A stretch of 64,000 nucleotides of DNA from Nymphaea colorata (Eukaryota > Streptophyta > Magnoliopsida > Nymphaeales > Nymphaeaceae), in NCBI RefSeq assembly GCF_008831285.2, contig NC_045139.1, positions 25,772,412 to 25,836,411 of the forward strand. The letters are read 5' to 3'. Both the position numbers and the translations under genes were made by a program. Below are positions 1 to 64,000 of the stretch, piece after piece. A model generated the notes under the pieces. It ran no database searches. It was not told the DNA's origin and was given only the letters and a program-made list of their open reading frames with translations. The first letter of the stretch is position 1; each line of letters begins with the position of its first letter.

Positions 1-776
1 CGTGACAAAACAACATGCAGATATGAACTGTACTATATAAGTCATAAATGGCCATGCCAATGACAGTTGGTCTTAGCCAGGAAGCAAGAAATTTTTTCTC
101 AAACATATGATGCAACATAACCATTAGTTGGGACATAGTTGTCTTTTTGGATGCCTCTTCTCTGCGTTTGGGACTTGGAGTCAGCAGGTTGTGGGTTGAC
201 CCAAAAATGGGACCTGAGTCCATCTACCCTTTATACACATTGTAATTAGGGTTAAAGTGCTGTGTCAAGTATGCTAAAATTTGTCTTGCACTAGGTGCTG
301 GAGATTCCCCCCTCAAAGTGGGATTTGGTTCTGTTCTTTTTGCATTGTGCCTTGTGTAATTCTTCTTAAGTGCAGTTAATCTTTGCACACTAGGAGGGGG
401 TGCAATGGCTGGTATCAAATCCAGGCTTGCCTTAGGAATAAAAAAAAAGGGGATGGCAGAGAGTCACGGTAAGAGAGGCACTGCAGTTCTCGAGGCACTG
501 CAGTTCTCAAGGGCTTCAGGCAACAAAGAAAGAAAGAAATTTTATATATATAGGGTTTTTTTCCCTTTGTATTTCTGTGATTGGCTTGTTTGAGCCAATT
601 TTTAATAATATTTCCTTTGTTCCTCTTTTTCCTTCTATGGTCTTGGAAGAGGTTTTAGGTACTCTTGTATGCATGTTGGTGGACGAGTGTGTTGGAGCAT
701 CTAAACAATGAGATCTTGTAATTTGAAGCCAGAGTTTCTTTCTATTTGCTGCCTTATATTTTTATGCTGTTACCAG
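1..776. other. sequence upstream of first visible SMC5 exon (probably intron)
   Basis: I see no exon here. The SMC5 exon starting at 777 must be joined to an upstream exon, but sequence coding the region just before the signature motif is not recognisable in these 776 bases. They are therefore most likely part of a long intron, with the 5' bulk of the gene outside the window. Confidence 0.5.
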
Positions 777-1500
<724 letters not shown>

Positions 1501-4312
1501 ATTATGTGCCCGAAACATTGATGTGATGTCTAAAATAAGGTGTTTTATGAGCTAACCCCTCACGATTTTCAAGGGGGAGGTTATGGGTATTTTTCAAAAT
1601 TGTTGGTGTAACAATGTAAAGGCCTTATCAATATGTAAATTAGCAACATCTGTTTACTTGTTCTTTGTATTCATATATTTAAAATGTCTAAATTTTCAGG
1701 TCTCCATTTCTGCTTGACGTTACATGCCTCTCCTAATATGTTGTATGGTTCACGATATTCGCTTATCAAATCATTAAACTTATCTAACGGGTGGTTTTGA
1801 GCTTGGTCACTGGATTTTCAGAGTCAAATCTCGTATCAATTCCCATTTCTCATCTGACCAAGTTCAGCATCCTTGTTGTGCAATACCTACTGCTTTCATC
1901 TTTCTACAATTGAAGGAGAGTAGTTGCTCTCAAGGGTGGGAGGGACAACATTAGTTCCATCAACACTAAAATTTCTGGCCCTGCCGCTGTTAAAGGCCCA
2001 CGTTTTCCCCTGGCTTCCAGTGTGGCTTGACAGCGCCTCAGACTTTTTAAGGTAACGTCAAATAAATCTGGGGCAACATGTGTGGAAGTCGAGAAAACAA
2101 GTTGATTTTCATATTGGCAACCCGTCGTGCTGTAATTGCTCATAATCAGGAGATAGCTCCGTATAAGTTAAAAATACAACTCGTAGCTGCAGAAATAGGA
2201 AAAATTGCACCAGAAATAATATCCTCTAGAAAATGAAATGAGACAATTTAAAACAAGGGACCCTTATCTCGCTACTGAAATGAGTGATATAATTCATTAC
2301 GGTATTAAGGCATTGGGTGCTAACTTCTAACTGCAGATGGAGGCCAGAGGAAGATCTCTGATCTGATGGGCCCGAACAAGAAAGCGCTGCTCTTGAAGTG
2401 AGGTGGATAGATTTTCAAGGGGGAAAAGAATGGTAAACTTTCAGAACTGAAACTATTCTTGAGTTTGCAAAAAAGATCTTCAGTGGAGGCCTGCTACCTC
2501 TGCTATTTGAAATCTAGCTTCTGGATAAGTCTACATGGATCAGCAACATTCAACCTCTTCATGATATCATAAAAACTTAAAATATCATTGTAAGTGGAGC
2601 TATAACCTTTTACGCATATGGATGAAGCAGCTTTTTGTTCAACTCAATGAAGCTTGCAAGACAACGACTGATCTTTTTGGAGGCGATTTTTTTGGAGAAA
2701 ATGGAAGAGAACATATCGATAGACACCCTTTTTTGCTTTGATATCATGTTTTCTTTTTTATTAAATTTCTATTCACTGGTGCATGGAATAATGTGTCCAC
2801 TTCAGTGATTCCCGATATTCATGCTGGGTGATGATGTGTTAATAACAGCCATTTTTCTCCCCAAATAACTGGAGTTACATTTTATGCTTGTGGAAATCAC
2901 CTTCTTTTTTTTATGTAGTCCTCTCATGAAAATTTCATTCCTAACTTTAGCATTCGTTCATCCTGAGTAACCAAAAAAAAAAAAAAGTCTAATATAGATG
3001 ATTTATGTAGACAGTGCTGCTTTCGGTTAAGACAATATTCTCTTGTCTTTTACCGTTGGATGGTTGCCTGTTTTGTTTTGAGATTGGATCGCCTTTCTTG
3101 AGAAGACCATATCTTACCTTTATTCTCAGGTTCCCTGGTTCGAGAACTGTTTTTTCTCCTCCTCCACGTCAGCTGTGCGGGCGATCTGTTTTAATAAAGG
3201 AAGTGTCTATCTAGCTTACTCCGATTTGAGCCAGTCATGCTGAACCACGTTAAATGCCTGTCATTCTCTTTAAGGTGTGTATGACCGTGTCGGGTGAGCA
3301 GTCTGTTCTTTAGCAACTATACTGCCACTTCCTTGACTAGGAAGGTTCATCTTGTTCAAACTTCGCTGCAACCCTCCTGGGGGGTAAGTCCCCTACTTTT
3401 TTTAGCAAAAAAATGAAAAGAAAATGTAGAAAAACGGATTCGGAGGGCACTACTACATTATATTGGGTTCATCTTCTGGTTCGAACTTGACTTTAATTAA
3501 CACATTAAGCTCAAACCAGTCGAGCTCAACTTACTTGAGAAAAGAAGTTGGCAACTGAAATGGGACAACCCCTTTCCGGCCATTTTGAGTCACTCCAACC
3601 TCTTAATAGGACCGATCCGACGGGCTTTTTGGCGACCCAGAAAAAGTAAGAATTGCATCAAATTGCGTGAACCTGTTTTTATATAAAAGACACCAGTGGG
3701 GAGTTCATTCTTATGTTATTGGTACAACCAACTTGGATCTTGAAACCCCCGGTAGATTCAGGTGTAAAAAAGATAAAAAGACTGAATTAAACAATTGGCA
3801 GAAAGTACTCATGAACCAGATGCCCCTCTTCAGAAATTGCTTCTCGGTTGCCAACAAGAGCTCAAATCCATGGCTTGAACTTAAAAAGCCTTCAGACGGA
3901 TTTACCAAACATAGAAAGAATATCAAGACAGAGCAAAATGATGTTCTAAGGAGCGAAACCAAGAAAGATTGTCAGATAACTTCTGCAGATCTCTCTTACT
4001 CCACTTCATCTCTTCAAATTCTCTGTGCCAACACAGCAATGTCGTATTGCAGAGACATCTTTCAGCAAAATTGCCCAAAGGCGTGCACGTCTTCATGTCA
4101 GACATGGCACAAGTAAATACATGCTTTGAAGCTCTCATCTCAGCTTATGGTAAATGAAACGCGGCAATTTCTACCAGCGAGCGCAAAAAAGGCTGTTTGT
4201 GCATGGAGAAGAATACACCCGCAAATCTTGAACATAAAAAAGTTCTACATCTATGGCTGAAGAAAACAAGAACAAGGCTAATAAATTATCTCCTGCATCT
4301 GCTTTTTACAGG

Positions 4313-4367
<55 letters not shown>

Positions 4368-4458
4368 AAGCATGTTCCCTCTTTGCCTTTCTATCTTTGG
4401 ATAAGTGATTTACACAGGACAAAAAGACATGACATCCGAAGAGCCACCAGGAACAGTT
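1501..4458. other. intergenic/3' UTR region between convergent SMC5 and RPL1
   Basis: Tail-to-tail spacer of about 3 kb containing the 3' UTRs of both genes. Open frames here (for example 3667-4116 on +) resemble nothing I recognise and show no splice or domain support. A CT microsatellite lies at its distal end. I call no gene. Confidence 0.6.
4316..4365. repeat. (CT)n microsatellite
   Basis: Uninterrupted CT dinucleotide run of about 50 bases, about 95 bases beyond the RPL1 stop codon and so probably in its 3' UTR or just past it. Confidence 0.97.
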
Positions 4459-7400
4459 TTATATGCTCGGGGCCTTGTAATCAAGCATTCCCTTCACGTT
4501 TAACCGAATTGACGGTCCCATTGATGAACATACATGTGCACTTTTCCAATACACTCCCTTTGCACCAGATGGCTTGTTAGCTTCTACTGATTTCTATCAA
4601 ATAAAAAGAAAAAAAATCAGCATATTCAGATTTATGTAGGTACAATTAACCAATAACATATATCATTGAAAAAAAACATACAATTACTGAGATCAAGTTA
4701 GCCATGAGATCCTCCTCACTGAAGTTCACTTTCCCAAAGGGTATGTGAACTATTCCAGTCTTATCTGCTCGATATTCAACCTTTCCCTTCTTAAATTCTG
4801 CTATGGCCTGAAGGAAGTACAATAAAAGAATCAAATTCTTGTCAACAACAATCAGTCATGCTAATTAGTGAAGGAAACTTCAGGTTTAATCTAACAACTG
4901 TTCAACATCACATCACCATCAAGCAATATAACAAGAACTGAAATCAGTTTCAAGGCGTATGCATCTAGATTGCTCATTTTGTACCACTGAAAGGGGTCTG
5001 TTTAACAAGTAAAAGAACAAACTTAAACATTTCAAACTTTAAAAATGCACAACAATTGTAAAAGAAAACAAAACCAGTCAAAGGTTTGAGGATCATTGAT
5101 ATGTACTAGTAATTTTAGAAATGAAAAACAATTGAAGGTATTTAACAAAACTAATGCAAAGAATGGAAAATTGCAAAAATCTAACTTCTGAAAAGCCAGC
5201 ACAACAATTGCAAAAATTCTAGCCTCTTACATAAATAACAGAGAAAGAACTTGGTGCCTCACACCAGATGGTTGCCTAGGCATCTAGGCAGTAGACTCAT
5301 GCCAAGATAGCCTAGCCGCGACCTTTTGACTACATAGTTAGCAGTAGAGCCATACCAGTGTATTATTCTCTAACATTGCTTAACTAATGGGTTCACTTCT
5401 AAATACATAAAGCAAACTAAATATTGCTACAGCAAGACTTATTTTAACATACCTGTGCTATATCAGTTGTTACTGTGCCAGCTTTTGGATTTGGCATGAG
5501 CCCTCTTGGTCCAAGAATTTTCCCAAGACTTGCAACCTGAAATTAATTTACAAAGTTAAAGGAGAACTAGACCAAGTATTCAGGTTAATTTCCTAGCATT
5601 AACCAATGTATCAAATTTATTAATCCAATAGACTAATCAGAAGAAAAAAAGTAGCACATAACTCATCAGAGAGGCTTTCCCTAAGGGGACAGACAACTCA
5701 AGATGGATGGATAAACAGCTGGCCACATGGTAGAACGGGAACAGTTAAAGGATCTCAGGATGCGGCAAAAAGCTTGGTGGCATAAGACAATTAATCAAAG
5801 ACATAGTGAGATTTTCAGACCCGTGGTGAACTTTTCTTTCTCAAAAATTTCCGGTGACATTTGTGACAAGGCCATAAACCCATCCTAGAGTCAGTACAGT
5901 ACAAAGACGATGGAGTTTCATTATGAAAAAAATTTAGAATTACTCCTAAGGCCATAAAATAATTGAAAAAGTATCATGACAAAGCTTCACAATTGGAATC
6001 TGAGGCTTTCCCCCACAAGTGCATAGAATTTGAGAATTTACAACAGTGTAACTGATCAAGATTATAATGAACCTGTCCATATTTCAAAATTTCTGTATTA
6101 TACCTTATGGCTATATTTATTTGTGGTACATTAAGTCTGATAATCAACAAGGTGAAAGGCGTAGAATATTCGAAAAAATAAAAGGAGCTAATCTGGGCAG
6201 TCCATGCATCTCATAGCAGTTTCATAAGCCTGAAACTCAGTCTTTGTGATAGGAAAATCAGGAACTAGGGGAGAGATAGTGTAGAGCTAGGAGAGATACT
6301 GTAATACAAGGATGACAAAGATTTCTGAAAAAAAAAAAAAAGTCGGATACATCAGACTTTGCCATCCAGTAAAAAATGTGCACTCTGTCAAGTGTGCTCT
6401 ACACAACTTCAGAAAGCAGTGAAGGCATTAAGACTAACGTCTCAAATTCATATTTTGAGGGTACCAGACAAGCATACATTGGGTATCATAATGAAAAATT
6501 TAAAGCATTGGACTGCAATAGCACTAGCAAGATCGAAGAGAAGCATTAGTTCAAGAATGTGGTTTGCAATAAACATAATGCTGGATATGGTTTGACAGTG
6601 TTCTATAGAACTTCAGATTTTTCTTAGAGAATTACAAGGATTTAAGCAAGCAGATTCATATCACATGGCTGCCAAAAGAAGAGACGATTTGATGAGAATT
6701 GAGGCATTAACTATTTAAAATGCTGGGGGATAGGCAGAAACTTCTATACAAGAGCATGGAACTATGGAAAAACATTAAGCTTAATGACAAGGATATGTAA
6801 CTTGAGAATAATTTTGCTTCATTTCATTCCATTGGCTGGATTTACTTCAAACTAGGATATCAATGGAGCATCAGAGCCAGCATTCATGTCTAGGCTAAAT
6901 TGAACCTAATTTTTTTCTGACCTAATCAGGCATGACTTTAAACTGAGATGTGATTTCTAAACTAAATGAGTCAGACTAGCTCAAAATTCACATACTCCAA
7001 AGGTGAGTTCTTTTAATCAAGTTAGATGTTATGAATGACATGACACATTTTAAATTTTACACATTTAATATGCAGTGTGGGATGTGATTTTCCAAGAGCC
7101 AGACTAGCCAAAATTCACATCCTCTAAAATTGAGTTTGTTATATCAAGTTAGATATTAATTTTACACTCTCCACATTTACCTATGTTATTAACAATGCCA
7201 TTTAGTATGGTTTTTGTAACTTATCAGTGTGACGAACACCATTATGAACTACTTAAACACTTAAGTGCTTAAATGAAGCTCTCCCACATAACTAAAGCAT
7301 CCTACAGATGCTAGTTAAAATTACACTTTTAGGGACAAAAGAATGTTCTCCGCCCCTTCAAGCCCTTCATCATTCTCTGATCTAATTCCGTTTCAAAAGG

Positions 7401-10034
7401 TAAGATGCCAGAAAATTGCAGGGGTACTTGCGGTAGATTCTCCTAGAATAGGAAAAGATTTGCACTGTTATTCTTGAAGTACATTGCTTAAGAGTCATAG
7501 AGCAACTTCTGGTAGCAACTGCAGAAGCATACTGTTGTGCCCATGTAAAACAACAGATAGCCCCCTTTTGTTGCTTTATTGCAGGGAGTATCTCCATGTT
7601 TCTTCAGTAGAACTATAGTATAAATATACAAATAAAAATTAACAAGTTAGAAATTCATTTGCAATGTTTACTAGTTATGTGCAAACCATGAAAAGGTTGA
7701 AGCATAGATATCTCCCTCCCTCGTTAGAGTTTTCTGAAAGTTAGCTATCTCGGTTTTGTTTGGAAATTCATATAGAATCTTTGAAGACTTTCTTCGATAA
7801 GAAAAAACAGGTGCGTCCTTGCCGAACCTCTCATACTAGGGAAAGGTCCTATAAATGCTTTAATGCCCACAACGGATATGGACTGAACTTCTCACGATGT
7901 TCTGAGAATTACACAGAAATATTTAAAGAACACAACAAAACAGATCGTCAAGGATTTACTGCTTGACAGCTCAAAACCTAGAAAAAGAAAATGATATTTG
8001 AAAGAGAATGAGGACAAGACCTTGGGCATCATGTCTGGGGATGCAATCAACTTGTCAAATTCCATAAAACCTCCTTTAATTTGTTCTATCAAGTCTTCAC
8101 CACCAACCAAGTCAGCTCCTGCATTCTTTGCATCATCTATCCTCTCACCTTCAGATTCACAGGTTATGAACAAATACAGTCAGCCATTATGATGGATCAA
8201 GTATGCTTAGCCACTATCACAGGGTTAATGGAATATAGTTAATAAGGCTCCTCCAAGTTATGACTTTTAAAGATAAACAAAGGACAGTTAGATGCATAAA
8301 GAAGAAACAGAATGAACAGAATAATAACCCTCCATGTGACATTGAACATCACCAAGATTTGCTTAGCTCCACACAGTGATATATCTGTAACAATTAGCTA
8401 TAAATTGCGAGATAAAGGACAGTTTGTACATGCAAGTTGTAATAGATGGCAAATAACTCTAAACAGTAACCCATAAATTTCTGACGTCTGCTTGTCTAGT
8501 CTATAGGCTAAAAGCCTAAAACAAAAGGTCGACGAACCATCTTGATAACGAATTCCCACGATAATGAGAAATCAAAACTAATCATTCGATCTCTGCATGT
8601 TCTTCCCTTGTGGAGAACTGATTTCCACCAATAGCAATGACAGCAAAGTACAAGATTTTTTTATGTGAACCAGGAGAGGTGAGGAAGAACTCTGGATCTG
8701 ACTGGACCTACAACTTCGCCGAGCTGACTAGCATCCCTTTCCAGGGGCAGACTGAGTAATTGAGAGGGGTCAGAGGCAAACAAATGAGGAAGGCTACAGG
8801 TGGGAGCTTGAACAGAAAGCGAAGCGAGCATAAAAAGAACTACTGCTTGTCTCTACTCTTGAATAAATTCCATTCCTCGCATCTCGAACTTGACAAGGTC
8901 CATTACAAGAACCTAAACCCAATTAGCTTATGCAAATTCTATTATATTAAGAAATGGCTTCACTATGGTTTTCCTACACCATCCTTATCATTTTTCTTTA
9001 AGGTACTTTTTGGCGGCTTGAAATGAACGAATAAGAAGATTCAATAACGGGATACAAGCATACTAACAGATGAGTCGAATCACTTTCCAAATCTATACAT
9101 GTTAGTTGGGAATAAAATAACTAATATCAGAGTTTTCATCAATAAGAAAGAAACAAGATCATTTGGTCGCCCAAAAGAAAAAAGTAGAACTTTAAAATGT
9201 AAAACAGAAAGGAAAATAGAAATGTAAACTAACCTTGAGCAAGGACCGCAATTTTAACAGTTTGGCCAGTTCCCTTCGGTAGATTAACCTAAACCAAATA
9301 AAATATAAGAAGCAAACCCAAAAGCAAAAAAGTTATCAATAATATTACCATTCAAATAATGCCAAAAAGGGGAAATTGAACAAGTCATTGGTCTGAAAGC
9401 GGAAACAGGGCCAACCGTGGCTCTCAATTGTTGATCATTGTACTTGGGATCGATGTTGAGCCTGAAATGAGCTTCAGCCGTCTCGACAAACTTAGTGCTC
9501 GACGTCTGCTTCATCAACGAAATAGCCTCCGGCAAATCATATTCCTTCTTGTTCTCCCTCAACTTCTGTATCTCCAAGAAACGCTTCGACCTTGTCTTCT
9601 CAGAAGAAAACCCGAAAGAGGAAGGCCAATTCAGGAACAGAGAGAAGACGAAAGGAAACGTCCCAATTACGAGATTTTCCAATACTTACTCGGTCTCTCT
9701 TCAGGAGAAGTGCAGCCTTCCCGGTCTTAGGTTTCACCTGTGGTGGCGACTCAACCGCTTCTTCCCCTTCGGAAGCTTCTGTTTCAGCCACGACGGCAGC
9801 AGCGACGACCGAAATCGACGAGCCGGCGTCCATGTGGGGCGCCGGAGAATGGGCCCATCTTGCTCTGCCCCACTGAAGCAGAGGTATACTCACTTTGCCG
9901 GGCAGTCTACAGGAGCTCCCGGAGGAAACGGGTAGAAGGAGGGTCTTGGTGGTGGGTTGGGCCTTGCTGGCGGACAGTGGCCGGAGTGTTGCGTCCGCCA
10001 CCGCCCACGAGGTCTGGGTGAGCGAGGACGCCAT
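4459..10034 (-). CDS. RPL1: plastid 50S ribosomal protein L1, seven exons, complete
   Basis: Coding exons on the minus strand: 9690-10034 (ATG at 10034-10032), 9416-9595, 9234-9288, 8021-8148, 5453-5536, 4682-4807 and 4459-4593 (stop TAA 4461-4459). Summed length gives 350 residues, close to the ~345 usual for plastid L1. Residues 1-~75 are Ser/Ala/Arg-rich with few acidic residues, typical of a chloroplast transit peptide. An acidic linker follows, then the L1 fold with conserved blocks [70 protein letters not shown] and [20 protein letters not shown]. The protein binds 23S rRNA at the L1 stalk of the plastid ribosome and helps release deacylated tRNA. For the sixth exon I chose donor GTATGT at 4681 rather than GTAATT nearby because it keeps the family length. 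Intron 4 is 2.5 kb. No lesions seen. Confidence 0.96.
6948..7190. repeat. diverged tandem repeat (two units, ~133 bp) inside RPL1 intron 4
   Basis: Blocks beginning at 6948 and 7081 share 'gatgtgattt', 'agactagc(t)c(a)aaattcacat' and 'atcaagttagat' in the same order and spacing, with many substitutions between them. It looks like an old local duplication of a repeat inserted in the large intron. Confidence 0.6.
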
Positions 10035-12439
10035 GGTCGAAGGAAGACGCAGAGAGAAAGAGAGGGAGACGGATGAAGGTGGTGGTGAGGATGAATCCTG
10101 GTCCCTCCCACCAGATAGATAAGAGGAGGTTTTGTTATCAGGGTGGAAGCTTACATACTTACATGCACACAAGTATCCGGGAATGTGCTCGGACACAGGG
10201 CGGGTTTTCACAGAGCTGTTCCTTCTTGACATTATTTTGCAAAAACACTGTTACTTTTAGGAAAATTTTCATTTTCCGGGTATACAGCTATGCTTTACTT
10301 TTTGCTTATGACTTTTAAAAAATATCATCGTTCGTAACTTCTTAATAAGTTCTCCATTTTTCAAGAAACAATCAAGTAAGGGCTTCAATTAAGATCCCTC
10401 AAGTTGGTAAAAAAAACCACTTTATATATTACTTTCACTACAAAGGAATCAAGTGTCCAATGGCTCCAAAAAAAAAAAAAAATCCAATGAAGATGGGAAA
10501 ACGCATTAGAAGCAACACAAACACAACTTATGGCACAAAAAGGAAAAACTCATGACCGCTAATAATGGTAAAAGTGCATGTACTGAAGGTTTTTTACTGG
10601 CATGAATCCCATGAAGAAATAATGTAAAAAATTGTCACATAAGGTAATAGGTGGGTGATTAATAATTACCTGTGACGGATAAACTTTTGGTGACATGCAA
10701 TAACACGCCATCGAAGTTCGTTAATAATAACACGGGAATGTTGCGTTATTAGTTCTGCATGTCCATAGTGATGCTATATTTGCACTAGAGAAGGGGCTGT
10801 TCGTTTTTATGTACTTTCACTTAGGTTTGGAGTTGTGTCATTAGAGATCATTGGTGATATTTTTAATGTGCCACTCAAGATATCGTCTTTTGCAGCTTTT
10901 CACACCACTGATGAGAGTGTACTTATTTTATTGTAAATGAGTACATCTCAATTTTGAGAGCACACAATGCCTATCCGTTTATACATATAAATGAGTACGT
11001 CTGATGATAACATACAATAAAAGCATAATACAAATACACATATACATTTATATAGATGAGTTCACTCTAAAATTTTAGGAAAATACAACAATACGCATAA
11101 CTTAAGTTACGTAAATCAATGCATCTCAAATGTGATATATACATCAATGACATAGTATAAAGAACAACATATGTATAATTCTTATTATCCCTCCCTCATT
11201 ATTTTTTCTCTTGTATCTCCAATCTTTGACTTAAAGCCCTAACAGAACAACACTAATTCACATGAACTGCTACAGAAAAGCAAGAAAATGATCAAATCTT
11301 TTAGAGAAATAGCCATTGTGGGTCTTCCTTTGATATTTGTTGTATCTGCCTTATAACATGAAAATAGTTTATTTTTTTTCTGAGGTAAGCATATACACCC
11401 ATTACAGGTATCAGATAGGTTAATTATTCGGTTTGAAATCTCTGAGATTTTAGGGCGATCAAAATCTCAAAAATTGTGCTTCTTAAGCTCCAATACTCTT
11501 CTGCACAACTAACATATCTGAAAGTGCAAGGGAACAAACATTTATCAACAGCAAGAAGCATCTTTTGGGACTTCCTCCAATGAACTTTATATAGATGACA
11601 CTAGATGAAAATGCTAACATTGTTTCTTCTCAAATGATTTCTTACCTTTATACAATTTCTACAAAAATCAAATATAAAAATATGATTTTATCTTTACATA
11701 ACAAATAAAGCCCGTGTCTAAAGTTTTCATAACATGATAACTCATCCAAAACCCACCAAGATTTAAGAATACGCTACAACATGCTAATTAGTTCTAACCA
11801 CCTCCAGTCACTCTCACAGAAGGTCAAAATCCATTCAGCATGCAAAGTTAGATTTAACATTTTGCGAATAAGAAACTAGTTATTTATATATATAGGTTCC
11901 TAAATTATGTCCATTACTTAATATCGTCAAGCAGCCCTAAAAATATGTCCCCTTCAATATCTTAACTGCATTTGCACTTGTACTTTTGTATGTCATAAAT
12001 TATCAATGTGTGTGTGTGTGAATTATACTTAACAAAGTCTCTTGTATTCAAGGTGGCATAATGTACATTGTCTTGGTCATTTGTAAACTTGTTTAGCAAG
12101 ATATGGTTGGCACAAAAGAAAGACATGGACATATATAGTTCATCCAATTCTTAAATATCATACTTCATCATTTAAAAGTCTGATTTTAAGATATTCATCC
12201 CCAAAATACAAAGCATTAGCATGTGTTGCTGCTGAACTTCTTTGAATAATAGAGTTTGAATTACCATCTATTGAGACCCCAAATTTATTGTGGACAATAT
12301 GGAGTAGATATTGTAGCCTCTTACCGAAGATAATTACGCAAGAGTCACACTATGGTATGGCAGTTGTAGCAAAGAATGAATTGGGATTTGTGGATAGCTA
12401 TCTACTGAAACATGACGTCAGTTCACTAGAGTATATATT
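10035..12439. other. RPL1 5' leader/promoter, then AT-rich intergenic DNA
   Basis: The first ~150 bases (to about 10180) are GC-richer and probably hold the RPL1 5' UTR and core promoter. Beyond that the DNA is strongly AT-rich with poly-A runs and a short TG run near 12006. I see no gene, RNA gene or recognisable element before the copia remnant. Confidence 0.5.
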
Positions 12440-15175
12440 TTGGCTTAGATGTAATTACATGATATTGTTATGATTAATCAATGCACTATCTAGAGATTTA
12501 GCAAATAGTGTGATCTATGCTACAACCACAAAGGAACTACAAAATGACATTAAACACTAATTTACATAGAAAATTCCCCCCCGAAGGTTCTAGATTAAGT
12601 CAACCAATACCAAGCTTACTTAAGAATCTCAATCTATTGTAGTATATTACACCAAACTCATAGCATTGTAGGACAAATACATCCATAGTCTTCTACTCTA
12701 CTACACATGTGGTGTCATGAAAGTGTCTATAGAAAAACAAGATGAAGTAGAAGTCATTTAGTTTATAATGGGATTAAATGGCACATACAACATGATAAGA
12801 GGACAAATTTTGCTTATGGATCCATTGCCATCACTGCCTAAGGTTTATTTGTTGATATTACCAGAAGACAAAACAATGTAAGATACAAATTCTTCAACCG
12901 GGCACATGGGTAGTGTTGTTATGAATCCTAAAGCCTTCAAAGCAAAAGTTACTAGATGACAACAAGTAGTGTGCACCAAATGTCAAGGTGTAGGCCACAC
13001 TTAGGAAAAGTGCTTCAAGCTTCATGGGTTCCCACCAAATTTTAAGAACCCCAAAACGAAACAAGAAAGATCAGTTGCACCAGATGTATCAAATCAAGAG
13101 AGCACAGGTAACTCATTTACTATTTCTAATGCATCTAAATCTATAGACAATGCAAAACTACTGCAAGGATGTTGCTTCCGCCCTCTCTATGGACAATATG
13201 GGAAAGTCATGGAAATTCTTAAGAAAAACAAAACTCTTCCTTGTCAGCCAACTTTGAAGGTATGAACCTTCTTTACCAATACTTGGATTCTTGATAACAG
13301 TGCTAGTGATCATATGGCATTGTCATTGTGTTTGTTCTCTAATTACAAAAAGGTATATAATCCTTTTCCAATTTAGTTACCAGACAATAATCTGATGTAC
13401 ACTACTAATTATACAAGTGTTCACTTGTTTCCCTCATTAGTTCTGAACAAGTATATTTTATCCCTGAATTCAAATACAATATGCTATCCACCTGTCAATT
13501 AGTTAAGTTCTCTAACAATCATGTTATTTTTTATTCATCTTGCTGCAAAATTTAGGATCCAGACCTCTAAGACAATGATTGAAGCGAGTGACTTGAAGAA
13601 TGAATTTTTTTTCCTCGAAGTCATAGGAACTTGACAAATTTGAGCCTCAAAACATGCTTTTCTACAAAGTTCTTAAACTGTCCTATGTCATCTGAGCTAG
13701 GACGCCCTTTTAATTATAGAAACAAACTATTTGAAGCATGTGAGTTTGCAATAAAGTTTTTGAATATTATTATGATACGTGCTTATTGTCCAGACAAACT
13801 AGGTTACCTTTTGAAGTATTTGAAATTTCCTCTTCAAAACCATTTGAATTAATACATCTTGCCATATGGGTTTTGTATGCTCATACATGCACTCATTTCT
13901 TACTCGGTATTCTTGATGATTTGTTTAGGGCAATCTTGTTATTTATTATGTATTACAAGTATGAAACAAGGGACTTGTTACAAAGGTTTCTCAATTTAGT
14001 TTAGACTCAACATATGACAAATGTTTTGAAAGTAAAGTTGGATAATGGTGCAGAATTGTTTGCTAAAGAAATGAGTGATTTTTTTTTACAAATTAAGAGT
14101 CATGCACGAACATAGATGTGCTAGGATGCTACAACTGATCAGTGTTGCAGAAAGAAAACACAATCCTTGCTCAACATCATTAAGGCTTTAAGACTTTAGG
14201 CAAATCTCCAATTGAACTTTTGGGGAGAGTGTGTTCCCACAGCAGCCTACCTACCAACTTAACTTCCTCTCCTTTATTGGTTGGTGAAACACCGTTTAAA
14301 AGACTCTTCCACAAAGAGCCAAAAGATTCCCACCTAAGGGTTTTCAGATGCTTGTGCTATGCTACATATACTAAACCAAAACAAAAGAGTGATCAATGTG
14401 CCAAATATTGCATCTTTTTAGCTACCCAAATGACACAAAATCTTATCATCTATATGATCTTGAACTGCAAACATTGTTGTACAATAGAGTTGTTAAAGTT
14501 TATGAAAATGACTTTCCATTTAATAATGTTTTTGACAAAGAAAACACCTTTGTTCTACCTATGCCTATAGCAGATCACATAGCTGAAAATGATTTGTTTG
14601 ATCTAACTAGGGTGCCACCTCAATGCCTCAAGTTATGAACCATTATATGATTTGTCACCTGAAATTGGAACAAGTTCAGAAGACCACTTATCCTGTCCAT
14701 ATGAGCCAAATACCATCCCACTGACAAAAATGTAGTTCCAATGGAATCTAAGGTAAGGTGATCCACAAGAAAACAAAACCACGAGTGCTCAGAGATTTCT
14801 ACTAATTCATCATTGAAGGCGAGTCACCAGGGGTCATGGTATCCTCTATTCTCAATCACCACATTTGATTAATTTTTCCCCCAAACATTGAGCTTTTCTT
14901 CTTGCCATCACTCATGAAACAAAACCATAGTTTTATAGTGAGGCGACACAATCACCATGCTAGTAGCAAGCTATGGATGCATAATTGAAGGCGTTTGAAA
15001 ACAATGAAACCTGAGTCCTTATTGATTTTCCACTAGGGACTCATCCAATTGACTGTAAATAAATAATTAGAATCAAGTACAAATCCAAAGGCACTATAGA
15101 AAGGCAAAAAGGCCACCTGGTGGCTAAGGGCTGTCCAAATAGATGGTCTCAAGACCTTTGCTTCGATCACATAAT
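12440..15175 (+). pseudogene. Ty1/copia element A, 5' half (gag, protease, integrase, start of RT), heavily decayed
   Basis: Read in shifting frames with many stops. The order is: gag (UBN2-type; RDLANSVIYA near 12495 and GQILLMDPLPS near 12805); a CX2CX4HX4C zinc knuckle around 12970-13015; the protease active-site region WILDNSASDHM near 13285; integrase remnants from 13600, including the C-terminal block SHLRVFRCLCYA near 14330; and the beginning of reverse transcriptase near 15000-15130 (IKYKSKGTIER, LVAKG). It encoded a retrotransposon polyprotein and cannot be functional. The RT then breaks off into a Tat LTR and resumes at about 18215, so one element was split by a later insertion. Confidence 0.85.
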
Positions 15176-15810
15176 TGAAAATAGTGAGATGTGTGCTAAC
15201 ACTGGTCTTGTCATCCCAAAGTTTTCCAAAAAGGGGTGTATTTCATTTTTACAATGATTTCACATGGATTTAATTCCTGGGCCACAAGCCCAATCCTAAA
15301 CCCAAAATAAATTCGTGACTAGTCGATCCAAAATGAATCTCTAAACCTTATCCAATCCCAAACATAAAATTCAAATTCAAACCCGACTTTAGATGCAAGA
15401 TTCAAATCCAAAATCCAACTCTTGGGTCTGAATTAGATCCAAAACCAAAGTCTATATCCAAATCAAGCATTTCAAACTTAAAATCCAAAGCCGAGATCAA
15501 AACGACAAAATTTGGTACTATTGAGCGCCACATGCGCATGCACAAACCTTCCCTTTGTTTTATGCCTCGTCCTTTGACTTAGTAGAAGGCCTCAGGACTA
15601 ATTGAACCCAATGAGGCTCTAAAATGTGCCCAAAGTGACTCAAAATAGAGTCGGCTGCCCATTTGTAACAAAAATCATTTTTTTACACATTTTAAATGAA
15701 ACAATGTTTTATGCTTCTTATATAAACAACCTTTATTTATTTATTATTTATGCATTTTATTTGATTTTATTTCGTTTTATCTTTTTTTTTTTCAAAAAAA
15801 AAGAGAAGGG

Positions 15811-15985
15811 CACGTCGGCATGCGTTAGCATGCCGCACGGCCGTGCAAACGTGCGCCACATTTGCGCACATCCATGTGTCGTGTTCACGCGAGCGCACCT
15901 TCGTGCATCGCACGCTGCAGTGCATCGCACGCTGCAGCGCATCATGTGCTGCTGCATACTGACGCTCTGCACGTTGAGACCCCCA
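15811..15985. repeat. CpG-rich patch in U3 of Tat LTR copy 1
   Basis: About 170 bases rich in CG, GCAC and CGCAC words, in an otherwise AT-rich LTR. It is preceded by a T-run/A-run and lies about 150-330 bases upstream of the LTR TATA box. It includes a direct repeat 'gtgcatcgcacgctgca' at about 15902-15935. Equivalent patches sit at the same LTR position in copies 2 and 3. Confidence 0.75.
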
Positions 15986-17261
15986 TTTTAGTGTAAATTG
16001 CCCCTTGGGGGGCAGTTTTAGCCTTTTTGGGTGGGCATTAGCCCTGCCTGCACCTCAAATGGGTGTTTGCATGGCTAATGGCCAATCCCACTTGGTTAAA
16101 GCCTATTAAAAAAATTTAAAATTTTTTCAAAACTCTCTATAAATACCCTCACAAATCCTCCCTTTTAGGCATGGGCTGAGGAATTTCTAATGCATTCTCA
16201 CTTAAAATATAGGGGTTTTCCTTAGCCCTCTCGTTCCATTTCTCTCTTCTTTTGTTCTTCTTCTTCTCCAAGTTTGAAGGCAAGCCTTTTCAACCTCAAA
16301 TTCTCCAAGGAAGCATGAGGGAACCTCTTGAGGAGATATCTTCATCATTTTGAAGCTTCATCTTAGGCGACCTTAGGATCATCATCTTAAAGCGTCATTC
16401 CTAATATCATCTATATTTGACGTATGTTGTCCTCATTTTTATTTCTCATTTCCTTTGGCCACCTCTCCATGGCCATGCAAGAAAGCTCTAAAAACTTCCT
16501 TTCCGAAGTCAAGGACTACTCTTGAGTGCACCGGGAGTATGAAAAAGGCAAAATAAATTCCATTTCTTCATTTATTTCCAAAAAATATGCTTGTTATATG
16601 CTTGAGATGATGTTCATGCATGATACACTAATTTTCTTGATTAATGAGCAAATGTACGACAATAACGAGTTTTTGGGTGGGGATTTTTTTATCTTATTTG
16701 ATTTTTGAGGTTGAGACTTGTTTAACCCGGGAAAGCTCTTCACAAATTTGTATATGTTAAAGTGCATCTTCATGTTATTCTCATGCTTAGTTTCTTTATT
16801 AATAACCCGAATAGGAACCCCAATGAGTGTCTTTCCTACGTGGCTCTCCATTTCATGTATGCTTGATTTTGTTTTATAGTCAATGGTGGAAGAAATATAT
16901 TATGTTTTCCAAAAGATTTTCAAAAGCAAGAACCATCTTCAAAGTGACGTTGGAGACTTAGCTTAGGCTCTTGCATGAACTGAAGTTCCTCTCTGACATA
17001 CAGAAAAATTAAAGTCGGATATTTGTAAGTCATTTCTTCATTTTAACTTTTATGAACACATATACATATATACATACACATGACTATATCTCTTTGTCCT
17101 TCTCTTTTTATGATTTAACACATTCTTTTACAAACTCTCGTATACGTATATATGAATATATATGTGTGTATCCATTTAAAAATCTTTCTTTCTTTCTAAA
17201 ATCTTCTTTTCACTCTCTATTTTGATTTATACTTTCTTTTCATAAGTTTTATTATATGTAT

Positions 17262-17262
<1 letters not shown>

Positions 17263-17323
<61 letters not shown>
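17263..17323. repeat. (TA)n microsatellite
   Basis: About 60 bases of alternating TA within Tat LTR copy 1. Confidence 0.97.
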
Positions 17324-17329
<6 letters not shown>

Positions 17330-18199
17330 GTATCTTTTAAATTCCTTGTTTTTGCGATTTTCAAAAATCTCTTTCCCTCTCTCCCTCTCTCTCTTTCCCT
17401 ATTAATCTGATATTAAAGTCTTTCATCTTTTCCATTTTCTCAAATAATATTTTCCAATAAGGCTGTAATTTCTTATTTGCCAACTTCATCAAGACCAAAA
17501 CTGAACTAATGGCCTAATATTGGATTCATGTTTGATGATCTATAACCCCATTTCATTTTCAAAAACTTTTCTTTCTTCATAAAAATATTTATGATAATTG
17601 TAAAATGAGAAACTTAGATATATATGGCAGTAAAAATGCTCTTGGATGAATGTCATGGTCGAATGAATAATTTTCTTCTAACTATATGTATCTATACATT
17701 CACATTCACTTAACATCACAAATGATCACAAACACATCTCTAAAAGAACTTAATCAAGATGAGATGAATCTCTAACTAGGTAGTAATAAAATTAAAGCAA
17801 AATCTTAAACGTACTTAAACTCTTAAGATAACAACAAAGAGATTTCAAAAATGATCTCCAAAGGCTTTCAAGTGATATTTGTAAAGATTTCTCTATTCAA
17901 AATCTCTCAAATCAAAATGTTTTACACTCTCAAATGATTCTTCAAAACTTTTTAATCAAATCTTCAACACTTTTCAAAACACCACACCGCATTTAGAATG
18001 AAAAGGATGTTCAAATCAATATGAAGTGCATCAATAATAAACATAACCCTTATATTGATTACCCCTGGTAAAGGCGTCGGGAAAGGTCAATCCTTGTATG
18101 ACGGGTGAGTCCATTTCTCTCTCATTTCAAAACAAAACATCATTTTTCTGAAGCACTCCAAAAACCAAATAAATTTTTGGGGATGCGAACAACTGCCAA

Positions 18200-19640
18200 T
18201 GAAATTTTTTTGGTCTCCATCAAATGGAAGTGCTCAACACATTTTTTCATGGAGATCTCTCCAAAAAAATTTACTTGAAACTTCAACCACAATATGAAAG
18301 AGAGGGGGAGGCTCATGTGCCAATCAAAAAAATCTTTGTATATGCTGAAACAAACCCCAAGGTTCTAGTTGTTCAAGTTTTCAAGTGCATTGACATTGTA
18401 TGGCTTTCGACAATCCAAAGCAAACTGCTCTATGTTTGTACTTCAACAAAGAACAACTCTCATTATAGTTATTCTTTATGTAAACATTGTACTTCAACAA
18501 AGAACAACACTCATTTTATTTATTCTTTATGTAGACAACCTCATCATTGCAGGCGACAATGAAGTTCATATGAATAAGTTGAAGAACTATCTCAGCAAGA
18601 TGTTTCATATGAAGGACCTTGGTGACCTATTTATTGGCATTGAATTGGCGAGATCTAAAGAGAACGTTTTCTTATCCTAGTGCAAGTTCACAGTGGACAT
18701 TTTGGAAGCGATCAACTATTTAAAAGTGAAGCCAGCAGAGACTCCCATGGAGCAGCATCAATATCTAAATTCAACTGAAGAAGAACCATTGAAATATGCT
18801 TCTACTTATTTCAGACTAGTAGGAAGACTAATATACCTAGTAGTGACTAGGCTAGATATACTTTTTGTTGTACGTGTTGAGTAAGTTCATGCAACAATCT
18901 AAACTTGCCTATGGATGCTGAGAGTTATTCTATATTTGAAAAGAAATCCTAGACAAGAGATTTTGATGAAAGTAGAAAATCAACTCCACTTGAAGGCGTT
19001 CTGTGATGCAGATTTGGGCATGTGTATAGTGAGACTCATCAATCAGTCATGGGTTTCTATGTCTTCATTGGCCAAAATCGAGCTTCATAAAAAACAAAAA
19101 ACAAAGTACCATATCTTGATCTTCAATAGAAGCTCAATACCATCCCATGGCAAACACAGTTTGTGAATTGATTTGGATAAATTTAGAGTTAAATGATTTG
19201 CACATTAAGCATGATGCCCTATCAGATCTATATTGTGACAAGAAAGCAACCTTTTATGTCTTCAATTCCAATTTTTCACGAACGCACAAAACATATAAAG
19301 ATCGATTGTCATGTGGTTTGTGACTGGATTAATTTAGGCATGATTTAGACAACTGACATATCAAAAACAAAATTAGTTGACTGATCAATTTACTAAAGCT
19401 TTAAGTAAAGATCAATTCTTATTTGAAGGGCAAATTGGGCATGGAAGACCCCCACTCAACTGTTTGAGGGGGAGCATACGAAAGTGGTGCAAGCTGAAAA
19501 TATCTCAACTGTAAATAATTAAATTGATTTTGTATCACAAAAAGACAATTATTGTTTTGATTTTGCATCCTTATTCTTCTAGAAGCTTCCTTGTATGTAG
19601 ATAAATGAAAGGAATAACAAAAACTCAATGCTTTTTCAAT
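18200..19640 (+). pseudogene. Ty1/copia element A, 3' half (RT, RNase H, start of 3' LTR)
   Basis: RT resumes at about 18215 with a block equivalent to QxDVxNAFLHGDL (here MEVLNTFFHGDL). It continues through a degenerate catalytic YVDD (YVDN near 18530), FHMKDLGDL and SKENVFLS, then the region preceding RNase H (ETPME, RLVGRLIYL) and RNase H itself (FCDADLG near 19003). Stops and frameshifts interrupt it throughout. A polypurine tract 'gagggggagca' at about 19465-19476 marks the start of the 3' LTR, whose end I cannot define (about 19640). Confidence 0.82.
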
Positions 19641-21796
19641 GGCTTACACTATGCCTCGTGCCATTCCTCTTTGTTCCTTTGTTTTACCTTGTGCCATTGG
19701 GCTGCTAAATTTCCCTTCTGCTGTGCACAAGTGTGCGCTTTGTTACAATATCATTAGTGTATTGCCTCATATCATTGAATTCTTTTGTTGTCATTCAATC
19801 CTATATAGTTCAACCTTTATCTATTGCAACAAATTGTTGTAAACTTGTAACCCTGAGTAATACCTTAAAATTTGAGTTACCTAGTGGGCAAAAACCATAT
19901 AATCAATTACAAAAGTTTTAGACCATTAATGAGTCTGATAAATGGCTCTAAAATAATATGGCATGGTTCACCTTGTAGAAATTTTGAAAATGGCAAACCT
20001 GCACGAACATGTTTATAAGGATCAATTTGAAATGGATTCAAGCTGTTTAATTGCTTCCACATGATCCAAGTACTTTCTGGACTTGGATTGGTCTAATATT
20101 TTGAGGCCTAATCCCTAAAGAACCAAGGGTACTCGTGTTAAAATTATACACCAAAAATCTATATGATTTAGACTTTTAATAAATTATGACTAAAGACAAG
20201 ATTTTTACTCACACCCTCAAAGTGGTTGAATATGGACCAAGTGAGTGTTTTGTCACAAGAATAAAATTGTACATGGGTTAAAACGTTGGAGGTGTTGTAC
20301 ATATGTTTAGAAAAGGGACCATGCTTCAGATTACCTCTGAGTTGATAATCATCCAAAGGTTCTTCTTAAGTCTGGGCACCGGCAATGAAAATCAGGAAGT
20401 AGAAAGACTCAGTCCCACAAGCCGCAAAATTATTTCAGCAGAAAGAAAATTGTCACGAAGGAAAAAATCACCTGGCCTCCTGTGAAGCCAGGGAACTCTA
20501 CTCATGTTAACCCTTGATCCATATTTTGCTCATCCTGAAGCCACCTCATCCATCTTCTATTGTTTGATCTCAAGATGATCAAAGGAGAAGAAGAGGGAAC
20601 ATGAGCCAGTACAGAATCTAGCAGGCACCGTTCCCCCCAAGATCAAATGGTTGCAAACAGACTTACAGAGATTCTAAACAATACGACCATGATGCCAAGA
20701 ATAAGAAGACAAATGGATATACCTCCTTTCATTGAGGAAACAGCTTCAACAAGCCACCCATCAGCATCAGCAAAGAAGGGAGCCAGTAAGGACTAAATAC
20801 TTTATATGTGCATGTGAATGGTTTATATAGCATTCAAGATGCGATTCATATGGCAAACTAGTTTTCACATTTCATGATCAAAATAGCCTCACCCAGCAAT
20901 ATAACAAACTATGGTTTCCAGTTTTGAGAACGTATCAATGGCTTAAGCCTAATTTGGCTTCATTAAGGCAGTTATCATCTGTCAAGCCAAGACTACAGAA
21001 AACAAATTACTGACAAAACAATCAAACAGAGAGAAACAACTGTTGTGGCTAACATTCACACACATACAATGACCAATTCAGATAAATTAGCAGGAAAAAA
21101 AATGCAACTAATGGGCCAGTAGAAAGCTGATAATGTCTTCTTTCCTACATTGAAGACAACCATAGAAATACAAGTTGTAAAAGCCTTTTCTAAACCTGAA
21201 AATCTCCTTTAGTGGTACAGGTGCAATTTACTTGGCATAAAACCAGAAATCTGCTTCTATGTCCAGTTTTTAACATACACATATGAGACTTTAGTAAAAT
21301 CTTAAACAAACTACCTATGTCCAGCTATACCAGCAGCTATTTCTTCATGTAAAACTCTGAATCAAGGCCTTTTCAGTGACTAACCGCCATCGAGAGTTGC
21401 TCTTTGGTTCTTAACTTCATGGCTAGTTTAAGGAAGCATGGCATGTAAATGTGAGTCTTCAACTTGAAACATATTCTCACACATTTATATAAGTGTGAGG
21501 ATTCATCTGTACATTCTCCTCTGCCACCTCTTTACTACTTTCTCCACCAGGCCATCCAACCCCATTTTTCTTCCTCTTATCCCACATCCATACTGTATGG
21601 CACCAGACTACATCTGACTCATACACCATTGCTCTCATGAGAGGAGCTCGCATGTGACGAGCACCCCATGCCTTTCGAAGAATGCCCCCACTGCAACACC
21701 TCCATTAACAGCCCTCCCACCCAAGCAACCATTTTTACTGTTCTTAATTGCAGCATCACACTCGCAACTGCTGGAAGCCCTTTTTACCATCGATAA
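19641..21796. other. intergenic DNA between two copia elements
   Basis: No gene with convincing support. One short exon-like open stretch on the minus strand (20723-20792) has plausible acceptor and donor sites and is reported separately as a weak lead. The rest is AT-rich with no recognisable domain. Confidence 0.45.
20723..20792 (-). other. isolated exon-like segment, unrecognised
   Basis: On the minus strand a TTTAG acceptor precedes 70 open bases coding roughly LLAPFFADADGWLVEAV, followed by a GTATAT donor. The composition looks protein-like, but I recognise no family and find no partner exon nearby. It could be a stray exon of a decayed gene or chance. Confidence 0.2.
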
Positions 21797-22035
21797 TAAG
21801 TTGAGCCAAAGAGACGGAAAAAGTCACAACAGCAGACTTTATGTGGTTCGACTTACATGCCTACATCCATGGCAGAAGAAGGAGGAGCTCTTTTATTTCA
21901 TCTGTTTCATTCAGGGTACACTTGCTCTTTACATAGGTTTACAATATAATAGGAAGCATCCGTTGAGGCAATGGTATAAGAGACAATGGTAATACAATAA
22001 GGCTCTAGTCCATATTAACTCACATGTGCAGGCTG
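21797..22035 (-). mobile_element. copia-B 3' LTR
   Basis: The segment 21797-21925 matches 47336-47462 at roughly 90% identity in the same orientation. It includes the characteristic copia U5 text 'ccatggatgtaggcat' (minus strand) followed by a Thr/Ser-poor T-rich end. The LTR start is placed near 22035 (minus-strand TGTGAGTTAATATGG). It lies downstream of the copia-B RNase H on the minus strand, as a 3' LTR should. Confidence 0.7.
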
Positions 22036-22080
22036 CCATGGCTCTATATTTTGCTTCTGCGCTTGATCGAGCTACTACAA

Positions 22081-24017
22081 TTATTTTTTGTTTTTCCATG
22101 ATAATAGATTTCCACCCACAAAAGTATAGTATCCTGAAGTTGATTTTCTATCGTTTGGTTTTCCTGCCCAATCAGCATTTGCATATCCAATGACATTGAG
22201 ACACTTATTTCTCCTCATTAAGATTCCTCTCCCTGGTGTCCCTTTCAAATATTTTAGAATTCTATGTGCAGCTTCTACATGAGTTGACATTGGCTTATGC
22301 ATGAACTAACTCGTAAGGTTGATAACGTATGTGGCGTCTGGCCTAGTCATAGTAAGATAGATGCGCTTTCCAATGAGTCTTTGAAAACTTTGGACATTTT
22401 CAACTGCTTCCCCTTCTTTATTTCGTAGTTTGCAATTGATTTCCATGGGAGTATCAACACACTTAGTTCCCAAGTAACCGGTTTTTTTAAGAAGATATAG
22501 AGTGTATTTTCTTTGACAAATAAACACTCTTTTATTAGATTGTGCTACTTCGGATGCCAAGAAAGTATCTCAATCTTCCTAGATCTTTTATCTCAAATTC
22601 TTTATTGAGATACTCTTTTACTCGGGTCATGTTTTGTATGTCATCTCCCGTGATTTTAATATCATCTATGTAAACCAGTAATATGGTGACCTTTGAAGCA
22701 CGATTGTAGATAAACATGGTATAGTCAGACGTACTTTTGGAAAAAGCGATTTTTATAAGAGCTTCATTGAGTCGGGAGAGTCATGTCCGAGGAGATTGTT
22801 TTAAACCATACAGGGCCTTCTTCAATTTACACACATATCCCTTTTCATTTTGATGCCTTCCGGAGTTTTCATGAAAACTTCTTCATTTAAGTCACCATGC
22901 AAGAATGCATTTTTCACATCCAATTGCGTAAGTTCCCACCTTTTATTTGAAGCTACTGAGAGTAATATTGTGAGAGAGTTCATTTTGGCAACTGGAGCAA
23001 ATGTCTCGTTATAATCGATCCCTTCCATTTGTGTATATCCTTTTGTAACCAATCTTGCTTTGAACCTCTCGACAGATCCATCACTCCTATATTTTATTAT
23101 GTATATCCACTTGCACCCGACAACCTTTTTTCCTTCTGGTAGAGGCACCATTTCCCAAGTGTGGTTTCTTTGCAGTGCTTTTAGTTCTTCTTTCATGGCG
23201 TCTCTCCATTTTGGGTCTATGTTTGCCAGCAAAAAATTCTTAGGCTCTTCATGGTGGTAAGTATTCAATATATAATCTCAATACAAAATTCTTAGGCTTG
23301 GTAGATCTAGATGATCTCCGTAGTGGTTGCTAAGTCACGACTTCTTGGGTTGGCCTTTGAGGGATTTTATCGTCTTGAGGACCAGATGTGTGATCATTAG
23401 ACTGAGGGTGCTGATCGTTGTCACTTTGATTTCGGTTTTTAGGAGGTTGATTTGCGTTTGAACACTCGCTTACATTTTCATGAATGCTCACCAAAGGTTG
23501 TAGAAGGCCAATGTCAACAAGTTGTTTTTGTTTTGTCCCCCTCTGAATGATATTCTCATAAAATGGTTCTTGGTCAAAAAACTTTATGTCACGAGTGACA
23601 AAAAAAAATTTTAAATGAGGTTCGTAACATTTGAACCCTTTCTTTTTACTTGAATATCCAAGAAAAATGCATTTCATAGCTCTTTTTTTTAATTTATTCC
23701 TAAATTTTTCTTGAACATGAACAAAATATTTGCATCCAAAAACTTTAAAATGGTTAATATAAACTGATTTGTTTAAGAGTAACTGAATTGGAATTTGATC
23801 GTTAATGCCTGAATTAGGTATTACTTTTGCCATATAACAAGCAGTTCCTATAGCTTTAGACGAAAAGCGAATGGGAACATTCATGTTCATCATTAAGGAC
23901 CTAGCAATATTAAGCAATTGTCGGTTCTTGCATTCAGCGACTTCATTTTGTTGGGGAGTATCGGCGCGAGTGAGTTGGGGATGTATGCCTTTTTTTTCAT
24001 GAAATCATCAAGGATTT
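22081..24017 (-). pseudogene. Ty1/copia element B, integrase C-terminus, RT and RNase H
   Basis: On the minus strand from 24017: the end of the integrase core (PQQNEVAECKNR near 23950, equivalent to the PQQNGVAERKNR block with its catalytic Glu), then the integrase C-terminal region (KVFGCKYFVH, CIFLGYSSKKKGFKCYEP). RT follows from about 23230 (CKWIYIIKYRSDGSVERFKARLV, LDVKNAFLHGDL, LLVYIDDI at about 22670, FEIKDLGRLRYFLGI), then RNase H (YANADWAGKPNDRKSTSGY at about 22170). A few stops and frameshifts break it into at least five pieces, but it is far better preserved than copia-A. The upstream half of integrase is missing where the Tat LTR begins. Confidence 0.9.
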
Positions 24018-25610
24018 TGTTTGCATCCCAAAATGTTCATCGGTTTTGGAGTGCTCCAGAAAAATGAGGCTTTATTTTGAAATAGGAAAGAAAGGGACTC
24101 GCTCATTGGTATGAGGATCAACCGTTCTCGGCACCTTTACCAGGGGTAATCAACCCAATGGCTATGTTTATCATTGATGCATTTTGTTTTAACTTGAACA
24201 TCTTTTTTATTCTTTATGGAGTGTAGAAAAAATATTGAAAGTTTGATGTTTCAAACATTTGAAAAAACTCTTGAAGAGTTGCTTGAGAATGTGAAATATT
24301 TAGGGGAAAACTAAAATTGAAAAATATCATTTGGAAAGTTTGAGAAATCATTTTGAAGTCATTTTAGTATTCTCTTAATACTTGAGATTTTGCTCTAATT
24401 TGGTTACCACCTAGTTAGAGCTCAATATCACATTGTTCTTTGAAGTGGTGTTTGTGATCATAAGTGATATTGAGTGAAGGTGAAGACATAGATGCATTCA
24501 TCCTATATGATTGGAAGAATGTAAAACATTCCTACCACAACATTCATCTAAAGTCATTCCTACCATAACATACATATAAGATTTTTGTTTTTATAATTAT
24601 TTTATATATAAAAAAAAGTTTTTTTGAAAGGGGATTGAGATTGTAGACCATGAAACATGATTCCAATATTGGCTCATTATTTGGTTTGTGGTCTTAATGA
24701 AGTCGATAAATAAAAAGATCATGAGAGGAGAATGTTAAAAATAAGAAAAGAGATAAAACACTCTTATGAAAAGAAAAAGAGAGAGATAGAGAAAGACATG
24801 CATATATGTGTACGTACCGTCACGTATACACATATATGAAAACTTAAGAGAAAAAAATGTATTGATTTGAAGATAAAGAAAGGTTTTAGAGGAAAAGAAA
24901 AATAAGCATACGTATATATGGGTATGTATAATAAATTTTGTAAGAGAAGATATTTGTCTTGGAAAGAGGAATAAAATATTCGAAAGAGAGAAAATAGAGC
25001 ACATGTGCATACATATTTCATGCGCATATGAAAATTTGTAAAATAGAAAGTCGAAGTATAGAGAGATAAAGATGGAGGGATCATCATGTGTGCATAGATG
25101 TATATAACATGTATATACATACGTGCCTTTACAAGATTAAAAAACATAAAATTACCAACTTCAAGTTTAATGTGGGCCGGAGGGAAGCTTGGACTCATGC
25201 AAAAGTCTAAACTAAGTCCCTAAGGCCTTATTAGAAGGTTTTTTTTTAATTGTTTTGGAAATTATGATTTATATATAAACATAGAATGTTATTACTTAGT
25301 TTGTTACAAAGGATGCATTTTTTCTACCGTTGGGTATGAAAGAAAAATAAACAATATAACGAGGCATTCATTAGGGTTCCTAATTGAGTGATTAAGAAGG
25401 AAAGTAGCGTAAAATGACATGTAAATTCATATTAACATGTATATTTTTGTGAGGGTTTTTCAGGGGTTGGACAAGTCCCAACCTTAAAAATTAATATGAA
25501 GATAAAGATAAAGAACCCCAAACCACACTATCATTCCCACCATACATTCACATATAAATAGAAAACCAAACAACTATACATGGATAATATATAGATAATA
25601 TTCAAGGAAG

Positions 25611-25614
<4 letters not shown>

Positions 25615-25647
<33 letters not shown>
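25615..25647. repeat. (GA)n microsatellite
   Basis: GA dinucleotide run of about 33 bases in the Tat 3' LTR. Confidence 0.97.
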
Positions 25648-25651
<4 letters not shown>

Positions 25652-25696
25652 ATGGAAAGAGAAATGTTCAACTAGGAGGGAGGGCCTGATGTAACT

Positions 25697-26195
25697 ATGA
25701 AATGAAAGACCATCTCATCTTTCCATGTTTTTGATGCACTTGAGTATAGTCTCTTGTCTCTATAAAAAAAGAGATTGAGTGCTATCTCTTTTGGCCATGG
25801 AGAGATGAAGATGAGAAGAAAAAGAAGAAAGAAAAATGATACTATATCCAATAAAAGAAAAAACATGATTCAATCATAAAATGAAAGATCATCTCATCTT
25901 TCCATGCTCCCGGTGTACTTGAGCATAGCCTCTTGTCTCTAAAATAAAGATTGAGTGCTATCTCTTTTGGCCATGGGGAGACGAAGGTGAGAAGAAAAAT
26001 GAAGAAAGAAAAATAATACTATATCCAATAAAAGAAAAAACATGATTCAATCATGAAATGAAAGGCCATCTCATCTTTTCATGCTCCCGATGCACTTGAG
26101 CATAGCCTCTTGTCTCTAAAATAGAGATTGGGTGCTATCTCTTTTGGGCATGGGGAGATGAAGATGAGAATAAAATGAAAAAAGAAAGAGGTGAG
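25697..26195. repeat. ~178-bp tandem repeat, just under three units, in the Tat LTR
   Basis: The phrase 'atgaaag(a/g)(c/t)catctcatctt' recurs at 25702, 25881 and 26058 (periods 179 and 177). Each is followed by 'cttgag(t/c)ata', 'ctcttgtctct', 'gctatctctttt' and 'atccaataaaagaaaaaacatgatt'. The units differ by scattered substitutions, so the array is not very recent. It lies downstream of the LTR TATA box in the transcribed part. Confidence 0.9.
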
Positions 26196-26734
26196 ATATT
26201 GATTATATACCTCTAGTGAGAATGTTAGGGAGGATGAACACCTTGGGTCCTAAACTTCCTTGAGTTGAAGCTCCAAAATGGTGAAGTTGTGGCTTCTAAA
26301 AGAGTTGTGACTTGATGAAGCATGCTCCCAAGTGTTGGAGAAGGAGAGATGAAGTGAGAATGGGAGAGGAAGAGGGAAATGGAGGAAGAGGATTAAAATT
26401 TCAAAGTCCTCAAGTGAAGATTTGCTAGAACTTCCCTAAGGGTTAGCTCTCACCCAAGAGGGAGGAAAATGAGGTGTATTTATAGAGGATTTTGGAGCCA
26501 AAACACAAAATTCAAATTTTTTGAAATTTTACAACATTTTCATTCGAATTTCAACTAATTTTGACTTATTTTCAATTTTTTGTAAAAAAATAAGCTTCAA
26601 ATAAATGGGATTGACCATTAAGCTTGTAAAAAAAAAAATTCTGATGTGGGTTGGGCCATTGCCTACCCAAAAAGACCAAAACCGCCCCTTCGAGGGTGTT
26701 TTTTTTGTCAAAAAAGAGGGGGGAAGGGGTACAT

Positions 26735-26860
26735 AACAGTGCACAGGCGCAACAGCACCGGGCGCTGTCGCGCACGACCGCAGCATGCGCGGTCGCGCAT
26801 TCCATCGCCCGACCGCGACACACGCGATCATTCGATCACGTGTCGCACGCGTGAAGTCCC
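26735..26860. repeat. CpG-rich patch in U3 of Tat LTR copy 2
   Basis: About 125 bases dominated by CGCG, GCGC, CGACCGC and CACGCG words, flanked by poly-A/T and by 'aagaccaaaaccgcccctt'. The flanks are shared with copies 1 and 3, but the patch itself differs strongly between copies. Confidence 0.8.
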
Positions 26861-27220
26861 ATTTTTTTTTAAAAATTCTAAATTGAACGTTGTCATATAT
26901 AATATGTATTTTTGATTTAAAATAAATGGAAAGTTTTGTTAAAAACGGGTGCTCGGCTCCACTTTAAGCGATTTCGAACTTGTTTTAAATTCGATTTTAG
27001 ATTTTAATTTCGAAACACTCGATTTTGGATTTAATTAGCGGTTTTGAATCTAATTTGGATCCACGAATTAGAATTTGGGATTGAAAAAAAAAATTGAGGT
27101 GATTATAGATGCCCCTCTTTATTGCTAAGCCGGTGTTAACTGTGCTTAGTGACAAAGATAAGCACCATAAATTTTCAAACAAAATATGTGCAGAGTGACG
27201 TTTCTAGTTTACCCCCTCAC

Positions 27221-27512
27221 CTTAATGGATTGTTTGAGCTTAAATCGCAGGTTTTACCCATTGCCTGCACAGGTTTGCTGATTTCAAATTTAGGTTTAAC
27301 ACCTCTGAATGGGTTGCCTTGACTTGTATGGGGTTGCCTTGACTTGCACGAGAAGTTGAAACTGTGTGAGTTGCTTTGGCTTGTAGTACATTTTTAACCC
27401 CTTTACCTGCATGGGTTGCTTCGATTTAGCATTGCAGGTTTAACCCCTTGCCTGCATAGGTTGCCCTCATATTGCAAGTTTAACCATTTACCTACATAGA
27501 TTGCTCTCAAGC
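27221..27512. repeat. degenerate short tandem array in the 3' untranslated region of the Tat element
   Basis: A module close to 'ggtttaaccccttgcctgca' followed by 'tgggttgc' recurs at about 27249, 27292, 27391, 27432 and 27475, with variable spacing of 40-100 bases. It lies between the end of integrase and the polypurine tract. Plant Tat/Ogre retrotransposons are known to carry hypervariable tandem arrays in this position. Confidence 0.75.
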
Positions 27513-27798
27513 CTTCAGCGATAATAATGAAAAAAATGCCTCAGTGTAATTGTCATATTTTATGACTGGGAAGAATCTAAATTGAATAGCAGATGTTGAA
27601 ACACAAATATTTAACATTGATTGGAAAATGAATACAAGAGAACTAAGCATAAAATTTCTTGAGGTGAAGGGCATTAACAAGATCAGCAAGTTCCACCTCA
27701 TCAGCATCAATCAGTCAGTATGAATTGTGGGGCAAGACTTCCTTAACAACATATGAGCCTTCCTAATTTGGCCAATTTGGTGTCCACTTGTCTCGTGG

Positions 27799-28790
27799 TC
27801 ATCCTCTGAGGTATACCACTGATCGCAGAACTAAGTCACTCACTTTGAACTGTCTTTCAATAACTGACTTGGCAAATTGTCTGGCTACCCTTTGGCGATA
27901 AGCTTCAACGTGTTCGGTCACTTTTACCCTCTTTTCATCTAGCAGATCGAGCTGAATTAGTCTTTTATGCTGATATTGATTTAGAGGAAGTTTTATACGA
28001 GAAGCGAGCTTCAAAACAAGTTTTAGCACATGTAGTGGTAAAACTACTTCTGTTCTATAGACTAGCTTTGCTCGAGTAGCATTAGTTGGAGTTTTTATAG
28101 TGGTGTGATATACCCATAAAGCGTTATGTATCTTTTCATGCCAGTCTCTTCTAGTTTTCACTATTTGTTCCAAGATGCGGATCAAGATTTTGTTGGTAGC
28201 CTCTTCTTGTCCGTTGCCTTGGGGGGTAATAAGGAGCTGAAAAGTGGTGCATGTTATGGTATTTGTTGTACAACTGTCTCATCTTTTTATTTTTGAAATG
28301 AGTCCCGTTGTCAGACCCTATATCATGAGGGACCCCAAATCTGCAAAGAAGATTTTTGTGAATGAAGGACACTGCATGATGTCCTTCTGCTATTCTGAGT
28401 GTGATGACTTCTACCCACTTGGTAAAATAATCCGTTGCAACCAAAAAATACTTATGACCATTGGAAGCTGCAGGACAAGGTTTGACTACATCAAAGGCCC
28501 ACATAGAAAATGACCAACGAGATGTTACAGAATGCAATTGAGAGGCTGGTGCATGAATCACTGAAGCGTGCAGTTGGCATTTTTTGCACCTTTTGACAAA
28601 TTGGTAACAATAACAATCATTTTGCATAGTAGACTAATAATAACCTGCTCGAATTATCTGTTTGGTGAGGGTTTGATAACCAACATGGCCTCCACAATCT
28701 CCTTGATGTGACTCTTCGATGACTTCCTTCGCCTCATCTTCATCAAGACATTGAGAATATTCAGTGTTAAATCCACATCTGTGTGATACC
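27799..28790 (-). pseudogene. Tat retrotransposon integrase
   Basis: Minus strand from 28790. The HHCC zinc finger comprises His residues in SHQGDCGGHVGY and the CKKC pair near 28580, with a stop in between. The core has its Asp residues in the blocks around FDVVKP and GSDNGTHF. A one-base gain in a C-run near 28220 shifts the frame just before the conserved catalytic-Glu block, which is readable only in the next frame. The C-terminal part runs to 27799 (ARQFAKSVIERQFKVSDLVLR). It inserted retrotransposon cDNA into the genome and is inactive here. The position after RNase H is normal for gypsy elements. Confidence 0.88.
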
Positions 28791-29081
28791 CTTGCAAGAA
28801 TATAATACCTTGCTGACATACATTGGATTGTTTTTTTGTTCATTTTTGGGCATTTCAGTTGGGAATTCTCCACTTTTAATGTACCTTTTGATGTCAAGGT
28901 ACCAAGGCGTATTCCCTCTTGGATATGATGAACATGCGTCATTGTTTTAAAAGCAGGGTGTTCTAATCTTCCAATCTCAAAAGAATGAATTGCTTCATTG
29001 GTTCGAAAGTGATTGTGGATCCTAAGCTCACGAGGCCATCCGTAATAGGTTACCTTTTCTCTTTATGTGAGCCAGTTGTAC

Positions 29082-29408
29082 TTATTCAAACTGATGGATT
29101 AAGGAGGTAGCGATCTCTTGATATGATACTAACTTTTTGTCTTTGACTTCCCATTCACCATTCACTTGGTTTATAATAAGCTGGGAGTTGCCGAAGGTAT
29201 GTACCTTTTTCACTTGAAAACTTAATAAAGAACGAAGCCCTTGTATGAGGGCTTCAAATTCAGCCATGTTATGGGTACATGAAAAATCAAGTTTCAAAGA
29301 ATATAAGATCATTTCATCTTCTGGAGTGATAAGTAGGATGCCTATGTCTGCTCCCATCACATTCCTGGATCCATCAAAGTACATCTTCCATATCGGAACT
29401 GTTTCCAA
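29082..29408 (-). pseudogene. Tat archaeal-type RNase H (aRNH) domain
   Basis: Open stretch with the blocks YFDGSRNVMGADIGI, CTHNMAEFEALIQGL and TFGNSQLIINQVNGEWEVKD. In the family the third block normally reads GDSQL, so the Asp is Asn here, one sign of decay. A second RNase H between RT-RH and integrase is diagnostic of the Tat lineage of Ty3/gypsy. It would degrade the RNA strand during reverse transcription. Confidence 0.85.
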
Positions 29409-29499
29409 TCTTAGTACATGTTCATCTGAAAACTCATTATTCGTTCTGATTTCTTTGTATTGGGGGAAGTCTATTAACCGATCCGCAATTGTTTGTCCT

Positions 29500-30786
29500 T
29501 TGATTGACTTCTAAGACACATATTCAAGATCATATTGCATTAGTAGAACTTGCCATTTGGTGATGCATTCATAAAGGAAGGGTTGTTCTAAGATGTACTT
29601 GAGAGGATTAAGCTTGGAGAGGATCTTGACTTTACAAGCTAGTAAATAATGTCTTAGCTTCTGACACTTCCAAACCAATGCTAGACAAGTTTTTTCGATT
29701 GGAGAGTACTTGTTTTTGTACTAAACAAAAGTCTTGCTAATGTAATAGATTGCATGCTCAATGTGACTTCCTTCCTCATATTGTACCAAAAAGCCGCCAC
29801 ATGTTAGACTCATTCACTGTAATGTAAAACAGCAACGGTCTACCCAACACCGGGGGTTTTAGAATTGGCAGATTTAGAAAGTATTTCTTGATCCTTTCGA
29901 ATGACTTTTGGCATTCAACACCCCATTCAAACTTGACGTCTTTCCTCAGTAGTTGATTGAATGGTTCGCATCTCATGGTTAAATTAGAAATAAATCGCCT
30001 GATGGACAGAATTAGCAATTGCAAACTTTGCAACTGTTTGATATTGGTGGGTAGTGGCATATTGATGATTGTTTTAGCTTTGGTAAGATCCATTTCGATC
30101 CCCTTCTTACTGACCATGAAACCCAAGAGCTTGCCTGACTCAAATCCAAACGCACATTTTTGAGGATTCCAGCGAAGCTTGTACTGTAAAAGCCTCTCAA
30201 ATACTTGGGCAAGAGTTTCAATGTGATCGTCTATCATTTTGGATTTAATCAATATGTCATCGATATACGCATCCATGATTTTGTGCATTTAATCATGGAA
30301 GATAGCAGCCACGGCTCTTTGATAAGTTGCTCCAGCATTCTTAAACCCAAACGGCATTACCGTATAGCAAAAAGTACCCCAGGGTGTAGTAAAAGCGGTC
30401 TTAGGTTGATCTTTTACTGCTAATTTGATCTGATTATATCCCGAATATCCATCCATGAAAGAGAACATTGCATGGCCTGCGGTACTGTCAACCAACAGAT
30501 CAATGTTTGGAAGAGGATAATCATCATTCGGTGTGGCTTTGTTCAAGTCTCGAAAGTCCACGCATAACCCGATTTTACCATTTTTCTTGGGGACCACCAC
30601 GATGTTCACCAACCATTCGAGGTAATCAATGGTACGAATGAATTTTGCCTTTAGTAGATACTCTAATCCTTCTTTTACTGGGCCTTCTAGTCGAGGATCA
30701 AACTTCTGTAACTTTTGCTTAATTGGCTTGCAATTAGGATTTAAGGGCAAATGATGTTCAACCAACTGGGAGTCTAAGCCTGGCAT
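29500..30786 (-). pseudogene. Tat reverse transcriptase and RNase H
   Basis: Minus strand. RT spans 30786 to about 29950 with VVPKKNGKIGLCVDFRDLNKA, the FSFMDGYSGYNQI block, TPWGTFCYTVMPFGFKNAGATYQ and the catalytic motif YIDDI (about 30265). The gypsy-type RNase H follows (fragments to about 29500: KTFV...KYSPIEKTCLALVW, LRHYLLACKV). A stop near 30288 separates two RT blocks, and frameshifts break the RNase H. It would synthesise retrotransposon cDNA and is not functional as read. Confidence 0.92.
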
Positions 30787-31785
30787 GTCTTCATAATTCC
30801 AAGAAAAACTTCTTGGTTACTTATATGAAAGTCCACCAATCCTTTCTTCTCATCCACTGACAAACTGGTGCTAATTTGAAAGATTTTAGGATCTTCACTG
30901 TTTCCAATATTAAATTCCAATATTAAATTCTTCAATTGGATCATTCACCAAGGACGAGGGTGTTTTTGTTTCTGAATCTGAGTGAATTTTGGTAATTCTG
31001 ACTTGGGTATTGTCATAGGTTTCATTTCACCGGCTGGTTGTTCAATAAATGCTTTATGGGGGGACTTTCGAGGAAAAAGAAGAAATTGAGACATGTTGAG
31101 TTCTGACATCTTGTAAAGAGGAGAAAGGAAAGAATTAGATGAAATTAAAATTGACAATAAAAGATGACTTACATTTCATAAAAAAAGTTCTTAGTTCATA
31201 GCAGGGGTCCTCTTATGAGACCAGACAAAAAGAATTTTAAGATTACAAAATTCATGAGAGGATTTGAAACAAAAGTGAATACTATCAGCCCACAAGATCT
31301 CCTTCAAATTTCTTCATGATATTGCAGTCCTCTGGTGTTCATCTGAAAAGGAATACTAATCAGCTGCAAGATGCCATCTTCATTTTTCCCGAGGCCAATG
31401 AATGGACGGTAGCCACATTTCAGAAACAACTGAAATCCTTTAGGATTTTTTGTGAAATGAACATACAAAGGATGCTCTTGGTAATTTGCATGATTGCTTG
31501 AAATAGTATAAGTGCTCCTGGATGGTTCACTTATCTCCATATTTTGCATCCATTCTTCCAAAGATCTGTCCTTCATCGTTCTTACACTGGGTACATCCAC
31601 TGACTCAATCGGCCTAGGGAGCATTAGTTGTATTAACCTTTCAACCAGATCCTCAGCACGTATGGTGATGACCGACGGGCCGGAATTGCATTTGAGGCAC
31701 TGATGAAGAGTGGATAGATTCCTCGTACTTGGTGGATCCAATGTCATCCCAAAAGTAAGTTATATGATGATGGCACATCCACCAC

Positions 31786-31992
31786 TTAGAATACAATGTG
31801 ATGGCTAGTATTTTCGATGGCCACATTCATATCGAGAGTACCTTTACTATTCATGCCTCCACCATCATATCCGTAGATCTTGATATTATTAGAGTGATAT
31901 TTGTCTTCATGAAACACCAAAGTTTTGGCTGTGAGATCAGGACAAATATTCATGCCACTTCCTTCATCAATCAACACATGTGGCACAGTCAT
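31786..31992 (-). pseudogene. Tat aspartic protease core
   Basis: Contains the active-site block VLIDEGSGMNICP; the family norm has D-G-G-S or D-E-G-S here, so the catalytic Asp is present. It sits between the gag C-terminus (32284 and up) and RT. Linker ORFs at 32035-32271, 31304-31747 and 30945-31157 (minus) belong to the same polyprotein and have no domain I can name. Confidence 0.8.
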
Positions 31993-32283
31993 CTCATTAA
32001 TCTGAATAATGATGTAAAGAGCATCTTCATGGTGTTATCCCCATTTTGAGAGGTCATTATCTGAAAAGGTAATTGATTGGTCCTTAGAGGGTCGAATCCA
32101 TTCTCCCTCAACCATACACTCTTTTAAGGGGAGAACATCCAAGTAGCATGGATCTCCATCCGATGGGTCATCTGATGATTCAACGCCTTGTAAGATAAAA
32201 GTCTTTGGAATCATGAGAAGTTTCTTGGGTAAACTTTCTGTCCTGCCGTTCATCATAACAATGAAATCCAAAGGTTTCTTACC

Positions 32284-33246
32284 TCAGTTTGCCTCCATGA
32301 CTTGGTGTGAACCGCTTCCAATACAAGGTCGGATGTGCTCTTGTGGATGATATGCGAGTAGAGTGTCTATGGTGATTGTGGCTGCTACCGACTTCCTGTG
32401 ATCAAGAAATGGATTCCTTAATATCTCAGGAGTGCTATCATCACAAATCTTGAGATCCTTGTTGATGAAGTCTTGAATAATATTTTTGAGGACAAAACAA
32501 TCCTCAGTGTCATGACTAGGGACATGATGAAACTTACACAGTTTTTCTTTATTTCCTCCCATCATTTTCAGAGGCTCTGATACTTTTGGCAAGATGATAG
32601 TTCCTTTGGCAAGGAGGTATTCCAGGATCTTCTCATGGGATTGACTGAGAGGAGTAAATTTTCAGTCATAGCCCCAGCCTGGGTGCTTGTTTTTCCTTTC
32701 ATCATCGCCTTTGAGAAACTGTGTATTCTTCTTGTGAATGACTTTTTTGTCCTGCTTATAACTATTGCCATGGTCCTCTCTAATGCCAACATTGGCTATA
32801 AAGTGTGCAGGCAACTGTGCCTTTCCTTTTTTTTTTTTCATCTTCTTTGTACATAGGAGGAATGCTTCCATCAAAATCTCCTTCCTCAATTCCTTCTTCT
32901 GTCGAGTTTGCTTGTTCAATGAACTCAACAAAGGTCTTGATCGGGTATTGCGGATGAGACTTTTCAAGGGCTGGGCAAAATTTTTCCTAATGAGTGACAA
33001 GGCTTGTGTCTCAGAAATGAGCTCATTCATCTTGTTGCATTGAATTCTCCAGTGTTGGATGAATTCTTGAGCATTTTCTTCCTGTTTCTGACGGAGACTG
33101 CAAATAGTACTGAGGGTTGGAGCCATGGGAGCATTTTGTTCAAATCTTTCGACAAACATGTTAATCAATTTGTCAAATTCTTTCAGCTCGACTGGGTTGA
33201 CATTTTCTTTGTACCATTGTACAACAATGCCTTCAAGACTTCTTGA
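32284..33246 (-). pseudogene. Tat gag region
   Basis: Minus strand. The retrotransposon gag core at 33168-32930 shows blocks such as LRQKQEENAQEFIQHWR. A lysine-rich stretch follows. The C-terminal Cys/His motif CKFHHVPSHDTEDCFVLKN (about 32530) matches the CxxH...HxTEDC motif usual in Tat gag. Frameshifts near 32700 break the frame. Gag packages element RNA into virus-like particles. Confidence 0.85.
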
Positions 33247-33844
33247 AAAATATCAGAACAAATCTATGTTATTTGTCCAAATTTTGTAGCAATCATTGAA
33301 AAAGGTTGAAAGGTGACGTGTGGACAAGTGGTTCTATCATATCTGACGAACTCTCTGGGCAAGCCTTTCATGTCTTCGTCCTCTTCAACGCTAAGGTAGT
33401 AGTTCTCACATGAGTATCAACATTTTCCTCTTTTCCTAAGCTCAAGATTGTATGATATTTCTTGCAAAACATATGTACATCCTTCTACGAAGTCAATATC
33501 TCCAATGGTAAAACGGGTGAGTCCTCGGTAAATGAAGGCTAAGGCTGTCATTGCTACTGACAAGTATCGGGTCCCATTACGCCCCCATACCCGAAAAAGT
33601 TGGGCAATACGGACATCTAAGATATCACTTTCATTGGTGAAAAGGGTCACTCCCACTGTGCAAAGCATCATACAATGTTTGATTCTTCTTTTGGCTTTTC
33701 GAGGTAAAATGGAAGGTTCAACATAGGCCCAAAATTCTTCATACAAATTTTCCATGTTGATGCTTTGATTTTCATGGTTTTCTATTAAAATCCAAGTTTT
33801 TCGCCCTGTAAAGTAAACAATGAAGTCATTTGCATTGACCTTGG

Positions 33845-34225
33845 TGATAAGATGTTGGATCTAATCTGATTCAAATCCAACATGTCTACTGAATCAGATC
33901 CAACACATCTAACCATGTCTGAGTGCATTTATCTAGGCAGAGTTATGATTGTAATTTCTGTAATTATTTTATTCTAGACTCTAGATTAATGTGTTGCTTC
34001 ACTCTAGGCTCTAGATTAATGTGTTGCTTCACTCTAGGCTCTAGATTATTGTGATTGTTTCATTCTAGATTCTTGTAAATTGTGTAGAGGGATCACTATA
34101 TAAATGGGTTGTGTGAGAATGTATACACTCACCTCCCTTCCTCATTTTTCTTTTCCTATTCTCTCTCTTATCTTTCCTTTGCTCAATCTGGATGTGGGTT
34201 ATATTTCGACACCCAAAATCTAACA
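33845..34225 (+). mobile_element. solo LTR (381 bp) with perfect 5-bp target site duplication, inserted in the Tat ORF
   Basis: Begins TGATAAGATGTTGGATC and ends ...AAAATCTAACA. It is flanked by CTTGG on both sides (33840-33844 and 34226-34230). It contains a TATA-like 'ctatataaatggg' near 34097 and a three-unit 30-bp tandem repeat. Host-element coding sequence continues directly on either side, which confirms both boundaries. No internal region is present, so it arose by LTR-LTR recombination or belongs to a short non-autonomous family. Confidence 0.88.
33971..34070. repeat. 30-bp tandem repeat, three units plus part, in the solo LTR
   Basis: 'ctagattaatgtgttgcttc' recurs with period exactly 30 at 33981 and 34011, and a diverged third copy starts at 34041. 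Confidence 0.95.
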
Positions 34226-34522
34226 CTTGGTTGGGCTCATAAGGAATTGTTTTTCCAATGGATCATTTGGGTCACAAGTTGGGGTAGATAGGTCTAGTAT
34301 TTCAGCAAATTCATCTAGTAATATTGTCATTTCTCTCCATGAAAACCAAAAAAATGAGGTCCTCGGGTTCCAACACTCGCGATTACATGTACCAAATTTT
34401 CATCAACTAACTGCATTCCTCTTGCTGCCACTGTCTCTAGCCCAGATTCTTCAAAGTAAGAAGGAAACATCCGAGAGAATGTGGGATACCAAGACCGATA
34501 CCATTCGGGAGCCAAAGATTTA

Positions 34523-34835
34523 GGGCCTGTTTGATGGCCTGGAAAAGAACTGTAGTGGTGGAGATAAAATTCAAATTTTTAAAATTTTTCCTCCTCCATC
34601 AAACGCAGGATTTTTTTTTTTACCGTTAAAGGTGGAAACAGAAAAATATTTCTGAAAATATTTTTCAAGCTAGAGGAGTGGAAAAATTTTTCAGGAATTT
34701 TTTTTTTACCGTTACGAGGAAGAAAGGACACAGAGGAAGAATGAGGAAGGAGGAAGAAAGGAAGGAGGGAGGAGGAAGAAGGGAGCGGGGGAGGAAGAGG
34801 GAGGGAGGAGGAAGAAGGAAGAAGGAATGCGATTG
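34523..34835. repeat. left terminal region of the 10.3-kb block
   Basis: Terminal GGGCCTGTTTGATGG, then AT-rich DNA with 'aaaatttttc'-type words and two copies of 't(9-10)accgtta' (near 34611 and 34707), then a purine tract (34719-34828). An internal 'ccatcaaacgcagg' (34596-34609) weakly mirrors the terminus, so a small nested MITE cannot be excluded. Confidence 0.65.
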
Positions 34836-35084
34836 ATTCAATGGATCCATATCCTGTTGTTGGATGCAACTATATAATGTTTTCAGAATTCAAAAGAGCA
34901 TATTTTTTGGTTTGATTGATCTGTTATAATATGGTTGATGTCCTAATGAAAGAAATGAAGTTGTGAAAAACTAGTAAAAAGTTGATTGATTCGAAGTATG
35001 TGTGCTTTTGAAATATCCTTTTTTGTGTCAGGCTGCTTTTCGATCGCACAAAATAACATGTTCTTTTCTTATATTGTTTTGCAG

Positions 35085-35374
35085 GTGTGATGCAAGGGTA
35101 ACAAGATTAATCAAACATTTGGGAGAAAACGTACATCCAAAACAAAAGCGTGTGCTGTGCATGAACAAAGTTGATCTGGTCGAGGTCAAGAAAGATTTGC
35201 TGAAAGTTGCAAAAGAGTTTGGCAATCTTCCTGGTTATGAAAGGTGGTTGTAAGGAGTGCACCTTATTCATGCTTTTATCCGCTTAGCAATTCCGTTTTA
35301 TATGCAGATTTTTTATGATTTCTGGCCTCAAAGGCTCTGGCGTGGAAGATCTTACTCATTATTTGATGGAGCAG
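35085..35374 (+). pseudogene. ERG: GTPase ERG (Era-like) gene fragment, two internal exons
   Basis: Exon 35085-35243 (after a TTTTGCAG acceptor, donor GTGGTT) codes the Era G-domain segment containing VHPKQKRVLCMNKVDLV, which includes the NKxD guanine-specificity motif, and ends PGYER. Exon 35308-35374 continues MISGLKGSGVEDLTHYLMEQ, the G5-side end of the G domain. The next intron would start with GC (GCAAGT), a rare but valid donor. Phases agree and no stop is present. The G1-G3 exons upstream and the KH RNA-binding domain downstream are absent. From the family, ERG is an organelle GTPase that assists small-subunit rRNA maturation. This copy is a captured fragment inside the mobile block and cannot make a GTPase. 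Confidence 0.85.
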
Positions 35375-37879
35375 GCAAGTATATCTTGCATTGTTCCTCT
35401 TTCTCTTATCTTAGATGATAAGCTTAGATTTCTTTTTTCAGGTGCTTGTGTCTTCTTTCTGCATCTCTTTTGTATGAGATTCATGAAACACTTTTTAAGG
35501 TGCTTAATGAATCTGACCAATTTTGGGTTAGATGCATTGGACATTAACATAATATAATGTTACTATTCTCAAACGACCGTTAATGTAATCGACCCTATAA
35601 TTTATGCTTTTTAGTGAAAACCATCTTCTCAAAATCTCTGTAAAGAACTCTCCAGATCTGACATTGTACAAACTGGGGTGAATTTGCACTTGTGAGGTTC
35701 GAAGCCGGGCCACCTTAAATGTCGGTAAAAAGGTAGAAAACGTCAGTAAAGATTTAACGGTGCGGCTTGTTGTACGACCAGGAAATCTGCGAGAGAGATG
35801 GGCATGCGTTACTGTAGAGGGCACCTTCATTAAGAAGAAAAAGGCATCATGAATGCACATGGTTCGAATTTTTAATGACCCGATCAAATCGAATATGGAT
35901 ATGTACACTTAAATCTGAGCTTCCACGGATTAATCAATATAATTATCCAAATCCGAGGTCGTTTTGGGCTTGACTTTAGCCGGTTGACGTATTTGATTTT
36001 TTTTGAATCCCATTAATGTGGAGTCAGCGTTCCATATCCATTGGAAACCGATAGTCAATGTGGGATTTCTAAAATAAGTTGCCATTCTGGTTGACCATGC
36101 TCTACGTAGGACTGTTGTAGAGGATTTCATTGTTTGTGGCAAAAAAAGGCTTTGGAATAAAACAATATCAGTCATACACATGTTTATGATTTGCGTGTGC
36201 ATAAGTTGAAACAGTTTGTGTTGACAACTTGTAATGCGTGGACGGTCCTGACCCCCTCTGTCCTGCTACTTTTTTAACTCATCTATCTTATCTCGTCCGG
36301 CCCCACGCTTTTTCCTTCATTAGTAAATTAAGTCATTGTAACTCATCTTAACTTAGTCACGATTAAGCCTTGGACCGACTCGTTCGAAACTTCAACATCT
36401 CCACGAGTACCTGTTCTTAGAAAAATAAAACGCCACCATAACGATAATCGTTCCGCCCTTTTCTTCTTCTTACAGGAAAAAAACAATTTAGAACTTTTGG
36501 TGGTGAAGACATCTAATGAGAACACACCATGGTTCCTTTGAATGTTGTGAGTATTAGGATCGAGTATCTATGTCACCAGGAATGCGACGAAGTTTTGGAA
36601 GCATAAAGCTCCTGAGAGGAGTTCCGGTCCGAATAGAACTTCTGTGCGGGCGATCCACGTTTCTCATTCACGCCCAAACTTTTGGGAGGCAGTAGATAAT
36701 TGGATGCTGGTGCATTAGTACCTGCGCCGGCCACTGCACGGTTAAGTAGACACAAAGATGATCTTGACGACTGTGTACAAACTTTCCTTAATTTAGTTCT
36801 GCATCTGCTGTCAGCTTTGACAAGAAGTCCGAGTTCGCAATTCCTTCTTATCAGTTTGGTTACTTAATTTGCACTTTTTGTTGTTTTTTTTTTCAACTTT
36901 ATATTTAAAGTATAAGTCCAGAAATTGTACACACACGCACTCAGATAAGCAGATCACTTGAAAATATAGCTTATCAAATTAAGTATATTTTACGCAATTA
37001 ATGAACCTTATATAGATATATAATCTTAAGAGTGTTCTAAATGACTAAGTCAACTGTTGTAATCACTAAAATTAAATTAACAAGCAAACAACTTGAATGA
37101 AAACATACTCTATGTTAAATTACATGCTCCATATGTTGTTTAGTGGTGATTGATCTTTTATATAAAAGTTATTTATGATATATTCAGTATGTTTTCATTT
37201 GGTTACTACTGTGACTTTCATTAAAGATAGAAAAAAAAGCACCGGATCAGCATTTTGCTGTTGTTAACAACAAAAAGAATTGTAGATGTTCATCAAATTT
37301 ATTGCCGCTTCTTTACTTCAAAGACGAGAAAAAAAAAAAAAAAAAAGAGTTTGGCGTTATAATTTAAATAAGCTGCATTAATGGGACGTCCGCTCAACCT
37401 TGTTCTACGCACGTATGGGGACGGGAAACGTAATAGTAATAAATAATAATAATAAAGAGCCGGCAAGGACCAACACCCTCAATTACTGTAAAGTAAATAT
37501 CCTCAGAACATTATTTTCATTTTTTTAAGAGTGAAACCAGAAGTATTTCATCGAATTGAAGTTTTCACCCTTTCATGCATTGCACTCAATCCTTAAGGAA
37601 GCTCAGATTCAAGTGTATATAAAAAGAATCACGCAAGAGCGCACGAGAGAACTGCCATCCTCCACACGCAAACAATCCTAATCCGAGTTTGACCTGCCCT
37701 TCTTTCTAGTGCTTTCACACTCACCGTCATTTTGTATATATAGTCTCTCCGTCTTCATGCAATCCCAATCACTGCTACCGCCATCTCCACCATTGCCACC
37801 ATCACCACTAGAACCGCCGTTGCAGCACTTTGCAGATTCTTTTATGCTTGGGCTGAGCAAGTTTGAAGCAGCTTCACGC
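35375..37879. other. non-coding stretch between the ERG fragment and the pectinesterase
   Basis: No recognisable coding sequence. The final kilobase is AT-rich with an A-run near 37330 and probably holds the pectinesterase promoter, carried along in the block. Confidence 0.45.
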
Positions 37880-38378
37880 ATGGCAGGAGAACGCCAACCA
37901 TCAGTTTTCGCCTTTGCATTATGCAAAACCCTGTTTCTTCTGTCCTTGCTTGCTGTTCCGCTGCTCGCGGCGTCTTCCGGAAACAATCCGCCGGTGCTTG
38001 TTAGTGAGCTCCTGCAGGCTGAGGCGAAGAGGAAGATCATAACAGTGAGCAAGGACGGAACGGGGGACTTCCAAACGGTGACTGATGCCGTTAACAGTAT
38101 CAAGACTGGGAATTCCCAACGTATAATCATCCGTATAAAGTCCGGAATCTACACAGAGAAGGTTACAATTGATCGCTCGAAGCCGTTTGTCACATTCTAC
38201 GGCGACCGCAATGCGATGCCGACGATCAGATTCGGCGGGAGGGCGGCTGTCTACACGACGATGTTCAGTGCTACGGTTGCTGTCGAGTCCAACTACTTCA
38301 TGGCTGTGAACATCATCTTTCAGGTAAGTATGTGCTTCGGCACCGTCAAATCCAGACATCTCTCTCTCTCTCTCTCTC

Positions 38379-38435
<57 letters not shown>

Positions 38436-40370
38436 ATGTTAGACAACCCTATCTTCTAATAACTGTTTGTTAAATGAAGGGATAAATAACTGAAGTTTCA
38501 TGTTGTTACGTTTCACAAAATCAACATCTAGTTTTTTTTTCTCTCTCTCTCTCTTTATATATGTTATATATAATGTCTGTTAATGTCAACCAGCTGACCA
38601 TATGTTAATGCAAACATAAAAACTGTCAAATTAAATGGATAAGAAGGTGATTGGCAGTTGTCCTTTTAAGAATTTCTCACGTGTTAATCATAACCGGTAA
38701 CTATATTAAACAAATAGTAGTAGATCGCACAGAAATATTTCCATATAAACTGACATGCCCAAAGATTAGATGATCTTTCTGCATTTAAAGGTAACAATGG
38801 TAAGCTAGTGTCGAGCATGAACCAGATGCCTGTTTAGCCAAAGACTGCTTGCTTCTACGTTAAATACCACTTGTTTGCACAAAGGCTGATTAATTGTATT
38901 TCTCTTAATTTCCTTTATTCTGATTTTTTTTTTTTTTTTGTTACTAGAATTCAGCACCAAAACCAAGGCCTGGTGAAAAGGGAGGGCAAGCGGTGGCGAT
39001 GCGTATCTCTGGGGACAATGCAGCATTCTACAACTGCCGGTTCTTGGGGCCGGTTCTTGGGCTTTCAGGACACCTTGTATGATCATTCCGGCCGGCATTA
39101 CTTCAAGAATTGCTTGATACAGGGCTCCGTCGACTTCATTTTTGGCAACGGCAGGTCCTTATATGAGGTATGCATCATCGCACAGGAACACCCACATTGA
39201 TACAAACACATACCATTAGTCATTTAGAATTACTTATTTAAAAGCAATTGGTTAACCATTTGATCAACAGTCACAACTGAAAATTAAGTACCGAAAACTA
39301 TTGCTGGAGTCATTGTGACTACAGACTTTTAACCATGGTTTCTGATTTTTTTAGTCATCCGGTAACATTTGGCAGTAGACTGATCCTATGTACAAATACG
39401 AGTGCATGTGTGTGAGTTCCTAATTGCAACAATTTATGGAAATAATACGCCAAAACAGCATCTTTCATCCTGAAGTACTTTTATCTTTTTTGTAAAATCT
39501 CTGTTGGTATTAATTTTTAAAGCCGTTCTGGGCAGGCAGGCATTTCTCCCAGCTTAATAGCTTGAAGATGGGTTAATGCAATTCATAGTAGACATAGATT
39601 AATGTTTATGTTAGAGATTTTCTCAGCACGCCTAGAATTTGGTGTTTTTGACAAAGAAACGTTGGTCTATCAAGGGTTCTTTGGCGTCGCAACCAGATGA
39701 TTCTGATAGAAAACCCTTTGGAAGAAGTCGTGCAAATTAGACCGACTGACATAGTTAAAAATCTCAAAGGCGAATGATAAAACTGACGGTTTGTTGTATC
39801 TGGGAGCAGGGTTGCGTACTGAAGTCAGTTGCGGATAATGTGGGAGTGACGGCAATGGTTGCGCAAGGGCGCAACAGCTCCAATGACGCCGGCGGCTTCT
39901 CCTTCGTCGGCTGCAACGTGACGGGGAGCGGGAGCGCCAACCTGGGCCGAGCATGGCGTGGCTACTCTAAGGTCGTCTTCTCCTACAGCTACTTCTCCTC
40001 CGTCGTCAATACCCGAGGATGGGACCAAAACGGCTTCCCCAGCCAGTAAGTACCAAATCTCTCTCTCTCTACTGAACACTGAAACCCAAAAATTTAAAAG
40101 CAATAAGCTATACTTGGGTTTCTTCTTACTAAATATACAAGTAGTTGTTAGGCTATTTACATGCTTCCATCTACTTCGTCTTAATAATGAATTATATATT
40201 TGTTCTACAGAAACCTGGTTTTTGGAGAATACAAGTGCATGGGTCCGGGAGCCAACAGAGCAGGGCGCGTGAAATATGCAAGAGCCCTCACCGATCAACA
40301 GGCGGCGCCCTTCTTGAGCACAACATACATTGGAGCAAGAAACTGGCTGCTCTCTCCGCCCTCGTTGTAA
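37880..40370 (+). pseudogene. pectinesterase (pectin methylesterase), four exons, frameshifted by a 13-bp tandem duplication
   Basis: Exons: 37880-38323, 38948-39167, 39810-40045 and 40211-40370 (stop 40368-40370). GT-AG introns have consistent phases. I chose ATG 37880 because it starts a good signal peptide (hydrophobic ALCKTLFLLSLLAVPLLA). In-frame ATGs upstream (37709, 37757) would bury it. The predicted length without the lesion, about 348 residues, fits the short class lacking the PRO domain. Family blocks: [76 protein letters not shown]. These include the catalytic Gln/Asp/Asp/Arg set. The enzyme would de-esterify cell-wall homogalacturonan. In exon 2, 'ccggttcttgggg' (39037-39049) is duplicated at 39050-39062, shifting the frame to a TGA at 39080-39082, before FQDT. 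The copy lies in the mobile block. I infer a pseudogene unless the duplication is a sequencing artefact. Confidence 0.9.
38359..38431. repeat. compound (CT)n-(TA)n microsatellite in pectinesterase intron 1
   Basis: CT run at 38359-38378 followed by a TA run at 38382-38431, starting 35 bases after the exon 1 donor. Confidence 0.97.
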
Positions 40371-42004
40371 ACTCACCACAGAAGATGATCGATTTTTGTG
40401 TTCAAAAGAGTTCAGATTTGGATCATCTCCTTGTAAATTCTGCAGCAATTTGTGTTCGATTTAGATTCGTTGCAGCCAAGATAAACGGGAAAGACCCAAA
40501 CACTAATGAGATCTGTCATAAGTTTTTAGATCTTACAATGTTGATGTTTCATAGATCTGTCTTAATTTTTTAAGCAAATTCATAAAGCAGCAGGATTGTT
40601 ACTTTCCTTTTTTTTTTTTTTTTATCACGCAACCTTTAACCGAACCGACTACTTAACCTGAGGTGATGATGTAAATTCATTTCAGATGCCTGTGGCTCAA
40701 TGCTACAAATTGTATGTAACTTTCATTTCTAGCTTTTCACTGTAAAATAAGCTGACAATTCAAAATTTGGGGAATATTTGTAATTCATGACTACTTGGTT
40801 TTGAAACAATTTGCTGCAACAAAGATGAAAACTTGAGCTCTTGTTCCAAACTCTCTCCTACGAAAGAAGATCCAAACTAGGCTGAAGTCTTTCTTCCCTT
40901 ATCCTCATACAGCTGCTTTTAGCACTTCAAGGCACGGTTTCAGTACAGTTCAGCTCTGACATTGATACCCATTTTTGCTGCACAAGACTTAATGTTGGAA
41001 CTAGAGTTTGGCTGCCTACTAGTTTTTAGCTCAAAGGAATGTCAATAGATCATATTCAAATTATTCAAGTTTGAATATAAATGAAAAAAAAGTCATATCC
41101 GAATATGATTGTACAATCTAAACCCAATTTTTATCTTGTATTTGAATTCACATCTGAATTTTAAACTGAATCCAACTAAAAAGGGGCATTAGATATGAGA
41201 TATTTTTTTTAAATCCAAACATTATCAAATGTCATTTCTTAAATCTGAGCCAGTTTCTTAATCGGCTTTATCGTATTTGTTGAGAAGAATAATTTGATTG
41301 GATATCCAATTCAAATTAAATATATTGACATTGATCTTAGATCTGTGGACCCGACCCCACGACCCCTTTCGGATATGGGATCCGCATATTTGTGGACAGA
41401 GATAAATCTAAATGTAAACCCTGTTAAGCGCTTTTAAAAGGTGGCATAGAATCCAAGGTGCATGCAACCGAGCGAGCGAGCCCACTGAAAAACCACTCTC
41501 ATCTCCTCTGCCTGCACCCGGTTTCTCCACTCCCTGTTTTCTTTCCCTCTTCCCAATCTTTCCACTAATGCCTCTCGGCCCCACCTCCTCACTTATCCTA
41601 CATACAATTTAAAATTACAAATTGCCACCCATATTGAGTTTATCATAAATTCACCTCAATTTTTTCAAGCCTAACAAAGTGGCCATCAACTTTTGTTCTT
41701 TATCACAAACCACCACCTTTGAGGACCGTGGTGGTTGACGGAAAAAAGTTATTCAACTACAAAATGTACCGAAAAGCCCTTTCAATTACAGAGATGGACG
41801 ATTCTTGTGGACGCAATGGGAGTTGGTTGGAGAAAGGAAAAAAAACGCTTCTGTTCGTCTTGCTTGCTTTATTCTTCCAACCATTTGAGAGGGTATACTT
41901 GTCATTAACCGTCCGTCTGTGTCCGCGAGTATGGGCAGTGGCCTCAGTACGAAACTTTGAGTGCCGATTTGTAATTTTTTCTTAAAAATAATAAACGTTG
42001 AGTT
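40371..42004. other. pectinesterase 3' flank and DnaJ upstream region
   Basis: A T-run at about 40608-40623, AT-rich spacer, then GC rises from about 41450. 'Aaccaccacctttgaggacc' (41708-41727) and the following sequence look repeat-derived. No gene is supported; open frames around 41786-42350 lie in the CpG-rich DnaJ leader. Confidence 0.4.
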
Positions 42005-42041
42005 CTCTCTCGCCCCTGTGGGGCCCCGCAAGGCGAGAGAG
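42005..42041. other. perfect 10-bp inverted repeat in the DnaJ upstream/leader region
   Basis: CTCTCTCGCC at 42005-42014 and its complement GGCGAGAGAG at 42032-42041, with an inner GGGGCCCC palindrome (42020-42027). In RNA it would form a stable hairpin. Whether it is transcribed is unknown. Confidence 0.6.
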
Positions 42042-42524
42042 CGACACCGTCGATTCAGTGAGGCCACCGAAAGTACGAAGTTGGCCTCCGAACGTTCTAG
42101 AGAGCCATCGTCTTCCTCACCCTCGCCTTGGTCGCTCCTCTCCACCACTGGCGAGGGAGGCGAGGGATCTCGTGCTCTCAGCGCGATCCCGGCCGCTCAT
42201 CGCACTCGATCCAACGGTCGACCCACCCCGACGTGCCTCCCGGCATCGTTTCCGCCTCTCCGGCGCCCGTCCCCCCGAGGTTTTCGCCCTCTTCCCGGCG
42301 GGCTTTGCGTGCTTTGAGAGGAGCAGAGGGCTGGAGATGTGAATACAGGGGAAGCAGCCGGGGAAGTAGAAGAATAAAAGAAGATTCTTTCTTGTTTTCT
42401 CTTTTTTTTTTTTTCTCTCTTTTCTGCCTATCTGTTGTCTTCGGCGCCTTAAATTTTTTGCCGGTTTTCTTCCGGCCTGTTGTTGCCGGAAGGTCGAGAA
42501 CTCGGCGGTTTCTCTCTCGTCCCG

Positions 42525-43929
42525 ATGGATGCCGGAAAGGAGACAGAGAGCAACTTGTACGGGGTGCTGGGGCTGAAGAAGGATTGCTCCGCGACGGACC
42601 TGCGGAGCGCGTATAAGAAACTTGCTCTTGTTAGCTTTCTTTTCCTCTCATTGCACTTTCTTTCTCCTTTCCTCTTATTCTTCCTTTTTGTTTTCTCTTC
42701 TGGTTGCGAAACGAGATTTTGCTTTCTCTCTCCTTTTTCCCCCTTCTTTTCGTTCGAGAACTCCTTCACCTTGTAGCGATTTGCGCGTATAGAGAGGTAC
42801 TGTGTTTCTCCATAATCCGTATAGAATTTGTTTTCTCCTAAAAACTGTTTTTCTGGATTCCTTTCCGGGAATTTGCGTGCTTTCGTTATCTCGCTTCGAT
42901 TTCGTGATGAAAAATTGTGCTTTTCCGTTCCTCTTTGTTCTGGTTCTTTGAATAAGTTTGCGTGAATTTAGAAAATTTGTAGAAAATTTTCACCTGTTTC
43001 TTCTTGTATTAGCCATAATCTGATTGCTGAACAATAAAAGTTCTCCTTCTAAAGTGCTTTTAGAATTTTTAACTTTTCTTCTTCGTGTGATTCTGTTTTT
43101 TTAAGAAATATTTTTTTTTTTTCAACTGTGACATGGTAAAGAGGCCGTTTATGGTTTTGCTCTCTTGATTCTAATCATCTCTCTTTTTTTTTGCTTCCTC
43201 GATTTGCCATATAATTTTCCCGCTAAATTTCTCCTTCGCTCGAGGAACAAGCAATTCTGCTTGGTGTGGGAGTTGTCCAGTTCGCCCCCAGCCGATCAAT
43301 GCTTCTCTTTTAATTACGTGATTGCCATCCCTTCGTGGCAAGTTCTATAGGATTATTTCTTTTCCCGCCGTTCGAAACGGCTTCATCTTTTGCGTTGAAT
43401 GCCGCGACGTACTCGTGTTTCTAATTGGAAAAATTGTTCTGAGGGATTTTATTTTGTTCCCTTTGTTTCTCTATTTATCCGAGCCTTTTTTGTCTATGAA
43501 TTTCGCGTAGGAGCTGGAGAAACGAACATCAACGACGTCTCCTTTGGGCGGTAAAACTTTCTTTCGCATGATTTGTTTTCGCTGATTTTGAAAACATTTT
43601 TACTATCTTTTTGCCCATAAAATCCCGACAATATGAACCCTCCCCATTTTCGGTCGTTTATAATAAAATTTCGCCCACCCAACCTCTAGGGCTGTCTTTC
43701 TTCCCATCATTGTGTCTACTTTGAAAATCAATGACTTTATGGAGCCCGAGCGGGTGCTTAGAAATTCCTTGGTTTTCCTGCCGTCCTCATTACTGGCATC
43801 CTTGCCGCCCTTAGTAAGCCTGGTTTTTGTGGCAGAGACGGCACCCAGACAGGTGTTCCTACTCCGGCAGCGACAAGCACGTTGAGGAATGGAAGATGAA
43901 ATTCCAGGCCGTTCAGGAGGCCTACTCAG
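42525..43929 (+). pseudogene. small DnaJ (J-domain) gene, 5' two exons only
   Basis: Exon 42525-42629 starts MDAGKETESNLYGVLGL and runs through helix II of the J domain (LRSAYKKLAL). Exon 43836-43929 begins RRHPDRC, with the HPD tripeptide that stimulates Hsp70 ATPase, and continues to helix III (KFQAVQEAYS), ending at donor GTTCGC. Frames join in phase. Upstream is a CpG-rich leader (42000-42520), typical of a housekeeping promoter. The family (small plant DnaJ proteins of roughly 150-170 residues) has a further exon or exons starting VLSD and a short acidic tail. I find none before the purine-rich end of the mobile block at about 44245. The gene is therefore truncated. A transcript reading on would add unrelated residues after the J domain. 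It is possibly expressed but probably not functional as a full chaperone partner. Confidence 0.82.
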
Positions 43930-44244
43930 GTTCGCATCTACCTTCCTTGCTCCATCTTTGGGAGTCGGAGTCCGTGGAGTCTAATTTAATCTCCCGTCAG
44001 AACATGGTAAAACATACTCCTTAAGTTCTTGATAAAAAAGAATCATCAGGCTTTAGGGAAGAATGAAACATTGGTGGAGTTTGAAGTGGGATAGTGATTT
44101 GCACTGAATATACTTCTCATGAAACAGTGTTGCGAAATGTCATACCTGTACTTTTACAGGCTGGCCTACTATTTGGTCAATTACTGTTATTAATTCCATT
44201 AAGTTTACTAGAAAATTAGGAATACACCAAACGCCTGTATTTAT

Positions 44245-44760
44245 CATTTGTTGCGATGTGAGGAGTAAGAAGGGAATGAGTGCGGAGGAAGTAGGGAGGC
44301 GGAAAAGGGAGGAGGGGAAGAGAGGAAGGGAAGGGAGGCAGAGGTAGAAGGGAAAGAGGGTGGAGGAAGAAGGGAGGCAGAAAAAGGAGGAAGGGAGGAG
44401 GAAAGGAAAGGAGGCGGAGGAAGAAGGGAAAGAGGGCGGAGGAAGAAGGGAAAGAGGGCGGACGAAGAAGGGAGGAAAGAGGAAGAAGGAGGAAGAAGAG
44501 AAGGAAGGAGGAGGAGGAAGAAGGGTTTACGGTGGCGTTTCTTCATCCTTCCTCCTTCCCTTCCTCCCTTCCCTTCCCTTCTTCCTCCATCTTACCCCCT
44601 CTCTCCCGTCTTCCCTTCCTCCTCCTCCTCCCTCCCTTTCCTTCCCTTCCTCCTCCTCCTCCTTCTTCCTCCTCCTCCCTTCCCTTCCCTTCTTCCTCCT
44701 TTCCCCCTCTCCCTTTTCCCTTCCCATCTTCCTCCTTCTTCCTCACCATTTCTTTTGGAA
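44245..44760. repeat. purine tract followed by pyrimidine tract (right subterminal region of the 10.3-kb block)
   Basis: 44258-44525 is almost pure purine on + (ggaggaagaagg-type words); 44544-44742 is almost pure pyrimidine (cctccttcttcc). The two arms are approximately inverted copies around a short spacer near 44530, so the DNA could fold back as a long hairpin or form triplex structures. Read from the right end inward on the minus strand, the second arm corresponds to the purine tract at the left end (34719-34828). Confidence 0.8.
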
Positions 44761-44866
44761 ATATGGAATTTTATTTCCCATTCACCAATTCTAGAAATTT
44801 TTTTGTGGAAATTTTTTTTCATTTTCATATTTCCAGCCATCAAATAAGCCCTTATCAAATAGGCCC

Positions 44867-45409
44867 TTAGATTCAATAAAGATGTATATAGACTGCTCGG
44901 GTCCTTCTCCAAAAAGGATATGATCATAAGGAAAGGTGATGCCACATAAAAAAGAATACATATGGAATGATGACTCTAAAGGATAAAGATTGAATTAGTG
45001 AAAAGATTGACTAGGTTGACCAAGATAACATGAAGTAGAGATGTGCAATGAGCTTGTAATTCATCACATAAGGTTTTATATATGTCAAGTTATGTTTATA
45101 TACCTTAGCCGAATGGTTTAGTACTAGCATAGGTTCTCCTTTAGGCAACTAAGGGTAGGGTTCATCAATTTTTTCTCGATCGCTCGTCGATATACCACAA
45201 ATTACCACTCATGGTACTAACGAGGAGGCTTTTCTGCCCAAGGTGTGATCTAGTTGTAAGGCTTAGACTTGTGCTACCACCTAAGACCAAGCCCCACAAC
45301 ATAATGACCGAGACAAATAGGCATGAAGAATTTTGAAATATGAAAAATCATGCAAAATCAGTTGTCTCTAATGTAATGTTGCCAAAGATCACGATTAAAA
45401 TAAATAGAA
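44867..45409 (-). mobile_element. Tat element 5' leader and start of its upstream ORF
   Basis: Minus-strand coding sequence is open from about 44990 to the block boundary at 44870. It continues in the same frame at 34519 after the block. The remainder (44990-45409) is non-coding and joins the truncated 5' LTR; I could not identify a primer-binding site with confidence. Confidence 0.55.
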
Positions 45410-45830
45410 GAGCAAATAAATGGGATTGGCCATTAGGCCTGTTAAAAAAAAACATTTTTTGATGTGGGCAAGGCTGTTGCCCACCCAAAAAGACCAAAAC
45501 CGCCCCTTGGAGGGCTTTTTTTTGTCAAAAAGGAGGGGGGAAGGGGCATGTAACAACGCCCAGGCACAACAGCGCCGGGCGCTGTCGAACGCGACCGTGG
45601 CACGCGCGTCGCATGCGCGAGGTCGCAAATTTTTTTTTTAAGTCTAAATTGAACGTTGTCATATATAATATGTATTTTTGATTTAAAATAAAAGGAAAGT
45701 TTTGTTAAAAACGGGTGCTCGGCTCCACTTTAAGCGATTTCAAACTTGTTTTAAATTCGATTTTAGATTTTAATTTCGAAATGTTCGATTTTGGATTTAA
45801 TTAGTGGTTTTGGATCTAATTTGGATCCAC
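45410..45830 (-). mobile_element. Tat 5' LTR remnant (copy 3), first ~420 bp of the LTR
   Basis: 45415-45830 matches 26597-27070 base for base over long stretches (for example 'aacgggtgctcggctccact'), with few substitutions outside the CpG-rich patch. Same orientation as the 3' LTR at 24018-27112. It abuts copia-B gag-pre-integrase sequence at 45831, as the outer edge of a Tat insertion would. The inner ~2.6 kb of the LTR is missing. Confidence 0.82.
45541..45632. repeat. CpG-rich patch in Tat LTR copy 3
   Basis: About 90 bases of CGCG/GCGC-rich DNA at the position equivalent to 26735-26860 in copy 2, but shorter and strongly diverged, although the flanks are nearly identical. Confidence 0.75.
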
Positions 45831-47300
45831 GAATTTACATGCATCACAGGAATGCCGATTAGGTTTGACATATGGAATAAGAATTTTTAGCAACCTATCT
45901 GAAATATGACCAAGCCTAGAGTGCCACAATTTGTACTCAAATGTCTTTCCTGCATGAGCAATAAAGCCAACCTCAATGTTGTCAAAGATATACAGGCAGT
46001 TGTGCTCATACCCTCTACCAATATCCTTTCTCAACTCCTTGTTTTGAAAAATTGCATTCTTGGAGAAAAAATAGCTAAGCAATTATAGTCTTTAGTTATC
46101 TTACTTAGAAATATAAGATTGGTAGAAAGTTTAGGAATATAAAGCACACAAGATTGTTTATTTGATTTGAAGAAACAAGATTCCCCAATGCTTTCTACAG
46201 CAATGGGTGTTCCATCAGCCGTGAATACGTGCTGATTTCTTTCTGGATTTAAATCAGCCATTTTAGAAAGATCACCAGTCATGTGGTAGGTGGCCCCAGA
46301 ATCAATGATCCATCCTAAATTTTTTGAATGAGTAGCGTACCTTTAGATGAGTTTCAAATTGGCTAAGTAGAAACCAGATTTGTCTTTAAATAATGCTGTC
46401 TTCACGGGTGATGAAGTTGGCTGTGTTGGGACTGTTGGACGAGAGTGACTTCTCTTTTCTTTTGATGATGGCTTTCCATTTAGCTCCCAACACTTTTATC
46501 AAGTGTTTCCAGTTTTTTTACAATACCAACATTTAAAACGATTTCTTCCTCTCTACATGATGGTCACATTTCTACTGCTTTTAATATCAGGTCTGGAATT
46601 GTTAGGCGGTGGTTCTGAATGAGTTTGATATGCCATCTTTTCACTTGTATCTTTAGCAGCCTCATGTTTCTTTTCGGATTCATAACTTTCCGGCGAGCAA
46701 CCTCTTTTTGTATGGTTTGACAGACTTGATTGAAATTTGGCAATGAATTTGTCATGAGTATTTGATTTCTAACACTCTCAAATTCAATTCCAAGTCCATC
46801 GAGGAAACAAAAAAATTTATCTTCTTCCAAACACTATCTATAAACATTTGGGTCAGTTATAGCAAGGCGATATTGCATTAGTTCCTCCCATAGACTACGG
46901 TATTGACTGAGATAAGATTGTAGCGACTTGTCTCCCATTGAAATATGAGCAAGTTCTAATTGAATTTGATAAACTCTAGCCAAAATGTTTTGTTCTCTAT
47001 ATATTTCCTTTAAAGTATCCCATATATCTTTAACTGTTTCATGATAAGTAAGCATATTTGAAATACTAGGCTCTATGGAATTTATTAACCAAGACATGAC
47101 TAAAACATTTTCAGACTGCCATTCATCAAATTTTGGATGAGAAATGTTCAGACGAGGAATCTTGCCCGTAACGTAGCCTCCTAGATAATTTGATTCGTGT
47201 AGAAGAGTAGTTGTGATCTTCAAGGTATTATTTTAATCAGCCGTAGACTTTTTTACACCGTCACTTGAATTGCTGCCTTGATTCCCATTGATTTGAGATT
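45831..47300 (-). pseudogene. Ty1/copia element B, gag, protease and pre-integrase
   Basis: Minus strand from 47223: UBN2-type gag (SWLINSIEPSISNMLTYHET, VYQIQLELAHISMGDKSLQSYL). A gag continuation at 46830 (FLDGLGIEFESVRNQIL) and a decayed zinc-knuckle region near 46500-46560 follow. Then comes the protease active-site region (WIIDSGATYHMTGDL near 46300), and the gag-pre-integrase block ending LWHSRLGHISDRLL and HSCDACKF at 45831. Several stops and frameshifts. Colinear with, and on the same strand as, the copia-B pol half at 22081-24017. Confidence 0.88.
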
Positions 47301-47335
47301 TGATGTCAAGATCACGAATAATTCTCTCTTACCAA

Positions 47336-47462
47336 AGTAAGTTGAGCCAAAGAGACGGAAAAAATCACAATAACAGCAGACTTTACATGGTTTGGCTTAG
47401 ATGCCTACATCCATGGCAGAAGAAGGAGGAGCTCTTTTATTTGATCTCTTTCATTCAGGGGT
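47336..47462 (-). mobile_element. copia-B 5' LTR fragment (U5 end)
   Basis: About 127 bases matching 21797-21925 at roughly 90%, immediately upstream (minus strand) of copia-B gag. The rest of the LTR is lost. Confidence 0.75.
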
Positions 47463-48345
47463 TGGAGCCTTTCTAAAATTTTTATTTCCTTAGATAAATC
47501 CAATGTTCTCTTCAACGGATCTCCTCCAATTTACTTGACAGTCCACCTCGCACCGACACAAAGAGAGGGAAAGAGGGAGGCAGACAAAGAGGAGGAACAG
47601 TTGGAGTTGCGTAATCAAGAAAAGTCGCAGTGGATGGTGTGGAGAGATGGTAAAGATGTTGTTTGTTAATTCATAAATCTTATGCATTTGGTGGGCCACG
47701 AGAATCAGGCCTAACCTCTGGCCATCTTTCGGTCACAATATATTCATTGTTCAATCGGCTTGCAGGTGGAGCAAGGGGCAGCAGAAGCTGGTCTAGGCTG
47801 TTAGGTTGAAGGAGAGTCCAAAAATGTATATGGGCATCAGACTTTATGAAGAGCGTCTAGCTTGAAGTGCGAGCAGTTCTTTGCAAACTTTTTCTGCTGT
47901 CTTACGAATTTTGGAGGTACCATTTTGCTTGTTGCAGCTTCCGCACAGTCGGAGACGGAATCTTTCTGCTGCAGCTCTCATGTTAAGTCATCAGTTTCTG
48001 CCTTCTTGGTGTAGGAGTAGACATGACAGAATTTTGTCTGTTTTGAAGATTAACCCTTCTTCGGAGGTTTGCTAACGATTAAAGTGACCAATACATCTTA
48101 ATTCTGAATTGGTATGGGGTTGTAATTACTGTTGTGTATTGAGAGTGTACACCAAGTTCGAGTCAAGCTTTATGAGGTGATTCAAGCACAGCCTGCAAAC
48201 CAAGACCAAGCTCAAAATAGACTCGGTTAACCACATGTCACTTGATTCATATGTTTTTTTTTTCTTTAAATGAAAATGAAAACAACAAAACAAGTGTTAC
48301 AATTTATTAAAATTTACCAACATGCTGGTGAATATTAACATGGGT

Positions 48346-48540
48346 AGGGGTGGAGCCAGAAATTTTTTATAAAGGAGGTCGAATTAAAGTTTTTAAATTT
48401 TGATACGGGTTAAAATATAATTTTTCAAATTTTTTATATAAAACAAAGAATTTTTTCTAAAATTTACATGTAAGTTTTAAAAAAATAACTTTTTGAGGTA
48501 GGGCCAGCGCCCATGCAGGTCCTCCCTTGGCTCCGCCCTT
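48346..48540. repeat. MITE-like foldback element (GGCGGAGCC family)
   Basis: Left end AGGGGTGGAGCCAGAA; right end on the other strand AAGGGCGGAGCCAAGG. The AT-rich interior includes 'aaaatttacatgtaagtttt'. No coding capacity. Confidence 0.7.
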
Positions 48541-49009
48541 GAACACAGAGAAAACATGAACTGACTTGAGTTTAACCGAGTTTAACTTGAACTTGACTTG
48601 GTTGTAACTCAGTTTTAACTCAACTTGAGTCAAGCTTTCATGGGCGAGTTCGAGCTGAGTTAGAATTTCATTGTATGTCCTTTCTCTCATGTATTTTTCT
48701 CTGATAAACGTTTCAGACACAGGGTAGGTCAAGGGCGCCGTAACAGATTAGTCAGGACTGTTGATTGGCTTGTGCTGGTCTGTCTACTAAAATAAAGTTA
48801 ATCTGTAAGTTAAAAACACAAACATGATCGTAAAAACATGTATGTGTATGGATAAAGAGATACATATATATAAAAGTACATGCAGATATTCACATTAAAC
48901 ATATACATGAGCAGACACGCACCAAAGAGCTCATGTAATTGCATATATTAAGAAATTAAATATAAGTACAAACATACATACATATATATGTCCCTTAAAG
49001 GGTGTGCAA

Positions 49010-49010
49010 A

Positions 49011-49052
<42 letters not shown>
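49010..49052. repeat. (TG)n/(TA)n microsatellite
   Basis: Short TG run passing into about 35 bases of TA. Confidence 0.95.
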
Positions 49053-49054
<2 letters not shown>

Positions 49055-49447
49055 GTCATATGTTGGCTGATGGATCAAAATTAATGAACCTAAACTAGTT
49101 AATTAGTTTGGCCTACAAATAGCAGCAAGTGTAAAACACTATAGGTCCATCCAAGCTTTGAAGCAAGTTAAAACTTTAGCATATGGGTTTGATCTTGGGA
49201 TTTTGAGGATAAAGGCGGCTTCTCCTAAATAATCATTAAAAAAATGTTCATGAACAAGTCATCGAGTCTTAAACAAAAGACAATTGCATAAATTGCAGAA
49301 ACACTGGAACATAATTGATGAGTGATTATAGGACCTGATACAATCTCATTATTTGGGACTTGCCATCTGCACCTGAGTTGATCGATCATGTCTTATAGTT
49401 GTGCCTTCTGTTTTGGATGTTTGTCCGCATCATTCAACGGTCAGGAT

Positions 49448-49670
49448 TATATATATATATATTTTATATTTATATTTATATATATATATATATATATCCT
49501 TGGCAGGTACTAGGCTGTTGTTCAATCCAAACCATGGATTCTGCTCCTTTCAACTCAGCTGAGTCTCATTGATGTACCCATGTAGAGAGAGAGAGAGAGA
49601 GAGAGAGATGACAACCCAACCCCATTATACAGCAAGCCACTTTGATATTGGGACAATTTGTGTTATATAT

Positions 49671-49717
<47 letters not shown>
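49448..49717. repeat. cluster of (TA)n and (GA)n microsatellites
   Basis: TA-rich run 49448-49498, GA run 49584-49608 and TA run 49672-49717, within 270 bases. Confidence 0.95.
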
Positions 49718-49718
<1 letters not shown>

Positions 49719-50169
49719 CCACCAAAAGCTTGGTGGAAGCTGATCCACTGCACGGAGCCAAGATGGTAGTCAGCTGACGCGTCTTCACACCCTCACTGGT
49801 TCATAAAAACACACCGCTTTCGCACTATTAACTCCATCATGATGGCCCATTAGTTGCTTTGAGATCGGCATCGAAATCACAGGAATCCAATCGAAGTGCG
49901 TCTCCAATTTCAACCGATCGACTGGCATAATCTTTTAAATCAAAAGAATCCTTTTCCTTTTTAGTTATTTAAAAAATGTTTCATTCCGAAAGTCAATGAC
50001 ATAAATCCATTAGTCGAAGCAATACATATATAAATATGATTATTAATTTAGCGGGTGCAGGACAAATGATGTCAGGATTCCTTTGGACCACACATCGATC
50101 CGAGATATCCTCCAACTTCAGTACAAAAAGTAGACAATATGATCTTCAGATCATGTGAGGACTTGAGCC

Positions 50170-50513
50170 CTCTTTCTCAATCATTAAACCGTGGGTCAAC
50201 CATCTATTTTAATAACTTTTTTTAATTTTTAATATAGAACTAAATTTTTGGGGTGTTACAATCCACTTTCTTAAAGCATATATCCGTTCATTCATGTGAG
50301 ACCACAAGTTCGGATTGTTGAACCAACTTTGATACTACTGTAACAATCAAAGTTACTCTTGAGTTCAAGCCCCTGGTTCAGCGAATCTCGGCTTCAACCT
50401 CAAAAAGGATAGAAACCAAGACAACCATCTATTTTAATATAACTTTCTTTATAAGCCATTGAAGATCTCTCATCATCTTTAATACAAAACTAACCTTTTG
50501 AGGTGTTACAAAT
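50170..50513. repeat. direct repeat of ~90 bp around ~150 bp spacer
   Basis: 'caaccatctattttaata...' to '...gaggtgttaca' at about 50422-50510 is a diverged copy of 'caaccatctattttaataac...ggggtgttaca' at about 50197-50270. The spacer contains text such as 'gatactactgtaac' and is repeat-like. Confidence 0.7.
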
Positions 50514-51096
50514 AACATTTGCTATCGTTTGCAGAGCACCCACAAAAAATCAAACTAATGATCGAGCTTTCAAATGCACTTTTAACATTGATCTTGGTAC
50601 ATTAAGCTTTGAACTTCCAACGATTGAATGCTGATTTTCATAGGGTGACTAAGACCCCAACTCACGTTTTCGGAGCATATTCTAATTTAACGAACTTGCC
50701 TCAACGAACCACTACAAGTTTCCTAAAGGACCCCGCTCCGTATAGATGCATAAGACCATGGTGAGTTAGAGTGAACCATGGGCTTCTTTGCATCGCTCCA
50801 TGATTTCTCATCGCTAACATCGTCTCGTAGTATTCACAAATTTTTTTTCCAAAAATTCAACAAACATTGAATCAATATCCTGCAGATTAGATTAATTAGC
50901 ATGCCTTGTTTTTGAAATGAGAATCCAAATCCCCATTCCAATGATTATGGGATCAAATACTGGGATTCTGATCCTAGTGTTGCCAAACGCTACGTTTATG
51001 CACATTTTATGGGAGAATCGAATTAGTTAATAGCATGAATGAAATACTTAGCCCGTACTTTTGCATACTAATTTAAGGCTGACTCCCGTGACTGAC

Positions 51097-51190
51097 CTGC
51101 TGGAAAAAGTGGGTTGAGAGCAATGTTAACTTTGTTTGCTAAGCTGCTGGAAAAAGTGGGTTGAGAGCAATGTTAACTTTGTTTGCTAGA
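51097..51190. repeat. perfect 47-bp tandem duplication
   Basis: The unit beginning 'ctgctggaaaaagtgggttg' at 51097 is repeated at 51144 without a mismatch until the last one or two bases. The identity implies a recent duplication or an assembly artefact. Confidence 0.93.
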
Positions 51191-51210
51191 AGAAATATGA
51201 CCTTTTATCC

Positions 51211-51381
51211 AGAGGGCAGAGCCAAGGGCGGGCTTCAACACTCCCTTAATTTTGTTTAAAATATACATATAAGTTTTAAAAAATTTTGGTAATCTTTTGA
51301 AAAATTATATTTCGGCCCCCTTGTTAAAATTTTGAAACTATACTTCAGCCCCCTCGTAAAAAATTTTCAGTTCCGTCACAG
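51211..51381. repeat. MITE-like foldback element (GGCGGAGCC family), second copy
   Basis: Left end AGAGGGCAGAGCCAAGGG; right end on the other strand GTGACGGAACTGAAAATTT. Interior 'atacatataagttttaaaaa' resembles that of the copy at 48346. Confidence 0.55.
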
Positions 51382-52529
51382 CTGTTAGCAATGCAATATA
51401 AAAATGTGTTCTGTTTGTTGACGGCTAAGTCCCAACAGACCGGCTTGTCTCAATTTACTTTATTTAAGCTGCCAACGTATAGCCTTCGGTCTGTCGATGG
51501 TTTTTCCTTTTTGTTGTCGTCATGACATTGGAAATGAACTTGAGAACCCCTTCTTTTCAAAATACCATTGTATGTTCCCGTTCATGATTAGCCTGGAGGC
51601 TAGAAGTTCGTCTCTAGGCAGTCATATTCTCCAACATAAACACCCTATGGTAGTTAAATGTACAACGAGTCATGCTAACATGGGCTCGACTCGAACTCAC
51701 CAGTATACACTGGCTTGAGCTCAATTCATTTAATAAAAAAGTTGAGCTCGAGCTTGAGTTAAAACTCAAGCTATAGACGAGTCGAGTTCAAGATACATAT
51801 ACTTAAACTGAACTCATATACTTAAACTCAACTCGATGTGCGTCATTCCTGTTTATTAATCTTGAGGGGCATGTTGGTAAGCTTTGATGAATTATTTGAA
51901 CACCATTTTTGTTGTGGTTTTCATATATATATATATATATTTTGCTCAACTCTAGAGCTCAAGTCAAGCTAAGCTCGAGCGTGGCTTGCTCGTTGTATAT
52001 TCCTACCCTTTGAGATCAAATGAACCCATGCTCGGTCCTGATAGACTCCGGTAATAGAAAATTCTCTCGTGGATGTAGACGCCCAAAGCAAACTAGAAAT
52101 TATGCGATTCTGATCATCACTAAGGTCTTCCACTCATCTGATTTTTTCACAAGCTAAGCCCAGTGAGATTGTGAACTGAAAATAGAGAGCCGTCATTTGA
52201 CTAAGAGCAAACAATCTTTGAGATACCAACAGACGCCATTAATAACAAAAAAACATGGTGATCAGCATGCACGTGAGTACCGGAGCACATTTTTCTCCGG
52301 GGACTGCACTAGAGAGTTGGACCATTAGGCGGCCTGATCCTTAAAGCTTCTCGTTCTGAGAAAAAGCAGAACATGTGAATTGGCGTCAACCGACACAAGA
52401 ACTGCGGCCACTTTACTATATTGCGGAAAACGGAGAGGGGCGCCGGTGACGACGATGGAGATGGATAGCATCAAAGGGACAACCCATAAGCCTGCCGACA
52501 GTCCATCTCACGTTCGTCGTGTTAGGCGC

Positions 52530-52718
52530 ATGCACTCGTCGTCCTCTTCACGGGGTCTCTCCCTTCTTCTGTTCGTCTTCTTCTTTTTCCATTTTTTATT
52601 TCCGTCAATCTTTTTCTCCTGCTGTGCTTCACCAGAGGAACCCGTGAACAGCCACCATCACGGATCCAAGGGCAGGGCGGATCAGAGGACAGTGACATCA
52701 TCCCTTTTCTTTTGCTAA
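52530..52718 (+). other. short open frame with signal-peptide-like N-terminus, unrecognised
   Basis: 62 codons from ATG 52530: a Ser/Arg-rich start, a strongly hydrophobic stretch (LSLLLFVFFFFHFLFPSIFF), then a polar, His- and Arg-containing tail ending in Cys. The frame can be extended upstream to ATG 52380 (112 codons). The layout resembles a small secreted peptide precursor, but no known peptide motif is visible and poly-T tracts alone can create the Phe run. Probably not a gene. Confidence 0.2.
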
Positions 52719-52770
52719 AAGAAAGCAGCAAAAAAATAATCTCTTTATAGTACTGAATTCAAGGGGTTTT

Positions 52771-52967
52771 AGGGGCTGATCGGTAGGTTAGAAAGAGGTC
52801 CTACAACTAGGAAAAAGTAAAAAAAAAATTATGAGGAATCTGAGTTAAAATTTTTAAAGCTGAAATATCATTTTTTTAAAGTTTTTATATAATCAGGTGC
52901 AATTTTAAAAAATTTACATGTAATTTTTGTTTTTTTAAACTGAGGGCCTCACCTTTGCTCCGCCCCG
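52771..52967. repeat. MITE-like element (GGCGGAGCC family), third copy
   Basis: Right end 'cacctttgctccgcccc' and interior 'aaaatttacatgtaattttt' match the copy at 48346. The left end is degraded. Confidence 0.55.
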
Positions 52968-54195
52968 TGATGAATCCAACTGGGGTATTTTTTTCTTTTC
53001 TTTTTCTTTTCTTTCAAATGGAAGGGAGTCCAGTTTGTTTACTATCGTTCTAACTTACAAGAATTTCATAGAAAGCAGCCATGAAAATCATCAAAATCGA
53101 AGCTCTCTACTTAGCTGGTGAACAAATGCCGCAGGAGACTCGAGACTGGTGTTGATAACATGTGGGCAATTGCCTACACAGAATCATTTTTCTTATTCAC
53201 ATGTTGATACCCTTTTGAAATTTAAAATTTATTACTAGTGCTATTTAACTAAAAATTTCCATTCACACCAAACGCTGTAGTGCACGCCCTTATCTTCTCA
53301 ACTTAGCTTATATGGAGGTCCCCCACCATCATGATTATGATCTCATTGCACGAAAAGGTCAAGAATTAAAATTGGCAATAGGAGAAAGAAGCAGCGCAAA
53401 ATCCAATTCAATTATCTTGACTAGATCTCTTAAATGAGAAATTGGGGGAATCACAACTAACTTTTAGCCTTCTTTTCTCTTTCAAGTGAGCAGCAATCCA
53501 TTTCTAAAAAAAAGATCAAAAGGCCCCCTTCGTTACCCCTGTCTTTGGGGTCTTAAGTTGTATCGAGACCTTAGTATATAATAACTCATCATTTAACTGG
53601 AGTGTTGTGATCTTTCCTTTTATACTCACAGAATGAAACAAAAAAATGTACCTTTTTTACATGTCCACCGCCTTACCAGCTATGTTATGTTTCTTGAAGT
53701 AACTTTTCGTCTTTTCTCTGGAGTTTCATCCCCAACTATGTTTTTTTCCACAAACTTTTAGCTTCAAATGAATATCTTTAAACATTTGCTATGTTATTAA
53801 CATATATATGCATGAGTGCTCCTTCAAACATGAAAATCTGTGAAGAGTGCACCCTCCAAAAACTTTTTCTGGCTCTACCACTCGGTATGTTGGTCTTAAC
53901 TCACGTAACATATGTTAGTCGGCTGCACACAAGCATCAGCAAAGAACTCAAGTTTTTACAAACTCAGTCAATTTTTGGTCCTTCAATTACCCTATGGGAG
54001 AATCGAAGGAGAACAACTTAAAATCCTCGTGTCTATGCGATTGAATGGTATGCAAAATCTTAATGAGCACCTTGAGAATACAAAGAACAAATAAGTGATC
54101 TAACTTTTCTGATTTACATGCTTCTTATTTTTTAAATTGATCGGCTATTGAGTGCCACATTGAGTGGATCAACAATTCTGCAGTTGATACTAAGC

Positions 54196-54455
54196 ATGGG
54201 CATCTGGCCGGGCGGGCTCGATAAAGAGTTGGGCGTGGGACGGCCCGACACCCGAAACCTAGGTCCGGCTCGACACTTAAAACCTGAGCCTAAGTCCAGC
54301 CTGAGCCCAGTTCGATTAAATTAAAATATATACATTTTTAATATAAAATAATATAAATATATAATTAATCGTAATAAAATATTATAATTAATATTAAAAA
54401 AATATTATCGAGCCCTTTTTTTGGACCCAACCGGGCTGCCTGGCTCGGTGCCCAG
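54196..54455. repeat. foldback repeat with GC-rich arms and AT-rich core
   Basis: The left arm (gggcatctggccgggcgggc) and right arm (on the other strand gggcaccgagccaggc...) form imperfect inverted repeats around an AT-rich core (54330-54410). Related GC-rich text appears at 63880-64000. Confidence 0.6.
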
Positions 54456-55029
54456 ATTTAGTTGACAAAGACATGGTCCTTGTCGGTACGTTAGGATCAG
54501 GACATATCCTATTGCAAGCCCCCTTGTGCCTAATTTTGGCACCCTGTGAGTGGGAAATCAGACGTCCTCTACAAAGAACAAACCGAAAAGTGCCCTACGT
54601 TACTAAGTCAAGTTGTGTCAAGAGAATGTCAATGCTTTGACATAGTTCACTTACCACAAGCCTTTGATGAATAAGAGTGTAATTGTTGAGAAGAAATCTA
54701 AAGGTGCGGAAGACGCCCCTTTTATGTGAATCTATGAGAAAATTCAGCAAACACTTGGTATACACATATAATAAACCCCTAAAAAAACAAATCTTAGGCA
54801 TCTACCACCTTAATAAATGAATATACAATAAAAGAACAATACCAAATCATAAAAGAGATCAAACAAAAGAAAAACCACAGCAATTACATGAAAAAACAAC
54901 CTCTTGAAAACAGGTACGGTACCTAGTATGCCTTCATACATCAGACTTTGAATTCAAAGAGATCTATGGTGGAGACTGAATTGCAAATATAAAAGTCCAA
55001 TTCTTTTTTTCAAAATGTCCTTGAAAAGA

Positions 55030-55054
55030 AGAGAGAGAGAGAGAGAGAGAGAGA
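55030..55054. repeat. (GA)n microsatellite
   Basis: GA run of about 25 bases. Confidence 0.95.
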
Positions 55055-58000
55055 AGGGAAAAAAAAGTAGTAGTAGTAGAAGAAGAAAACTTGTATGAGT
55101 TTCCTTAAATAAAATCTGTCTCATTTGAAGTGTTTTAGACTCTAAAAAGAAACTTGATTTCCATATTTACAATTTAATTTTTACTATCTGATATCGTTAA
55201 AATTGACTACCCAAATGATTTTTGTCAATTTTGGTATATAAGGATCAGTTCGTATGAAACTACTAGATGGCTGAAAGAAAAATGAGGAGAAAAAAATGTA
55301 AACTAATACTAAATGACAAAAATAACCATCATATTGTTTTCCTTGCTTTTTTTTAACCATCCATCTTATCAGATTGAATGGTTTTGATTAGATAAAAAAC
55401 CAGAGTCACCACTCAATTTTTTTTTTCTATCTCATAAGTAGTTAAGAAATGCTTGAAAATGTAGGCAAGAAAACAAAATGATGGAAAGTCGAGGAGTAGA
55501 TTTGATCACAAGTGTTGAGACTGCTGACATTGTTAATTTTAAAAACTTTATAATGTGTGATTTACGCACAAATTTTAATGATTTTAGATTTATAAACATT
55601 CCACAGGCAGCTATATGATTTAGATTGTTGGAAAAAAAAAGTTAGAATATCATAGAATCATGAGTAATGAGCTGCAATGAGCCAAGATAAAGTTGAGGGC
55701 ATTTAGTACTATCTGCACTAGTACTTCCCCGACTTTGTGTTAAAGGTTTCAGAGACCACGCCCCAATTACTTATTGCCTTCAAGGTCTTGGGCTCTTTTG
55801 GTGGGCTAAATATTCATGGACTTTTCCATCTTGACTCAGTGCCTATGGGAATCGAACTAAGAATGTATTGTTCAACTCGCATCTAACCTGACCAGCTTCC
55901 CTGGCTCTCTTGAAACTGTTTTCTTTTTAAAGTTTCAAGGGAGAATTTGAAAAACGTAATTACAAGTTACTAATCGTTACCACCGAATGGCCTTATATTT
56001 TTTGTGTGTGTTTTTTTTTTCTTGTTCTTTTTGTTGTCTTGTTGGGTGTCTTCTCACTTGTTAGACTGAGTTTTTTTTTTTGCTTGAGATCACGGAATTT
56101 CATTGGTTGCCGTAGTTAACTGTCCTGTCCGCTGACAAATTTTCGGGCAATTCTACTTGAATTGATAAATATTAAGATGTTCTCCAAAATGCGAGTCAGG
56201 TAAACCAGGACACATGAAATCAGAGCACAGGGCAGAGACGATATCTGTGTGTATCGGCCGATACACATCATATAGGAACCCTTATTGCATTGATGCAGGC
56301 TACGATAAGGGACACATTGCTGACTGGTTCAGCCCAATAATATCCGCCAACATTTGAATAAATCGGATGCATACTTAAAACATATATTCTACGATTTTTT
56401 GCTTATGAAATGACATATAGCCCTATACTAGTGAATGATATCTAAGATTTCCAAGACAGAGCCCATATTTAGGGTATTCTGTTTCGTAGTTCATAACCAA
56501 ATAAGTGGTGTTGTTTAGGGGATGTAGCATAGCTGGTCGACTTCAAGATGCGTTGATGACACGTTCTCAGTTTCCCGAGTACTACATCTTTGAGTTGAAG
56601 GATGTACTGTGGACTATTCATGTATCAAAGCAGCCTTGGACTCAAGGGTGGAAGGTAGAGAGTGACATTGCTCCTCGCCAACTATTACATAGTAATGGAT
56701 CATGTGAATTAACATGCCGTTACAAGAATGAGTTATGGTTGTCATTTTCTTCAAGTTAATGGTTACTTTCACTTTATTGAAGTGGTAATATTTGAAAATA
56801 ATTTTTATTAGAAAGCATTCACCATAAGCATGTACGGGCATCAAAATTGAGGGAAATTTTAAAAAAGGACGCCTAAGATTAAAAAATGATAAAAAATATG
56901 AATAATGTTTTTAAAAATACATCGACATTTATTAGTAAAAAATACCATTTTGGCATCCAAAAATGACAAGAAAATACACCTAACGTCGTGAATGCACCTA
57001 GGATTTCCTTAGTTAGTTTTCTAGCATTAATAGAAAACTAATATATTCACATCATAGACTAATTACCCGCAAAGTATCAGGAAAACAAGCTAACTAATTT
57101 GAATAAGTCATGTACCAAAATTATTGGATACATCATATGGTTGAAGATAATAATGCAAATTAGTGAGCTTCAAGTCTGTGAGGGTACATTAGTCATTTAT
57201 CATTGATATAAACATAATTTGTTTATAACCTATGGCTATTAATTGATCAAAATTTTTATTGTCAGCCCATAACTGAGGTGTGATTCCAACGATAAGAACT
57301 AGCTGTGTTTCTAATCGTCGCTAAATTTTGAATTGTGTTCGTAAATTTCACCCAAAAAATCATAGGACTTGTTTGGATGACACCTTTTTCAGTTTTTTAA
57401 AAAAACGGTTTTTAATTCCTTTGAAAAAAATTGGTTGATTTGTTTGGATGGCACACCTAAAACACATTTTTTAGTAAATAATCTAGGAAGACCAGATTAT
57501 TCAATTCTTTTTGAAAGTCACATTTTTTCAAAATGTTTCAAAGGCAAAATGATGTTTTGCCTCAAAAATGTTGTTTGGGAGTATCATCTAAACATTACTC
57601 TTGAGTTGAAGGGAGCAATCATAGCAATTATGTTTAGGTCTCAATGCAGTTCCAGACTCTCTAAAAGGAAAAACGTTGACAGATTTTAACCTCTCACCCA
57701 AGCTTAAAAGAAAAAACTAAGTAATGTTGGTCATGAGAAAGGGTGAAAGCCTCAACATCCAATAGCCCATGAGATCTAAGTAAGTTCCTCTAAATAAATA
57801 AGAAAAATTAAATGGTAACTCTAGCTTTTTAGAGCCATCTAGCTATTTAATTTGCACTGTTTAATCCAACATGATCAACAATTAAGAAAAAAGAAAAGAA
57901 AAAGATGATAAACATTTTTTTTTCATATTAATTTATAACTTTTTTCCTTGTTTTTTTTTCAGTCATTCATCTAATTTAAATGGCTGACGGCCTTGATTAG

Positions 58001-60468
58001 ATGACAGAGTGACTCCACAAAATCAAATTAATCATTCAAATTTGATTGCCAATTCTCCAGATAACCAAAGTAATCATTTTAATTTGATTGCCAATTGAAA
58101 CTGAGGAGAGGAAATTTTCAACCTTATCCTGTTAACACGTCTTCAATCTATCCATTGCATCTACCGTTACTTTACCGTGGGGACCCATTTCTGACTTGCA
58201 ATTACGATTGGGCCATTGCTACTGAGACCTATCTCTATTGCTTTGGAGACTATTGATCTGAAGTATCCAGCTGAGGTCAATTCATTGGCGATAAAAGTTG
58301 AAAAGACAAAAAGGTGAATGGGCATAAAAAAAATGTTGAAGGTTTGGAAATTTCTATCCGACAAATGTATTTAATTTTGTCGACTCAATTTCTCTAATTC
58401 TGACTTTTTCTGTTTATTAAATACAATATCTAAACATCAAATTAAAATAAATTTTACATCTTCTCTAATAGTTTTAAGTTCATATGTATTGATCAAGAGT
58501 TTGATTGTTTCCTGAGATAAAAACAACTTCGCTCTCTAATCATTCATTTACATGTGATACCACTTTTCAACCATAAATTTAGATGTTTGTGCTTTGTTGG
58601 TAGGTACCCTCTCAGGCCAATAAGGAATAATGTTGACCATTTATGCTTTTAAGATGCAGGTTGAGAGAAAAAAAAAAAAAGAAAAAGAAGATATGGTACT
58701 TTAGTCATTTAGCATTGGTACCAATTTTTTCGCTTCGATGTTTTTTTAGAAATTAGAGTACATGAATATTTCTGCTCATAAAGTTTTCATGATTTTAGGA
58801 TAACTCACCGTGGACACTGTGCGCGTAGACAACTCGTTTTTAATTGGTTATACATGAGGGGTTATGCTTGTAAGAAGTTAAACCCTCCATTTATTTGTTT
58901 TTCAATAAATGCTCATCAAGTACATAAGAGAAGAAGTGCTCAGTAACTGTATGGTAGAAATTTAAAACAGAAAAAAAAAAAGGACTTTGATTCAATTATG
59001 CTGTAGTACAAAAGAGAGATAATAGGTGGGAGCCCACAAGTCGCATACGATTGTGCAATAGGAGGCCTTTTACAGCTAATACAAACCCACGAATATCGTG
59101 GTTCTCGGTGATTGACCATCGTCTCTTGTCAATGGCTGCTGCAGCAGCCTTTACACATGGCGCCTCTTCTAAACAGCCCCACACCTCACTACCCAATTCT
59201 CGACTATGGTAAATTTACATTAAATTTTTTGCATGGGATTTTCTCTTGTTTTTTATAATAATATTGGTTCCATAAATAATTTTGTAGCAACGAAAGTATA
59301 TGCAAACATGCATATAACCCCACTCATAATAAACGTCCAAACTAATTGTTCAACGATATTAATGCAAGTATTTAACATCTAATAAGACTGATATTGATAC
59401 AAGTAATTGGCACTACTATCTGTGTTTACAAAATTGTTGCAAACAATGTTTGTTTTTGTGTGTCTGTGTATTTTTTTCAGTAAAGCTAACTTTTGTACAG
59501 TAACCCAGACGGTCTCGATGTAGTTTCTGACACCGATGACAAGGGAAATATGGGAGTCTTGGGGCTTTAACATCATGCTCACTCAAAAAAATAGCTAATC
59601 TTATTTTTATTCCAAGCAATAGTTGCAAAACCCTTAAACTCCTTTCCTCCAGGAAAAAGCTGTTCCCCGCTGTAGATTTCCCAGGAAAGTGAAAACACTA
59701 GAGACTTGACTTATGATTGACTGGTTGATAGCAGCAGCCACTACGGCTACAGTCATTCGGAAATAGCAACATTAAAACTTTTTGAAGTTGATTTTTTTTT
59801 TTCTTCTTAATCGCTTTTCTCAAAGGGATTAATTTTAGCGATTTTGAAGTAAACAGAAGAAGTGTTAGGCCTTCACAAGAACACTTTAATTTTAACAAGT
59901 GCTTTCCACATACAGAAATATCGTTAATTACAGACATAAACTCTGGCCAACTCTATGATCTTGCGAGTTGAATCATGCCTTAGTATTCATCAACCCATTC
60001 ATTCCCAAATGAGAGTATAACTTTTCCAAAAAGAAAGCTGCCTTTTCCTAGATTTGGCACTATAGATATCTCACCTTGAGCCCTGAAAGCTTCTTAACTC
60101 AACCAAATTCCGGACTTCAAGATCAAATTCAAAATGCCCACCAAAAAAAGAAGTCAAATTTAAGAGGAAAAACATGACTTGGGCTTGCTTTATCATTTCT
60201 ATATGCCAGAAAAACCAAAGATGATTAAGGGCAAGATGGCAGAATCTTAGCCAGCTGCAAGAAAGATAGGAGAAGAGAAGGTAGGAAAAGCCAGAGGACA
60301 TATGACAAGCCAAAAGTAAATAATTAATAAATGAATCCCAACAAAAACTAATGGAATCCAGTCAGGAACCCAATGCATTATCCTCCCTCTCCAAGACGCT
60401 GATATATTTCGCCTGCTCCTGCTCATTCCTTTCAACTCACTCCCGTATCTCCACTCAAGCCATCAACA

Positions 60469-61734
60469 ATGGCTGCCTCTTTCTCCTCCTCCTTCTCCCT
60501 CATAATTTTCTTCACACTTCTCTGCCTATCCAATGCCTCCCCACGTCTCCCCACCAACTTAAAGCTCATCCCCGTGACCCCTCACCTCCAATCCTCCATC
60601 CCCTCCTTCGATCAGATCAACGCCCATGACAAAAGCCGCCTGAGCTACCTCGACAACCTCATCAAGAAAACCAGTGTTCCCATCGTCTCCGGCCGCGCCT
60701 TCCAGCAAGCCGGCAACTACTTGGTCAGGGCCAATGTGGGCACCCCCGGCCAGACCCTGCTCATGGTCATGGACACCAGCAACGACGCTGCATGGCTCCC
60801 CTGCTCCGGCTGCAGCGGCTGCTCCTCCCAGACCCTCTTCACCCTCGAACAGTCCTCCACCTACAAGCCGCTGCAGTGCAGCGCTCCCCAATGCCGGCAG
60901 GCGGCGAACTGGTTCTGCGCCCCGGCGACGTCCGACTGCCATTTCAACATGACCTACGGCGGCTCCTCCTTCGACGCTCTCCTGTCTCTGGACTCGCTCG
61001 GCCTAGCCCAGGACACTCTGCCCGGCTACGCCTTCGGCTGCCTCCGGACCGTGACCGGAACCTCCATCCCGGCGCAGGGCCTGCTGGGACTGGGCCGAGG
61101 GCCGCTCTCGCTTCTGTCACAGGCCGGAAACCTCTACCAGAAAACCTTCTCCTACTGCCTGCCGGACTTGAGGGCCACCAATTTCACCGGTTCGTTGCGT
61201 CTCGGAACGGTCGGCCAGCCGAAACGTATCAAGTACACCCCGCTGTTGGCCAACCCCAGAAGGCCCACCCTGTACTACGTGAACATGACCGGGATAAGAG
61301 TGGGGAAGAGGTTTGTGGACATCCCTTCAAGCGCCCTGGCCTTCAACCCTGCCACCGGCGCCGGAACCATATTCGACTCGGGAACGATGGTGACTCGGTT
61401 GGTGGCGCCGGTCTACGCGGCGGTCCGGGCCGAGTTCCTGAGACGGATCAACCTACCCGTCTCGTCGCTGGGTGGGTTCGATACGTGCTTCACCCAGCCG
61501 ATCGTGCCGCCGACGATCTCGTTCCATTTCGACGGGATGTTCGTGACGCTGCCGACTGAGAACGTCGTCATACACAGCAGCTTCGGGACGACGACCTGCC
61601 TGGCCATGGCCGCGGCGCCGGACAACGTCAACTCCGTGGTGAACGTCATCGCCTCGTACCAGCAACAGAACCACAGGGTTCTGTACGACGTAGCCAACTC
61701 CCGCCTCGGTGTGTCACGTGAGCACTGCAGCTAA
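60469..61734 (+). CDS. AED3: secreted AED3-like aspartyl protease, intronless, complete
   Basis: Single open frame of 421 residues with stop at 61732-61734. ATG 60469 begins a clear signal peptide (residues 1-~23, hydrophobic FSLIIFFTLLCLSNA). The A1-type fold follows. First active-site motif: D102-T-S in VMDTSNDAAWLPCSGCSGC, where DTS-N replaces the usual DTGS, as is normal for this plant subfamily. Second motif: D303-S-G-T in IFDSGTMVTR. The flap region is near YAFGCL. GLLGLGRGPLSLLSQ is conserved, and paired cysteines fit the nucellin-like group. The family member AED3 of Arabidopsis is apoplastic and linked to systemic immunity. Here I infer an extracellular protease only by similarity. 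Coding GC is high compared with the surrounding AT-rich DNA. No defects. Confidence 0.95.
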   Translation: MAASFSSSFSLIIFFTLLCLSNASPRLPTNLKLIPVTPHLQSSIPSFDQINAHDKSRLSYLDNLIKKTSVPIVSGRAFQQAGNYLVRANVGTPGQTLLMVMDTSNDAAWLPCSGCSGCSSQTLFTLEQSSTYKPLQCSAPQCRQAANWFCAPATSDCHFNMTYGGSSFDALLSLDSLGLAQDTLPGYAFGCLRTVTGTSIPAQGLLGLGRGPLSLLSQAGNLYQKTFSYCLPDLRATNFTGSLRLGTVGQPKRIKYTPLLANPRRPTLYYVNMTGIRVGKRFVDIPSSALAFNPATGAGTIFDSGTMVTRLVAPVYAAVRAEFLRRINLPVSSLGGFDTCFTQPIVPPTISFHFDGMFVTLPTENVVIHSSFGTTTCLAMAAAPDNVNSVVNVIASYQQQNHRVLYDVANSRLGVSREHCS

Positions 61735-64000
61735 TGGCCACGGGTTGGTCACGTGACCTCGGGTTGCGGCTAAGTCCTGATATTTGTCGCGGGCATTCGT
61801 GGTGTGTGGCTGCTTCCGGTTCGTCTTCTCTGTTCAGCCTTAGTTCAAATCCGGCCGTCGTCATTGCTTTGCTTGTTGATGCTTCTCATTTTTCAAGTTC
61901 CTTTCAGTAGCTTTTTTTTTTTGTTCTTCTTCCCATAATGTGTGCTGATGGGTGTAGCAGGTCATGGTAAAAGGCATGTTCAAAACTACAAAATAACAGC
62001 CTTTTCTTGTGAGAAATCCAATTTTTTTTTTTGTGTGTGTTTTTTTTTTACCAAAGTTAAAGTCTGAGTCTGTATCTTTAATTTCCCTCTTCAATCATGA
62101 ATCGGATTAGTTTAAGGTGCCGGGAGATAGAAAAAGTTAACAAAGGTGCGTTCACTTAAATTGGCTTATTAGGTTAAGCTTAGTACTGAAGACCTCGATT
62201 TTGGCGTTTTTCCTTTATTAGTACGACTACGATAGGTGAAGAAGAAGAAGGGGGGACAACTTCCGTGGCAAAGGTGCAGTGACTCTGAAAACAATTTATT
62301 CTTCCTCCTTTCTTGAATCGGTAGAAATTCACAGTGCCTTTTAAGTTAAAAGATTTTCACTTCTAAGAGGCAACGTAACTTAGAATGGTAAAGGAATAGA
62401 TGCCACTTGAAGCCCATAAAGAGCTAAAAAAAACAGGTATTTACTGACTCTTGAAAAAAAAATCGTGTCAGTAAACATTCATCTTTACAAACGTTTTTCA
62501 AGTGAAAATTTCATTTTTACTGGCATTTCTATTTGAATGTCAGTGCTGAGGAAACATTACTGACGTATAGTCGATCCCCTTCACTGAAACTTCTTTTCTT
62601 GTCATCGTCCATGTCAATTAAGGTTTCACATCTTTACTTTTTTATTTTTATTTTTCTTGAGATTAAGGTTTTGAGAATCAATAATGGGAATTTTAATGTC
62701 TTATTAGCAGAATTTTCGGTGAAATTGAGGGTTATCCGACCACTTAGGTGAGAGCCAAGACTCCAATCTTTTTCATTGCTTACAGGGTCCGGAACTGCGG
62801 CAGTATCGGACAGTCAAATTGCTATAGGCTTCAACTTGCACGTAGGACCCCTTCCTTTATGGGACAAATTAAGAGCATAGCCAGGTTTCGAACTAGTGAC
62901 AGCCGCACCTTCAATGTGCCCCAAGCCCTCGGAGCGCGCCTTCTTATGCTCACATGCATGTGAGGTGGGTCATACCCGGTCGACCAAAATGATGGCCACT
63001 GTGAGTGCACATTTAAGTGGATGGCAGCTGAGTGCAGTTAAGGTACCTCTGTATTTCATCTTCTGTGTCCTCCACCATTTCAGGGCCGTATGGATCCAAG
63101 ATTAGATCTTTCCAAATTTCACCAAGAAATTACCTCTATTTATTATTATAAACAACCAAGCACCAAATATGTAAAGAAAACTCATCCTAATTGATTCATA
63201 AATTATTTGATACAAATATTAAAAGAACTGATATCTGCTTTACTATAAATGAGCCATCAAACTAGTTTCTATGACCCAGTGGCGGAGCCAGGATCTTTGG
63301 CTGAGGGGCACTGAGTCACCAGTAAAGGTCTGATTTGGGTATTACATGTAATTTTGAAGTTATGGCCATGAAATTTTGAATTTCTCCTATAAATTTGTTA
63401 TAGGCTATCTCCGCCAATGTTTCTTGACAAATTTTATGCCTAGATGGAGCACTAACGATGAGACCCCTCGAGAAGGGTGGTGCTAGCTGGTAATCCAACA
63501 AGTGGAATCATTTTTCATCAAGTTCATTTAAAAAGCCAGCAAAGTTAAACATGTCAATTTCAAGTTAATTTAGTTTGTTCAAATGGAGAATAAATTATCT
63601 CAAAGGTGATTGTTTGAGCCAATGTTTAATCCAAAATACCTAGTCTGCAGGTGAACCTTAACATAGCCTACTTCTCTTCGGCTAGGAACAAGAAGCAACG
63701 AACCGGAGAAAAAAAAATTATATAGGCACAGTTCTTCACAAATTTTTAAGATATGAAACCATTAATTTGCAAGCCATTATCATTTTTTCTTTATACATAT
63801 ATAGATCTGATTGAAAAGGGCAAAAATTTTTATGTGCAGATATATATATTGTCATTTCCTAAAGGAGCTACACCTAAGGCTGGGTGTCAGGCTGGGTACC
63901 CGGCCGGCACCTGGTACCGGACCCGACTCGGGCCCGAAAAAATGGCATCGGGCCGGCCTGATCAATTATCAGGCCAGCTCGGATAGGCTTGATAATATTT
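61735..64000. other. 3' flank of the protease gene and repeat-rich intergenic DNA
   Basis: No gene supported. The motif 'gtggcggagccagg' at 63284-63297 marks another partial member of the GGCGGAGCC repeat family. 63880-64000 is a GC-rich repeat edge related to 54196-54455 and runs off the window. Confidence 0.5.

Follow-up and report, generated by a model that had tools for sequence, protein, structure and literature searches.

The window analysed here is a 64,000-nucleotide stretch of Nymphaea colorata chromosome C2 (C2:25772412-25836411). It contains a minus-strand Tat-type retrotransposon that is interrupted by a 10.3-kb block. This block consists of one nearly whole MITE of ~0.9 kb, in whose purine-rich core lie 9.4 kb of host-DNA copies. 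The features, with their evidence in brackets, are as follows.

26598 to 45835, minus strand: host Tat-type Ty3 element, with the block and further insertions inside it (LTR alignment; RVT_1 and weak gag matches)
26598 to 27069 and 45413 to 45835, minus strand: Tat LTRs (LTR alignment)
34520 to 34522: left TTA of the target duplication (TTA overlap in the empty Tat paralogues)
34523 to 44866: whole block, between TTA copies inside Tat
34523 to 34824, plus strand: left part of the MITE, with tip, ~190-bp left end and first ~115 bp of the purine-rich core (at least 40 scored family places; alignment to 17 two-ended copies)
34825 to 35476, plus strand: cargo A, part of a putative ERG (Era-like GTPase) gene (copied from C2:15858587-15857927)
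35476 to 43995, plus strand: cargo B, 8.5 kb, pectinesterase and 5' part of a DnaJ gene (copy of C11:14000616-13992225)
37757 to 40460, borders approximate, plus strand: pectinesterase copy in B (PF01095 matches)
42525 to 43928, borders approximate, plus strand: first two exon regions of the DnaJ gene in B (PF00226 on the spliced peptide, E 2.1e-10)
43998 to 44260, plus strand: cargo C, 263 bp, probable piece of a TruA-like gene (copy of C2:16001655-16001917)
44262 to 44851, plus strand: right part of the MITE, with the rest of the purine-rich core, spacer, pyrimidine-rich core and right end (family search; alignment to 17 two-ended copies)
44852 to 44866: TTA plus 12 bp, the outer copy of a 15-bp tandem duplication at the right border (direct reading)
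44867 to 44869: right TTA of the target duplication (empty Tat paralogues)

Block borders and the empty target site

The left tip reads GGGCCTGTTTGATGGCCTGGAAA on the plus strand from 34523, and the right tip reads GGGCCTATTTGAT on the minus strand from 44866; the inner right end at 44851 reads GGGCTTATTTGATGGCTGGAAA. A preliminary description of this DNA had reported inverted termini, TTA on both outer sides and inverted purine-rich subterminal regions at the two ends, and direct reading confirms all of these. To the TTAs at 34520-34522 and 44867-44869 a third is to be added at 44852-44854, within a tandem duplication of the terminal 15 bp of the right border (TCAAATA[A/G]GCCCTTA). The element proper may therefore end at 44851. 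Both copies of the 15 bp have two changes from the usual family tip in common, so that slippage or repair is, by eye, a simpler source of the duplication than the footprint of an earlier excision, which is also possible.

The right flank of the block matched 39 other scored places in the genome, seven of which were examined for the left flank. In all seven (L024-L030) the two flanks adjoin and overlap by exactly 3 bp, TTA. These empty Tat paralogues support the earlier proposal of an insertion in a Tat copy. Read separately, the flanks carry minus-strand Tat frames that reach the TTA from either side. The Tat LTRs are identical at 377 of 420 ungapped positions (~10% diverged), which indicates that this Tat copy is old. 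A presumed solo LTR lies to the left of the block (33981-34230).

One MITE of a PIF-like family, split in its core

Searches covered one genome of 407,766,735 bases in 783 contigs. The left ~304 bp of the block belong to a dispersed family (40 of 451 candidates scored, window included; best other match 86% identical), and the right end also recurs (40 of 225 candidates scored; best other match 77% identical). The 16-nt tip GGGSCNGTTTGATGSC has 381 exact occurrences in the genome (190 forward, 191 reverse), and its reversed control has one (0 forward, 1 reverse). Seventeen two-ended family copies, taken from the best-scoring matches rather than as a random sample, measure 815-1606 bp, and 12 of them are flanked by identical 3-nt sequences (TTA 3, TAA 3, CAA 2, TGA 2, TCA 1, TAG 1). 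In some of the remaining five the tip is degenerate or wrongly placed. A typical copy (L003) is arranged as left end, purine-rich core, short spacer, pyrimidine-rich core and right end. Three places (L006, L035, L036) have the left end, with no right end found within the stretches examined; in L006 the purine tract appears by eye to pass into copia-like sequence.

Pairing DDE_Tnp_4 matches with tips by eye, among the tip places listed (C1 to the start of C4), gave three that lie near a tip (L045-L047). In two of these, L046 (106-5262) and L047 (894-6094), matching tips and TAA mark both ends; only one end of L045 was found. The left ends of L046 and L047 share 72% identity with the left end of L003 over ~200 bp, and 70-75% with that of the window over 107-198 bp. 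A Pfam scan of L045 and L046 found Myb/SANT and DDE_Tnp_4 domains in the ORFs of both, so the genome contains 5.2-kb elements with the carrier's tips and a transposase. The tips, the 3-bp duplications and the left-end homology to transposase-encoding elements support the PIF/Harbinger class suggested in the preliminary description, and we classify the carrier as a non-autonomous member.

The two MITE parts of the block (302 and 590 bp) add up to 892 bp, which is a normal length for the family. When they are aligned to the two-ended copies, the end of the left part and the start of the right part nearly coincide within the core: in 15 of the 17 the offset lies between -195 and +157 bp; the exceptions are L043, which has a long core (+393), and L044, which carries cargo (+670). 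The tandem repeats of the core preclude an exact figure for the MITE sequence lost, but the loss is small, and the breakpoints are internal. That two different MITEs form the ends of the block is disfavoured, since the two parts complement each other against the 17 copies. The ends are two halves of one MITE and not, as the preliminary description had considered, separate short MITEs.

Cargo from three loci and of two ages

When the cargo (34840-44250) was compared with the genome, it matched the window, three parental loci and weaker partial places; as a joined whole it has no second place in the assembly. The cargo had been read as introns and exons of three host genes. Its copied, intron-containing nature is borne out by the three parents, all still in place, including ERG (C2:15.86 Mb) and pectinesterase-DnaJ (C11:14.0 Mb), but the count becomes four genes from three loci. 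Host gene sequence lies between the TIRs of a non-autonomous element with parental copies elsewhere, which is one characteristic of a Pack-PIF. The parent of ERG on C2 rules out a native ERG-pectinesterase-DnaJ neighbourhood; only pectinesterase and DnaJ are native neighbours, within 8.5 kb on C11. The parents of A and C are both on the block's own chromosome, 9.8-9.95 Mb from the block and 143 kb apart, a proximity with an estimated chance of ~7 in 10,000 if two sites were drawn independently and at random from 408 Mb. The stretches examined around the parents (10, 9 and 20 kb) showed no MITE ends, which argues against capture by fusion of neighbouring elements.

Microhomology at the inner junctions, given as raw lengths, amounts to 6 bp between MITE and A (GAATGC common to both), 1 bp between A and B, and 0-1 bp between C and MITE. 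B and C are joined by two extra nucleotides (GT) as filler. No target duplications were found at these inner joints. About 149 bp of B, with ACTAG on either side, are missing from its parent, and this looks like a deletion in the parent.

The spliced peptide of A, one exon of which comes from beyond the borders of A, has a PDB match to mitochondrial Era (E 3.4e-4) and Pfam GTPase matches below their cut-offs, and on this basis A is predicted to derive from an Era-like GTPase gene. C is flanked at its parent by ORFs of a TruA-like gene (PDB E 1.2e-10; TIGR00071 E 4.9e-15, below the full-length cut-off) and probably represents an intron piece of this pseudouridine synthase gene. Several single exons had no Pfam match and one ERG ORF had no useful match in the PDB, so the names of those genes rest on spliced peptides. 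The 5' part of DnaJ was found in B as described earlier. The supposedly complete pectinesterase gene is indeed spanned by the copy, but its frame is not intact: a 13-bp tandem duplication near 39050, in an exon, puts it out of frame at a point where the parent is open. The cargo is therefore decaying, with the pectinesterase copy frameshifted and the other gene pieces partial.

A differs from its parent at 2 of 652 aligned bp (0.3%), one of them its seventh base, at the MITE junction. B carries 185 substitutions in 8281 aligned bp (2.2%; 117 transitions, 68 transversions, K2P 0.0227) and 40 indels, and C has 6 differences in 263 bp (2.3%). In tests that allow neither for exon selection nor for gene conversion, A is less diverged than B (Fisher p 1.6e-4) and than C (p 0.009), whereas C and B are alike (p 0.83). 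Among the 7630 overlapping 652-bp stretches of B the minimum is five differences, and two or fewer occur in none. The younger age of A relative to B and C indicates capture in at least two rounds, although gene conversion could also account for its low divergence.

Filling in place or transposition of a loaded element

Intact parents, joints with microhomology and filler, the two ages and the near-completeness of the carrier suggest that the cargo came from template-switching repair within the MITE. We lean towards a history in which the MITE landed in Tat first and its core was filled in place by repair, so that the 10.3 kb need not have moved as a unit. A non-autonomous PIF/Harbinger MITE of ~0.9 kb would have entered the old Tat copy and duplicated TTA, and its purine-rich, repetitive core may then have broken or stalled replication. 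Repair would have copied B from C11 and C from C2, switching templates at 0-6 bp of microhomology, and a later round would have added A from the neighbourhood of C's parent on C2. The MITE would have lost little, and the product, which resembles a 10.3-kb Pack-PIF, would most likely have formed at its present site.

Filling in place is favoured by the single copy, the internal breakpoints, the small loss of MITE sequence and the location of two of the three templates on the block's own chromosome. An animal study describes gap-filled Pack-TIRs that are likewise single-copy, with microhomology, a small internal gap and same-chromosome bias, and attributes single-copy Pack-TIRs mostly to gap filling without transposition (PMC8277862). 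The distance of the templates, 9.8-9.95 Mb away or on another chromosome, weakens the case, as animal templates lie within 15 kb in 56.9% of cases (PMC8277862).

The same anatomy results from either history, be it transposition of a 10.3-kb unit or later filling of a ~0.9-kb MITE. The empty Tat sites give no order of MITE insertion and capture; either fits. The Tat LTRs are too old to date one event relative to the other, and their ~10% divergence, set against 2.2% for B, decides nothing as a clock for the block.

The strongest rival, which we regard as possible but somewhat doubtful, is a mobile Pack-PIF: repair-type capture would have taken place elsewhere, perhaps on C2, before a PIF transposase moved the ~10.3-kb element into Tat. 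Both ends and the TTA duplications are intact, there are 5.2-kb elements that share these tips and encode a transposase, and the 143 kb between the parents of A and C would suit a capturing element nearby. Two capture rounds are compatible with repeated excision and repair, Pack-PIFs of maize and rice form copy clusters (PMC8903248), and transposition-coupled formation is expected, in the animal study, to weigh more in plants (PMC8277862). The composite, however, has no second copy in the assembly, and abortive post-excision repair, as treated in that study, is expected to lose more sequence near the ends than the little lost here around internal breakpoints (PMC8277862). Of the Pack-type PIF carrier first described, the anatomy stands; the evidence leans to filling in place rather than to 10.3 kb moving as a unit by one transposition.

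Other family members also contain foreign DNA, and they do not prove that elements moved together with their cargo. In L044 the foreign DNA is ~450 bp from an NF-YB gene whose parent is at C8:7350523-7351258 (PF00808 E 4.5e-28); the middle is absent relative to the parent, with a break at a shared CTGCAC, and no MITE ends were found in 2.4 kb examined near this parent. Among the NF-YB copies (L044, L049, L050, L051) the match continues through the flanks, so that the four represent one insertion. A second fragment of ~205-280 bp with an open frame, without a Pfam or NCBIfam match, occurs in L007, L053, L054 and L056. Between L007 and L054 it has 17 substitutions in 271 positions and the MITE ends have more (29 of 146 in the right ends and 9 of 69), which places the same fragment in two MITE lineages; it may have been captured twice, exchanged or moved. 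L007 and L053 have ~190 bp of left flank in common. L055 matches in the fragment only, with no tips seen.

Fusion of two neighbouring MITEs enclosing chromosomal DNA has been proposed in the literature for Pack-TYPE elements, Pack-CACTA among them (PMC8903248, PMC13317346), but three unlinked or distant source loci, parents without MITE ends in the stretches examined and end parts that compose one MITE make it very improbable here. Least probable of all is an ordinary gene neighbourhood or assembly artefact, for although pectinesterase and DnaJ lie natively side by side on C11, the sources of A and C are on C2, B is 185 substitutions and 40 indels from its parent, 30000-50000 is free of N, and seven empty sites exist.

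Pack-MULEs, like the block, enclose pieces of genes from several loci within inverted termini; they belong to another superfamily, with another transposase and longer target duplications. A PIF-like carrier is less unusual than the preliminary description claimed: published work describes Pack-PIFs in maize and rice (PMC8903248) and transduplication by grapevine PIF elements, which carry copied genomic stretches (PMC2528002). The Pack-PIFs, as portrayed there, have in common with the block PIF ends and a 3-bp duplication around host gene sequence in a non-autonomous element; the block differs in its almost whole carrier MITE, 9.4-kb cargo, three loci and two age classes, and is single-copy with no fusion of neighbouring elements visible (PMC8903248). 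Grapevine Pifvine-3 likewise combines the PIF superfamily with copied exons and introns, but its region of up to 3.5 kb is described as lying beside transposase genes and as common to several copies (PMC2528002). The gap-filled animal Pack-TIRs are also single-copy and hold their cargo within a resident TIR element, and they have in common with the block microhomology, breakpoints in the interior, parents left intact and same-chromosome bias; the block is of PIF type and in a plant, joins three templates captured in rounds, and draws on templates millions of bases off or on another chromosome (PMC8277862). Nymphaea colorata is not named among the matches listed from the literature on transposable-element gene capture, which does not imply absence.

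A 2026 review states that DNA transposons may acquire pieces of unlinked genes by a mechanism still awaiting discovery (PMC13317346). This one genome displays four inner junctions, three intact parents, an empty site, an almost complete carrier and captures of two ages, so that the repair model can be put to a direct test in a plant. We tentatively suggest that the family's polypurine/polypyrimidine core is a recurrent site of DNA capture, which breaks or stalls replication and is then mended, without transposition, by switching to templates at unlinked loci. If so, the core captures repeatedly within one copy and in several members, and a plant MITE family acts as a gene trap; the common core position of the foreign DNA in the family yields a concrete prediction. 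The NF-YB and 280-bp-fragment cargo both lie within the purine/pyrimidine core, and DNA also present elsewhere in the genome is carried by three of the 18 two-ended elements first examined, the window included.

Gene and coding-looking fragments in other members of the MITE family

The PIF/Harbinger MITE family represented by the block also carries coding-looking DNA elsewhere in the genome. The same fragment of about 205-280 bp lies within members in four of the fetched stretches, L007 (positions 1010-1310), L053, L054 and L056, and it recurs at C11:8682011, C10:3739704, C10:7975430, C11:20950028 and C8:20774915. At least two MITE lineages hold it, and their ends have diverged more than the fragment itself. 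A search of this genome for its source gene did not find one. Another member contains an NF-YB gene fragment that lacks its middle (L044, positions 850-1380; also L049, L050 and L051, on C638 and C4). All four copies have flanks in common, indicating a single insertion that was later duplicated along with its surroundings.

Transposase-encoding relatives

Three PIF/Harbinger elements of about 5.2 kb (L045, L046 and L047) encode SANT/Myb and DDE_Tnp_4 ORFs. These elements could be the source of the transposase for the MITE family.

Features around the block and the cargo B parent

Several further features occur in the window, most of them in or beside the Tat element that hosts the block:

17984-18094 / 24114-24224: inverted repeat, 111-nt arms, 78% complementary, 6 kb between
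25819-26172: 177-nt unit, two tandem copies 92% alike, immediately outside the left Tat LTR
33981-34225: probable solo LTR within Tat coding sequence; TATA-like stretch present, TAACA at one end
44840-44869: right border of the block plus TTA, tandemly duplicated (15 bp)
45836-47732, minus strand: copia-like gag/pol ORFs

The copia-like ORFs break off at the outer boundary of the right Tat LTR, the arrangement that a Tat insertion into a copia element would give. On C11, a second pectinesterase-like gene (C11:14003098-14003942, 65-69% DNA identity) adjoins the parent of cargo B.
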